Origin: a virus
IMG/VR virus record: IMGVR_UViG_3300044825_000389
Span: 1-44,837 of that record
Direction: 5' to 3' (one strand)
Length of the DNA stretch: 44,837 nt
The position numbers and the translations under genes are program-made. Positions 1 through 44,837 of the stretch are shown one piece after another. Position 1 is the stretch's first letter. Each line of letters starts with the position of its first letter. The notes beneath the pieces are model-generated. The model searched no databases, was not told where the DNA came from, and saw only the letters and a program-made list of their open reading frames with translations.

Positions 1-127
1 TCGAAGCGGCACTAGCCGATGAAGCCGCGTTCGATGCGCTGGTCGCCGCAGCTGACGCAGAGGAGGCCGCGTTGCTGGCTGAAGTCGAAGCAGAGGCAGC
101 GTCCACCAGCAGCGTCCACTTGGCGCT
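1..127. repeat. 127-base exact match to 34743-34869
   Basis: Every base of 1-127 equals 34743-34869; the first difference is base 128 (g against a at 34870). It is in the heptad-coding part of the fibre gene. Exactly the length of a common large assembly k-mer. Confidence 0.9.
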
Positions 128-745
128 GTCGGTGTTCGTGTTGATCGGCTGCGAGCCGCTTGAGGTATGCTGAACGATACATTGCCAGATGTTATTGTTC
201 GTCGTGTCCTTAACGATGTCTCGGACGTAGTACAGCGTGCTCGCCGCCCAGTTGCCGCGGTTGGTGCCAAGCGTGTCGGCGATCGTCGGGTTGCCGTTGG
301 CATCAAAGCCGAGCGCCTTGTTCGCACGCAGCGCTGCTCGAGGCAGGGTCATGTTGATGTTGGTTGGGTCGGTCTGCGGTGCAGACAGCGCACGCGCCAG
401 ACCCTCGGCATTCTGCTGCGCGAAGATCGTCTGCTGATCCAGCTCGTCGTTCAGCGTGTTGGCGAAGAAGTCGCCACCGGTCACAAAGTCAGTCGTGCGC
501 TGGATCGTCCGGTTGCCGACGATGGCGATCTGCGTCGCACCTGTCGGCGATGCCGTCAGCGTCACACTGCCGGTGCCGTTGCTGTTGATCGTCACCGTGT
601 AGTCGGTGGTCAGCGTCAGCAGCGCGTCGTCCTTGTAGACCGATATGTCGGTCGCCGCTAGGATCTCGAACGTGAACGCATACGGGCCTGTGCCTGAAGC
701 GGCAAAGACCACACGCCTTGTCACATTGTTAATTGGTACGCCCAT
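1..745 (-). CDS. Tail fibre protein, N-terminal part (lineage A, cut by window edge)
   Basis: The frame is open from the ATG at 743-745 to the window edge, about 248 codons. It aligns without any gap to the first 745 bases of the complete fibre gene ending at 35487, offset 34742. The N-terminus (MGVPINNVTRRVVYA) and the following beta-rich stretch belong to the T7 gp17-type fibre N-terminal domain, which attaches the fibre to the tail tube. The cut falls in the Ala/Ser heptad-repeat part. An AAGGA ribosome site lies 8 bases before the ATG. It is the last gene of the leftward virion operon in this copy, 29 bases after the large internal virion protein. If the map is circular, the rest of this gene is what is seen at 33502-34742. 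Confidence 0.85.
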   Translation of the reverse strand, partial: MGVPINNVTRRVVFAASGTGPYAFTFEILAATDISVYKDDALLTLTTDYTVTINSNGTGSVTLTASPTGATQIAIVGNRTIQRTTDFVTGGDFFANTLNDELDQQTIFAQQNAEGLARALSAPQTDPTNINMTLPRAALRANKALGFDANGNPTIADTLGTNRGNWAASTLYYVRDIVKDTTNNNIWQCIVQHTSSGSQPINTNTDSAKWTLLVDAASASTSASNAASSASAAATSASNAASSASAAS

Positions 746-774
746 TTCTCAATCCTTCCAATTGGTAATTGTAC

Positions 775-3753
775 TCACTGCTTGTACGAACCGCGTAGTT
801 GTTTTCTCTCTTGCTCGATCTCAAGGCGCTCTTGAATGGCGGCACCGTAATCACTGTTGAGCAGCAAGGTTTTCCTTGCCGCCTCCATAAATTTGTTGTC
901 AATCATCTTGATGGTTTCTTGCTGATAATATTTATCAAGCATCAAAAAATCGGGTTGTTTTGCTTGGTGTACCAGCGCTTCTTGGACATTCATGCCGCCG
1001 ATTTGAATGTCTTGCGCATAGATCCGCAGCAGTTCGTTGTATTCCTTTGTGTCAAGTTTTACGGTGGCACCGACACCCTGATTATTCGTCTGGCTGATTG
1101 CCCTTGCCGGCATGGCCAGCGGCATTCCAAGCGAGATCAACATGCGGTCGACTTCCTGCATCTTTGACTCAGACGTGCGGATGCCAGTAAAGCCCAGCCA
1201 AGGGCGAGCTGGGTCGAGCTCTGGCTCAACCTCTGCCCAACGATTCAACCGGTCTGGCAGATCACCAGACAGCCCAGGCGTGCGCGAGCGCCAGCGCAGA
1301 TAACCCTCGTACCAACCCTTAACGCCGGTCGGCATGTCCGGTGGCGCAGTAATATCCTTTTTGCTGCCGTCAATGTATCGCTCAATGCCAGCCTGGAATG
1401 AGCTCCATGCACCTATTGGCGAGCCGCCAATAACATAGCCAGACACGTTTCCAGCAATCTGATTGATCACGTCCTTCATTGATTGCTTAGGATTTGGGAT
1501 GCTGTTCCCAAGTGTGCCAACCATGCCGCCCAGCGTCTGCATAAACGGCGACTGTCCGATGTATTGGTACAGGCCAAACAGACCGCCGAGACCGATTTGG
1601 GCAATCATGTCTTGGTCGTCTTCATACCGCGCATATTCAACGAAGTCGGCAGACATGGCGAACGGCGCAGCAATCGGATCAAACCCACGCATACTGATAT
1701 ACAGCTTGCCATTCTTACCAACTGATGGATCCATGTTTGGAATATTCTCAAGATATTCCTTAAACTCGTCATCCCATTCACCAGCATTCAACACGAACGA
1801 ATAAGGCCGCCAGCCATCGCGTAGATAAACTTTGCGCAACTCTGAATTACCAGGGCCGCCACCAGTGATTCGACCGTCAACAGCCAGCGAGGTCATCGCA
1901 ATCATCGCGGTGCTGCCAAGGCCAAACTTAGCAAGCGCCAGATCACGTTGCGCACCACCAGCCTTTATGTCCTTCCACCATTGCTGCGACAACGGAGCAA
2001 ACCAACTGTGCTGCAAACCCTCAGAAATCAACCAGGTCGGCGTGCGTACAAATGGCATCGTGGTCTTAGTCAGCACGTTGACGTTTGAGACCTCTTGCAC
2101 CTTGGCGGCAAACCCGTCGAGCTCCCGCGTGTACGTCAGCATCTTGGCAAAGTCTTCTGCCGCTGCGTCCATAAAATCTGGTGGGTTGTTCATGCTGTCG
2201 ATAATGCGTTGACTGGCCATACTGCTCGCAGTAGCCTCATCAACACCATCTGTCAGCAGCTGGTTTTCATAGCGAACCCCATCACGATAGGCCTGCGCAT
2301 TGACCTCAAATTTGTAGGCAAGCGCCTTGAATGCCTCATCCTGGGATTGAATGACTCGACCAGGCACCGCCACAAACTTTGACCACAGGGTTAAGCCAGC
2401 TGCTGTCTTGCCCTCAAACCCGTATTCGGCAGCATCCAGACCAGCTGCGCCGCCGCGAGTTTCTAGCTTGGTGGCAGCCGCAGCGCCAATCCGATCATCC
2501 AGCGTCTTGCCTGTCTTGAGAGCTTCCCATCCCAAACGCATCGCGTCTTTGCTACTCTGAACGTAGCCAGCAAACCCAGCAAATGCCTCACCCATGAACA
2601 CGCGATCAGGGTTAGCGCCAGGCAACAGTTGCCGCGCTCCACCAATTGCTCCAGCTGTGAAGCGGGTAAAAGGCTGCAACAGCGCAAATGAGCTGTTGCT
2701 AATGAAGTTGACAGTTGGCGTCGCAGTCCAAGAAAGCAGCCCGTTAACCCAAGTGGACAACCACAAATCTTTGACAAATCCAACCTTGGACAGCTTGTCG
2801 ATCAGCTTTGCCTTTGCCGAGTTATCGACTAGGGACGCGATGCCTTCGGCTGCCTGCCGGATGTTTTCATCAATGTTTGGATCATCAAGCAAAGTCCTGA
2901 TTGATTTCATGTCCATAGCCGAAATGCTTGTCCGGCTTTGGTTCAATACGGCAAGCGCCTGCGCTGGCGCAACCTGAATATCCTTGGCTGCCTGGCCAAC
3001 ATGGACAGTCACCGCCCACTGCTCTAGAAACTTGCGCTGCAGCTCCTTGTCGCCCGGGGTCTTTAGCAGTGCCTCAGTAACCGTGTTGAGCTCCCTAACG
3101 TGCAAAGGAAAGGCAAGCGAAGCGCGGCGCACTTCAAAGGGCAGGTCGCCGTAGCGGTCTGCAATAGCGCGGATCTGAGCTGTGTATTCCGGCCCCATGC
3201 CTTCACGCGCAACCCGCTCTTCAATTTCAGCAAAAGTAATGCGTTGGTAATCAATGCCAGCGTTCTTCAATACCGCTTCAGTGTATTGAGCAACGCTTTG
3301 CTCGTCGTACAAATCAAGGTTGAATGGCTGCTCCGGCGGCTTGCCGGCACCTTTTGCAGCTGCGGCTTCTGCCTGCAATGTCTGCGGGGAGGGTGGCTCA
3401 ACCGCAGCCTTCGGCATCTTGACAGCAGGCTTTGGCGCGGCTGCTTTAGGGGCAGCTGGGCTTGCCGCAGCAGGAGCAGGTGCCGGGGCGGCTGCTTCGG
3501 CGGCTGCAGCTGGAGGCGGCGACTCTGGTGCAGCCTTCATGGCGTCCAGCATGTCCAGCTGTTTCTTGCCGCGTACCGCCTTGCCGCCTTTTAGGACTTC
3601 TTTTAGAACAGATCCGACCCCGGCAACCTGGACAGATTCAAACTCATCGACCGGCTCAACCAATGTCGATGGCGCTTCTTGCGGCGCCTTGTCTAGCGGA
3701 AGCGAACTGTCGACCAGCTGATCTAGGCGCTTGTTTAGGGGATCGATGGCCAT
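775..3753 (-). CDS. Large internal virion (ejection) protein, lineage A
   Basis: 992 residues. The position, just before the fibre gene and last among the internal proteins, matches T7 gp16, the biggest core protein injected into the host. Visible layout: an N-terminal acidic/polar region; an Ala/Pro/Lys-rich linker at about 75-130; a mostly helical body; hydrophobic stretches around 335-400 (LLSWTATPTVNFISNSSFALL) that could insert in the membrane; and a charged C-terminus ending RKQLRGSYKQ. I see no transglycosylase motif like that of T7 gp16, so the muralytic role is not supported. Start at 3753 is next to the stop of the 84-aa gene. It is close to the 996-aa version at 35518-38508, which differs in length only in the linker. 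The ejection role is inferred from synteny and composition. Confidence 0.75.
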   Translation of the reverse strand: MAIDPLNKRLDQLVDSSLPLDKAPQEAPSTLVEPVDEFESVQVAGVGSVLKEVLKGGKAVRGKKQLDMLDAMKAAPESPPPAAAAEAAAPAPAPAAASPAAPKAAAPKPAVKMPKAAVEPPSPQTLQAEAAAAKGAGKPPEQPFNLDLYDEQSVAQYTEAVLKNAGIDYQRITFAEIEERVAREGMGPEYTAQIRAIADRYGDLPFEVRRASLAFPLHVRELNTVTEALLKTPGDKELQRKFLEQWAVTVHVGQAAKDIQVAPAQALAVLNQSRTSISAMDMKSIRTLLDDPNIDENIRQAAEGIASLVDNSAKAKLIDKLSKVGFVKDLWLSTWVNGLLSWTATPTVNFISNSSFALLQPFTRFTAGAIGGARQLLPGANPDRVFMGEAFAGFAGYVQSSKDAMRLGWEALKTGKTLDDRIGAAAATKLETRGGAAGLDAAEYGFEGKTAAGLTLWSKFVAVPGRVIQSQDEAFKALAYKFEVNAQAYRDGVRYENQLLTDGVDEATASSMASQRIIDSMNNPPDFMDAAAEDFAKMLTYTRELDGFAAKVQEVSNVNVLTKTTMPFVRTPTWLISEGLQHSWFAPLSQQWWKDIKAGGAQRDLALAKFGLGSTAMIAMTSLAVDGRITGGGPGNSELRKVYLRDGWRPYSFVLNAGEWDDEFKEYLENIPNMDPSVGKNGKLYISMRGFDPIAAPFAMSADFVEYARYEDDQDMIAQIGLGGLFGLYQYIGQSPFMQTLGGMVGTLGNSIPNPKQSMKDVINQIAGNVSGYVIGGSPIGAWSSFQAGIERYIDGSKKDITAPPDMPTGVKGWYEGYLRWRSRTPGLSGDLPDRLNRWAEVEPELDPARPWLGFTGIRTSESKMQEVDRMLISLGMPLAMPARAISQTNNQGVGATVKLDTKEYNELLRIYAQDIQIGGMNVQEALVHQAKQPDFLMLDKYYQQETIKMIDNKFMEAARKTLLLNSDYGAAIQERLEIEQERKQLRGSYKQ

Positions 3754-4007
3754 TACGTCTGTTCCTTGTTCTGTTCAATCGGCACCTGTTCCGGCGTAGC
3801 AGTCGGCACTTGGGCTGTCGCGGTCTGGGTAACAGCCGGCTGCGGAGCTTGGTGCAGATCCGCAAAATTGAATGGCTTCAGGTTCTGCAGCGCTGCCTGG
3901 TCAAGCTCAAAGGAATCAGGAATGTCCTCCGGCTCCCGGTCGAACAGCGACTGATTTGGGAACTGCTGCAGGAAATCTTCTTCGTTCAGCGTGATTTCTT
4001 TTTTCAT
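3753..4007 (-). CDS. Small acidic protein, only in lineage A
   Basis: 84 residues starting MKKEITLNEEDFLQQF, acidic in the first half, Gln/Pro/Thr-rich in the second. The start overlaps the stop of the 606-aa gene (ATGA), with a GGAGAG ribosome site about 6 bases upstream, and its stop abuts the start of the 992-aa gene, so it is translationally coupled to two virion genes. No family recognised. Lineage B has no equivalent at this place: there the swapped 982-aa gene directly abuts the large protein and an unrelated 57-codon frame is nested in its end. The Pro/Gln tail suggests an unstructured virion-associated or chaperone-like protein, but this is a guess. Confidence 0.7.
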   Translation of the reverse strand: MKKEITLNEEDFLQQFPNQSLFDREPEDIPDSFELDQAALQNLKPFNFADLHQAPQPAVTQTATAQVPTATPEQVPIEQNKEQT

Positions 4008-5824
4008 TTGGGCTCTCCAAGCGGCTGATAGTCATTTGTCAACGTGATCTGACCTGTGCCTTGCTTGGCAATCGTAACATCCCTGTTGCCATAGACCGGT
4101 TTTCCGCTCTCATCCCTGACCTGCTTGCCCTTGACCTTTTGGATCTGCGGGTCGAAGTGGACAAAGAATCCGTTTGAGTCTTTGGCGGCACTGACTTCTT
4201 TGCGCGTATTCGCCTTGTTGCGTAGACCAACGATGACGCCATCAGTACCAGGCGGCTGGATGTCAAGCGGCCTGAAGTCATAGGTGTCGCCATCGATGAC
4301 CTTGTAGATCTTGCCGGTCTCTTCATCGATCACGCGCTCCGGCAGGATCGACTTGTGGCTAAACGCCATCGCCACGTTTTGCCCACCGTCCAGACGGCGG
4401 CGCATCTGCTTCCAGTTTTGGTTCGGGTTATTGATCGATTCTTTCAGACCGTTGTACCCAGCAGGCTGCGACACGCCCGTCGACGAGTAGGTGTAGTGAT
4501 GGTTCGGCGCAATCGGGTTGGTGTTGTTCTTGGTGTAGTCGTAGAACGTCACATCTGGGTTGCCCTTGATGATCTTCTCGTACACACGCGGGTTGATGTC
4601 AGACAACACATTCAAACGGATTGCCAGGTGGTTGCCGTTCTGTGCTGCCTTGATCTTCAATGCGGTGATCTCATCGTTGAGCTTGATCGCAAAGTTTTCA
4701 GGGTCGCGCATGAATGCCTGCGTCAGCGCAAAGCTGCGCATACGTGGGCCTTTGAGCGCATTTAAATCTGCACCACCACCATAAACATAGTACCCACCAG
4801 AGGTCTTGCCCAAGCAATCGCTAGCGCAGGATGCTGAGTTCGGGCAGGTGGTGAACTTGCCCTCTTTGAATGCAGGCGACAAAGCTAGGCCAGCGCTCTC
4901 GACGTTGCGCCCATCTGGCAGTGTGATTGGCTCGCCACCTTCCACACCTTTCTCAGTTTTGAGCAGCTTGCCATTCGTTGTCAGCAGCGGCTTGGTCTTG
5001 CCTGCTGAGTTGGTGCCGAGCCACTTGGCCAGTGCCTGGTTGGCCTGCTTGGTTCGCTCAATGCGTGCTGGCTGGTCGAGCGTAGTGAGGTTGGCGATCG
5101 CATTGTCGAAGCCACCGGACAATGTGTTGATGCTCGGCTGTACCTTGATCGGCTCGTTGAAGACCTTGATGTCCGGCGCTGCCTTCATCAAGCCGCCAGT
5201 CTTGGCCATGTAATCCTCGGCCATCTTTCCGGCAACTGGTGCGAGCTCAGTGCCGAGAGCTTTTGCGCCCTTAAGGCCAGCTTTGGCTACGTCAACATAG
5301 CCACCAGGCGCAGCAACTTCCCCAATCGATTCGTATGGATTTTGTCCGCCGGCAACGGTGCCGACGTTTTCATCCAGCCACTTCCTAATCTCTTCGGTCT
5401 TTGGCAGGATGGTCTGCTCTTCCATGCCACGCAGGAAAGCATCCAGCGCACTCTCGCCGGCACCGCGTCTGAAGATCTCTTTCACACCATAGGCCAGCGA
5501 CTCGATGTCACCAGGCAGGCCGACAAAGCCTTGTGTCATGCCTTTGACCGTCGCAGCGCCCATGTCGAGCATTGCCCCGAGCGGCTTTTCAAGACCACCG
5601 GCAGCCTCCGACTGCGCCTTGGTAACGCCACCGCGGCCAAAGCGAGGCTCTGGCACTCCAGCTGGGCCGCCAGCACCTGTCGGCACTTCAGGCTCACCGG
5701 TAACCACAACCTCCGGCAGGCGACCGGTATCAGCAGCAGCCAGCTGCATACCGTCAATAGACTCTGCTGGATACTTTGCCGCCAGCAGGTCGTTTATGTA
5801 TTCCTGTTCAATCAATGAACGCAT
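4004..5824 (-). CDS. Internal virion protein with Gp88/DUF7227-like C-terminal domain (lineage A)
   Basis: 606 residues. Residues 1-44 (MRSLIEQEY...LPEVVVTGE) are nearly identical to the start of the 982-aa protein of lineage B. A second shared block, LAPVAGKMAEDYMAKTGGLM, lies at about 194-213. After that the two proteins are unrelated. Here residues about 308-570 resemble, from memory, the stand-alone phage family labelled gene product 88 or DUF7227: a Cys cluster CPNSASCASDC (C327, C333, C337), FYDYTK at 427-432, and a late VIDGD...DFRPLD...GVIVGLRNK block. The biochemical function of that family is not known to me. The 3-Cys cluster suggests metal or Fe-S binding (inference). Its place among internal virion proteins implies it is packaged and injected. 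Confidence 0.7.
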   Translation of the reverse strand: MRSLIEQEYINDLLAAKYPAESIDGMQLAAADTGRLPEVVVTGEPEVPTGAGGPAGVPEPRFGRGGVTKAQSEAAGGLEKPLGAMLDMGAATVKGMTQGFVGLPGDIESLAYGVKEIFRRGAGESALDAFLRGMEEQTILPKTEEIRKWLDENVGTVAGGQNPYESIGEVAAPGGYVDVAKAGLKGAKALGTELAPVAGKMAEDYMAKTGGLMKAAPDIKVFNEPIKVQPSINTLSGGFDNAIANLTTLDQPARIERTKQANQALAKWLGTNSAGKTKPLLTTNGKLLKTEKGVEGGEPITLPDGRNVESAGLALSPAFKEGKFTTCPNSASCASDCLGKTSGGYYVYGGGADLNALKGPRMRSFALTQAFMRDPENFAIKLNDEITALKIKAAQNGNHLAIRLNVLSDINPRVYEKIIKGNPDVTFYDYTKNNTNPIAPNHHYTYSSTGVSQPAGYNGLKESINNPNQNWKQMRRRLDGGQNVAMAFSHKSILPERVIDEETGKIYKVIDGDTYDFRPLDIQPPGTDGVIVGLRNKANTRKEVSAAKDSNGFFVHFDPQIQKVKGKQVRDESGKPVYGNRDVTIAKQGTGQITLTNDYQPLGEPK

Positions 5825-5825
5825 G

Positions 5826-7637
5826 TCATTCTTTCAGAATATTGATCAGCTTCTCAATGCGTTTCAGTTCGTCTTTCGTAAACACCACAACCTTTATTGG
5901 CAGTATGTCTTTCTTTCTCTTTGCCTCGAGCGCCATCAAATCTGCCATGCTCGTATTTGCATTGATCGTCACGTTGACGCCAAACTCTTCTTTCGCTTTT
6001 GCCGATATTTTTTCTAGCTTTGCTTGAGCGTCTTTTTTGCGATCAATTGCAACATCATTTTCCCTAAACCCTTTTGTTACTTGGTTGGCTATTCCTTCGT
6101 AGTCAACCCCCGTCCTTTTTTCTGGCGGCAGCGCTCTTTGCTTGTCTTGCTCAATGCGCACAAGATCGTCAAACCGCTGCTTAAGTTTTTCATGCTTAAC
6201 AAACTCAGATGATTTTGGATCGAAAGCACTGGTTAGGTTGTCTGGCACCCCAGAGAATCGACGCAATGTTTGCTCTGCAGCCGCAATCTGCGGCTTTTCA
6301 GTTGAGTAAATAAATTCTTGCAGCTCGTTTAATTGCGCTGGGTTGATTTGCCCACGATTAAAATAAGGCAGCAATTGCCCAGGGTCTGTAATTCGATTGT
6401 TTTTAATTTCATCTTTTAAGCGCATTCTTACCAACGGATCGCCTTTATTGTCTTTGTCATCCTTCAAGAATTTGTCGAGCTGATCCATTGTTCCCGCCAA
6501 AGGAACCATTTGAGCCTCAAGCGCACGCCTTTGAGCCGGGCCTGCTCTGTGCCATTCCGCATATAGCTCAACCAACCTTCTGTCTTTTAATTTCTTCTCC
6601 TCTTCTTGTTTTTGCCTTCTGTTGCTTTCAACGTCAACAGACTGCTGAGTAAAAGAATTTAGAATCTTAACAAATGAATCCGGGTCATTTTGTTTGATGT
6701 ATTGGATGATGGGGCTAACTCGTCCAAGATCGCCCGCAATAATCTTGTTTCGAGTCCCCTCATAATCACCCATTAAATTCGGGTCAGAGACAATGTGAAC
6801 AAGCACAACATTTTTTCTGACTTCGCGGAGTTGGGTTTCAAACTTTTCGGAATATTCTTTTTGAAACGCAAGGCCACCATGAGTTAACGCTGTTGAGGCA
6901 ACAAAATTGCGAACTACATTTACATAATCTTCAACACTTCTTTGCTGGCCATTTTCATCAACCCAAAAACCTTGTTCTATTTTTGCTTGCAGTAAACGCA
7001 ATTGCTCGTTAAAGCCAAGGTCAAATGTTATGAGCCGCTGTTCTTTTTCGCGCTTGAGCTGAACCTCATATGCTTTATTTAGGACGGTTGATCCGTGCGT
7101 TTTAATGGTTGCCGCAACCTTAAGCGCTGCGTCTGGATCTGCCTTGGCAACGACCTTTTGAAAACTTCCGGCAAGTGCGGCGATCTTGTTTTCAACATCG
7201 CTCGATTGCAATTCGTTGTTCTCAACTTGCACCAACATTTTTCCAAGCTCATTGCTGGCGTGCAAAATAAAATGACCGGCAAGTTCTTCTGATCTTGCTT
7301 TACGAACGGCAGCGTTGAAAAAGCTAGGGAAGTCTCCTGACGCTTTCCCAATACCACCGCCCAAACCAACTACAACGCCATCACGCGCCAGTTGTAAATC
7401 AATGTCAGTTACTGGGTTATTTGCAACCCAATCTAACCCTTCTTTTGTACGCAGCTCGGCAGAGTATTTGTTGATGCTCGTGGCCATCCGGTCGAGTATC
7501 TGCGCATACACATTGCTGACATTTGCTTCAGCGCGGGCCGCAGTCATGTAATCGACCTCGGTCGGCACGACCTGCTGCATCGGCACACCGCCGGCACCGC
7601 GCAGCTGTACTTGTCCTTCGGTCAGTCGCGTTGCCAT
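5826..7637 (-). CDS. Internal virion protein, gp15-like position (lineage A)
   Basis: 603 residues, mainly charged and helical with long coiled-coil-like stretches (for example around 190-230 and 340-380). N-terminus MATRLTEGQ with a conserved GGVPM...VVP motif at about 16-25. It follows the gp14-like protein and precedes the swapped-payload gene, the place of T7 gp15. AAAGG ribosome site 6 bases before the ATG; stop one base before the next ATG. Two oddities: the gene is visibly AT-richer than its neighbours (60-base lines at 6061 and 6601 are 45% and 37% GC by count, against 65% for a line in the coat gene), and it is far more diverged from its lineage B partner than the flanking genes (28 of the first 60 residues identical). 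Confidence 0.7.
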   Translation of the reverse strand: MATRLTEGQVQLRGAGGVPMQQVVPTEVDYMTAARAEANVSNVYAQILDRMATSINKYSAELRTKEGLDWVANNPVTDIDLQLARDGVVVGLGGGIGKASGDFPSFFNAAVRKARSEELAGHFILHASNELGKMLVQVENNELQSSDVENKIAALAGSFQKVVAKADPDAALKVAATIKTHGSTVLNKAYEVQLKREKEQRLITFDLGFNEQLRLLQAKIEQGFWVDENGQQRSVEDYVNVVRNFVASTALTHGGLAFQKEYSEKFETQLREVRKNVVLVHIVSDPNLMGDYEGTRNKIIAGDLGRVSPIIQYIKQNDPDSFVKILNSFTQQSVDVESNRRQKQEEEKKLKDRRLVELYAEWHRAGPAQRRALEAQMVPLAGTMDQLDKFLKDDKDNKGDPLVRMRLKDEIKNNRITDPGQLLPYFNRGQINPAQLNELQEFIYSTEKPQIAAAEQTLRRFSGVPDNLTSAFDPKSSEFVKHEKLKQRFDDLVRIEQDKQRALPPEKRTGVDYEGIANQVTKGFRENDVAIDRKKDAQAKLEKISAKAKEEFGVNVTINANTSMADLMALEAKRKKDILPIKVVVFTKDELKRIEKLINILKE

Positions 7638-7648
7638 AATTAACCTTT

Positions 7649-8260
7649 CTATTTCTTGCCTTTGTCAGCGTAGTACCGCTCGGCAAAATTGACTGCGCCA
7701 GTTGCCAGCGTTGCGTTACTTAGCAAGCCACCTTGCTGACGCGCTGCGCTGCCAGCCTGTTCGTACTGCGCACCTTGGCGCTCTGCAGTAAACAAGTTCA
7801 GCATGTTCTGGTACTCGGTCGACTGCACCAATGCGGTCGCGTCTTCGTAGCCCATGATGCGAGCAGTCAGTGCATTCAGGTCGGTGATGCCCACGTCGAA
7901 CATGGTTGCTTTGACGTTTTCGTTCTGCACGGCCTGAACACTGCCTTCGCCCAGCACCACGCCATTCGCAGCAGCTCGAGCGCGGATCGCAGCATTGGTC
8001 GCACGCATGTTTTTCAGCAGCGTGTTGCCAGCGATCTGATAGTTCTGCGACTCCATCTGCGACTTCTTGAGCGTGCGGCCTGCCTGAATGGCGGCATACA
8101 TCTCTGCCATGTCGGCACGCACCTCGGCCACGGCGAGGTTGTCGCGTGCTTGCAACAGATAGCCGGTCTGCTGCTGAATGCCAGCAGCAATCTGCATCTG
8201 CGATTGCGCATAGCTGGTAAGAAACCCAGCGCCTGCGACAAGTTGTCCTGGATCAGCCAT
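7649..8260 (-). CDS. Internal virion protein, gp14-like position (lineage A)
   Basis: 203 residues, Ala/Gln-rich and helical, starting MADPGQLVAGAGFLTSY. Its length and its place right after tail tubular protein B match T7 gp14 (about 196 residues), the smallest ejected core protein that sits in the outer membrane. The N-terminal 20 residues are mildly hydrophobic. The alternating helices (QQQTGYLLQARDNLAVAEVR and following) are typical of this family in podoviruses. No strong Shine-Dalgarno; the start lies 2 bases after the tail B stop, so coupling is likely. The lineage B partner (43285-43995) is alike but has about 33 extra residues near its N-terminus. Confidence 0.72.
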   Translation of the reverse strand: MADPGQLVAGAGFLTSYAQSQMQIAAGIQQQTGYLLQARDNLAVAEVRADMAEMYAAIQAGRTLKKSQMESQNYQIAGNTLLKNMRATNAAIRARAAANGVVLGEGSVQAVQNENVKATMFDVGITDLNALTARIMGYEDATALVQSTEYQNMLNLFTAERQGAQYEQAGSAARQQGGLLSNATLATGAVNFAERYYADKGKK

Positions 8261-8262
8261 AG

Positions 8263-10248
8263 TCAGGTTCCCGAATAAACAGCGACTCGGTAATCAAGGC
8301 CGAGCAGATTCATCTTCAGCGGCAGACTCTGCGTCACTTCGATCGCCTGCTCGCGGCTGTAGCCGAGGATGCCGTTGACGCGCTTGATGCCGGTGAACGT
8401 CGGCACCGGGTCATCCAGCAGCGGGTTGTCCATCAGCCGGAAAGCAACTTCCTGCGCGTTGAGCAGGCAGTGCTGCGTGTCGTCCAGCACCGCGCTGATC
8501 TCGACGATGCGCTTCTTGAACGACACCCGGCTGCCGGTCTGCAGCTTGATCTCCACCGGCATCGTCTTGGCGTACACCGTCATAGGCAGGCCGACTTCGT
8601 AGCTGGTGGTCGATGCGCGGTCGAACGTCACCGAGCCGCCACCGCTTACAGTCTCGTTACTCTGCGGCACGCCATCGGTGATGACGTTCAGCGCTTTACC
8701 AATATGCGGCAGGCTGCTTGCGCTTGCTGCAGCACCGCCCGTAAATGCGCAGTCGGTATAGAGATCGTCCTTGAACTGCTCAATAAAGTACCTAGTTGTG
8801 CCATTGAACACGCGCTTGGTAACGACATAGATCTGCGTCACGTCGACACCAACATCAAGGAAATCACCATCGGTGATGTACTCGCTGGGTGATGTGATCT
8901 GCTGACTACGCATGATCGAGAACACAGCCATCGTGCCGTCGCTGGTGTTGGTCATCATCAGCAGGTCGGCTTCCTCGGTGCTGGCGGCGCGACGCAAGGC
9001 AATGCGCTGCGGGCCTTTCAACAGATGGCCTGCAAGCAGCGAGATGCGCTGCGTGATGTAGGTCAACTGCGTGTCAGAGAAGATGAACTCATTAAGCGAC
9101 TTGCCCTGGCGTTGGATGTAGATGCTGCCGGACTCAACCGACTGCACCCGCGTGCCAGGCTTGATGCCGTTGCGGCTTACCTGCTTGAAAGTGAACGTCA
9201 GCGGCGTCACCGGATCGGTGCCTTGCTGCGGAACGACGAACTCACCGCCGGTCGTGAACACTTGGAAGTCACGCGATGAGATGATGTCCGTGATGACGTT
9301 CAGGTCATTGGTGTCGAGGGTCGCCTCGACTGCGTCATCGTCCAGCGATTCGCTTGGCACGAAATCGAAGAACAGATTGATCTTTGAGCCCCAGATGGTC
9401 GATGGGCGCGACTTGCTGCCGCCAAAGTACAGCCGACCCTCGTGGAAAGTCACCGACCGCGGCCAACCCTTGCCAGAGCTCCACACATCCTCGTAGCCGG
9501 TCTCAAGCTCCCAGCTGCCATTAGCAACCGCTGACGTGTTAAAAAACGGGTACTCGGTAATGGCATCGACCGATGTCGCCGAATTGAATTTGACGATCTT
9601 TGCTCGGCCCTGCGGGCTGGCATTGATGTACTGGTTCACATGGCCGCTGTTGAACACCGAGGCCGATGCGGTAATCGTGATGTTTCCGGCCACCGCAGAC
9701 GGCGTGATCGTGCCGGACGGGTTGCTGGTCGACAGCGTGAAGGCGTACTTCGGGATGCTGTCAAACGTGATCGTGCTGGCCGTCCAGCTGGCATCGTTGG
9801 CACCGCGCACAATCTTGGTCGGCGCAAGGTCAGGATGCACCACGATCAACGTGTCAGCAGACTGCGTCCAGCACATGTCGTCGACAATGCTGCTGCCGAT
9901 GCTGGTCGTCAGGTAGTTGTTGCCGCTGCTGTTGATGTTGGCCACCACAGCGCCGTTCTTGATGACATACATGCGGTTGTGCGTGAAGCACAGCATGTAG
10001 GAGTCAGCGACCGAGAACTGAAACGGCACCAAGCGCACGCCGTTGCCGGCAGACGCGGTGCTACTGTTAGGCAGTTCAAGGATGTGTTTCAAGCCTGGCC
10101 GGCGTCGCAGTCCACCTTGCGGCTGGATCAGCACGTTGGTCGCCTTGGCCAGCGCGTTCGGATAGGACTGCAGGTCAACCCGCGCACGCAGCAGCGGGTC
10201 GAGCTCGCCCGTGCTGAAGTTGGTCGCAAAGTCGACGAAGCGCGGCAT
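8263..10248 (-). CDS. Tail tubular protein B (tail nozzle)
   Basis: 661 residues, beta-rich. The start MPRFVDFATNFSTGELDPLL, with RARVDLQSYPNAL and PQGGLRRRPG, is the signature opening of the podovirus tail nozzle family (T7 gp12 role): the distal tube through which DNA leaves, assembled under tail tubular protein A. Length fits the 600-800 residues usual for the family. Start ATG overlaps the last base of the tail A stop. The C-terminal third can be compared with the lineage B fragment at 43998-44837 and is strongly conserved. Confidence 0.88.
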   Translation of the reverse strand: MPRFVDFATNFSTGELDPLLRARVDLQSYPNALAKATNVLIQPQGGLRRRPGLKHILELPNSSTASAGNGVRLVPFQFSVADSYMLCFTHNRMYVIKNGAVVANINSSGNNYLTTSIGSSIVDDMCWTQSADTLIVVHPDLAPTKIVRGANDASWTASTITFDSIPKYAFTLSTSNPSGTITPSAVAGNITITASASVFNSGHVNQYINASPQGRAKIVKFNSATSVDAITEYPFFNTSAVANGSWELETGYEDVWSSGKGWPRSVTFHEGRLYFGGSKSRPSTIWGSKINLFFDFVPSESLDDDAVEATLDTNDLNVITDIISSRDFQVFTTGGEFVVPQQGTDPVTPLTFTFKQVSRNGIKPGTRVQSVESGSIYIQRQGKSLNEFIFSDTQLTYITQRISLLAGHLLKGPQRIALRRAASTEEADLLMMTNTSDGTMAVFSIMRSQQITSPSEYITDGDFLDVGVDVTQIYVVTKRVFNGTTRYFIEQFKDDLYTDCAFTGGAAASASSLPHIGKALNVITDGVPQSNETVSGGGSVTFDRASTTSYEVGLPMTVYAKTMPVEIKLQTGSRVSFKKRIVEISAVLDDTQHCLLNAQEVAFRLMDNPLLDDPVPTFTGIKRVNGILGYSREQAIEVTQSLPLKMNLLGLDYRVAVYSGT

Positions 10249-10862
10249 CAGTTTCTCACCGCGATGAGGGTGTAATCTTCCATTGCACGGGTCGGTTGAC
10301 CCTGCGCATCGATGTTCATTGCTGTGCGGAAGTAGCCGCCGCGGCCATTCTCAGCGGGGTCACCCACTGCCTTGCGCTCCCAGCGCAGCGACTTGTCCTG
10401 TTGTTCGGTGATCGGCTCGGCCAAATGCCAGGCCATCATGTACTTCATCAGCTGGGTGAAATACTGCGGCCAGGCAAACTCACCGACGCTGTACTGGTAG
10501 TCGATGAACACGGCCTCAATATTGGTCAGCAGCTGGTCGCCCTGGATTTCCCAGTCTTTCTGCACCGGAGCACCTGGGCTGGCGGTGTCGTACACGGCAC
10601 GCGGGCCGGCAAGGCGGTCACCCGGCAGCTGATAGGCGTATTTCCAGACCGATGTCGGCGCTGTCAGCAGGCGAGCGAGCTGCACCTTCTTGGTGTTGAA
10701 ACTCCACGGGTACATCACTAGCGTGGAGTCGCGGATGTCTGGATACAGACGGTCGCAGACCGAGCTCTCGTCGGTGCCATCATTGAACGACGTGATGGCC
10801 TTTGCGCCAATCAGGAGCAGGGCATCTGAACAAATTGTGATCCCGGTATCACCCGCTGCCAT
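10248..10862 (-). CDS. Tail tubular protein A (gatekeeper)
   Basis: 204 residues. The N-terminal part (ICSDALLLIGAKAITSF, then PDIRDSTLVMYPWSFN and KYAYQLPGD) is the pattern of the T7 gp11-type tail tubular A / gatekeeper proteins that form the ring between portal and nozzle. Usual length about 190-210. It is followed with a 1-base overlap by tail tubular protein B, the normal order. Upstream lies a stem-loop (10883-10915) separating it from the coat and decoration-protein genes. Confidence 0.87.
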   Translation of the reverse strand: MAAGDTGITICSDALLLIGAKAITSFNDGTDESSVCDRLYPDIRDSTLVMYPWSFNTKKVQLARLLTAPTSVWKYAYQLPGDRLAGPRAVYDTASPGAPVQKDWEIQGDQLLTNIEAVFIDYQYSVGEFAWPQYFTQLMKYMMAWHLAEPITEQQDKSLRWERKAVGDPAENGRGGYFRTAMNIDAQGQPTRAMEDYTLIAVRN

Positions 10863-10882
10863 CGCAACCTCTTAATGTGAGA

Positions 10883-10915
10883 AGGGGCTGGCTCCTGTTT
10901 CAGAGACCAGCCCCT
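10883..10915 (-). terminator. Strong stem-loop between coat and tail genes
   Basis: AGGGGCTGG (10883-10891) pairs with CCAGCCCCT (10907-10915), a perfect 9-bp GC-rich stem. A further CTC/GAG pairing in the loop allows extension past one bulged base. On the transcribed (minus) strand it is followed by TCTCACATTAAG, not a clear U-run, so it is more likely a partial terminator or an mRNA-stabilising hairpin that keeps coat transcript levels above those of tail genes. Confidence 0.5.
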
Positions 10916-10936
10916 GGTGCTACTGTTGACTGCCGG

Positions 10937-11215
10937 TTAGTCGCCGTCGGTAGCCGACAGAGTTGTGCCGTCAGTCACGTCGACCACGCCCGAAGCGTTG
11001 GACACGACGTAGACCAGGGTGACCACGGCGGTCGAGCCGGTCGAGGTCACGCAGTGGATCACGTCGCCAACCTCAAGGGTGTTGGCCAGTGAGTTGAAGT
11101 AGCCCGACGTGTTGACATCCGCGATGGCATCTGCGGTTTTGTAGCCATACATCGACGGTGCGTTGCCGCGCTTGGACGCGGAGTAGGCGGTAAAGCCAGC
11201 TGCATCGTATGCCAT
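10937..11215 (-). CDS. Small virion protein after coat, likely decoration or head protein
   Basis: 92 residues, starting MAYDAAGFTAYSASKRGNAP, with a Thr/Val/Ser-rich beta-type second half (VGDVIHCVTSTGSTAVVTLVYVV). It sits 16 bases downstream of the coat gene with a strong GGGAGGG ribosome site, indicating high expression. Such short beta proteins after the coat gene are often capsid decoration or head-completion proteins in podoviruses. Identity is inferred from context only. Confidence 0.65.
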   Translation of the reverse strand: MAYDAAGFTAYSASKRGNAPSMYGYKTADAIADVNTSGYFNSLANTLEVGDVIHCVTSTGSTAVVTLVYVVSNASGVVDVTDGTTLSATDGD

Positions 11216-11231
11216 GATTCAGCCCTCCCTA

Positions 11232-12086
11232 TTAAGCTGCAGCCGCGGTGTCGCGGGCAGTGATCTTGACGATACCCTCGGCATCGATCGCAACCGAACC
11301 CGCCGAGAACAGAGCATTGACCAGCCAGCTCGTTTTCTCAGGGATGTAGTTGATCTCAGTCTTGGGTGCGATGCCTTCTGCGTAGCCGATGGCGTCCTTG
11401 TGGAACGCGTACAGCGTGCGATCCGAGGAGCCGTCGATCGGCAAGCCACCTTCCGAGCGGTCACCCAGCACATGGAACGTGAAGCCCAGGAAGCTGTTGA
11501 TCTCGCCCTGCACCAGCGCCTTGACGGTGTTGAAGTCCGAGCTGGTGACCGAAGTCTGCTCGAGCATCGATGCCAAGCTGTTGGCGTGGATGATGATGTG
11601 ACGACCGTCGCTCGGCACGTTCTTGGTGTTCAGGATCTTCGCAGCCTCGCGCAGCTTGGCGATGTTCATGTTGGTGTTCGAGCCACCAATCGAATTCGCC
11701 ACGGTGCCGGTGCCGGAAGCAGCAGACAGCGCGTCGAGGATCAGCTGATCCTGGCGACGGCCAATCGCAGCGCCGACCACCTGGGCGAGCTCAGAGCGCT
11801 CGTCGAAGTTGACCTTTGCCTGCGAGAAAACATCCGAATACTCAGCAGCGTTCCAGTCGGACAGCGTGCAGGTAACGGTCGAGAAGCCGACGTTCATCGG
11901 CGTGACATCGGTCTGGGTCACGCGGGCAGTTGCCACGCCACGGCCGACCTTCGGGAATTTTACTTGGGAGCCTTCGACACCACGACGCTGGCGCACTGCG
12001 CCGACAAGCATAGCCTTGCCTTGATAGCTTTGCTTAACCTCTGCGTCGAACAGTGTCACAAAGGCATTGCTCAGAGAGATAGCCAT
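11232..12086 (-). CDS. Major capsid protein
   Basis: 284 residues, starting MAISLSNAFVTLFDAEVKQSY. The N-terminal motif (F...E...QSYQGK..L....R.R.GVEGSQVKFPKVG) and the central DERSELAQVVGAAIGRRQDQLILDAL block are characteristic of T7-like podovirus coat proteins (HK97 fold), although this one is short (T7 gp10A is 345). Its position after the scaffold gene agrees. A GAGGT ribosome site is 7 bases upstream and a likely dedicated promoter lies at 12231-12258, giving a leader of about 140 bases. Upstream ends at the scaffold stop, 207 bases away, the longest gap in the virion operon. Confidence 0.9.
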   Translation of the reverse strand: MAISLSNAFVTLFDAEVKQSYQGKAMLVGAVRQRRGVEGSQVKFPKVGRGVATARVTQTDVTPMNVGFSTVTCTLSDWNAAEYSDVFSQAKVNFDERSELAQVVGAAIGRRQDQLILDALSAASGTGTVANSIGGSNTNMNIAKLREAAKILNTKNVPSDGRHIIIHANSLASMLEQTSVTSSDFNTVKALVQGEINSFLGFTFHVLGDRSEGGLPIDGSSDRTLYAFHKDAIGYAEGIAPKTEINYIPEKTSWLVNALFSAGSVAIDAEGIVKITARDTAAAA

Positions 12087-12230
12087 TTGAGAACCTCGTT
12101 CGGTTGATTAGTCAGGGTTTGCGCGTCGGTGAGCCGCGTCATGCGGGCCTGTGCTTGCGACTTACGGTCGCCACTCGGCAGCATCTCGCTGCGAGTCAGG
12201 GTCGGGGAAACCCGGTGGGCCTTGCCGCAG

Positions 12231-12258
12231 ATTGTAGGCAACTGTATCCAAAATGCAA
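12231..12258 (-). promoter_or_regulatory. Sigma70-like promoter for the coat gene
   Basis: On the minus strand TTGCAT (plus 12253-12258) is followed after 16 bases by TACAAT (plus 12231-12236). It lies in the only sizeable gap of the virion operon and would start transcripts about 140 bases before the coat ATG. The gap otherwise contains no credible reading frame. Confidence 0.45.
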
Positions 12259-12293
12259 CACAGTCGATTGCAATCTGTACAAGACCCGACCGG

Positions 12294-13064
12294 TTAGTCC
12301 TTGACGACCTGGTTGAACAGCTTCTCGACCTTCTGCCGGTAAGCGGCGTCGGTCTTGTACTTGGGATCAGCCACCATCTGATAGAGCTCCTCTTGGGTCG
12401 GCGCTCCTTCAATCGGTGCAGACTGAATTGGCACCCGGCCCTCGTAGGCCTCGCGGATCTTGACCAGGGCATTCAGGCCTCGAGCCGTGCCGCCCATGAT
12501 CTTGAACTCCTCGAAATCCTCGGCTGACCAGACGCCCTTGTTGACCAGGCCACGCGCCCAGTCGACCATGCCGTCGACCATTGCCCGACCGTTTGGGCCG
12601 AGCTTCTTCATTTCCACGGCTGGGTCGACAAAGTCGGCAGACATGAGCTCCTTGGCTTGGGTCTGCAGCTGGCCGACCAGGTCGTCGAACTGCGCCTGAG
12701 ACAGGCCGTTCTCCTTCGCCCAGCCGGACAGGGTGCTTGCCATCGGGTTTTCGCCGTTGCCGTCACCAAAGGATGACAGGTCATACTTGCCATCAGCCGG
12801 GGCGTTGTGAGCACCCTTGCTGATCTTGCCGCGCAGATCTCGCCAGCTCTTTGCCAGCCCCTCGAAGTCGGCGTTGCCGTCCTTCCAGAAGTTTTCCGGC
12901 AGCCAGTCTGGCCGCTCGGTTGGGCTGACCGGTGCAGACGGGTCTGGCGCTTTGTGGTCGATCGCGACTTGTTGCGGATTGGTTTCTTGTTGGTTTTCGT
13001 CCGTGACTGAAACACCGTCGAGTAGGCCGGACTGACCGGGCTCGACTGCTGCGGTTTCGCTCAT
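12294..13064 (-). CDS. Capsid scaffolding protein
   Basis: 256 residues from the ATG at 13062-13064 (MSETAAVEPGQSG); the frame extends further upstream but that part overlaps the previous gene and reads as arginine-rich noise. AAGGAG ribosome site just upstream, and the start overlaps the Bbp19-like stop (ATGA). Acidic, Gln/Asp/Pro-rich N-terminus; then RPDWLPENFWKDGNADFEGLAKSW, a motif common to podovirus scaffold/assembly proteins; helical C-terminus ending with basic residues (KVEKLFNQVVKD), the usual coat-binding end. It assembles the procapsid and is then removed. Order portal-scaffold-coat is as in T7. Confidence 0.85.
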   Translation of the reverse strand: MSETAAVEPGQSGLLDGVSVTDENQQETNPQQVAIDHKAPDPSAPVSPTERPDWLPENFWKDGNADFEGLAKSWRDLRGKISKGAHNAPADGKYDLSSFGDGNGENPMASTLSGWAKENGLSQAQFDDLVGQLQTQAKELMSADFVDPAVEMKKLGPNGRAMVDGMVDWARGLVNKGVWSAEDFEEFKIMGGTARGLNALVKIREAYEGRVPIQSAPIEGAPTQEELYQMVADPKYKTDAAYRQKVEKLFNQVVKD

Positions 13065-13324
13065 AGGCTCCTTGCTTGGTTGATCCGTGCGATCAGATCC
13101 CGCACGACATTGCGTTGCCCTTCGGCAAAGAATGCGTGCGAGGGGTCGTTGCCTGGCACGGCGACAGGCACGTCCACATACATCTCGCGCAGCCACTTGA
13201 GCAGTGCTTGACCATCCTCATCGCCAAACACTCTCAAGCAAAGCCGCGCTAGGTCTTCGCGCTGCTGGGTGACCTCGCGGATGTCTTCGGTCTGGCCCAG
13301 CGCCTCGAGCTCTTCCCAGCTCAT
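13061..13324 (-). CDS. Bbp19-like structural protein
   Basis: 87 residues. The pattern RLCLRVFGDEDGQALLKWLREMY ... DPSHAFFAEGQRNVVRDLIARI matches the small phage family named after Bordetella phage BPP-1 Bbp19, usually found between portal and scaffold genes in podoviruses. Its exact role is not known to me; a head or assembly role is inferred. It overlaps both neighbours by 4 bases (ATGA), so translation is coupled with portal and scaffold. Confidence 0.8.
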   Translation of the reverse strand: MSWEELEALGQTEDIREVTQQREDLARLCLRVFGDEDGQALLKWLREMYVDVPVAVPGNDPSHAFFAEGQRNVVRDLIARINQARSL

Positions 13325-14928
13325 GCGCCCATCCCTTCAGGCGCAGGCAGAGCGCCTTGCTGCGCTTGCATTGCCATCGCTTGCGCCATCGCCTGCTGCT
13401 GCTGGATTTGCTGCGCTTCCTCCATCAGCACGGCACGCTCTTCGCGGGTGTTTCTGACGATCGCCGGCACACCCAGCTTGTCGCCGATGTAGTCGACGAC
13501 GGCGTCGTTCTTGAGCGCCAGCTGGCCGTCAGAGCCGAACTGGCCGGACACCATCAGCTGCGTGTATTGCAGGATGGCGTTGACCTCTTCCATGTTCTGC
13601 GCCATCGCCAGCGGGGCGACCGGCACCACCTTGACCTCAAGCCCGTTGACCCGCAGCGGCATATCGATCAGGCCGCGCTCATCCATCACCTCAAGGATCT
13701 TGGCCACCAGCGGGATCATGGTCTCGTTGATCAGGCGACCAAAAGCCGAGCCCAGGTTTTGCGCGAGCTCTTTCATGCGCTCGACGATCTCGGTCGCCGA
13801 CCGCGCAGACATGTTGTCAGGCGGCAGCGACTCGTCCAGGAGGATGCGCTTGATGTTGCTGCGCAGGTCGTTGATTACCAACTGCGACACGTTGAAGTCA
13901 CCGGAGCGTGGCAGCGCTTGCAGTGCCGGCCCCTGCGGGCCGCCGTTGCGAGCGACCGGGATGATTGCACCAGGCACCAGCTTCACGGTGTTCGGGTTCA
14001 GCACGCCATCGTCTGCCGCTGTGTACACACCGGCCACGGCCAGCGAGGCATTTTTGAGCAGCAGCTCGATTGTCTTGTTTAGGGTCTTGATGTCGGGCAG
14101 GGCGGTCATCAGCGGGCCGCGGCCGTAGATCTCGCCGGCCACCTTCATGTAGCGGCTGATCACCCAGGGCGATGTCTTCTTGCGGCGATAGACAATCTCC
14201 TCTTTGCTGATCTTGTCGATGACGTGGTAGCAGTAGTCACCGCGGCCAGCGTCAAAGATTGTTGCCTCGAGGAGCTCAATGTCGTCGGTCGGCTTGTCCT
14301 GAATGCGGCGCTTCATGGCGTCGGACAGCTTGGCGTCCGGCCACTGGCGCTCGATCGATTCGCCCTTGATTCTCATCCGGCGGTAGACGTTGTCGACCTG
14401 GCCGTTCGCGCCTTCCTCGTAGCTGACCAGAAACAGCGGCACCGGCACAAAGTTGATCGGGCTGGTGTCGTCACCCGGCTGCACCATCATGCAGGCCGTG
14501 CCGACCGCCAGATCCAGCAGGAACTCACCGATCGCGATGTCGAAGTTGGACTGCTTCAGCACGTCAAACATCTTGTCGCTGTACGCATCGAGGATCGCTT
14601 GCGCCATCTGCTTGCGGTCAAGCGGGATCGACGGGCCAGGCTCAAGCCTTGACCACTTACGCTGTGGCGGGAAAACAACGCTCTGCAGACGGTTGGCAAA
14701 GCGCTGGGTCGAGTTGATAGCGGTCGAGTCGAACACCCGCGCCATCTTCTTGCTACCGGTCGCGCCACCCTCCCAGACGCCATACAGCTGACGTTGGGGC
14801 AGGGCAAACTCGTAGGCATCCTGGTACAGCTGCTGAAACTCATCCTTCTTGGTCTGAGCTGCAGCTTGGCGCTTGATGATTTCCTCTGGCTTTAAGCGCT
14901 TGCCACCGAGTGGCGTCTTGTATTCCAT
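13321..14928 (-). CDS. Portal (head-tail connector) protein
   Basis: 535 residues, typical for T7 gp8-type connectors (about 510-560). N-terminal region has RQAAAQTKKDEFQQLYQDAYEFALP and DSTAINSTQRFANRLQSVVFPP, family hallmarks of the head-to-tail connecting proteins. The C-terminus is a Gln/Ala/Met-rich helix, as in the barrel/crown end. It forms the dodecameric DNA channel and terminase docking site. Upstream is a 60-residue gene with a 2-base gap; downstream the Bbp19-like gene overlaps by 4. Confidence 0.93.
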   Translation of the reverse strand: MEYKTPLGGKRLKPEEIIKRQAAAQTKKDEFQQLYQDAYEFALPQRQLYGVWEGGATGSKKMARVFDSTAINSTQRFANRLQSVVFPPQRKWSRLEPGPSIPLDRKQMAQAILDAYSDKMFDVLKQSNFDIAIGEFLLDLAVGTACMMVQPGDDTSPINFVPVPLFLVSYEEGANGQVDNVYRRMRIKGESIERQWPDAKLSDAMKRRIQDKPTDDIELLEATIFDAGRGDYCYHVIDKISKEEIVYRRKKTSPWVISRYMKVAGEIYGRGPLMTALPDIKTLNKTIELLLKNASLAVAGVYTAADDGVLNPNTVKLVPGAIIPVARNGGPQGPALQALPRSGDFNVSQLVINDLRSNIKRILLDESLPPDNMSARSATEIVERMKELAQNLGSAFGRLINETMIPLVAKILEVMDERGLIDMPLRVNGLEVKVVPVAPLAMAQNMEEVNAILQYTQLMVSGQFGSDGQLALKNDAVVDYIGDKLGVPAIVRNTREERAVLMEEAQQIQQQQAMAQAMAMQAQQGALPAPEGMGA

Positions 14929-14930
14929 GA

Positions 14931-15113
14931 TTAGCCGTCCTTGTCGATCTGGTACTCGTCCAGCATTGGGCGCTTAGTCTTGCGCGTCTTGGCTGCCGCC
15001 TTGAAAGCAGCATCGGTTGGCGCACCAGCCGAGCCGGGCTTCCTCATCTTTTCGCCCGAGCCTTCTTTGATGCGCTCGCGCTTGGCGTGAATGTTTTCGT
15101 ATAGACCTGGCAT
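14931..15113 (-). CDS. Small basic protein upstream of portal
   Basis: 60 residues, very basic: MPGLYENIHAKRERIKEGSG then EKMRKPGSAGAPTDAAFKAAAKTRK. This 'LY.NIHAKR.RI..GSGE.MR.PG..GAPT' pattern recurs in small genes near portal/terminase of many tailed phages. Function unknown to me; the charge suggests nucleic-acid contact or head association. It follows the 270-residue gene by one base and precedes the portal by two. Confidence 0.75.
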   Translation of the reverse strand: MPGLYENIHAKRERIKEGSGEKMRKPGSAGAPTDAAFKAAAKTRKTKRPMLDEYQIDKDG

Positions 15114-15114
15114 C

Positions 15115-15927
15115 TCAAGCTCCTTCCAACATGCCGCGACTCATGCGGCGCATGACGACGTTTTGTTTTGCTGCCTTGCGCTCACCGACCTCGCGCTCGA
15201 ATGTCTTGCCGAGCTCTTCGCGTTTTTGCTGAAACTGACCAGTTTCAAACGTCGGCAGCTTTGGCTGCGCTGGTGCAGAGGGCGCTCTTGGCAGACTGAG
15301 CGTCGGCGCAGCAATGCTTGGCGCTTGCGGCGGTTCTTCGTTAAATGTCGGGACATCTCGCGTCTTGAACACGCGATTCTCGGTGATGTTGTATGTGGTA
15401 GCTGGCGCATTGGCGCGGCTTCGATTGACGCCTTGACCGACTACAACATTCTCAAGAAAGTACCCTTCAGGCAAATTGCCCTCGCGGTAGTTAACGCCAC
15501 CGATGTTGTAGACCATGCCTGATCGTCCTTGCACAACACCCATGATGTTCGTCATCTCGGACGGATTGGCAGCAATGTCAGCAAGGGTTGCGTTGTACGC
15601 ATCCAAGCGCTGACGATAAGCCGCAACCTGCGCGTCGTAGTTGGCAATCGTTTGGTTGTACGCTGACGACTGTTGTTCAAATGCAGTATTCACAGCAGCA
15701 ACCTGGCGCTGATACGCAGGGAAGTCTTGCTGCGTATACCTAGCGACCGCAGCTTCGTATGGGGCCATGACCTCTCTGCTCTTTGCAGTCCAGTCACTAA
15801 ATCCCTTTTGCTGCTGTTGGGTGACATCGAGCAGACCGCTCTGGTAGGTCTTAGCCAGGCGCTCGATGTCTGCAGTCGCACGACGTGCGGCCTGCTTCTT
15901 TTGGTACTGGGTCGGGGCGGTGGCCAT
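15115..15927 (-). CDS. Unknown helical virion-region protein
   Basis: 270 residues. Residues 1-120 are Gln/Ala/Tyr-rich helix (long runs such as AVARYTQQDFPAYQRQVAAVN) likely to form a coiled coil. The middle (MGVVQGRSGMVYNIGGVNYR ... EGNLPEGYFLEN) is a small ordered segment. The C-terminus is Pro-rich and then basic. No family recognised. Start overlaps the stop of the 174-residue gene by one base. Its place between terminase and portal suggests a head-assembly or packaging accessory role. Confidence 0.65.
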   Translation of the reverse strand: MATAPTQYQKKQAARRATADIERLAKTYQSGLLDVTQQQQKGFSDWTAKSREVMAPYEAAVARYTQQDFPAYQRQVAAVNTAFEQQSSAYNQTIANYDAQVAAYRQRLDAYNATLADIAANPSEMTNIMGVVQGRSGMVYNIGGVNYREGNLPEGYFLENVVVGQGVNRSRANAPATTYNITENRVFKTRDVPTFNEEPPQAPSIAAPTLSLPRAPSAPAQPKLPTFETGQFQQKREELGKTFEREVGERKAAKQNVVMRRMSRGMLEGA

Positions 15928-16451
15928 TACATCATCCCCATGCCAGCGCCCAGGGTGTCTTGCGTGATGCCGAGTTCGGGTGTCAGGCGTTCTTGAGAGA
16001 GCAGGGCGCGACGACCACCGCGGGTGCGAGCTCTAAGCTGGGTCGCTTGCGTTTCTGCAGCCTTGCGGCGCTCTTCATCGATCTGACCTTGAATCTCTTT
16101 GGCCTTGCGCTCCATCTCCGTGCGCGAGGCCTGGTACTGCGAGACACCGGTCTCGTAGGCTTTCGTGTTCAAAGCAAGTTGATCTTGCGCGACCGACAGC
16201 TGTTCAGACATTGCCTTTGTCGTGGATGCAAGCTGCTCTTTCGCGAGTCTTGCCTGCTCCTCAAGCGAACCGGCTTGTCTACTAAAGACGGCAGTCTGCT
16301 CGGACAGCTTGGCACGAAACGCCTGCTGATCTTCAGTTTGTTTCTGAAGCGCTTGCCGCTGTTGCGCTTCCGCATCTTTGCGCGACTTGCGTGCTTCGTT
16401 TGCGGTGTAGGCTGCGCCGCCAATAATGGCAGCAGCAATAATCCAAGGCAT
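15927..16451 (-). CDS. Membrane-anchored or secreted coiled-coil protein
   Basis: 174 residues. N-terminal hydrophobic segment (MPWIIAAAIIGGAAYTANEA) could be a membrane anchor or signal. Residues about 20-140 are a long charged coiled coil (RKDAEAQQRQALQKQTEDQQ...). A basic RARTRGGRRALLSQ patch follows and the end is Gly/Met-rich. Proteins with this build occur in T7-like phages between terminase and portal; function unknown. 1-base overlap with the next gene. Confidence 0.65.
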   Translation of the reverse strand: MPWIIAAAIIGGAAYTANEARKSRKDAEAQQRQALQKQTEDQQAFRAKLSEQTAVFSRQAGSLEEQARLAKEQLASTTKAMSEQLSVAQDQLALNTKAYETGVSQYQASRTEMERKAKEIQGQIDEERRKAAETQATQLRARTRGGRRALLSQERLTPELGITQDTLGAGMGMM

Positions 16452-16453
16452 GA

Positions 16454-16774
16454 TTACCTCCTAATCAGAACTTCATCCAGTTTGTCGACATCGGTCTCGT
16501 CGGTTGCGTGGATGCAAAACCAGACCGCATCCTCGAGCGCCGTGATCTGGTGATGCGTGTTCGCCAGGATGGTCACGCACGCCGGCGCACGCAGCACCTG
16601 AACCTCACCATCGGCCTCAAGCTCCACAATTCCTGCAGCCAGAATGCTCAGATGGTCGTACTCATGCGCGTGTGTCACCGCAAAATGTCCAGCAGGCAGC
16701 AGCATCTTTCGCGCATACACCCCATCGCTGAAGTGATGCGAGATGTTCAGATCGATCTCGATGTTGTCGTCCAT
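16454..16774 (-). CDS. Cupin-fold small protein
   Basis: 106 residues. A conserved cupin core is visible: residues about 23-75 with LPAGHFAVTHAHEYDHLSIL (His-x-His...His metal site), then GIVELEADGEVQVLRAPACV and the second motif with ANTHHQITALEDAVWFCIHA. Single-domain cupins bind a metal and a small ligand or act as lectin-like structural parts; the role here is unknown. Located right after TerL in the virion operon, with 62 bases between them. Possibly a virion surface protein or a small-molecule enzyme carried with the late genes. Confidence 0.75.
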   Translation of the reverse strand: MDDNIEIDLNISHHFSDGVYARKMLLPAGHFAVTHAHEYDHLSILAAGIVELEADGEVQVLRAPACVTILANTHHQITALEDAVWFCIHATDETDVDKLDEVLIRR

Positions 16775-16817
16775 ATAGCAAGCGATTCTATTGGAAATTG
16801 GTCATGTACAAGCCGCT

Positions 16818-16840
16818 TTGATATCAGCCGGATATATCAA
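16818..16840. repeat. Short inverted repeat at the terminase stop
   Basis: TTGATAT (16818-16824) and ATATCAA (16834-16840) form a perfect 7-bp inverted repeat around a 9-base loop, overlapping the TerL stop codon. AT-rich stem without a U-run, so it is a weak hairpin; it may tune the TerL/cupin boundary. Confidence 0.3.
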
Positions 16841-18390
16841 TCGAGCGGGTTGAACTCCATGCTCGCGGTCACCGGCTTGGGCGGTGCTGCACCGTAGGAC
16901 AGCGAGCGGGTCATGCGGTTGTACTCGCCGCCGCCCAGCATCAGGTAGCCGAATGAATCCCCGATGTGCGAGTGCTCGTTCTTGTTCGGCGCATCCCTGA
17001 ACCGCTCCTGGCCTGCGCCGACTGCCACGCGCTTGAAGTGGTAGCCACCGCCCAGGGCTTTGCGCAGCAGCTTGCAGCTGCGGTTGACGATCAGCCCAGG
17101 TTTGCCGTTGATCAGCCGCTGCATCGGGGCAGCAGAGGCCTCCCGTCGCACCTTGAAGTCGTTGCTGGCAGTGGGTTGAGCTCGCAGGCCTAGGGTGCGC
17201 AGGAACTCAAAGCTGGTGACTTCGTAGATGGCATCCCGCGCCATGCCTGCCGGGTCGCCCCAAAGCATGACCTGGTGGTTGGGGTAGCGCTGGTTGAGCT
17301 CGGCCAAGAGCTGCATCCCGAACCGCTCGAGACCCATGTCAAAGGTCACGATCTCATGGTGGATCAGCCACCGGCCATTCGGCAGGCGCTGCCCGATCGT
17401 GGCCGCTGGCGTCAAACCAAAGTCCAGCCCGACCTGGATCGGCACTCCAGGCTCGACCTCGGTGTCGCCCGACATGGTCGAGTCTTCGTACTCAGGCCAG
17501 ACCGGTCGACCTTCTTGCACATAGGTGTACAGACCGCCGGCATAGCAGCGAATCCAGTCTAGGTTCTTACCCAGCAACATCTGCGGGTAGTAGCCGCCGG
17601 GTAGGTTGTTGATGTTCTCGGCCTGCGGGTTGACCTTCCACCACTTGCCGGCAGAAAAGACGTGGTCATTAGCCTCGGGGTTGTCGGGCAAATGATCAGC
17701 GTCGACCTCCATGACGCCACCAGGCTGCTTCCAGAACCGCCAGGCATACGGGCCGGTCATCTTCTCCTTCTCGGCCATGTTGTGCCACCAGTGGTCGTCA
17801 TCCATCGGGTTGGTATCCATCCAGATGCCGTGCCAGGTAGCGCCACCGTCGCGCTTGGTCGGGTAGCGACCAACCCGGTGGGTCAGGCCATCAATCACCG
17901 CCTTGGGCAGCTCTCGGGCCTCATTTACCCAGGCACCAGTCAGCTCAAGCGAGAGCAGTTTTCTGACGTCCTTGGGCTGGTCGAGCGCCAGAAAAATGAC
18001 CTCGCAGTCGATACCGGTGGCATCCCCGCGGGCGGGTAATCGGATGTGATGCGTGATCGGCGGCGTCCACAGCATCGGGCCAAACGTGGCTTCAGGAAAC
18101 AGATCCAGCCAGGTCTTGATCGTCGTGGTCTTCAGCATTGGATAGCTGTTTCGCACCACCGCAAAGCGGGTATACCGGATGTTGTCGATCGGGGAGGGCT
18201 TCTGCTTGATGGCCTTCAAGAAAATCTTGGCCGCGCAGGCGTATGACTTGCCCGAGCCCACCGGCCCCATCAGACCCTGCACAAAGGCGTTGCTCTGGAT
18301 GAAGTCGTAGATCACTGGGCTCTGTGAGAAGTCCAGGTTCAGGCCCGCGCCCGAGACTGCTTTGTCCGATTGTTCTTTCGTTCTTGACAC
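16837..18390 (-). CDS. terL: Terminase large subunit (packaging ATPase/nuclease)
   Basis: 517 residues from a GTG start at 18388-18390, preceded by GGAGG with 4-5 bases spacing. ATPase part: Walker A GPVGSGKSY at 42-50; the acidic segment GAWVNEARELP plays the Walker B role. Nuclease part: GLDFGLTPA (first acidic residue of the RNase H-like fold) near residue 320, LWGDPAGMARD, and HSHIGDSFGYLMLG near 480. It cuts concatemeric DNA and pumps it through the portal. Preceded by TerS with a 15-base gap. Length is within the usual 480-620. Confidence 0.93.
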   Translation of the reverse strand: MSRTKEQSDKAVSGAGLNLDFSQSPVIYDFIQSNAFVQGLMGPVGSGKSYACAAKIFLKAIKQKPSPIDNIRYTRFAVVRNSYPMLKTTTIKTWLDLFPEATFGPMLWTPPITHHIRLPARGDATGIDCEVIFLALDQPKDVRKLLSLELTGAWVNEARELPKAVIDGLTHRVGRYPTKRDGGATWHGIWMDTNPMDDDHWWHNMAEKEKMTGPYAWRFWKQPGGVMEVDADHLPDNPEANDHVFSAGKWWKVNPQAENINNLPGGYYPQMLLGKNLDWIRCYAGGLYTYVQEGRPVWPEYEDSTMSGDTEVEPGVPIQVGLDFGLTPAATIGQRLPNGRWLIHHEIVTFDMGLERFGMQLLAELNQRYPNHQVMLWGDPAGMARDAIYEVTSFEFLRTLGLRAQPTASNDFKVRREASAAPMQRLINGKPGLIVNRSCKLLRKALGGGYHFKRVAVGAGQERFRDAPNKNEHSHIGDSFGYLMLGGGEYNRMTRSLSYGAAPPKPVTASMEFNPLD

Positions 18391-18405
18391 GTTTCCTCCA
18401 AAGAC

Positions 18406-18825
18406 TCATTGCTCGCCAGATGGCGGTGCCACCACGTTCACATCGATCACAGACGGTTTGTCATTCTCATCCGGGTTGTCCAGCAGTCCAGACGCTTTAG
18501 CCAGCAACCGCAGCACGCCCACCTTGTCGTACAGCTCGATGTCCAGAAAGCTGTTGCCTTCCTTGTCAGTCCTGACCGAGACCTTCTTGATCGCCTGCAA
18601 GGCGTGTTCAGGGATCTGGTGCGCCGCCTTGACCTTCACGTTGCCGTCCTCATCCCAAGACATGATGTCCGTGATCTTGGTATTAGCCATGCACAGCAAA
18701 GCGTAACTGACAGCCTCACGGTTCTGAATCAGGGTGTTTGAGCGCTCCAGCCGACGCTGAATCGAGCGAGTACCGCCCCAGTTCGTCAAGGGCGGCACCA
18801 CGTTGGATTGTTTCTTCGCAGCCAT
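18406..18825 (-). CDS. terS: Terminase small subunit
   Basis: 139 residues. The central pattern (PEHALQAIKKVSVRTDKEG then ELYDKVGVLRLLAKASGLL) is typical of small terminase subunits, where a helix-turn-helix part binds the packaging site and a C-terminal helix forms the ring. Basic N-terminus (MAAKKQSNVV), acidic C-terminus. Start overlaps the stop of the SSB-tailed gene (TGATG) and TerL follows 15 bases later. Confidence 0.85.
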   Translation of the reverse strand: MAAKKQSNVVPPLTNWGGTRSIQRRLERSNTLIQNREAVSYALLCMANTKITDIMSWDEDGNVKVKAAHQIPEHALQAIKKVSVRTDKEGNSFLDIELYDKVGVLRLLAKASGLLDNPDENDKPSVIDVNVVAPPSGEQ

Positions 18826-19097
18826 CAGAAGGGGATGTCTTCGTCATTCGACGGCTGCGGCTGGTAGCCATTCGCCTTCGCCTGGCTATGCGCAGACGGC
18901 TCACCACCAGCCACCATGCCGCCGATCTTGATCGCCAACCAGGTCTCGCCCGCCTTCGTCTTCTTTGGGCTCGCATCCAGCCAATGCACCGACCCATCCG
19001 GCAACATGATCCGGCCCCGGTACGCCGGGTGCCAGTCCTCCGTCTTCTTGTCGTTCTTGAAAGCAGAGCCTTGTCCAGGTCTCATCTCATAAGCCAT
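18825..19097 (-). CDS. Small protein with SSB-like C-terminal tip
   Basis: 90 residues from the ATG at 19095-19097, chosen because GGAGG lies 4-5 bases upstream and the frame before it reads as noise. Residues 25-62 (AYRGRIMLPDGSVHWLDASP then KTKAGETWLAIKIGG) look like a compact beta domain. The C-terminus is a low-complexity linker ending NDEDIPF, the same kind of acidic tip (DDDIPF in E. coli SSB) that recruits host replication and repair proteins. I infer an SSB-like or SSB-mimic replication factor; no OB-fold assignment can be proved by eye. It lies between the initiator gene and TerS. Confidence 0.65.
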   Translation of the reverse strand: MAYEMRPGQGSAFKNDKKTEDWHPAYRGRIMLPDGSVHWLDASPKKTKAGETWLAIKIGGMVAGGEPSAHSQAKANGYQPQPSNDEDIPF

Positions 19098-19431
19098 ACA
19101 ACCTCCATGAAAAAGTAGGGAAAATTTTTGGGGGAGCCCCCGCAACGCCACCGTGTGGGGGAGGGGGGAAAGGGTGCCTTTCTGACAACGAACATGCCAA
19201 GCTAGCAACCAGATGCGTTTGCAGAACCGCAGGCCTCGAGCTCTGGTCGGATGCAGACACGTCAGCGCACCCCCTGCCTGCCGTACACGTCCAACACGCA
19301 GACGAACGTATGGATTTTGTATGGGTTTTGTACAGACCGCACAGAACGCGCTACAAGCCGTTTTCCTTCCTGACCCATGTCTGCCTATCACCCGACCCAT
19401 GATCGCGCCTTGTAGGTGCCTTCTCGTTCGT
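19098..19431. other. 334-base gap after the replication initiator gene
   Basis: No convincing reading frame. It holds a perfect 5-bp inverted repeat GGGGG-AG-CCCCC (19130-19141), a G-rich run at 19157-19172, an 11-bp tandem repeat (19308-19329) and GACCCATG twice (19372-19379 and 19394-19401, 22 bases apart). Together with its place at the start of the late part of the leftward operon it is a likely control region. I could not identify a single convincing late promoter in it. Confidence 0.5.
19308..19329. repeat. 11-bp tandem repeat in the leader gap
   Basis: GTATGGATTTT (19308-19318) is directly followed by GTATGGGTTTT (19319-19329), then GTACAG. The period equals about one helical turn, as in protein-binding arrays. 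Confidence 0.5.
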
Positions 19432-20400
19432 TTAAACGCCATGCCGCGCCGTCAGCTCATCCGCTTGAAGCATGATCAGGTCGTTTGCCAGCAGTGCGCC
19501 ATCGGTCGGCAGCGCCAGGCCTTCGGATGCGTAGCGTTCTGACAACCTGTCGATCAGCGTTTCAAGTTCAGCAACGCTTACATGTTCAGCAACAACCTCA
19601 ACAACTTCTTGGTTGCTTAGAACATTAAAACCTTTATTTAAAAATAACCTTAATACCTTATCTATACCTATGTTTTCTTGTGTTCGCGCAACCTCTGGAT
19701 GTAGCCGATCATGTTGCCTATGAGAGGAGTTATCCACAGGCTCAGGTTGCCTATGTGACGGCTCTACATTGGCAACCTCTAGGGGTTGCCTATGGTCGGC
19801 ATTGGATTGCTTCTTCTTGGCGATCTGTTCTTTCATCTTTGCAACGGTGACGGTGTCTCCTGACTTTGGCATCTGGTACTCCTTTGCTGGTTGTGTGACG
19901 GGTTTGACGGCACCCTTGATCATGTCGTGGATGCGCTTCAATCCTTCTGGATCTGGTGTCATGTCTTGCATTTGCTGCTCCTTCATATGTGGCGGCCTGG
20001 TGTCTTCGATCCGGCTGGTGACGGCGATCGCTGTCTCGGCATCGATGCTTGGGTCGAAGATCAGCCGGATGCTGTTCGACCTTTCTCCACGCCAGCCTTT
20101 GCTGACCACCTCGAGGTAGCCGGCCTTGACCAGCTTGCCTACTTGCCTGGTGATGGCCTGCCTGCTCACGCCCAGGTCTTGAGCTAGCCTGGCTTGCCCG
20201 ACCCAGGTGATCCCAGCTCGGTTGCAGTAGCTGGCCACCAGCAACAGCGTGCGCAACATGCCCTCGGTCAATGTCTTATCTGTGGCTGCTCGAATCGGCA
20301 CCACAACCAGCTTGCGCTGGTCTGGCATCGGTTCCTTCTCGCGGATCTTAGGCTTCTTCGGCAACGCGAACGGCACCACGTTATCAGGCATTGGAGTCAT
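19432..20400 (-). CDS. Replication initiator-like protein with winged-helix domain
   Basis: 322 residues. Residues about 40-110 form a winged helix-turn-helix: TEGMLRTLLLVASYCNRAGI, QARLAQDLGVSRQAITRQVG, KLVKAGYLEVVSKG. The middle (about 110-240) is a hydrophilic linker with HRQ at 203, 216 and 227. The C-terminal 80 residues are a small helical domain (VVEVVAEHVSVAELETLIDR). The HRQ codons are the iterons of a putative origin inside the gene, the same arrangement as lambda O. It probably binds that origin and loads host replication proteins. The start overlaps the DpdA-like stop (ATGA). Confidence 0.7.
   Translation of the reverse strand: MTPMPDNVVPFALPKKPKIREKEPMPDQRKLVVVPIRAATDKTLTEGMLRTLLLVASYCNRAGITWVGQARLAQDLGVSRQAITRQVGKLVKAGYLEVVSKGWRGERSNSIRLIFDPSIDAETAIAVTSRIEDTRPPHMKEQQMQDMTPDPEGLKRIHDMIKGAVKPVTQPAKEYQMPKSGDTVTVAKMKEQIAKKKQSNADHRQPLEVANVEPSHRQPEPVDNSSHRQHDRLHPEVARTQENIGIDKVLRLFLNKGFNVLSNQEVVEVVAEHVSVAELETLIDRLSERYASEGLALPTDGALLANDLIMLQADELTARHGV
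19621..19794. other. Putative replication origin inside the initiator gene
   Basis: Three identical GTTGCCTATG iterons (19713-19722, 19746-19755, 19785-19794; spacing 33 and 39), all in the same codon register. A perfect DnaA box TTATCCACA (19730-19738) lies between the first two. A GGCAACC...GGTTGCC inverted repeat (19771-19790) brings in the third iteron. The block 19621-19680 has only 13 G/C in 60 bases and would be the unwinding element. Layout (initiator gene, iterons, AT block) parallels lambda ori within gene O. Confidence 0.65.
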
Positions 20401-21086
20401 GCCACCCTTTCCAACAGGCTAGCTTGAAGCGGTGCCTGCTGCCAATGCGGTCGGCATTGGATGGAATCCCATTGATCAGCCATCTGCCTCACTGGCACGC
20501 CTCGGTTGTGATTGCGAGCAATGTCGGTGCTGTCCACGCTGGCAAACGGATAGCCAAATCGGGTGGTCGCCATGCCTCGCAGCATGTGCAACCAAGTCGG
20601 CACTCTGCCTGTCTTGCAGATCACGTTCATGGCCTCGGTCATCCGGCGGTGCCAGCTGCTTGAGCCGACCACCGCATACTGAGCTGACGATCCAATGCAG
20701 ACCCGCTGCCAGCTGTCGCAAAGCTGCTGCAGCCGGTCGATTGATTCGTGCATGTGCCATACCGGCGCACCACGCTGGCCATGCGGCCATTGATCAAGCA
20801 AGGCATCGTTGTCGGCCTCGTCGCCCACAATTACGTCAGGAATAACTGCCCAGCTGGTCGGATAGTCCAGCCACTGTTCGCACCAACCATAAAACCCAGC
20901 CCAATCTGTCTGCTTGCCCGAGCGCCATGCCGAGAATGCGCCGTTGTCCAGCATCACGCCTTGGCCATGTTTGTGACACCACTCCACGTCATCAGGCCGG
21001 TAGTGCGACACGCAAAAGAAACGGCCCGCCAGCTGCTGCAGGACAGTCCTGGGCGTGATTGGCGTGCCGTGGTAGTGGATCGTCAT
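20397..21086 (-). CDS. TGT/DpdA-like base-exchange enzyme candidate
   Basis: 229 residues from the ATG at 21084-21086, which overlaps the preceding stop (ATGA) and has AGGGG 6 bases upstream; the longer frame is not coding. The layout suggests a TIM barrel of the tRNA-guanine transglycosylase type: GVMLDNGAFSAWRSG (compare the DSGGFQ loop of TGT), then SWAVIPDVIVGDEADN, VWHMHESIDRLQQLCDSW, VCIGSSAQYAVVGS, VPTWLHMLRGM and FASVDSTDIARN. Phage and island relatives called DpdA insert 7-deazaguanines into DNA, evading restriction. No preQ0 synthesis gene is visible here, so the base would come from the host. It could instead be a different TIM-barrel enzyme. Confidence 0.55.
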   Translation of the reverse strand: MTIHYHGTPITPRTVLQQLAGRFFCVSHYRPDDVEWCHKHGQGVMLDNGAFSAWRSGKQTDWAGFYGWCEQWLDYPTSWAVIPDVIVGDEADNDALLDQWPHGQRGAPVWHMHESIDRLQQLCDSWQRVCIGSSAQYAVVGSSSWHRRMTEAMNVICKTGRVPTWLHMLRGMATTRFGYPFASVDSTDIARNHNRGVPVRQMADQWDSIQCRPHWQQAPLQASLLERVA

Positions 21087-21331
21087 ATCTCGCCCCTGAC
21101 GGTTTCCACATCCACGCCATGATGGTGAGCTCGTAGAAACTGCCTTGTGTTCGGGAACTGATGCGCCAGGTGGTCGGCCATCTTCTCGTGGAATTCGCAC
21201 TCCCAAAGCTCGCAGGCAATGACGATCTTTTCGACGTATATCATCTGCTCCGATTGAATTTCGAGTTCATAGAAAACCTGCTTGTTGTTGTTCGGGCAGC
21301 GCACCGCGAACTTGTGTCGATAGGTGTTCAT
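21083..21331 (-). CDS. Unknown small protein
   Basis: 82 residues, starting MNTYRHKFAVRCPNNNKQVF, with a beta-type first half (VFYELEIQSEQMIYVEKIV) and a His-rich end (HEKMADHLAHQFP, RAHHHGVDVE). Overlaps both neighbours by 4 bases. A compact domain that may serve the DpdA-like enzyme encoded directly after it, but no family is recognised. Confidence 0.7.
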   Translation of the reverse strand: MNTYRHKFAVRCPNNNKQVFYELEIQSEQMIYVEKIVIACELWECEFHEKMADHLAHQFPNTRQFLRAHHHGVDVETVRGEI

Positions 21332-21441
21332 TCCCAGCCTCCCTCATCGCCGGCAATCAGCGCCACCCAAATGACCATGCCAGCAAGTCCGACCAAGCCG
21401 CCGATGGTGATCAGCAGCACACCAAACAATGCGATCGCCAT
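21328..21441 (-). CDS. 37-residue membrane protein
   Basis: ATG at 21439-21441, TGA at 21328-21330. Almost wholly hydrophobic (MAIALFGVLLITIGGLVGLA then GMVIWVALIAG), ending with acidic DEGGWE; one long or two short membrane helices. The start overlaps the previous stop (TAATG) and its stop overlaps the next start (ATGA), so it fills exactly the hole between two genes of the coupled chain. That fit is the main reason to believe it. Function unknown. Confidence 0.7.
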   Translation of the reverse strand: MAIALFGVLLITIGGLVGLAGMVIWVALIAGDEGGWE

Positions 21442-21641
21442 TACGGCCACCGCAGATGTGAGGTCAGCTTCCTGACATGCTGGTCAGGCGTCAGTCGCCC
21501 CGAATGATTCCTGTACGGGCTCTCAGAACGCTTCTCAACGCAAGGCTTGCAGATCCACCTGGCCGTGCTCTTGCCGCGCTTGTAGACGCCGCCCTCGAGC
21601 TCTCGGGTGCATTGGCAGCTGGTGCAGAACTTGGTATTCAT
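21441..21641 (-). CDS. Zinc-ribbon-like small protein
   Basis: 66 residues with two CxxC knuckles: CTSC at 6-9 and CKPC at about 33-36, separated by a basic hairpin (VYKRGKSTARWI). The C-terminus is basic. Such phage zinc ribbons bind nucleic acid or act as adaptors to host polymerase. 4-base overlap with the upstream helix-turn-helix gene. Confidence 0.72.
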   Translation of the reverse strand: MNTKFCTSCQCTRELEGGVYKRGKSTARWICKPCVEKRSESPYRNHSGRLTPDQHVRKLTSHLRWP

Positions 21642-21835
21642 AGCAGCCCCTTGATGCGCTTAATCTCCCAGCCTGTCGCGTCGTGGATCTGCAGGATGCG
21701 CTCGGCACTGACCGGCATACCGGAGCGCATCTTCGACAGCGAGCTTGGCGGCACGCCTAAGTACCGCGCCAGGGCCACGTCGTTTTTAAGATTGAACTTG
21801 GCCTTCAATGTGTCCAACAGCTTGTGTGTTTTCAT
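21638..21835 (-). CDS. Cro/CI-type helix-turn-helix regulator
   Basis: 65 residues. A classic HTH_3 pattern is visible: LKNDVALARYLGVPPSSLSK at about 16-35 (helix 2, turn, recognition helix), followed by helix IQIHDATGWEI. The size fits a one-domain Cro-like repressor. Its operator could be the inverted repeat in the divergent promoter region, but the RHH protein at 22939-23130 is an equal candidate. Coupled by ATGA to both neighbours. Confidence 0.8.
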   Translation of the reverse strand: MKTHKLLDTLKAKFNLKNDVALARYLGVPPSSLSKMRSGMPVSAERILQIHDATGWEIKRIKGLL

Positions 21836-22080
21836 TTTTTGTATCTCCTTACCATCTCATTGCGCAGCTTTGTTCTTGCCTCGGTGCCGCGCTGCTGTTC
21901 GACACCGTTTAGGTAATCCAGCTTGGTGATGCGAGGCTTCCTAGCCTTGTCCGGCAGCTTCAGAGCCCAGCGCACCTCGCACTCAAACCGCCAGGCCTCG
22001 CTGTAGGTGCAGAGCTCCACGCCGTCGACCATCACAGTCGTTGCCGGCGGGTGAGGGCGCTCGCAGTGCGGACACGTCAC
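21832..22080 (-). CDS. Unknown protein with CxxC motif, GTG start
   Basis: 82 residues from GTG at 22078-22080, chosen because it overlaps the preceding TGA (GTGA) exactly like the other starts in this chain; the frame further upstream overlaps the 67-residue gene. Begins with TCPHCERPHPP (CxxC), then WRFECEVRWALKLPDKARKP and a basic C-terminus (RNEMVRRYKK). The single CxxC with a following C suggests a metal site. No family recognised. Confidence 0.65.
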   Translation of the reverse strand: MTCPHCERPHPPATTVMVDGVELCTYSEAWRFECEVRWALKLPDKARKPRITKLDYLNGVEQQRGTEARTKLRNEMVRRYKK

Positions 22081-22280
22081 TTGATCCTGCGAACCTTGGC
22101 CGCAGCTGCAGCCTTCTGCTCGCGAATCATTCGGCGAAACTTCTTGGCCAGGTCGGTCTGCTCTGCTGGCGTGTACTTCCACTCGGGGTTCCACACCGAG
22201 GGCGTGTCGTCAGTCACGACCTTCTTTGCGCGGCGCTTCTTCTCAGGCATCACCGGCATCAGCAATCTGTTTTGGTTCAT
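22077..22280 (-). CDS. Small basic protein
   Basis: 67 residues, strongly basic (PEKKRRAKKVV, KKFRRMIREQK, KVRRIK) around one short ordered part (SVWNPEWKYTPAEQTDLAKK). AAAGGA ribosome site 8 bases before the ATG. It is the only gene of the chain that does not overlap its upstream neighbour (12-base gap), so it may start its own translation unit. Likely nucleic-acid binding by charge; otherwise unknown. Confidence 0.7.
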   Translation of the reverse strand: MNQNRLLMPVMPEKKRRAKKVVTDDTPSVWNPEWKYTPAEQTDLAKKFRRMIREQKAAAAAKVRRIK

Positions 22281-22292
22281 TGACTTTTCCTT

Positions 22293-22625
22293 TCAAACTT
22301 TCCAAAGACTCATACCCTTCCCGAAGTTGTCAGGCCGCGGCACGTTGCGCATCTGCACCTGACCCTTCGCCTTCATCTTTCGCAGCACGCTGTAGAGCCC
22401 TTCCTTATTGATCTCGATATCGGCCTCGCAGACATGCTCAAAGAGCTCCTGGGTCGACAGCTCGCCAACGTCGCGCAAGGTCTCGATCACCAGCTTGCGC
22501 AGGTCAGTGCGCACCGGCTTTGCAGCCTTGCCGCTCAGACCCATGTTGATGACCAGCCTGCCGCCGGTCTTTTTGAGCACCGTGCGCTCACCCTGCAGCT
22601 GCTTGACCACCCAGTGCCAGCTCAT
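22293..22625 (-). CDS. Winged-helix DNA-binding protein
   Basis: 110 residues from the ATG at 22623-22625, overlapping the nuclease stop (ATGA); the frame upstream of it is a shadow. Residues about 40-95 look like a winged helix: RTDLRKLVIETLRDVG, ELSTQELFEHVCEADI, INKEGLYSVLRKMKAKGQV, then a wing with MRNVPRP. A regulator or a replication/recombination accessory. Confidence 0.68.
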   Translation of the reverse strand: MSWHWVVKQLQGERTVLKKTGGRLVINMGLSGKAAKPVRTDLRKLVIETLRDVGELSTQELFEHVCEADIEINKEGLYSVLRKMKAKGQVQMRNVPRPDNFGKGMSLWKV

Positions 22626-22942
22626 TTCAGCTGGTCGCGCATCATCGGGATGAAGTCCTTCAACTGCAGGCACACCCGCCACGGCTGCCCATTGCGCCTG
22701 TACGCCAGCACCGGGATCTCCCCGGCCTGGGCGCACGCCTCCACTTGCTCGCTCCATTTGTCCACCTGTAATCGTTCTTGTCGTTTCACTTCGATGCGGA
22801 ACTGCTGCACGGTCAGGTCGTCAGCACCGTCGCGGGCCTGGCCCAGGTTGCGCTTGACCACAAACCCGAGCTCGTCAGAGAGCAGGGCGGCGAGCTCACG
22901 CTCACCAGCTGCGCCCTTGTTGCGCTTGCCCCTGCCGTTCAT
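22622..22942 (-). CDS. PD-(D/E)XK nuclease, Holliday-resolvase-like
   Basis: 106 residues. N-terminal RNKGAAGERELAALLSDELG with E16 is the first acidic position; then GADDL (D41/D42) and IEVKRQ (E51, K53) give the E...D...ExK core of small archaeal-Hjc/phage-type resolvases. The later PVLAYRRNGQPWRV strand completes the fold. Would cut branched recombination or replication intermediates before packaging. Coupled to the RHH gene upstream (ATGA). Confidence 0.78.
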   Translation of the reverse strand: MNGRGKRNKGAAGERELAALLSDELGFVVKRNLGQARDGADDLTVQQFRIEVKRQERLQVDKWSEQVEACAQAGEIPVLAYRRNGQPWRVCLQLKDFIPMMRDQLK

Positions 22943-23130
22943 GCGCTGCCCAGGAGCCGCTTTAGCCGGTTCTCAGCGGTCTCGTAGCGCTTGCCGTAGG
23001 CCTCGACGATCAGCTCCTCGAGGATCGACGTGCGGCTGCGGCGCTGCTCGTCTGCAGCTAAGTCAAGCAGCTGCCTGACCTCTGGCCGCATACGCATCAG
23101 AAACATCCGGTAATGCTGGGTTGAGCTCAT
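22939..23130 (-). CDS. Ribbon-helix-helix DNA-binding protein
   Basis: 63 residues from the ATG at 23128-23130 (GGAG upstream); a longer in-frame ATG exists at 23190 but would place the promoter inside the gene. Beta strand YRMFLMRMRPEV followed by helix QLLDLAADEQRR, the turn SRTS and helix ILEELIVEAYGKRY: the Arc/MetJ-type fold. First gene of the leftward operon, next to the divergent control region, so it is a good candidate autoregulator of that region. Confidence 0.75.
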   Translation of the reverse strand: MSSTQHYRMFLMRMRPEVRQLLDLAADEQRRSRTSILEELIVEAYGKRYETAENRLKRLLGSA

Positions 23131-23161
23131 CTGTAAAGTCTCCAAACGGTACGATTGCGCG

Positions 23162-23190
23162 AAGATATATCGATTCTGACGACTTCGCAA
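23162..23190 (-). promoter_or_regulatory. Leftward early promoter
   Basis: Minus strand TTGCGA (plus 23185-23190), 17 bases, TATCTT (plus 23162-23167). It lies 32 bases before the RHH gene start and its spacer contains one half of the 11-bp inverted repeat, as expected for a repressible promoter. Confidence 0.45.
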
Positions 23191-23207
23191 CGCTTATCAG
23201 AATTGAT
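23169..23207. promoter_or_regulatory. Operator-like inverted repeat
   Basis: ATCGATTCTGA (23169-23179) and TCAGAATTGAT (23197-23207) are inverted copies with one mismatch, separated by 17 bases, in the divergent region between the RHH gene and the serine recombinase. One half lies within the leftward promoter. Probable binding site of the RHH or the Cro-like protein. Confidence 0.5.
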
Positions 23208-23235
23208 ACACAACGAAAAAGATACGTTTGGGTAC

Positions 23236-23262
23236 TTGACAGGTATTTCTTGGTGATATATT
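23236..23262 (+). promoter_or_regulatory. Rightward early promoter with extended -10
   Basis: TTGACA (23236-23241) and TATATT (23257-23262) preceded by TGA, the extended -10 form. The spacing is 15 bases, short, but an extended -10 tolerates this. It includes the element TATTTCTTGGTGATATA (23244-23260), which recurs with one change at 24196-24212. The serine recombinase ATG follows 50 bases later. Confidence 0.6.
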
Positions 23263-23312
23263 TTTCGCCTTACTGCATCGCGCAGCACCCTACCGCTTAA
23301 CAGGAGGATTTA

Positions 23313-23993
23313 ATGGCACCGCATCAAGGCAAGTTCGTTGCGTACTACCGCGTATCGACCGACCGTCAAGGTCAGTCCGGCCTTGGCATCGAAGCACAGC
23401 AGGAAGCAGTGCGTACATTTCTCAATGGTGGCCGCTGGTCAGTGATCGGCGAGTTCACCGAGATCGAATCCGGCACCCGTAAGCGCTTAAAAGACCGCCC
23501 CATGTTGAAGGCAGCGCTCGAGCTCGCCCGCAAGCAGAAGGCCACGCTAGTGGTCGCTAGGCTTGATCGCTTGGCGCGTGACGTTCAATTCATCAGCACG
23601 CTACTTAACGGCCATGTGAAATTTGTCTGCGCAGACACGCCGCACGCTAACCGCGTGTACCTACAAATGGTGTCGGTGTTTGCTGAAGATGAGGCTCGCC
23701 GTATCAGCGAGCGCACAACGGCCGCGCTGCAGGCGTTGAAGCGCCAGGGCAAGAAGCTCGGCAGCCCGACGCCGGAGATCGGCAGCGCCGAGGGTGTCAA
23801 GGTCATCCAGGCAAAGGCCGACGCCTACGCAGAGAAGGTCGGCCCGATCGTGCGCGACATCATCAGGAAGTCAGGCGCTGACACCCTGCGCGACATCGCC
23901 GCAGCGCTGACAGCTCGCGGCATCGAGACCCCCCGCGGCAACAATGACTGGCACCCCAGCCAGGTATCGAACTTGCTCAAAAGGATCAAGTGA
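23313..23993 (+). CDS. Serine recombinase (resolvase/invertase family)
   Basis: 226 residues. Catalytic domain: YYRVSTDRQGQSGLGIEAQQ with R13 and nucleophile S15, then E-S-G-T-R-K at 52-57, and VARLDRLARD at 81-90 carrying the family arginines; the long helix AEDEARRISERTTAALQALK follows. C-terminal residues about 175-226 (ADTLRDIAAALTARGIETPR, WHPSQVSNLLKRIK) form a small DNA-binding helix-turn-helix. It is shorter than large serine integrases (450 or more). Strong GGAGG ribosome site. It could resolve genome multimers, invert a segment or integrate; no att or res site was found with certainty. Confidence 0.9.
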   Translation: MAPHQGKFVAYYRVSTDRQGQSGLGIEAQQEAVRTFLNGGRWSVIGEFTEIESGTRKRLKDRPMLKAALELARKQKATLVVARLDRLARDVQFISTLLNGHVKFVCADTPHANRVYLQMVSVFAEDEARRISERTTAALQALKRQGKKLGSPTPEIGSAEGVKVIQAKADAYAEKVGPIVRDIIRKSGADTLRDIAAALTARGIETPRGNNDWHPSQVSNLLKRIK

Positions 23994-24208
23994 TGGACGA
24001 GCTCAAACCTTTCCTAGTGATCGGCGGGTTGCTCGCCGCAACCATGCTGATCGGCTACCTGGTGCGCCGGTACGAGAAGAACAATCAGCAACCGCTTGAT
24101 GAGACACAAGTAAAAAATCTGCAGCTGATGGCTCAAGACATGCGCAACACCAGGGCGCAAAAAAATAGGCTGATTGAACAGCACTTTGATGACGATATTT
24201 CTCGGTGA
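23993..24208 (+). CDS. Small single-pass membrane protein
   Basis: 71 residues from ATG at 23993 (TGATG overlap with the recombinase stop; AGGA 7 bases upstream); a GTG three bases earlier is possible. Hydrophobic helix FLVIGGLLAATMLIGYLV at about 6-23, then a basic stop-transfer (RRYEKN) and a charged cytoplasmic part ending FDDDISR. Function unknown; an early gene with this layout could act on the host membrane or in superinfection exclusion. Confidence 0.65.
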   Translation: MDELKPFLVIGGLLAATMLIGYLVRRYEKNNQQPLDETQVKNLQLMAQDMRNTRAQKNRLIEQHFDDDISR

Positions 24209-24214
24209 TATACT
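24186..24214 (+). promoter_or_regulatory. Second rightward promoter sharing the 17-bp element
   Basis: TTGATG (24186-24191), 17 bases, TATACT (24209-24214) with TGA before the -10. It contains TATTTCTCGGTGATATA (24196-24212), 16 of 17 identical to the recombinase promoter. It overlaps the end of the 71-residue gene and lies 40 bases before the next start. Confidence 0.65.
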
Positions 24215-24254
24215 GATCAAAAGTACAGTACGAAAACTATAAGGATATTTATCA

Positions 24255-24587
24255 ATGACTTACCAACCTGTTAAACCGCTCGACGGCATGAAAGACTTGG
24301 ATCGCAAGACCGTGGCCAAGTATTTCAACCGCGTTGGCCGCGGCCTCAACTGCCGGCTTGATGTGCCCATTTTGGTCATTGATGACGTGAAATGGGCAGC
24401 CAAGATCTTTGGCGAGCTCTCCAAGGAACTGAGCCAAATTGCCTGGGAGGATGACCGCACCGACATCTGGCGCATCCTCGAGGCCAGGTACGCGATGGAA
24501 GCCGCCAAGCGCGAACTTCATCATCGCAATGAGAAAAAAGTAGGCAAGGCCGAGTTTAAGAAACTCACCGACAACCCCTACAGGTAG
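24255..24587 (+). CDS. Unknown early protein
   Basis: 110 residues, mostly charged helices: DGMKDLDRKTVAKYFNRVG, then a beta part CRLDVPILVIDDVKWAAKIF, then long helices (WEDDRTDIWRILEARYAMEA). AAGGAT ribosome site 8 bases upstream. Driven by the second rightward promoter. No family recognised. Its place before the recombination genes makes it a candidate early host-takeover protein. Confidence 0.65.
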   Translation: MTYQPVKPLDGMKDLDRKTVAKYFNRVGRGLNCRLDVPILVIDDVKWAAKIFGELSKELSQIAWEDDRTDIWRILEARYAMEAAKRELHHRNEKKVGKAEFKKLTDNPYR

Positions 24588-24653
24588 TAGGTCAGACGGA
24601 AATCACCGTTTGAATTTTTATAATTGCTTTAATGATAACGGAAGGGGTAAAAA

Positions 24654-24944
24654 ATGGTGCCAAAACATGACGCTACACGGGCAGAATCCCGCGCATATGT
24701 GTATTCCGACTTTCCAAGCCGGAACAACTACATATGGGGTTTGTCGCATAATTTGTATTCCGAAAATTGCGGCGACAAACACAAGACTTTTGCAGCGCAG
24801 CACGACTCTCTGACCCCCTGGTCAGACCACCGAATTCAAGCAATTCTCAAACCGGAACGCCGGCAGGAGATCGCCGAAGCGGTGTTCGAGGTGATCCTTT
24901 TCGCCCTGTTCGGGGCGATGCTGGTATTCGCTTATTTCAGCTAG
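24654..24944 (+). CDS. C-terminally membrane-anchored small protein
   Basis: 96 residues with GGAAGGGG before the ATG. N-terminal polar, Tyr/Ser/Asn-rich region (SRAYVYSDFPSRNNYIWGLS) and a C-terminal hydrophobic helix VFEVILFALFGAMLVFAYFS at the very end, a tail-anchor layout. Followed after 9 bases by the next gene. Function unknown. Confidence 0.55.
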   Translation: MVPKHDATRAESRAYVYSDFPSRNNYIWGLSHNLYSENCGDKHKTFAAQHDSLTPWSDHRIQAILKPERRQEIAEAVFEVILFALFGAMLVFAYFS

Positions 24945-24953
24945 GAGGCGGCC

Positions 24954-25256
24954 ATGCAGACCGCCACCTTGGGTCGCGCCCTGCGCGACGCCCAGCTGAC
25001 TCTTTTTGAGCACAGAGACACAGAGTTCCTAGAACGCTGTCGAGCACTAGCCGTTGAGATCGCCCGCCAACAAGGCACGGTGTGCATCAACGACATAAGA
25101 GCACAGCTACGCTTGCCCGCTGAGACACACCCGTCCGTCCTGGGCGCGGTTTTCAGGTCAAAAAAATTCACGGCTGTCGGCTTCACCGAGGCCACCCACA
25201 AGGCCGCTCACGCTCGCGTCGTGCGCGTCTACAAACTTGCGGAGGAGGAGAACTAA
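24954..25256 (+). CDS. Winged-helix-like accessory to the exonuclease
   Basis: 100 residues; AGGAGG ribosome site. Helices RDTEFLERCRALAVEIARQQ, NDIRAQLRL, then PSVLGAVFRSKKFTAVGFTE and ARVVRVYKLAEEEN, a pattern resembling winged-helix proteins found before phage recombination genes. Ends directly before the exonuclease ATG, so the two are probably co-translated. Confidence 0.65.
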   Translation: MQTATLGRALRDAQLTLFEHRDTEFLERCRALAVEIARQQGTVCINDIRAQLRLPAETHPSVLGAVFRSKKFTAVGFTEATHKAAHARVVRVYKLAEEEN

Positions 25257-26213
25257 ATGGCAGGTAAAAAAACCCCGGACACCATGCTGTCCTGCAGCCG
25301 GCTGCCGGCAGTCATGGGGCTGTCCAAGTACAGCACGCCGAACGACGAACTCGAGCTGTCAATCGCTGCCATCAGGGGCGAAAAGCGCGACAATAAGCAG
25401 AATGAATCGATGGCCTGGGGCGACCGGCTTGAAGCCGTGATCCTGCGCGAGGCAGCCGAGCGCCTACAGCTGGCTGACTTGGTCACAGAGCACGACGAAG
25501 CCCGCTTCCACGAAAGCCTGCCGCTGTGCTGCAGCCTGGACGGCACCGGCGACGGCCACGGCCAGATCCTTACCACCGACCCTGACCGCGGGATCTATGT
25601 AATCGGCCAAGACAGCATCCAGCTGGACGGCGTCGGCGTTCTTGAGGCCAAGCTGACCGCAGTGCAGCCTGAGGATGCGCCTGCCCTGTACCGTGGCCCG
25701 ATACAGCTGCAAGGTCAGATGGATATTTGTTCGTCTAAATGGGGCGCACTTTGCGTCTTGTACCAAGGTACAGCACTGCGTGTCTTCCTCTTTGCGCCGC
25801 ATCAACAAACGGTGCAAACGATCGCCCAAATAGCAACAGCCTTCCAGGCAAAGCTCGACACCTTTAAGGCGACCGGCGAGATCGACTACTACCCACCATT
25901 AAACAGCGACGATGCCGACCGGATGTACCCGGTCGCGACTGACACCGTCGTGCAGCTGGACATCGAGGCCGAGCTCTTGGCAGCAAAAATTGTCGACGCC
26001 AAGAACCGGGCAATCACCGCCGAGAAAGATCGTGCCGAAGCAGAGACCGAGCTCAAGACGATGCTTGGCAATGCAGGCAAAGCGATCGCCGGCAAGTACG
26101 AAATCAAGTGGCCGATGCGCAGCTTTAAAGCACAGCCACAAAAAATTGTGCCGGCAAAGGAGGCGTACTCAATCCGGCAGTCAACCCTATCAGTTAAGGA
26201 GGCAACAGCATGA
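25257..26213 (+). CDS. YqaJ-type phage exonuclease (recombination)
   Basis: 318 residues, GGAGGAG ribosome site. Family motifs are all present: LSCSRLPAVMGLSKY at 11-25, MAWGDRLEAVI at 52-62 (E59), CSLDGTGDG at 92-100 (D95), GVLEAKLT at 127-134 (E130, K132) and the glutamines of IQLQGQMD at 149-156. This is the YqaJ/lambda-exonuclease-like PD-(D/E)XK fold that digests one strand of DNA ends to load the annealing protein encoded two genes later. Confidence 0.88.
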   Translation: MAGKKTPDTMLSCSRLPAVMGLSKYSTPNDELELSIAAIRGEKRDNKQNESMAWGDRLEAVILREAAERLQLADLVTEHDEARFHESLPLCCSLDGTGDGHGQILTTDPDRGIYVIGQDSIQLDGVGVLEAKLTAVQPEDAPALYRGPIQLQGQMDICSSKWGALCVLYQGTALRVFLFAPHQQTVQTIAQIATAFQAKLDTFKATGEIDYYPPLNSDDADRMYPVATDTVVQLDIEAELLAAKIVDAKNRAITAEKDRAEAETELKTMLGNAGKAIAGKYEIKWPMRSFKAQPQKIVPAKEAYSIRQSTLSVKEATA

Positions 26214-26398
26214 CACGCGAACTAACCAATCTCGAGAAGGCACACGACCGCGCTGTCGTCGCATTGCTCAACACCATCCCAAAATGCAGCGAAGAAGAAG
26301 CGCTCGAGATCGTCGAGTCGTTTACCGCGCTAGTTCTGTACACCATCGAAGCATTCCTACCGGAGGGCGAGAAGCATGACTCAGCTGACTACAACTAA
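26210..26398 (+). CDS. 62-residue acidic protein between exonuclease and annealing protein
   Basis: Helical and acidic: MTRELTNLEKAHDRAVVALL, CSEEEALEIVESFTALVLYT. Start overlaps the exonuclease stop (ATGA), and its last 23 bases overlap the RecT-like start. Unknown, but the strict position suggests a recombination accessory. Confidence 0.65.
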   Translation: MTRELTNLEKAHDRAVVALLNTIPKCSEEEALEIVESFTALVLYTIEAFLPEGEKHDSADYN

Positions 26399-27410
26399 TC
26401 ACCAAGGCTTCGCGCCTGTCACACTTGATGAGGCCATGCGGTTCTCGGACATGCTGGCAAAGTCTCAGATGGTTCCAAAGGCTTACCAGAACAAACCCGA
26501 AGACGTGCTTGTGGCAATTCAATGGGGCAGAGAACTTGGTCTTGCGCCGCTGCAGGCTCTTCAAAACATCGCTTGCATCAACGGCAAGCCCTCGGTCTAC
26601 GGTGACGCCATGATGGCCCTGGTGCAGGCCTCGCCGGTCTGCGAAGGCATCGACGAACACATCGAAAACGAAGGCACGCCGAACCCGGTGGCCGTCTGCA
26701 TCGCCAAGCGCAGGGGCCGCAACCCGGTGATCGCGAGGTTCAGCGTCGAGGATGCCAAGCGGGCAGGGCTGTGGGGTAAGCAGGGGCCGTGGACGGCGTA
26801 CCCAAAGCGGATGCTGCAGATGAGGGCCAGGGGCTTTGCTTTGCGCGATGCCTTCCCTGACGTGCTCAAGGGTCTGATCACCGCCGAGGAGGCAGCCGAC
26901 TTCCCAGAGGAGGCCAAGCCGCGGGAGAGGGATGTCACCCCGGCCAAGCCGGCCAACCCGCTCGATGCAATCGCGCCGCCACCGTCGCTGCCGGAGCCCG
27001 AGCTCGAGCCCGAGCCGCTGCCAGAGCCGATTGAGATCGAGATCATCCATGTCGATGTCGATCTGCAGAACGATTCTGCAGAATCTGCAGAACCCGCTGC
27101 AGAATCTGATGTGGTAGGCGAATGGCCGTTGATGGTGCCGGACTCGAAAAACTTAGAAGCGCCACCAAAGGTGCAAGCAACTTACACGACCCAGGCAGAG
27201 TGGCAGGATGCCTATGAGGATCTTGCTGACAAGACGACACGCGCCGGCAAGCGACCAGCTCGGGAGCGCATGACGATGGTCAAGCAGCTGCGCAAAGTGA
27301 ATGAAGCACAGCTGGCCCGGATCAATACGTTTGAGCGGGTGCGCCACACACAGTCGTACAGCGGCAGGATCAACGCGCTTGGTGCTGCAGTACCTCCCGG
27401 TGAGAAGTAA
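26376..27410 (+). CDS. RecT-like single-strand annealing protein
   Basis: 344 residues. The conserved core (VAIQWGRELGLAPLQALQNI, INGKPSVYGDAMMALV, then residues 131-166 with GLWGKQGPWTAYPKRMLQMR and ALRDAFPDVLKGL) is that of RecT-family phage annealing proteins. The C-terminal third is a Pro/Glu linker (EPELEPEPLPEPIEIE), an acidic Ser/Ala repeat and a basic tail. Paired with the YqaJ exonuclease it forms a standard two-part recombination system. Last gene of the rightward operon. Confidence 0.75.
   Translation: MTQLTTTNHQGFAPVTLDEAMRFSDMLAKSQMVPKAYQNKPEDVLVAIQWGRELGLAPLQALQNIACINGKPSVYGDAMMALVQASPVCEGIDEHIENEGTPNPVAVCIAKRRGRNPVIARFSVEDAKRAGLWGKQGPWTAYPKRMLQMRARGFALRDAFPDVLKGLITAEEAADFPEEAKPRERDVTPAKPANPLDAIAPPPSLPEPELEPEPLPEPIEIEIIHVDVDLQNDSAESAEPAAESDVVGEWPLMVPDSKNLEAPPKVQATYTTQAEWQDAYEDLADKTTRAGKRPARERMTMVKQLRKVNEAQLARINTFERVRHTQSYSGRINALGAAVPPGEK
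27063..27105 (+). repeat. CTGCAGAA short repeats in the RecT-like gene
   Basis: CTGCAGAA occurs at 27063-27070, 27076-27083, 27085-27092 and 27098-27105. In frame it codes for the acidic Ser/Ala/Glu linker, a likely slippage-generated low-complexity segment. Confidence 0.6.
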
Positions 27411-27433
27411 AAAAACCCCGGCACACGCCGGGG
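27409..27433 (-). terminator. Intrinsic terminator of the leftward late/lysis operon
   Basis: CCCCGGC (27416-27422), loop ACAC, GCCGGGG (27427-27433). Read leftward the stem is followed by seven U (plus strand A7, 27409-27415), a complete rho-independent terminator 40 bases after the Rz stop. Read rightward there is no U-run. Confidence 0.85.
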
Positions 27434-27441
27434 GAAACGAT

Positions 27442-27480
27442 CCGCTAGGCCGCGATAGGTAGGAGTGACCTTCCTAGCGG
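27442..27480. repeat. Inverted repeat at the convergent point
   Basis: CCGCTAGG (27442-27449) and CCTAGCGG (27473-27480), a perfect 8-bp inverted repeat with AGGT/ACCT inside the 23-base loop. It covers the Rz stop codon. A second hairpin before the terminator, possibly stopping rightward transcripts, or a protein-binding site. Confidence 0.5.
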
Positions 27481-27950
27481 GTCGAGGGGAGCCTCAAGGC
27501 TTCGTACTGGGCGTAGCATTGGGTAAGGGCTGCTCTGAGTTCGTCGGCTTCTCGAGCGAGCCGGACAGCCACTTCTGCGTCCTCTCTAAAAAGCTCTCTT
27601 GCGGTACAGCCACTCGGTCTAGCGCTGGCGGTACTGGACACGGCACTTGCCTGGGCGGTGCGCTCGGGGCGCTTGCGCAGGCTGTCAGCAAGACTGGCAG
27701 CGCGAGCACTAATCGATCGAATCTCATCATCCTTCTCCTGTCTCAAATGGTCTGCCTGGGCCTGCAGCTGCTGCTCCTTCTCACGCGCCGCAGCGACTGC
27801 CTTGGCGTGCTCCTCGGCCAGCTTGGCCTTCTCCTGATCCCAGGCCTGCTGGATCTCAGCGCGACCCGCTGACGCACCCTTGAAGTACCCGGCACCGCCA
27901 GCAAAGGCGGCAACTAGGACGACCGCGGCACCGGTATAGAGAAGATTCAT
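27474..27950 (-). CDS. Rz: Rz inner-membrane spanin
   Basis: 158 residues. N-terminal membrane anchor LLYTGAAVVLVAAFAGGAGYF, then a long periplasmic charged helix (QQAWDQEKAKLAEEHAKAVA...), typical of i-spanins. An o-spanin gene is fully nested in it, the classical Rz/Rz1 layout. With Rz1 it fuses inner and outer membrane in the last lysis step. Start overlaps the preceding stop (ATGA). Confidence 0.88.
   Translation of the reverse strand: MNLLYTGAAVVLVAAFAGGAGYFKGASAGRAEIQQAWDQEKAKLAEEHAKAVAAAREKEQQLQAQADHLRQEKDDEIRSISARAASLADSLRKRPERTAQASAVSSTASARPSGCTARELFREDAEVAVRLAREADELRAALTQCYAQYEALRLPSTR
27494..27730 (-). CDS. Rz1: Rz1 outer-membrane lipoprotein spanin, nested in Rz
   Basis: 78 residues in another frame wholly inside Rz. 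Signal peptide LVLALPVLLTAC with lipobox LTAC (Cys at 18), followed by a Pro-rich mature part (APSAPPRQVPCPVPPALD), the hallmark of o-spanins. The nesting and composition make it a true overlapping gene rather than a shadow. Confidence 0.87.
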   Translation of the reverse strand: MMRFDRLVLALPVLLTACASAPSAPPRQVPCPVPPALDRVAVPQESFLERTQKWLSGSLEKPTNSEQPLPNATPSTKP

Positions 27951-28144
27951 TTGGCTGGCGGTACTGCCTTGCCTTCGAGCTTCTTGTGTACCTTCACTTC
28001 GCGACAGACTTCCTTCTCTTTGCCAGCTTTGTCCTTCTCCATTCGGCAGACCTTCTTCATCTCGCCACCAGCGTGGACGTTGAAGGCCAGCATTAGGCTG
28101 GCGACTGCGGTCACCACCATGCGAATCAAAATCAAAGTGTTCAT
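27947..28144 (-). CDS. Small exported basic protein
   Basis: 65 residues. Signal peptide with likely cleavage after FNVHA (residue 25); the mature part is Lys/Glu-rich with two cysteines (KVCRMEKDKAGKEKEVCREV) that could form a disulphide in the periplasm. Lies between holin-like gene and Rz, so likely envelope-directed during lysis. No family recognised. Confidence 0.65.
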   Translation of the reverse strand: MNTLILIRMVVTAVASLMLAFNVHAGGEMKKVCRMEKDKAGKEKEVCREVKVHKKLEGKAVPPAK

Positions 28145-28155
28145 CTCACACCTCC

Positions 28156-28584
28156 TCAGATCTCAGGTTCAGGAGCCGGCGGCGGTGCCTTCTTGCCACC
28201 GAATCCGGTCACAACGGGAGCAGCGTCGAGCTGCGGTTCCATGCGCACAGGCGCATGAGTTGGTGCCGGTGCCTTGGGTGCAGGCGGCGGCGGGTCAGTC
28301 CAGTCGCTGGCCTTCGACACACCAGGCGGCGGGTCGATCAGCTTGGCGACACCATCCTTGCCCTTGATGGCCAGCAGGGTCGCAAGCGCCCCGAGGATGT
28401 ACTTGCTCATGTCCGACAGCAGCATGAAGAACTGCTTGTCAGCAGGCGCGATGCCGGTCATGGGCTGGGTCACAAACACGACCGAGTACATGGCGAGACT
28501 CGACATCATCAGCAGCACCACGCAGAACGTCGCGCCGATGATTAGCTTGATGACCGAATCAATTTGGTCAGGCGTCCATTTCAT
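28156..28584 (-). CDS. Holin candidate with two membrane helices
   Basis: 142 residues. Helices at about 11-35 (KLIIGATFCVVLLMMSSLAM) and 48-70 (FFMLLSDMSKYILGALATLL), then a long Pro-rich soluble tail (PPPAPKAPAPTHAPV). Two membrane segments next to endolysin and spanin genes suggest a holin, but the long Pro-rich tail is unusual. The start overlaps the lipoprotein stop (ATGA). Confidence 0.6.
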   Translation of the reverse strand: MKWTPDQIDSVIKLIIGATFCVVLLMMSSLAMYSVVFVTQPMTGIAPADKQFFMLLSDMSKYILGALATLLAIKGKDGVAKLIDPPPGVSKASDWTDPPPPAPKAPAPTHAPVRMEPQLDAAPVVTGFGGKKAPPPAPEPEI

Positions 28585-28772
28585 TTCTGTTCCTCCGGCT
28601 TAAGGTCAGCAGCTGGCACCAGCTGGTCGGGGCAGGTGCCGGTCATGGCACAGGTCGGGCGCTGGCACTCAGGCTTGGCCCAGTTCTTGTTGTCCTGGCA
28701 GGGATAGCGGAAGCGGTCTTCGCAGCTGGCCATCGCCATCACCATTGCCGCAGCAATCAGCAGAGCTCGCAT
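28581..28772 (-). CDS. Small lipoprotein
   Basis: 63 residues from the ATG at 28770-28772, which overlaps the endolysin stop (TGATG); the longer frame upstream reads through the endolysin gene. Signal MRALLIAAAMVMAMASC with lipobox-like ASC (Cys17), then a Cys-rich mature part (RYPCQDNKNWAKPECQRPTC, AMTGTC), suggesting disulphides. An envelope protein of the lysis module, role unknown. Confidence 0.68.
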   Translation of the reverse strand: MRALLIAAAMVMAMASCEDRFRYPCQDNKNWAKPECQRPTCAMTGTCPDQLVPAADLKPEEQK

Positions 28773-29428
28773 CAGTGGCCTCCCTGCATGATGGCCAGCG
28801 CGTGCTTGTAGTGCTTGATGCGGTCGTTCAGTCCGATCGTGCCGCCGTTGATGCGCTTGGTCAGGGTCAGGATGTCGCCGGTGTCTGCCCACTGGTTGAG
28901 CTTCTGGCTCTCCCAAAAAAAGCAAGCAGACTGGCAGGCCCCCTCGAATGTGCCGAGATAGGCCGGCACGTCGTCGATGCTCATCTCCAGGCTGTCAGCG
29001 AATGCCTGATAATTTGACCGACCAGTGAGCTGGATAAGGCCGCGGCCACAGAAGCGCCAACCGTCACCACTAGACTCATCGCCATTACCCATGCGACTGG
29101 CATAAACACGGTTTGCAATAGCCTCTTGGCGATTCGGGCGGCTGCAGTACTGTTCGGCAATGGCATCGTCTGGAAAATATTTGGGGAAGATTCGGCGCAG
29201 CGTGGCCGGCTTGTAGTTCAGGTTTTCTTTCAGCACCATGAAGTTGCCAGACTCATGGGCGCACTGGGCGACAAAGGCGGCGATGCGAGTGGGCGAGTTG
29301 ATCTCGTAGTCATCCAGCAGGGTCGACCCGCCGAGCTCATCCTGCGGTGCCGCCAGCGCCTCATGCCAGTGGTGGGCATAAGGGTTGCGCGGGATCATTT
29401 GCTTCAGCTGCGACAGTGTCAACATCAT
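28772..29428 (-). CDS. GH19 endolysin (chitinase-class lysozyme)
   Basis: 218 residues. GH19 catalytic core: FVAQCAHESGNFMVLKENLN with catalytic glutamates E59 and E68, GWRFCGRGLIQLTGRSNYQA, then WADTGDILTLTKRINGGTIG. Cleaves the glycan backbone of peptidoglycan. There is no signal peptide, so it needs a holin for release. Typical length for phage GH19 enzymes. Overlaps the upstream 105-residue gene by 4 bases. Confidence 0.93.
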   Translation of the reverse strand: MMLTLSQLKQMIPRNPYAHHWHEALAAPQDELGGSTLLDDYEINSPTRIAAFVAQCAHESGNFMVLKENLNYKPATLRRIFPKYFPDDAIAEQYCSRPNRQEAIANRVYASRMGNGDESSGDGWRFCGRGLIQLTGRSNYQAFADSLEMSIDDVPAYLGTFEGACQSACFFWESQKLNQWADTGDILTLTKRINGGTIGLNDRIKHYKHALAIMQGGH

Positions 29429-29742
29429 TCGCTCCTAATGGTTTCTTGACGCCGCTCCTCTAGAATTTGACGCCTCAATTCTTTCATCTTCTTGACTTCA
29501 TGCACCGCAGCCTGGGTCGCAAACCACATGTCGTAGTACATGAAGGCCAGGATAGGCATGACGATAAAGAACATCAGCACCACAGCCATGACCGTGGCGA
29601 TCAATGACCAAGGTACATTCTCATCGTCGCGCTTCTGACCACCAGAAGCATTATTCCCACCGCCCATAGAATCACGAACACGGTCGCCCCAACGTATACC
29701 AGACGCGCCTTGAGCCGATTTACCGCCTGCCTTCGTTGCCAT
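29425..29742 (-). CDS. Single-pass membrane protein before the endolysin
   Basis: 105 residues. Gly/Ser-rich basic N-terminus, strong hydrophobic helix WSLIATVMAVVLMFFIVMPI continuing LAFMYYDMWF at about 46-74, and a charged C-terminal helix (KKMKELRRQILEERRQE). It overlaps the previous gene by 142 bases in another frame; a downstream ATG at 29667 would shorten this but lacks a ribosome site. Holin, antiholin or pinholin candidate by context. Confidence 0.6.
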   Translation of the reverse strand: MATKAGGKSAQGASGIRWGDRVRDSMGGGNNASGGQKRDDENVPWSLIATVMAVVLMFFIVMPILAFMYYDMWFATQAAVHEVKKMKELRRQILEERRQETIRSE

Positions 29743-30299
29743 CGAGCCGCCTGGATCTTTCTAGTCTCTGCTGCTAACGCATCTGCCTGCTCATTCTGAA
29801 TGTCAGTCCATGCCTTCTCAAACCTTGACCACACACTGCCGAGCTCGGGCGGCGTGTTGTAGACCATCTGCTCTCGCACCTGCGCCAGCATCTCGTTCAG
29901 CTTGCTCTCAAGCCGGATGCGCTCCAGCGCCCTGCGACCCAGCGATAACTCGCCTCGGTAAACTTCCTTTGCTGCCGCCTCGCTCTGCACATATATCTTT
30001 GCGAGCGCTTCGTACTGGTCGATGAAGTTGCCAAGGTTCGACCAGATGTCGTTCAGCACATCATCCGGCGTGGCCTTCGCCACCTCCTGCACTCGCTTGA
30101 CTTCTTCGTTGTACTGCTTTGTCTGCTCCTTACTTGGGCTGACGATCTTGTGGTACTGCTCCTTCAAGTCTTTCAGTACGTCACTGACATCCCCGCTGGT
30201 CGACTTGATCTGCTTGTAGAGCTCGACACCTTTCTTGGCCAGGTCGATTGCCGTGGTACATGCCTTGTAGGCCGCGGCAATGGTGATCGGGTCAAGCAC
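29601..30299 (-). CDS. Coiled-coil protein with C-terminal membrane anchor
   Basis: 232 residues. N-terminal ITIAAAYKACTTAIDLAKKG is amphipathic, followed by about 170 residues of charged helix (VLKDLKEQYHKIVSPSKEQT...), then the anchor VYVGATVFVILWAVGIMLLV at about 201-220. Its tail overlaps the 105-residue membrane gene by 142 bases, so the basic end of one anchor domain is encoded over the N-terminus of the other. Unknown; lysis control or membrane attachment of virion proteins are possible. Confidence 0.65.
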   Translation of the reverse strand: MLDPITIAAAYKACTTAIDLAKKGVELYKQIKSTSGDVSDVLKDLKEQYHKIVSPSKEQTKQYNEEVKRVQEVAKATPDDVLNDIWSNLGNFIDQYEALAKIYVQSEAAAKEVYRGELSLGRRALERIRLESKLNEMLAQVREQMVYNTPPELGSVWSRFEKAWTDIQNEQADALAAETRKIQAARWQRRQAVNRLKARLVYVGATVFVILWAVGIMLLVVRSATMRMYLGH

Positions 30300-30300
30300 A

Positions 30301-30585
30301 TCAGAACAGGTGGAGCCGCTTCTTCATCTGATGTACCTCTTCGCGCAGCTGGTCGTTCATCTCTTCGCACCTGCGGTTCTGTTCCTCGACCGCAGCCAGC
30401 CGCTGCGACAGGCGCTCGACTTCCTCACGCAAGGTGACAACCACCTGCTCCCAAGCAGCACCAGTAACGTCAGCCGCATGGTTGCTACGGTAATCAATCT
30501 TGACCTTCTGGTACATCGCCCATGCACCAGCGCCGATACCGCCAATGCCTACGGCAATCTTTGTGATTAAGTCTTCCATGCTCAA
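30301..30585 (-). CDS. Holin-like protein with N-terminal anchor and coiled coil
   Basis: 94 residues. ITKIAVGIGGIGAGAWAMYQ at about 6-25 is a membrane helix; the remainder (TLREEVERLSQRLAAVEEQN...) is a leucine-heptad coiled coil. Small proteins of this layout next to fibre and endolysin genes are often annotated as holins or lysis-associated. Start overlaps the 108-residue gene (ATGA). Confidence 0.62.
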   Translation of the reverse strand: MSMEDLITKIAVGIGGIGAGAWAMYQKVKIDYRSNHAADVTGAAWEQVVVTLREEVERLSQRLAAVEEQNRRCEEMNDQLREEVHQMKKRLHLF

Positions 30586-30908
30586 GTCAATGCGCTAATC
30601 TGCGAAGTCGTCAGCGCTTCGATCTGCGAGCTGGCCAGCACGCTAACCTGGTCAGACTGAAGCGCAGGCGCGGCCTCGACCATAGTCTCAGGCAGTGCGT
30701 ACTTTACCCACTCCTCGCTAGACTGCGACCAGCTCCACTTGTAGCCGTCCTCATCAGCAGGCTTCGGGTCGCGAATCACCCAGCCAGGTGGATACCACCA
30801 GACCACTTCCTTGCCTTCAGGTGCAACAGGTTCGTCAGGCACTTCAATCCAACCGTCTGTGCCGTCTGTCTCTGGCTTTGGTATTGAACCGTTTTTAGAG
30901 TAGAGCAT
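30582..30908 (-). CDS. Tail-fibre-associated accessory protein
   Basis: 108 residues. Trp/Pro-rich first part (TDGWIEVPDEPVAPEGKEVV, WWYPPGWVI) and a C-terminal Ser/Gln/Leu-rich repeat (SQIEALTTSQISALT). Follows the LamG protein by 9 bases, the place where fibre chaperones are usually found. Identification is weak. Confidence 0.55.
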   Translation of the reverse strand: MLYSKNGSIPKPETDGTDGWIEVPDEPVAPEGKEVVWWYPPGWVIRDPKPADEDGYKWSWSQSSEEWVKYALPETMVEAAPALQSDQVSVLASSQIEALTTSQISALT

Positions 30909-30917
30909 GGTCAGTCC

Positions 30918-32963
30918 TTATTGCAGAGGGAAGGCAGCGGTTGGTGGTGTGAACGCACTGGTATAGCGTGCGTAACGGCTAATTCGCAGGTCGTCGATGT
31001 AGCCGGTCATTGTTCCTGAAAATCCTCTTTCAATTCCAATCAGCAATGGGTCAGAGGTGGAATCGAAAACAGTTGACGAAGTTCCGCTACCAACAGAAGT
31101 GCCGCCGATGTACAGCGTTATGGTGGAGCCACTCCTAACAACCGCACAATGCGTCCAAGTGTTTGTAGATATGGATGACGATGATTGAATTCCAACACCA
31201 CCCTGTCCTTCAAAGTACAGGTTGTTGGTTGTTGCGTAGAACACTACAGCCCATCCCGCTGAAGGGGGTGACCCTGTATTGGAGTTGGCGCAAGAAACAA
31301 TGCCGCCATAGTTTCCATGCGCAGAGTAGTTAATCCAAAACTCAATTGTGAAGTCGCCGCCAAGCGCCCATTGCTTTGAGTAAGGGACGCGCAGGTAATC
31401 ACCCGTGCCATCGAAGTACATACTCGACCCGCCGAACTTACTCTGCGTCGTACTTATCTGCGCGTTGCCTACAGTCTCAAGGTCGTTCTTTGCTGTAGCG
31501 TCTGTGATGCCAGCGTTGGTTGCGTTCAAAAGTAATGCAGTTCCAGAGACGGCTGTAACTGGAGAAGTGGGTGGGGTAAATATCTGCGTACCAGTTGTAG
31601 TGCTGGAAGTCTGATATGCAGTAGGCACACTGCCGATATTTATACGAATACCAGACAAGTATTCAGCAATGGTTCCACCAATAGAAGCAGTTCCGGCAGT
31701 TCCATAGTTGAATGTAACGCTTGCTTGATAGGCGACAAGCCTTCCGTTTAAAAACAAACGCACTGCTCCAGATTGACGAGAACCAACAATATGCACCCAT
31801 TCATTGTTGTTTACAGTTCCACCGCTAATTGTGAAGTTTGATCCGGGGTTTTGGAAATCCAAAAATCTTGCGGCATTTGAACTTGTCTGAAGGTAAATTG
31901 GATAGCCAGCAGAATTATTTAGAACGATAAATGCCGCTGTCGCTGTAGCAGCGCTACCAGTGTAAACAAAACCCTCTAAACAATAATCGCCAGTGCCAAT
32001 GCTGGTTCCAATTGTCGGAGTTACCAAAGTATCAGAACTGCTACTGAGGTATGCACTACCACCTACTGTAGCCGCGCTATACGGTATCGTAGGCGCAAAC
32101 GGGCTGAAGGCTTGGACGGATGGGTTGCCGTTGACTGTGATGGTGAAAGCGTTATCGCTGTTATCTAAGAAGCGGTTGTCTTGGCACGTTAATAGTTCAA
32201 CCTCGGAAGATGTTGCACCTTGGCTGGTTTTTGTTAATGGCGATGTACTTGGCGTGAAGTTCGCCGTGTATAGAGCAGTCCCTTTTACAAGCCTGAAATT
32301 TGAAATGTAGCAAGCCACCATCGTGTGACCGCCATCAGCAGCACCAGCCCCGATAGTAAACGCACTAGAGTTGTCTGGAACTGTTCCAGAAACAGTCGTT
32401 GTGGCTCCAGATGTTCCGTTAATGTAGATAGTCCATACATTGCCATTGCGCACGACAGCAACGTGCGCCCATTCGTTCTGCGGGATAGTACCGGTTGTCG
32501 TTACGTCGATGCCCCAGCTTGAACCGTTCAAAGTCGCTTGCAGTTGTAGCGTTCTTGACGATGTCAAATAGAGGCTAACTCCTCCATAAACACCAGTACC
32601 AGATCGCTTTGATATATAGGCCTGATAAGTGCTGGCTGTTCCTGTCAGATAAGTCCAAAACTCCATAGTGAATGAGGAGCTGCCCATATCCAAAACAGCG
32701 TTATCAGCAACCGTTAGATAGTCACCTGTACCATCCAGATAATTACCCCACCCAGTCTGACTAAACGGCGAGAACGTACCCTGCGTCGTGTTGCCGTTGC
32801 GGGTGATGCTGAAGGTGTTGCTCGACGAATCTAAGAACGTATTGTTCTGCGCTCCGTTCGTACCATCTCCTGGCAGCAGCAGCGTGACACGGTTAAAGAA
32901 CTCATCTACAGCAGCAGCTATTGCGGTTCTCGCCCCCAACAGCATATTCATGACCCCACTCAT
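30918..32963 (-). CDS. Triple LamG-domain tail protein, receptor-binding candidate
   Basis: 681 residues with three LamG/concanavalin-like beta-sandwich units at about 70-220, 300-440 and 510-680. Each has a FT[MI]EFW.. or YCLEGF opening, a (N/T)(E/T)W(A/V/T)H motif (for example NEWAHVAVVRNGNVWTIYIN) and a final ...I...RI/R... strand. Linkers carry a repeated NTFLDSSSNTFSITRNGN / NRFLDNSDNAFTITVNGN element. Such proteins bind host surface glycans at the tail tip or head. N-terminus MSGVMNMLLGARTAIAAAVD could attach it to the tail. AT-richer than its neighbours, consistent with exchange. Confidence 0.8.
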   Translation of the reverse strand: MSGVMNMLLGARTAIAAAVDEFFNRVTLLLPGDGTNGAQNNTFLDSSSNTFSITRNGNTTQGTFSPFSQTGWGNYLDGTGDYLTVADNAVLDMGSSSFTMEFWTYLTGTASTYQAYISKRSGTGVYGGVSLYLTSSRTLQLQATLNGSSWGIDVTTTGTIPQNEWAHVAVVRNGNVWTIYINGTSGATTTVSGTVPDNSSAFTIGAGAADGGHTMVACYISNFRLVKGTALYTANFTPSTSPLTKTSQGATSSEVELLTCQDNRFLDNSDNAFTITVNGNPSVQAFSPFAPTIPYSAATVGGSAYLSSSSDTLVTPTIGTSIGTGDYCLEGFVYTGSAATATAAFIVLNNSAGYPIYLQTSSNAARFLDFQNPGSNFTISGGTVNNNEWVHIVGSRQSGAVRLFLNGRLVAYQASVTFNYGTAGTASIGGTIAEYLSGIRINIGSVPTAYQTSSTTTGTQIFTPPTSPVTAVSGTALLLNATNAGITDATAKNDLETVGNAQISTTQSKFGGSSMYFDGTGDYLRVPYSKQWALGGDFTIEFWINYSAHGNYGGIVSCANSNTGSPPSAGWAVVFYATTNNLYFEGQGGVGIQSSSSISTNTWTHCAVVRSGSTITLYIGGTSVGSGTSSTVFDSTSDPLLIGIERGFSGTMTGYIDDLRISRYARYTSAFTPPTAAFPLQ

Positions 32964-33490
32964 GACACGTTCCCTGTGACGACGCAGACCGTGCCGCTGA
33001 TAAACAGGATCGTCGCAACGCCCCTAGTCGCCAACGTCATCGTGTCCTTGTCCGTATTCGTGCCTGCGATGTAGGCCGTGGTGATCGAACAGGTGATCGT
33101 AATGTTGCCGGTCGTGTTGTTGAAGATCGACACGATGTCACCAGCAGCGAAGGTCGAGTTCGGGATGGTGATCGAACCACCCGAACCAACGCCGACAAAC
33201 TCACCGATGTCGCCTGTGGTCAAGGTATAAGAAGTCGTCTTATCCGAGCCAGACTGAGGCACATTGCGGTAGCCAACAGCGCTTGTTCCGTCGGCTGTGC
33301 AGTTGGTCAGGTTGCCGGATGCTGGTGTGCCAAGCGCAGGCGTGGTCAGCGTTGGACTGGTCAGCGTCTTATTGGTCAGCGTCTGCGTGCCGGTTAGTGT
33401 TACGAAGCTGTCCAAGCCTTGCAGATCGTCGCCAGACTGCAGCTCCTGAATGGTGGTGCCGTTAAGCACCAGAGGGTATCTTGTTGCCAT
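32960..33490 (-). CDS. Beta-rich tail accessory protein
   Basis: 176 residues, Thr/Ser/Gly-rich. N-terminus MATRYPLVLNGTTIQELQSG, the repeat LTGTQTLTNKTLTSPTLTTP typical of phage fibre stalks, then a jelly-roll-like GDIGEFVGVGSGGSITIPN and AAGDIVSIFNNTTGNITI domain seen in many fibre-tip proteins. Between fibre and LamG protein with 4-base overlap to the latter. Probably a fibre segment or adaptor. Confidence 0.75.
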   Translation of the reverse strand: MATRYPLVLNGTTIQELQSGDDLQGLDSFVTLTGTQTLTNKTLTSPTLTTPALGTPASGNLTNCTADGTSAVGYRNVPQSGSDKTTSYTLTTGDIGEFVGVGSGGSITIPNSTFAAGDIVSIFNNTTGNITITCSITTAYIAGTNTDKDTMTLATRGVATILFISGTVCVVTGNVS

Positions 33491-33501
33491 GATGATTTCC
33501 T

Positions 33502-35487
33502 TTAGGTTACTGGTACGTTGACGGTTGAGCCTGCACGATTAGTCACTGCCAAGAATCCGTTAGTCAGCGAAACACTTACGCCGCTGCCAGATCTGTTTGT
33601 AACGGTGAGCGTTGTTGCGCCACCGCCGCCAATCGCACCCCACGCGCTGCCGTCATAACCTTCAAACGAACTGTCGGTCGTATTGAAGCGGATGTACCCG
33701 GCAGCAGGTGATCCGTCGCGTTGCGCAGTCGTGCCGGTCGGCAGCTTTGCAGAGCCGGTCGAAGATGTCCTGCCAACTGCGTTGATGTCTTCTGCCGTAA
33801 CAGACGCCACAGCCTTGAACGTCATCACGCGCACTTCATCGTTCAGTGTTAGCGCGGTGTTGAAGGTGATCGTCGTGCCGTTGGTTGCAGTGATGTCAGC
33901 GTCAGCCAGCATCACGCCGTTGACCCAGACGTACAGATACCCGACCCGGTAGCCGCCGGTGAACGTGTAGCTAGTCTGGCCGGCAGTCGCGGTGAACTCG
34001 TACTCGAGCACCAGGTCTGGCAGCGTTGCGATGGTCTGCCAGGCCGAGCCGTTCCAGACCCGCATCTCGGTGACTGCGGTGTTGAAGTAGATCGCCCCAG
34101 TGACTAGCGCGTTGCCGTCGTTGTCGACCGACGGGTTGGAAGACTTCGCACCCAGGTAGCGATCGTCGAAGCTGTCATAGCTTGCAGCTGCGGCAGATGC
34201 CGAGCTGGCTGCAGCAGTCGCCGATGTCGACGCAGAGCTTGCCGAGTTGGAAGCGTTAGTCGCGCTGGTGCTCGCCGCACTCGCAGAGTTTGCTGCGTTG
34301 GTCGCACTGGTCGATGCGTTGCTGGCCGAGGTCGATGCCGCCGATGCCGAGCTCGCAGCGTTGCTTGCTGACGTGCTGGCATTTGACGCCGATGTGCTTG
34401 CCGCACTGGCCGAGCTGCTGGCAGCAGATGCGCTGCTTGACGCATTGCCAGCCGACGTTGACGCCTGCTGCGAGTAATACTTGGCAGAGTAGTCGGTGCC
34501 GTCAACCGTGCTGCTGGTTTTAGTCGCCCACTCTTTGGCCGCACCAGATCCGTTCGTCACTCCGGTGCCGCCGATCGACCATGCCTTGGCAGAGTAGTCG
34601 GTGCTCGATACCAGGCCGGTTGTCTTGGTCGCCCATTCGCTGGCAGTGGTCACGCCAGATGTCACGCTGGACGCGGAGCTCGCCGCACTCGATGCGCTGG
34701 ACGCTGCATTTGTTGCAGATGTCGAAGCATTGCTTGCGGATGTCGAAGCGGCACTAGCCGATGAAGCCGCGTTCGATGCGCTGGTCGCCGCAGCTGACGC
34801 AGAGGAGGCCGCGTTGCTGGCTGAAGTCGAAGCAGAGGCAGCGTCCACCAGCAGCGTCCACTTGGCGCTATCGGTGTTGGTGTTGATCGGCTGCGAACCG
34901 CTCGAGGTGTGCTGAACGATACATTGCCAGATGTTATTGTTCGTCGTGTCCTTAACGATGTCTCGGACGTAGTACAAGACTGCCGCCGCCCAGTTGCCAC
35001 GGTTGGTACCGAGCGTGTCAGCAATCGCCGGGTTGCCGTTAGCATCAAAGCCTAGCGCCTTATTGGCACGCAGCGATGCCCGCGGCAGGGTCATGTTAAT
35101 GCTGGTCGGATCAGTCTGCGGTGCCTGCAGAGCGCGGCTTAAGCCTTCAGAGTTCTGCTGGTTGAAGATGGTCTGCTGATCCAGCTCATCGTTCAGCGTG
35201 TTGGCGAAGAAGTCACCGCCGGTCACAAAGTCTGTGGTGCGCGAGATCGTCCGGTTGCCGACGATGGCGATCTGAGTCGCACCCGTGGGTGTCGCCGTCA
35301 GCGTCACAAAGCCGGTGCCGTTACTGTTGATCGTGACCGAGTAATCTGTGGTCAGGGTCAGCAGCGCGTCATCCTTGTAGACCGCGATGTCGCCTGCTGC
35401 CAGGATCTCAAAGGTAAAGTTATACGGGCCAGTGCCGCTTGCGGCATAGACCACCCGCCTTGTCACATTGTTAATTGGCACGCCCAT
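33502..35487 (-). CDS. Tail fibre protein (T7 gp17-type N-terminus, heptad shaft)
   Basis: 661 residues. Residues 1-150: T7-type fibre attachment domain (MGVPINNVTRRVVYAASGTG, FFANTLNDELDQQTIFNQQN). Two Ala/Ser heptad arrays (SASNAAS-type units) at about 213-272 and 345-437 predict trimeric coiled-coil shafts, separated by a TDYSAKAWSIGGTG / TDYSAKYYSQQAS pair. The C-terminal part is beta-rich (EYEFTATAGQTSYTFTGGY; TTLTVTNRSGSGVSVSLTNG). AAAGGA ribosome site. The lineage A/B join lies inside the first heptad array (34743). Confidence 0.88.
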   Translation of the reverse strand: MGVPINNVTRRVVYAASGTGPYNFTFEILAAGDIAVYKDDALLTLTTDYSVTINSNGTGFVTLTATPTGATQIAIVGNRTISRTTDFVTGGDFFANTLNDELDQQTIFNQQNSEGLSRALQAPQTDPTSINMTLPRASLRANKALGFDANGNPAIADTLGTNRGNWAAAVLYYVRDIVKDTTNNNIWQCIVQHTSSGSQPINTNTDSAKWTLLVDAASASTSASNAASSASAAATSASNAASSASAASTSASNASTSATNAASSASSAASSASSVTSGVTTASEWATKTTGLVSSTDYSAKAWSIGGTGVTNGSGAAKEWATKTSSTVDGTDYSAKYYSQQASTSAGNASSSASAASSSASAASTSASNASTSASNAASSASAASTSASNASTSATNAANSASAASTSATNASNSASSASTSATAAASSASAAAASYDSFDDRYLGAKSSNPSVDNDGNALVTGAIYFNTAVTEMRVWNGSAWQTIATLPDLVLEYEFTATAGQTSYTFTGGYRVGYLYVWVNGVMLADADITATNGTTITFNTALTLNDEVRVMTFKAVASVTAEDINAVGRTSSTGSAKLPTGTTAQRDGSPAAGYIRFNTTDSSFEGYDGSAWGAIGGGGATTLTVTNRSGSGVSVSLTNGFLAVTNRAGSTVNVPVT

Positions 35488-35517
35488 GATTTATTTCCTT
35501 TCAGTTGATAATTGTAC

Positions 35518-38508
35518 TCACTGCTTATACGAACCGCGCAACTGTTTTCGCTCTTGCTCGATTTCCAGGCGCTCTTGAATCGCATCGCTGTACAAACTAT
35601 TTTGCAGCAGAGTTTGCCTTGCCTGCTCCATAAACTTATCGTCAAGCAACTTGATAGTTTGCTGCTGGTAATACTTATCAAGCCTTGCGAAGTCCGGCTC
35701 TTTTGCCCTAGCCACAAGCGCCTGCTGAACGGTCATCCCGTTCATTTGTACGTCCTGGGCATATATCCGCAGCAACTCGTTATATTCATTTGTGTCAAGT
35801 TTTATGGAGGCTCCCACGCCCTGGTTATTCGTTTGGCTAATTGTTCTTGGTGGCATCCCCAACGGCATACCAAGCGAGATCAACATGCGATCCACTTCCT
35901 GCATCTTTGATTCAGAAGTGCGAATGCCAGTAAACCCTAGCCAAGGCCGAGCTGGGTCGAGCTCTGGCTCAACCTCTGCCCAGCGGTTCAAGCGATCTGG
36001 CAGGCTGCCGGATAAGCCAGGCGTGCGTGAGCGCCAGCGCAGATAACCCTCATACCAGCCCTTAACGCCGGTTGGCATGTCTGGCGGCGCAGTAATGTCT
36101 TTCCTGCTGCCGTCAATGTATCGCTCAATGCCAGCCTGGAATGAGCTCCACGCACCCACTGGAGAGCCGCCAATAACATAGCCTGCCACGTTTGCGTTAA
36201 TCTGGTTAACAACATCTTTCATTACCTGCTTTGCATTTGGCACACTGTTTCCAAGCGTGCTAACCATGCCGCCAAGCGTCTGCATAAACGGCGACTGCCC
36301 GATGTATTGGTACAGACCAAACAGACCACCTAGCCCAACCTGGGCGATCATGTCTTGATCGTCTTCGTATCGAGCATATTCAACGTAATCGGCAGCCATA
36401 GCAAATGGCGCGGCAATCGGATCAAACCCGCGCATACTGATGTACAGCTTGCCATTCTTGCCAATTGATGGATCCATGTTCGGGATGCCGTCAAGATACT
36501 TCTTGAATTCATCATCCCATTCGCCCTCGTTTAACACGAACGAATAAGGCCGCCAGCCATCGCGCATATACACTTTGCGCAGCTCTGAGTTGCCAGGGCC
36601 GCCGCCAGTGATTCGACCGTCAACAGCAAGTGAAGTCATCGCCACCATTGCGGTACTGCCAAGTCCAAACTTGGCAAGCGCCAGATCACGCTGTGCGCCA
36701 CCAGCAGCCATGTCTTTACGCCACTGCGACGAAAGCGGTGCAAACCAGCTGTGCTGCAAACCCTCAGAAGTCAACCAGGTTGGCGTGCGCACAAATGGCA
36801 TCGTGGTCTTAGTGAGCACATTGACGTTTGATACCTCTTGCACCTTTGCAGCAAACCCGTCGAGATCCCGAGTAAACGTCAGCATCTTGGCAAAGTCTTC
36901 TCCCGCAGCGTCAATAAAATCTGGCGGGTTGTTCATGTTGTCAATGATGCGCTGGGTAGCCATGCTGCTTGCCGTGGCTTCATCAACCCCATCCGTCAAC
37001 AATTGATTCTCATAGCGCACCGCATCGCGGTAAGCCTGGGCATTTACCTCAAACTTGTAGGCAAGCGCTTTGAATGCTTCATCCTGGGATTGAATGACTC
37101 GACCAGGCACCGATACAAACTTTGACCACAAGCTCAAGCCAGCGGCAAGTTTGCCCTCAAACCCATATTCGGCAGCATCCAGACCAGCTGCGCCGCCGCG
37201 AGTTTCTAGCTTTGTTGCTGCCGCAGCACCCAACCGCTCGTCAAGTGTTTTGCCTGTCTTGAACGCTTCCCATCCGAGACGCATTGCGTCCTTGCTGCTC
37301 TGAACGTAGCCAGCAAACCCGGCAAATGCCTCACCCATAAATACGCGATCAGGATTAGCACCAGGCAATATCTGCCGCGCACCACCAATAGCGCCAGCCG
37401 TAAAGCGAGTAATTGGCTGCAGCAGCGCAAATGAGCTATTACTGATCATGTTTACAACCGGGGTCGCAGTCCAAGACAGTAGGCCGTTTACCCAAGTCGA
37501 TAGCCACAGGTCTTTAACAAAGCCAACCCTTGACAGCTTTTCAATCAGCTTTGCTTTGGCTGAATTGTCGATCAAAGTATTGATACCCTCGGCAGCCTGC
37601 CGAATGTTTTCATCAATACTCGGGTCATCAAGCAAAGCCTTGATTGATCCCATGTCTGTGGCTGAAATACTTGTCCGGCTTTGATTCAGTATTGCAAGCG
37701 CCTGCGCTGGTGCGACCTGAATATCTTTGGCAGCCTGGCCAACGTGTACAGTCACCGCCCACTGCTCAAGAAACTTGCGCTGAAGATCTTTGTCTGCTGG
37801 GTTTTTTAGCAGCAATTCGGTAACCGTGTTGAGCTCTCTAACATGCAGCGGAAATGCAAGAGAAGCGCGTCGCACCTCAAATGGCAGCTCGCCATAGCGG
37901 TCAGCAATAGCGCGGATCTGAGCGGTGTATTCCGGCCCCATACCTTCACGCGCAACCCTGTCCTCAATCTCTGCAAAGGTGATGCGCTGATAATCAATGT
38001 TGGCGTTTTTCAATACCGCTTCAGTGTATTGAGCAACGCTCTGATCGTCGTATAGGTCAAGGTTAAACGGCACCTCTGGTGGCTTACCAGTGCCAGCTGC
38101 AGCTGCAGCATCGGCCTCAAGTTTGGCTGGAGAAGGCGGCTCAAGCGCAGCCTTTGGCATTTTGACCGCAGGCTTTGGCGCAGCTTGTTTTGGTGCGGCA
38201 GGCTTTGGCGCAGCCGGAGCCGGAGCTGCTGGAGCTGCTGGCTCTACAACAGCTGCTGCAGGCGGCTGCTCTGGTGCTGCTTTCATGGCATCAAGCATAT
38301 CCATTTGCTTTTTGCCGCGCACAGCTTTGCCGCCTTTTATTGCTTCTTTTAAAACAGAACCAAGGCTGCCAAGGCCAGCAACCTGGACAGACTCAAACTC
38401 ACCAACCGGCTCAACCGATGTTGATGCCGCTTCTTGGGATGTCTGGTCTAATGGCCGCGAGCTGTTGACCATCTGGTCTAAGCGCTTGCTTAACGGGTCA
38501 ATGGCCAT
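35518..38508 (-). CDS. Large internal virion (ejection) protein, lineage B
   Basis: 996 residues; the partner of the 992-residue protein at 775-3753. Most of the body is the same apart from scattered conservative changes, with more changes in the Ala/Pro/Lys linker (about 75-130, 4 residues longer) and near the C-terminus before the identical RKQLRGSYKQ end. The same hydrophobic region around 340-400 is kept. Start overlaps the 982-residue gene stop (TAATG). Confidence 0.75.
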   Translation of the reverse strand: MAIDPLSKRLDQMVNSSRPLDQTSQEAASTSVEPVGEFESVQVAGLGSLGSVLKEAIKGGKAVRGKKQMDMLDAMKAAPEQPPAAAVVEPAAPAAPAPAAPKPAAPKQAAPKPAVKMPKAALEPPSPAKLEADAAAAAGTGKPPEVPFNLDLYDDQSVAQYTEAVLKNANIDYQRITFAEIEDRVAREGMGPEYTAQIRAIADRYGELPFEVRRASLAFPLHVRELNTVTELLLKNPADKDLQRKFLEQWAVTVHVGQAAKDIQVAPAQALAILNQSRTSISATDMGSIKALLDDPSIDENIRQAAEGINTLIDNSAKAKLIEKLSRVGFVKDLWLSTWVNGLLSWTATPVVNMISNSSFALLQPITRFTAGAIGGARQILPGANPDRVFMGEAFAGFAGYVQSSKDAMRLGWEAFKTGKTLDERLGAAAATKLETRGGAAGLDAAEYGFEGKLAAGLSLWSKFVSVPGRVIQSQDEAFKALAYKFEVNAQAYRDAVRYENQLLTDGVDEATASSMATQRIIDNMNNPPDFIDAAGEDFAKMLTFTRDLDGFAAKVQEVSNVNVLTKTTMPFVRTPTWLTSEGLQHSWFAPLSSQWRKDMAAGGAQRDLALAKFGLGSTAMVAMTSLAVDGRITGGGPGNSELRKVYMRDGWRPYSFVLNEGEWDDEFKKYLDGIPNMDPSIGKNGKLYISMRGFDPIAAPFAMAADYVEYARYEDDQDMIAQVGLGGLFGLYQYIGQSPFMQTLGGMVSTLGNSVPNAKQVMKDVVNQINANVAGYVIGGSPVGAWSSFQAGIERYIDGSRKDITAPPDMPTGVKGWYEGYLRWRSRTPGLSGSLPDRLNRWAEVEPELDPARPWLGFTGIRTSESKMQEVDRMLISLGMPLGMPPRTISQTNNQGVGASIKLDTNEYNELLRIYAQDVQMNGMTVQQALVARAKEPDFARLDKYYQQQTIKLLDDKFMEQARQTLLQNSLYSDAIQERLEIEQERKQLRGSYKQ

Positions 38509-41456
38509 TATTCAGCTCCTGTCTTTGGAGCTGGACGGCTCCTGGTTACTTCTTCACCTGAGAGGATTCCCGCTTGCCGACCGCGCCGGTCAGATACAGT
38601 TCCTGAAACCCCTTGCCGGATCTTTCCGCTTCGATTTGGTTGCGAAGCATTTGCACCGCCGGGTGATCCTTGCCCAGGCGCGTTTCGCGCTCCTTCAGCA
38701 TTTCTTCCAAGGTAAGCATCGTAGTCACTCCTGAAAAATACGTTGGTGTCGTACCACACCAACCTGGCGTCAGACACGTTGCCATCACCAATTATATCAG
38801 TCACAACTTGATCGAAAAGCCGTTGTTTTTCTGACATTATTTGCGCACGGTTTGCCGCGTTGTAGGCATCATCAAATTCGGGGATGTACTGGAATCGGAC
38901 ACCATTCAACCCGGCAATATCTGCGCCGCCAGCTCGCGCTTGTACGTTGATGCGATCGCTAAATCGCATGTCGGTGACATAGGTGAAACCGTCCACTCCA
39001 TACTCTCGGAGCTTTGCGGTTACCTTCTCCATCTGCTCCGGCGTTACCTTTTGCTTAAAGTAAATCTCGACGCCCGGTCTAGCATTGGGAGCGGTACCGT
39101 TTTGCAAGACCTTGGAGATAAACACCGCGTCTTGGTCATATGCTTTGCCTTGCTCAACTAGTCTGCGCTCTAGCGAAGCCGGATTAAAGTTCTGTCGCGT
39201 GACAAACTCAGCGTTAAGAGCACGCTCTGTTTGCGCCATGAATGAACCATAGGTATTCGACAGGTTGTAAGTCACGACGCTAGGGTCGGCGCGAACAACA
39301 TCATCAAACTCTGCCGCAAGCTCTGCTTGTGCATAGTTACTCATCGGGCGATTTGGTCGCTCACCAGATACGCCAAGTGTGTATCGATCAACATCGGATT
39401 GCATAGCAGACAGCTGCTGTCGCTTTGCTTGCTTGTCGTTTTCAAACACTGCTTTTGCTTCCTGTACGCGGTCAGCGTACTGCTGATCGGTTTCTGTTTT
39501 GCGTTGTACTGGCGGCTTAAATCCAGTGTTTATGTCACGGCGCAAATCTTTGATGATTTGTGGATCAGCAGCGCCAGCAAGCGACATCTCAAAATCAAGA
39601 GAGCCACCTTCGCCGGCTTTGCTCGTCCAGCCGTTGTTTGTCCATTTCTCTTTTTCAATGAACCAGGCAACAGCTTGCAAGTCATCCGGGCCTAGATCAC
39701 CAATCTGTGGCGCGACCCCTTTAATAATTCCGCTATTATTGATCTCTTCAGCTGCTTCGCGGAAAACATCCTGACCAAATCCAAACTCACTGCCAACTTT
39801 CGGATCGTACAAACTAGATCCAACCAAGTGTTTGCCTGCCACACCCTTTTCTGCTGGCGGCGGAATACGCGGCAGATCTGCCAAACGGCGAAGCATTCGC
39901 GCTGCCCACACATCAATCGTTGCCTCATTAGTTAGGCCAATTAGATTGCCTGTAAAGTTTGGCGTCTTTGGCGAGTCACCAGCTTTGACAGCGCGGAACA
40001 TATCGAGCAACGCGCCCATAGAAGAAGGGCTGTTTGCGTTGAATAGCTGACCGCTCGCTTTTGTGATGAGTGGGAATTCTCCTTTTTTGAAAAGCTGAGT
40101 CAGTGTTTTTGCGTCTACTGGCAAACCAGACTTCAACCTGTCTTCGTAAGCACGAAGCTCGGCGTCATACTCACCACGCGAGAACCTTCTTAGAATCTCA
40201 ATAGCATTATCAAAGTTTTGCTCGACGCCAGTTTGCGCCGATGTAGTTCCAAGCACGTCAGCAAACGCATCGCCAATCCCTCCAAACTCAGCACGCAATC
40301 TGTCACGCATTGAGCGATACCAGCTTGCCTGCGAAAGAATGTCAATAGCGGCCTGATCACCAGCTTGGGCTCGGTTAACAATGTCCTGCACTTCATCAAA
40401 AAGCCTTGAGGCAAGAGTAGATTGCCAAAGATCTTTTGGCACGCCTTCAGGCGGCGTATGGAAATCGTAAGGAATCTTTGCCGCCTCGACCTCGGCGATC
40501 GTGCCGCCAGACTTTGATTCCTTGAAATCAATCTTGGATGCCTCGATAGGAACCCACCCATCTGCCTCTGGGTAGTTGGCGTGCATGTCCTCGACGGCTT
40601 TGGTGGCAGCCTTCCTTAATGCGGGCTTACGTCCAGCCGCGTTGGTTACTACGGTGCGCTCAGATCTAGTAAGCGCAGGAACATTGCCAGCTGCCGAGCC
40701 TGGCGGCGCGACATCCATAAGCCCGCCAGTTTTCCGCATGTAGCCTTCAACCATCTCGCCGGCAACCGGTGCCAGCGCCTCACCCAAAGCCTTGCCACCT
40801 TTTGCGGCAAGCGCAACGCCAGGCACAACATCCAATCCCTGCAGCACGCCAGTTCCGTAGCTCAATGCGGCCTTGCCATACTCGCCCGCCTGCGCAGCCT
40901 CTCTTGCCTCACCAGCAGAAATACCTGCTTCCTGCGCGGCAAGTGGGATGACAAATGGAGTAACATCAACCAAGCCAATACCAAGCGGTGCGCCAGAGCT
41001 CTCGCCGCCAAACATGGTTTGCGCCAGCCTGCGTGCGCGGACATTGTCCATGCCGGTGTTGTCAATCAGCATCTGCTGCATACCAGCAGCCAGCTTCTCA
41101 CGCAGGGTCATATCTTTTGGAATAACAGAGCCCACAACGCCAGCCTTCTGATCTTCTGCAATCCTGCGCATGATCATTTCTGATTGCGTTGCCAGCGGCA
41201 TATTGCGCATCATCTCCGCAGCCTGTTCAGGCGTGGTCGGCGCTTTAGGCAGACCAGCAGGCGCATCTGTGCGCGTCTTGCTCGGGCCAGCGGCCAGCTG
41301 AACGCCATCAAGCGACGGCTCTGACTCACCAGTAACCACAACCTCCGGCAGACGGCCGGTATCGGCAGCAGCCAGCTGCATACCGTCAAGAGACTCTGCT
41401 GGATACTTTGCTGCCAACAGGTCGTCGAGATATTCCTGTTCAATCAGTGAGCGCAT
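38508..41456 (-). CDS. Internal virion protein with alternative payload (lineage B)
   Basis: 982 residues. Residues 1-44 match the 606-residue lineage A protein, as does the hinge LAPVAGEMVEGYMRKTGGLM at 228-247. Between them is a B-specific segment (SLDGVQLAAGPSKTRTDAPA..., with a second copy of the MQLAA-like motif). From about 250 on the protein is unrelated to A: a helical block (SWYRSMRDRLRAEFGGIGDA), VDVWAARMLRRLADL-type helices and a late mixed domain (YTLGVSGERPNRPMSNYAQA, REYGVDGFTYVTDMRF). The last ~70 residues are Gly/Arg/Ser-rich and overlap another gene. Function unknown; resembles domains of large phage polyvalent/injected proteins. Confidence 0.65.
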   Translation of the reverse strand: MRSLIEQEYLDDLLAAKYPAESLDGMQLAAADTGRLPEVVVTGESEPSLDGVQLAAGPSKTRTDAPAGLPKAPTTPEQAAEMMRNMPLATQSEMIMRRIAEDQKAGVVGSVIPKDMTLREKLAAGMQQMLIDNTGMDNVRARRLAQTMFGGESSGAPLGIGLVDVTPFVIPLAAQEAGISAGEAREAAQAGEYGKAALSYGTGVLQGLDVVPGVALAAKGGKALGEALAPVAGEMVEGYMRKTGGLMDVAPPGSAAGNVPALTRSERTVVTNAAGRKPALRKAATKAVEDMHANYPEADGWVPIEASKIDFKESKSGGTIAEVEAAKIPYDFHTPPEGVPKDLWQSTLASRLFDEVQDIVNRAQAGDQAAIDILSQASWYRSMRDRLRAEFGGIGDAFADVLGTTSAQTGVEQNFDNAIEILRRFSRGEYDAELRAYEDRLKSGLPVDAKTLTQLFKKGEFPLITKASGQLFNANSPSSMGALLDMFRAVKAGDSPKTPNFTGNLIGLTNEATIDVWAARMLRRLADLPRIPPPAEKGVAGKHLVGSSLYDPKVGSEFGFGQDVFREAAEEINNSGIIKGVAPQIGDLGPDDLQAVAWFIEKEKWTNNGWTSKAGEGGSLDFEMSLAGAADPQIIKDLRRDINTGFKPPVQRKTETDQQYADRVQEAKAVFENDKQAKRQQLSAMQSDVDRYTLGVSGERPNRPMSNYAQAELAAEFDDVVRADPSVVTYNLSNTYGSFMAQTERALNAEFVTRQNFNPASLERRLVEQGKAYDQDAVFISKVLQNGTAPNARPGVEIYFKQKVTPEQMEKVTAKLREYGVDGFTYVTDMRFSDRINVQARAGGADIAGLNGVRFQYIPEFDDAYNAANRAQIMSEKQRLFDQVVTDIIGDGNVSDARLVWYDTNVFFRSDYDAYLGRNAEGARNAPGQGSPGGANASQPNRSGKIRQGVSGTVSDRRGRQAGILSGEEVTRSRPAPKTGAE
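38546..38719 (-). CDS. 57-residue gene nested in the end of the payload gene
   Basis: ATG at 38717-38719 preceded by AGGAG with 8 bases spacing, an ideal ribosome site. MLTLEEMLKERETRLGKDHP then AVQMLRNQIEAERSGKGFQE: a well-formed charged helical protein, while the 982-residue frame over the same bases gives Gly/Arg/Ser-rich low complexity. So here the nested frame is probably the older, constrained one. It ends 37 bases before the large internal protein start, the same relative place as the 84-residue gene of lineage A. No family recognised. Confidence 0.7.
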   Translation of the reverse strand: MLTLEEMLKERETRLGKDHPAVQMLRNQIEAERSGKGFQELYLTGAVGKRESSQVKK

Positions 41457-41457
41457 G

Positions 41458-43275
41458 TCATTCTTTCAGGATGTCGATCTGCTTTTGAATGCGATCCAAT
41501 TCATCTTTGGTAAAGAGAGGACTATCAAAAAGAATATCGCCTTCCTTCTTGCCCTTCAACTTTTTCAAATCTTCAACGCTTGTCTTTGATGTAATCTCAA
41601 TAGTCCGACCAAAATCCTTTTTGATGCGCTGAGATATTTTGTCAAGTTTCGCCTTTGCCTCATTTTTGCGATCAGTGACAACATCAGTTGCTTTGAAGTC
41701 TTTTATTACCTGGTCAGCAATAGAGCCGTAGTCAATGCCGGTGCGTTTGTTTGGTGGCAGCGTATTTTGGCGATCACGCTCTTGGGTCACAAGAGCCTCA
41801 TACCGAGTCTCAAGTTTGTCATACTTAATAAACTCAGCAGCCTTTGGGTCAAATGTGTTGCTTGTCGTATCGCCCACACCAGCATAGCGACGCAGCTTTT
41901 GCGTGGCTGCCATGATGTCTGGTTTTCCAGCAGTGTATATAAATGACTGCAGCGAATCCAATTGTTCGGAGTTGATCTGGCCGCGCTCAAAGTAAGGATG
42001 CAATTGATATACGCTGGTGATTTCGCCGCTTGCAATCTTGTCTTTTAGTCTTGATTTCAAAAGCGCGTCGCCTTTTCCTTTGCCTTTGTCAACATCAATA
42101 ATCTTATCAATCTCTGCCAAAGTATCAGCAAGCGGAATCATTTCCGCTTCCAACTGCCTCTTGCGTCTAGGGTCTGTTGTTCTTCTCCATTCAGCGTACT
42201 TCTCAACTAATTTTTGGTTATTGGCTTTTTTCTGAACATCTTTTTGCCGAGCAATTTCCGCTGCCTCATCAACAGATTGCTTGTCAAATACGTTAAGAAT
42301 TTTGACGACGGCTTCGCGGTTGTTGGCCAACAAGTCCTTCATTACGCCGCTCATCTTATTGAGCTGACCGCTCTTGATCTTTTCTCTAGTTCCGATCGGA
42401 TCATTCATTAGCGCTTTGTCAGAAATGACATAAGTGGCTACTGTTTCAATTTTTGCCTCTGTAACTTTCTTATCCCACCGCTCCATAATTTCCCTGCGGA
42501 TTGATGCGTCACCAAACGCAAGCGTCTGCTGATCCAAATTTTGGCGCATCATTTCAATCACGGGATTAAACGCCACGGTTCTACCAAATGAATCAATGCC
42601 AGTTTGGTATTCCGTCTGAGTTAGCACTGTCTCTAATTGCTTTTCGTAATTTGCAACAGTGTCATACAGCTTGATTGTGTTTAATTCTTTTGAGCGTTTT
42701 GCCTCAGCTTCATAAGCTGACTTTAATACAGCATTGCCATGCACAGAGAATGTCGCGTTAAACTTGATTGCGGCACTGCCATCTACCTTGGCCAAAGAAT
42801 TGGTAAGCCCTTTGTTGATGTTGGCAATTTTTTGCTGCGCTTGCTCTGCTGTAATAACTCCGTTTTTTACATCGTCTTGAATTTTGACTAAGTCGTTTAA
42901 ACCGGTTTGCTCAAAAGCCGCAGCCAGTTTGAGTGACTGAGCCTCCGCAAGCGCTTCACCAAATACCGTAAAGTCTGCAGACATTCTGCCCAAACCTGGT
43001 ATAGCGCTTGGCATTCCGTTTTTTGCTAATTCAATTTGCTCTGGCGTAAATTGATTTTCTGCGGCAAATTGCAAAGCCTCTTTTTTTACCATGCCTTTAG
43101 CCACGTTAAAAACGCTCGCTGACATGCGGTCATAAATGTCAGCCCTTGTGGCTTCGACCCTAGCCGTTTCTCTGGCGGCAGGCATAAAATCAACCTGTGG
43201 TGGCACAACGCGATCCATCGGCACGCCGCCTGGTGCATCTATTTGGATTCGACCGGATTCAATTCTGGTTGCCAT
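41458..43275 (-). CDS. Internal virion protein, gp15-like position (lineage B)
   Basis: 605 residues; partner of the 603-residue protein at 5826-7637 with only 28 of the first 60 residues identical, but the same layout: GGVPM...VVP motif at 16-25, long charged helices, RRR.LEA.M.PLA central block and C-terminal KDELDRIQKQIDILKE. Also AT-richer than its neighbours. Stop is one base before the next ATG, as in A. Confidence 0.7.
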   Translation of the reverse strand: MATRIESGRIQIDAPGGVPMDRVVPPQVDFMPAARETARVEATRADIYDRMSASVFNVAKGMVKKEALQFAAENQFTPEQIELAKNGMPSAIPGLGRMSADFTVFGEALAEAQSLKLAAAFEQTGLNDLVKIQDDVKNGVITAEQAQQKIANINKGLTNSLAKVDGSAAIKFNATFSVHGNAVLKSAYEAEAKRSKELNTIKLYDTVANYEKQLETVLTQTEYQTGIDSFGRTVAFNPVIEMMRQNLDQQTLAFGDASIRREIMERWDKKVTEAKIETVATYVISDKALMNDPIGTREKIKSGQLNKMSGVMKDLLANNREAVVKILNVFDKQSVDEAAEIARQKDVQKKANNQKLVEKYAEWRRTTDPRRKRQLEAEMIPLADTLAEIDKIIDVDKGKGKGDALLKSRLKDKIASGEITSVYQLHPYFERGQINSEQLDSLQSFIYTAGKPDIMAATQKLRRYAGVGDTTSNTFDPKAAEFIKYDKLETRYEALVTQERDRQNTLPPNKRTGIDYGSIADQVIKDFKATDVVTDRKNEAKAKLDKISQRIKKDFGRTIEITSKTSVEDLKKLKGKKEGDILFDSPLFTKDELDRIQKQIDILKE

Positions 43276-43284
43276 GTCGTTGCC

Positions 43285-43995
43285 TTATCCTTTATACGCA
43301 GTTTGGGCAAAATCAACTGCACCACGGGTCAATGTAGCACCAGCCAACAAGCCAGCCTGCTGACGCGCAGCTTTGCCAGCCTGAGTAAATTGACCAGCTT
43401 GGCGCTGTGCCGCAAACACGTTCAGGAAGTTCTGATAGTCAGTCGATTGAATCATCGCAGACGCATCTTCAAACCCGAGCACTTGAGCTGTCAGCGCGTT
43501 CAGATCAGCAATGCCAACATCAAACATGGTCGCCTGCACATTCTCGCGCTGGATTGCAGCTGCGCTGCCTTCGCCAAATGCGACACCAGACGCAGCAGCT
43601 CGGGCTCTGGCTGTGGCATTAGCAGCTCGCAAATTCTTTAGCAAAGTGTTGCCAGCGATCTGATAGTTGCGTGCCTCAACCTCTGCCTTCTTCAACATCC
43701 GGCCAGCTTGGATCTGCGCATACTGATCCGACATCTCTGCACGAATCTCTGCCACTGCCAGGTTGTCGCGTGCTTGCAGCAGGTAGCCTGTCTGCTGTTG
43801 GATACCAGCCGCCAGCTGCGCCTGCGAAGCAGCATAAGATGCAATAAGGCCAGCGCCTGCAACTATCGCCCCACCATAATTACCGCCAGTTGCCGGGGCT
43901 CCACCACCGGCCTGACCGAGTAATTCTTCCCTAACGACAGTCCGGCCTGTGTTAGCAGGATTCAGAGCACTTACATATTGTCCAGGCTGTGCCAT
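43285..43995 (-). CDS. Internal virion protein, gp14-like position (lineage B)
   Basis: 236 residues. The same Ala/Gln-rich helical protein as 7649-8260, but residues about 7-42 (YVSALNPANTGRTVVREELL, then a Gly/Ala-rich stretch) are an insertion absent in A, between MAQPGQ and the common GAGLIASYAASQAQLAAGIQ. AGGA ribosome site 9 bases upstream. Ejected core protein by position. Confidence 0.72.
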   Translation of the reverse strand: MAQPGQYVSALNPANTGRTVVREELLGQAGGGAPATGGNYGGAIVAGAGLIASYAASQAQLAAGIQQQTGYLLQARDNLAVAEIRAEMSDQYAQIQAGRMLKKAEVEARNYQIAGNTLLKNLRAANATARARAAASGVAFGEGSAAAIQRENVQATMFDVGIADLNALTAQVLGFEDASAMIQSTDYQNFLNVFAAQRQAGQFTQAGKAARQQAGLLAGATLTRGAVDFAQTAYKG

Positions 43996-43997
43996 TT

Positions 43998-44837
43998 TTA
44001 AGTTCCTGAGTAAACGGCCACGCGATAGTCAAGGCCGAGCAAGTTCATCTTTAGCGGCAGATTCTGCGACACTTCGATCGACTGCTCGCGGCTGTAACCC
44101 AGCACACCATTGACCCGCTTGATGCCGGTATAGATCGGTTCTGGATCATCCAGCAGCGGATTGTCCAGCAACCTAAATGCCACCGGCTGGTTGTTAATCA
44201 CCAGGTTTTGCGTTTCCTCTAGCACCGCGCTGATCTCAACGATGCGCTTCTTAAACGATATTCGGCTGCCGGTCTGCAGTTTGATCTCAACGGGCATTGT
44301 CTTGGCATACACAGTAATAGGCAGTCCAACCTCGTAGCTTGTCGTGCTCTCGCGGTCAAACGTCACAGCGCCGCCACCGCTGACAGTCTCGTTACTCTGC
44401 GGCACGCCATCAGTAATGACATTAAGCGCCTTACCAACATGCGGCAGACTAGATGCGCTGGCTGCAGCGCCACCAATAAATGCGCAATCGGTATACAGAT
44501 CATCTTGGAAACGCTCAATAAAATACCTGGTTGTGCTATTAAACACGCGCTTGGTCACCACATAGATCTGCGTGATGTCCACGCCAACGTCGATAAATTC
44601 ACCGTCGGTGGTGTACTCGGACGGCGATGTAATCTGCTGGCTGCGCATGATGGAGAAGACCGCCATGCTGCCGTCGTTAGTGTTGGTCATTAGCAACAGA
44701 TCTGCCTCTTCTGTACTAGATGCCCGACGCAAAGCAATGCGCTGCGGCCCCTTTAGCAGGTGGCCAGACAGCAGCGAGATCCGCTGGGTGATGTAGGTCA
44801 GCTGGGTGTCGCTAAAGAGAAACTCATTGAGCGACTT
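43998..44837 (-). CDS. Tail tubular protein B, C-terminal fragment (lineage B, cut by window edge)
   Basis: About 280 codons, open to the right window edge (the true start lies outside). Reading from the edge gives KSLNEFLFSDTQLTYITQRI, matching the tail B protein of lineage A from about residue 383. The ends are the same (LGLDYRVAVYSGT). Strong conservation with A. Confidence 0.87.
   Translation of the reverse strand, partial: KSLNEFLFSDTQLTYITQRISLLSGHLLKGPQRIALRRASSTEEADLLLMTNTNDGSMAVFSIMRSQQITSPSEYTTDGEFIDVGVDITQIYVVTKRVFNSTTRYFIERFQDDLYTDCAFIGGAAASASSLPHVGKALNVITDGVPQSNETVSGGGAVTFDRESTTSYEVGLPITVYAKTMPVEIKLQTGSRISFKKRIVEISAVLEETQNLVINNQPVAFRLLDNPLLDDPEPIYTGIKRVNGVLGYSREQSIEVSQNLPLKMNLLGLDYRVAVYSGT

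What the first reader, a model, noticed from the sequence alone, without database searches (positions are those of the whole stretch)
4004..5824. Payload swap in an internal virion protein between lineages
The 606- and 982-residue proteins occupy the same slot, share residues 1-44 (with LPEVVVTG) and a later hinge (LAPVAG.M.E.YM.KTGGLM), but the rest is unrelated. A conserved virion tag with exchangeable C-terminal domains is what one would expect of a delivery system that injects variable effector or anti-defence domains into the host. This modular slot could be an undescribed phage effector-delivery locus.
Basis: partly seen in the sequence, partly recalled or inferred. Interest (0 to 1): 0.8.

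Follow-up and report, generated by a model that had tools for sequence, protein, structure and literature searches.

The report
Swappable effector slot in podovirus virions
In a large group of uncultured short-tailed phages, one gene among the DNA-ejection proteins keeps its beginning and its last few codons but exchanges its whole middle for unrelated enzyme-like domains, which looks like a cargo slot for proteins injected into the bacterial host with the phage DNA.

Summary
The 606- and 982-aa proteins fill the same slot between the gp15-like and gp16-like ejection proteins in two non-identical copies of the block on one IMG/VR contig. Behind the same N-terminal tag/trunk I found at least 13 payload classes, about ten of them unrelated by the tools used. 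They include GP88, DUF7178 variants, Zeta_toxin, two ART-PolyVal forms and a sub-threshold RelA/SpoT-like domain. Some phages carry only the trunk ("empty"), among them probably the isolate MEP301. Exchange is recent and local: phages with identical or near-identical neighbours carry different payloads, and breakpoints fall at the tag or hinge and at the last ~12 codons. The payload domains also occur concatenated in giant "polyvalent" proteins at the equivalent place in other phages. Best reading: a single-cargo, polymorphic version of polyvalent proteins, packaged and injected to act on the host. Packaging, injection and activity are inferred, not shown. The concept has precedents (polyvalent proteins, MuF polymorphic toxins); this tag/trunk and locus matched none of the families or papers searched. 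Bonus: the shared C-terminal peptide of six classes is explained by an RNA hairpin over the gp16-like start.

The parts
4004..5824 (-). slot protein of the left block, 606 aa: trunk + GP88 payload (class P1)
   Evidence: ORF; Pfam GP88 E 8e-16 and phrog_1617 E 3e-30
5174..5824 (-). N-terminal tag and trunk (aa 1-217), shared with other slot proteins
   Evidence: blastp to the 982-aa protein and to slot proteins of L004-L022
5168..5281 (-). hinge (aa 182-219, LAPVAGKMAEDYMAKTGGLM), one of the preferred exchange boundaries
   Evidence: tblastn 63% to the 982-aa protein; breakpoints of related pairs
4211..4975 (-). GP88 domain (aa 284-538), with an invariant C-x5-C-x3-C motif in 14 relatives
   Evidence: alignment A5
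38508..41456 (-). slot protein of the right block, 982 aa: trunk + payload class P2
   Evidence: ORF; P2 family alignment A7, 9 loci
40704..41456 (-). tag and trunk (aa 1-251) of the 982-aa protein
   Evidence: 95.5% DNA identity with L009 up to aa 250, then none until the last 12 codons
39894..40331 (-). DUF7178-like domain of P2 (aa 376-521)
   Evidence: hhalign to the DUF7178 family alignment A6: probability 96.3, E 1.7e-9, conserved Lys and Asp aligned
38497..38552 (-). RNA hairpin at the end of the slot gene covering ribosome-binding site and start codon of the gp16-like gene
   Evidence: MFE -18.7 kcal/mol, z -3.48; 85.5% of cells paired in 23 sequences, covariation above all 500 shuffles
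3753..4007 (-). 84-aa gene that follows the GP88 payload in several lineages
775..3753 (-). gp16-like internal virion protein (992 aa), downstream neighbour of the slot
   Evidence: phrog_6651 'internal virion protein' E 1e-14
35518..38508 (-). gp16-like internal virion protein of the right block (996 aa)
   Evidence: phrog_6651 E 2e-16
5826..7637 (-). gp15-like protein (603 aa), upstream neighbour of the slot
   Evidence: position and size; no convincing family hit; blastp to its counterpart
41458..43275 (-). gp15-like protein of the right block (605 aa)
   Evidence: 40% to the left copy
7649..8260 (-). gp14-like internal virion protein (203 aa)
   Evidence: weak phrog_418 E 0.06; position
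43285..43995 (-). gp14-like protein of the right block
   Evidence: 69% to the left copy
8263..10248 (-). tail nozzle / tail tubular B protein, used as backbone marker
   Evidence: phrog_376 E 4e-120
43998..44732 (-). 3' part of the second nozzle gene, cut by the contig end
   Evidence: 86% to the left copy
10248..10862 (-). tail tubular A-like protein (204 aa)
   Evidence: phrog_394 E 3e-35

Best explanation
The gene is a polymorphic cargo slot in the DNA-ejection module of a group of short-tailed phages. A conserved N-terminal tag and trunk (sometimes the whole protein, ~150-170 aa) does the virion job. Fused behind it, and exchanged as a cassette by homologous recombination, is one enzyme-like payload drawn from the same pool that other phages string together in giant polyvalent proteins. 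Proposed sequence: the protein is made with the other ejection proteins, packaged through its tag/trunk, ejected with gp14/15/16-like proteins, and the payload then acts in the newly infected cell on host functions or defences. Shown here: the slot, the conserved ends, at least 13 payload classes, trunk-only forms, and recent local exchange. Inferred: packaging, injection and the action of the payloads.
For: (1) Fixed place: between gp15-like and gp16-like in every locus where the block is complete. (2) Payload diversity: 13 classes plus trunk-only forms; Zeta_toxin E 3e-13, ART-PolyVal E 4e-20 and 1e-8, DUF7178 E 6e-26 and 2e-8, GP88 E 8e-16, RelA_SpoT E 0.002 (below Pfam's cut-off). (3) Exchange: on a nozzle-protein tree of 64 loci, payload class needs at least 33 changes (13 is the minimum possible, shuffled mean 46); two loci with identical nozzle carry P2 and P12. 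(4) Local: L085 vs L091 have nozzle 99%, gp16-like 98%, trunk 85%, payload unrelated; W982 vs L009 are 95.5% identical in DNA up to aa 250 and 96% again from the last 12 codons, with no match between. The same payload sits on different trunks (L010 vs W982; GP88 on at least four trunks). (5) Dispensable payload: trunk-only genes of 145-171 aa and 161-aa gp25 at the same place in isolate MEP301. (6) Link to injected proteins: P5, the P10 domain (phrog_3170) and, weakly, ART co-occur in ~3,000-aa proteins lying after the nozzle and before the fibre in other phages, one with LPD22 (E 6e-14). The P5 model matches viral proteins named polyvalent / ART-PolyVal-like at probability 1.0.
Against: No virion proteomics or infection data. 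The trunk matched no known packaging domain. Most payloads have no known activity; GP88 and P2, the two in this window, are uncharacterised. No MuF, portal or metallopeptidase domain was found in the slot proteins. A metabolic or structural role of the payloads is not excluded.
Confidence: 0.72

Rival explanations
1. Ordinary mosaicism of a structural ejection protein: the variable part is a structural or envelope-penetrating domain that evolves fast, as peptidoglycan-hydrolase domains move between gp15 and gp16 homologues.
For: Ejection proteins are known to be mosaic and to swap the peptidoglycan-hydrolase domain (PMC8954989). The neighbouring gp15-like gene also diverges (down to 23-24% identity).
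Against: No payload matched a peptidoglycan hydrolase convincingly in Pfam, PHROGs or NCBIfam; the only 'endolysin' label, phrog_873 on P8 (E 3e-4), covers 46 residues of the ART domain. Identified payloads are ART, zeta-toxin kinase, RelA/SpoT-like and polyvalent-protein domains. Trunk-only forms show that the payload is not needed for structure.
Confidence: 0.13
2. The payloads are not injected: they act late in the producing cell (lysis timing, superinfection exclusion) and the trunk merely anchors a moron-type insertion in a late gene.
For: The gene is in the late operon and would be made in the producing cell; no packaging data exist.
Against: The payload is fused in frame behind a conserved trunk in an ejection block rather than being a separate gene, and the same domains are fused into giant proteins at the equivalent virion locus.
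Confidence: 0.1
3. Assembly artefact: chimeric metagenome contigs create false fusions.
For: The window itself carries two versions of the late block and may be chimeric.
Against: Uninterrupted reading frames cross the junctions. The same trunk-payload junction recurs in separate samples (606-aa form in the window, L004 and L005; 599-aa form in several contigs).
Confidence: 0.02

Closest known systems
Phage polyvalent proteins (Iyer et al. 2017, PMC5512222)
   Same: Same kinds of payload (ART-PolyVal, RelA/SpoT), same late virion gene neighbourhood, same proposed injection with the DNA.
   Different: Polyvalent proteins carry 2-15 domains in one large polypeptide. Here one payload at a time sits behind a constant tag/trunk and is exchanged as a cassette; trunk-only forms exist.
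MuF polymorphic toxins of temperate phages (PMC12226406)
   Same: Conserved N-terminal virion-associated part plus variable C-terminal toxin-like domain, including RelA-like nucleotide pyrophosphokinases.
   Different: No MuF domain here; the tag lies in the podoviral ejection-protein block; no immunity gene seen apart from a small 84-aa gene next to GP88 of unknown role.
T7-type internal virion (ejection) proteins gp14/gp15/gp16 (PMC8954989)
   Same: Gene order tail tube A/B, gp14-, gp15-, gp16-like; gp16-like matches phrog_6651.
   Different: An additional gene, the slot, lies between gp15- and gp16-like, with variable cargo.
RIX-domain T6SS effectors (PMC10435454)
   Same: Short N-terminal delivery domain in front of diverse effectors.
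   Different: Bacterial secretion system, unrelated; an analogy only.

Membership tests
Polyvalent proteins | Two or more disparate domains in one large polypeptide | tested here: not met
   Slot proteins are 145-982 aa with one recognised payload; giant relatives in other phages do meet it
Polyvalent proteins | Domains from the polyvalent pool (ART-PolyVal, LPD, RelA/SpoT ...) | tested here: met
   ART-PolyVal E 4e-20 / 1e-8; RelA_SpoT only sub-threshold; P5 fold in named polyvalent proteins
Polyvalent proteins | Encoded beside late virion genes | tested here: met
   Between gp15-like and gp16-like genes
Polyvalent proteins | Delivered with the DNA into the host | not testable with these tools
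   Needs virion proteomics and infection assays
MuF polymorphic toxins | N-terminal MuF domain | tested here: not met
   No MuF hit in any slot protein scanned with Pfam at E <= 1
MuF polymorphic toxins | Variable C-terminal toxin-like domain behind a constant N-terminal part | tested here: met
   At least 13 payload classes behind the trunk
HhH-GPD DNA glycosylases (for the P5/P2 payload domain) | Catalytic Lys and Asp 18 residues apart after a helix-hairpin-helix | tested here: inconclusive
   Invariant K160 and D178 at helix starts in A6; the 18-residue spacing in known enzymes is recalled from memory
HhH-GPD DNA glycosylases (for the P5/P2 payload domain) | Recognisable sequence or fold similarity to known members | tested here: inconclusive
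   Foldseek: an 8-oxoguanine glycosylase (3knt) is the only listed hit with probability above 0.13 (0.57, TMt 0.50), but E 2.4; PF00730 not found in the window; hhalign to E. coli Nth negative
T7-type internal virion proteins | Presence in the virion core | not testable with these tools
   gp16-like neighbour matches phrog_6651; the slot protein itself has no such hit

The most novel reading that the evidence does not exclude
A dedicated polymorphic effector-delivery locus of short-tailed phages. The N-terminal tag (with a motif of type S[LM][DE]G[MV]QLA[AG] that also occurs near the N-terminus of the gp16-like ejection protein) is a portable packaging-and-injection signal, and phages trade single anti-host or anti-defence enzymes through it by recombination at two fixed anchors.
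Probability: 0.5. Interest if true: 0.8.

Novelty: new variant of a known kind. Interest (0 to 1): 0.64.

Why it matters
If the slot protein is injected, the locus is a natural catalogue of proteins that phages find worth delivering at the first moment of infection, sorted one per phage and easy to mine by position. It would give candidate counter-defence enzymes and a candidate packaging signal, and it suggests how polyvalent proteins could be assembled from, or split into, single cargos. Virion proteomics of one isolate would make the idea directly testable.

Tried and rejected
The 982-aa protein and the P5 slot protein have no match in 50,697 phage records. GP88 fold: AF2 model of low confidence (pLDDT 67) and no Foldseek match in PDB (best E 0.36), so a radical-SAM/Fe-S idea from its three invariant cysteines stays untested. 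Sequence search of PDB with GP88 and P5 profiles: nothing convincing. NCBIfam and PADLOC: nothing convincing. P3 and P11 as DUF7178 relatives: not supported by hhalign; P12 is one by Pfam (DUF7178 E 6e-26). C-terminal peptide VT[RG]GRxAPxxGAE as a protein signal: rejected in favour of an RNA hairpin. Shared QLA motif of slot and gp16-like N-termini: enriched (40/61 and 38/41 distinct N-termini) but only 12 of 46 pairs are individually significant at 0.05, so kept as a lead. Literature searches found no description of this slot.

Full report
Observation. The window is a 44,837-bp IMG/VR virus record. On its minus strand lie two non-identical copies of a podoviral late block: tail nozzle, gp14-like, gp15-like, a 'slot' gene, and a gp16-like internal virion protein (phrog_6651). 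The slot gene encodes 606 aa at 4004-5824 and 982 aa at 38508-41456. They share residues 1-71 (69%) and the hinge (182-219, 63%), weakly the whole first 217/251 residues, and nothing after that.

Collection of slots. I collected relatives by the gp16-like neighbour, by the DNA pattern of the tag, by the nozzle (80 loci), by payload P5 and by GP88. Wherever the block is complete the slot is between gp15-like and gp16-like. The encoded proteins range from 145 to 982 aa. Clustering the parts behind the trunk, with the larger clusters split by the reference payload matched and by inspection, gives classes P1-P13. P1 is GP88 (E 8e-16). P2 is the 982-aa type. P5 (E 2e-8) and P12 (E 6e-26) hit DUF7178. 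P6 is Zeta_toxin (E 3e-13). P7 and P8 are ART-PolyVal (E 4e-20, 1e-8). P10 hits phrog_3170 (E 9e-17). P13, a partial gene, is RelA/SpoT-like below Pfam's cut-off (E 0.002). P3, P4, P9 and P11 have no convincing family. Because P2, P5 and P12 are related and P7 and P8 are both ART, these are about ten unrelated families. Six loci in the tree set have trunk-only genes of 145-171 aa, and the isolate MEP301 has a 161-aa gene, gp25, at the same place; its sequence similarity to the trunks is weak (best E 0.003).

Exchange. On a tree of 64 nozzle proteins the payload class needs at least 33 changes; the least possible is 13 and shuffled labels need 46 on average. So payloads are somewhat inherited but turn over quickly. 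L089 and L091 have identical nozzle proteins and carry P2 and P12. L085 and L091 match in nozzle (99%), gp14-like (99%), gp15-like (88%), trunk (85%) and gp16-like (98%), but not in payload. DNA breakpoints are sharp. W982 against L009 is 95.5% identical up to aa 250, shows nothing until the last 12 codons, then is 96% identical. L182 against L024 breaks at aa 48 and resumes in the last 12 codons. The reciprocal case, same payload on different trunks, is also seen: L010 and W982 share P2 on different trunks, and GP88 sits on at least four trunks. L115 and L193, phages of a second subgroup with a near-identical tag, carry P5 and GP88 respectively. This pattern fits cassette exchange by homologous recombination at the tag or hinge and at the 3' end; the mechanism is inferred.

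Link to polyvalent proteins. P5 relatives occur in proteins of up to 4,081 aa in other phages. In several these lie after the nozzle and gp15-sized genes and before the tail fibre. One (L131) carries LPD22, DUF7178, phrog_3170 and a weak ART-PolyVal hit. GP88 occurs with a sub-threshold ParB_N hit in L196 and inside a 2,089-aa protein in L199. The AF2 model of P5 (pLDDT 88.5) matches, in the library of viral structures, proteins named large-polyvalent-protein or ART-PolyVal-like at probability 1.0. So what other phages string together in one polypeptide is here offered one domain at a time. Iyer et al. proposed that polyvalent proteins are virion-borne and injected (PMC5512222); I extend that proposal to the slot by inference.

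What the payloads might do. ART, zeta-type kinase and RelA/SpoT domains are classical effector activities. For P5 and P2, the family has an invariant Lys and Asp 18 residues apart at helix starts. That spacing is what I recall for HhH-GPD DNA glycosylases. The best-scoring listed PDB match by probability is an 8-oxoguanine glycosylase (3knt, probability 0.57, TMt 0.50), but its E-value is 2.4, and neither Pfam HhH-GPD nor E. coli Nth is reached by sequence. I regard a glycosylase-like activity as possible, not established. GP88 has three invariant cysteines; its model was too poor to place the fold.

The conserved end. Six payload classes (P2, P3, P4, P6, P11, P12) end in a peptide like VTxGRxAPxxGAE. 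At the DNA level this is a hairpin GCTCC-N7-GGAGC whose 3' arm is the likely ribosome-binding site of the gp16-like gene, with GCCGT facing its start codon ATGGC. In the window it folds at -18.7 kcal/mol, z -3.48; across 23 sequences 85.5% of cells pair, with covariation above all 500 shuffles, a control that does not correct for relatedness. The likely role is translational coupling of the gp16-like gene to the slot gene, and the segment also marks the 3' exchange boundary.

Verdict. The delivery interpretation is the best available one but rests on position, domain content and fusions, not on virion data. The principle is known; the single-cargo podoviral slot with its tag, trunk-only forms and exchange anchors was not found in the literature or family libraries I could search.

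Noticed in passing
window 38497-38552 (-) and the same place in L006, L010, L024, L028, L033, L041 and others: Hairpin at the end of the slot gene hides ribosome-binding site and start codon of the gp16-like gene; it accounts for a C-terminal peptide shared by six payload classes.
   Followed up: yes
N-termini of slot proteins (aa ~25-76) and of gp16-like proteins (aa ~33-59): Both carry a similar short motif, EPSLDGMQLAAG in the slot and TPSMDGVQLAGL in gp16-like; possible common virion-sorting or processing signal.
   Followed up: partly
window 3753-4007 (-); L004, L005, L187, L188: A 70-84 aa acidic protein follows the GP88 payload even on a different trunk, as if it travelled with GP88.
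   Followed up: no
window 1-3755 vs 34743-38510, and 8243-9102 vs 43978-44837: The contig carries two versions (80-83% DNA identity in these stretches) of the late block and is longer than one genome unit: a chimeric assembly of two strains or a tandem.
   Followed up: partly
trunks of L033-L042, L061, L067-L099 (aa ~45-200): The trunk itself comes in several apparently unrelated middle types (for example FVPFLGT..., GLPGDLESL..., LADLLPFVGSAK...), so it is modular as well.
   Followed up: no
L126-L181: P5/DUF7178 is about 45-60% conserved inside giant proteins of very different phages, yet not found in 50,697 phage records searched by tblastn: a common domain of uncultured phages.
   Followed up: partly
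window 23313-23993 (+): ORF that reads like a serine recombinase (resolvase type), hinting at a temperate life style; no family search was made.
   Followed up: no
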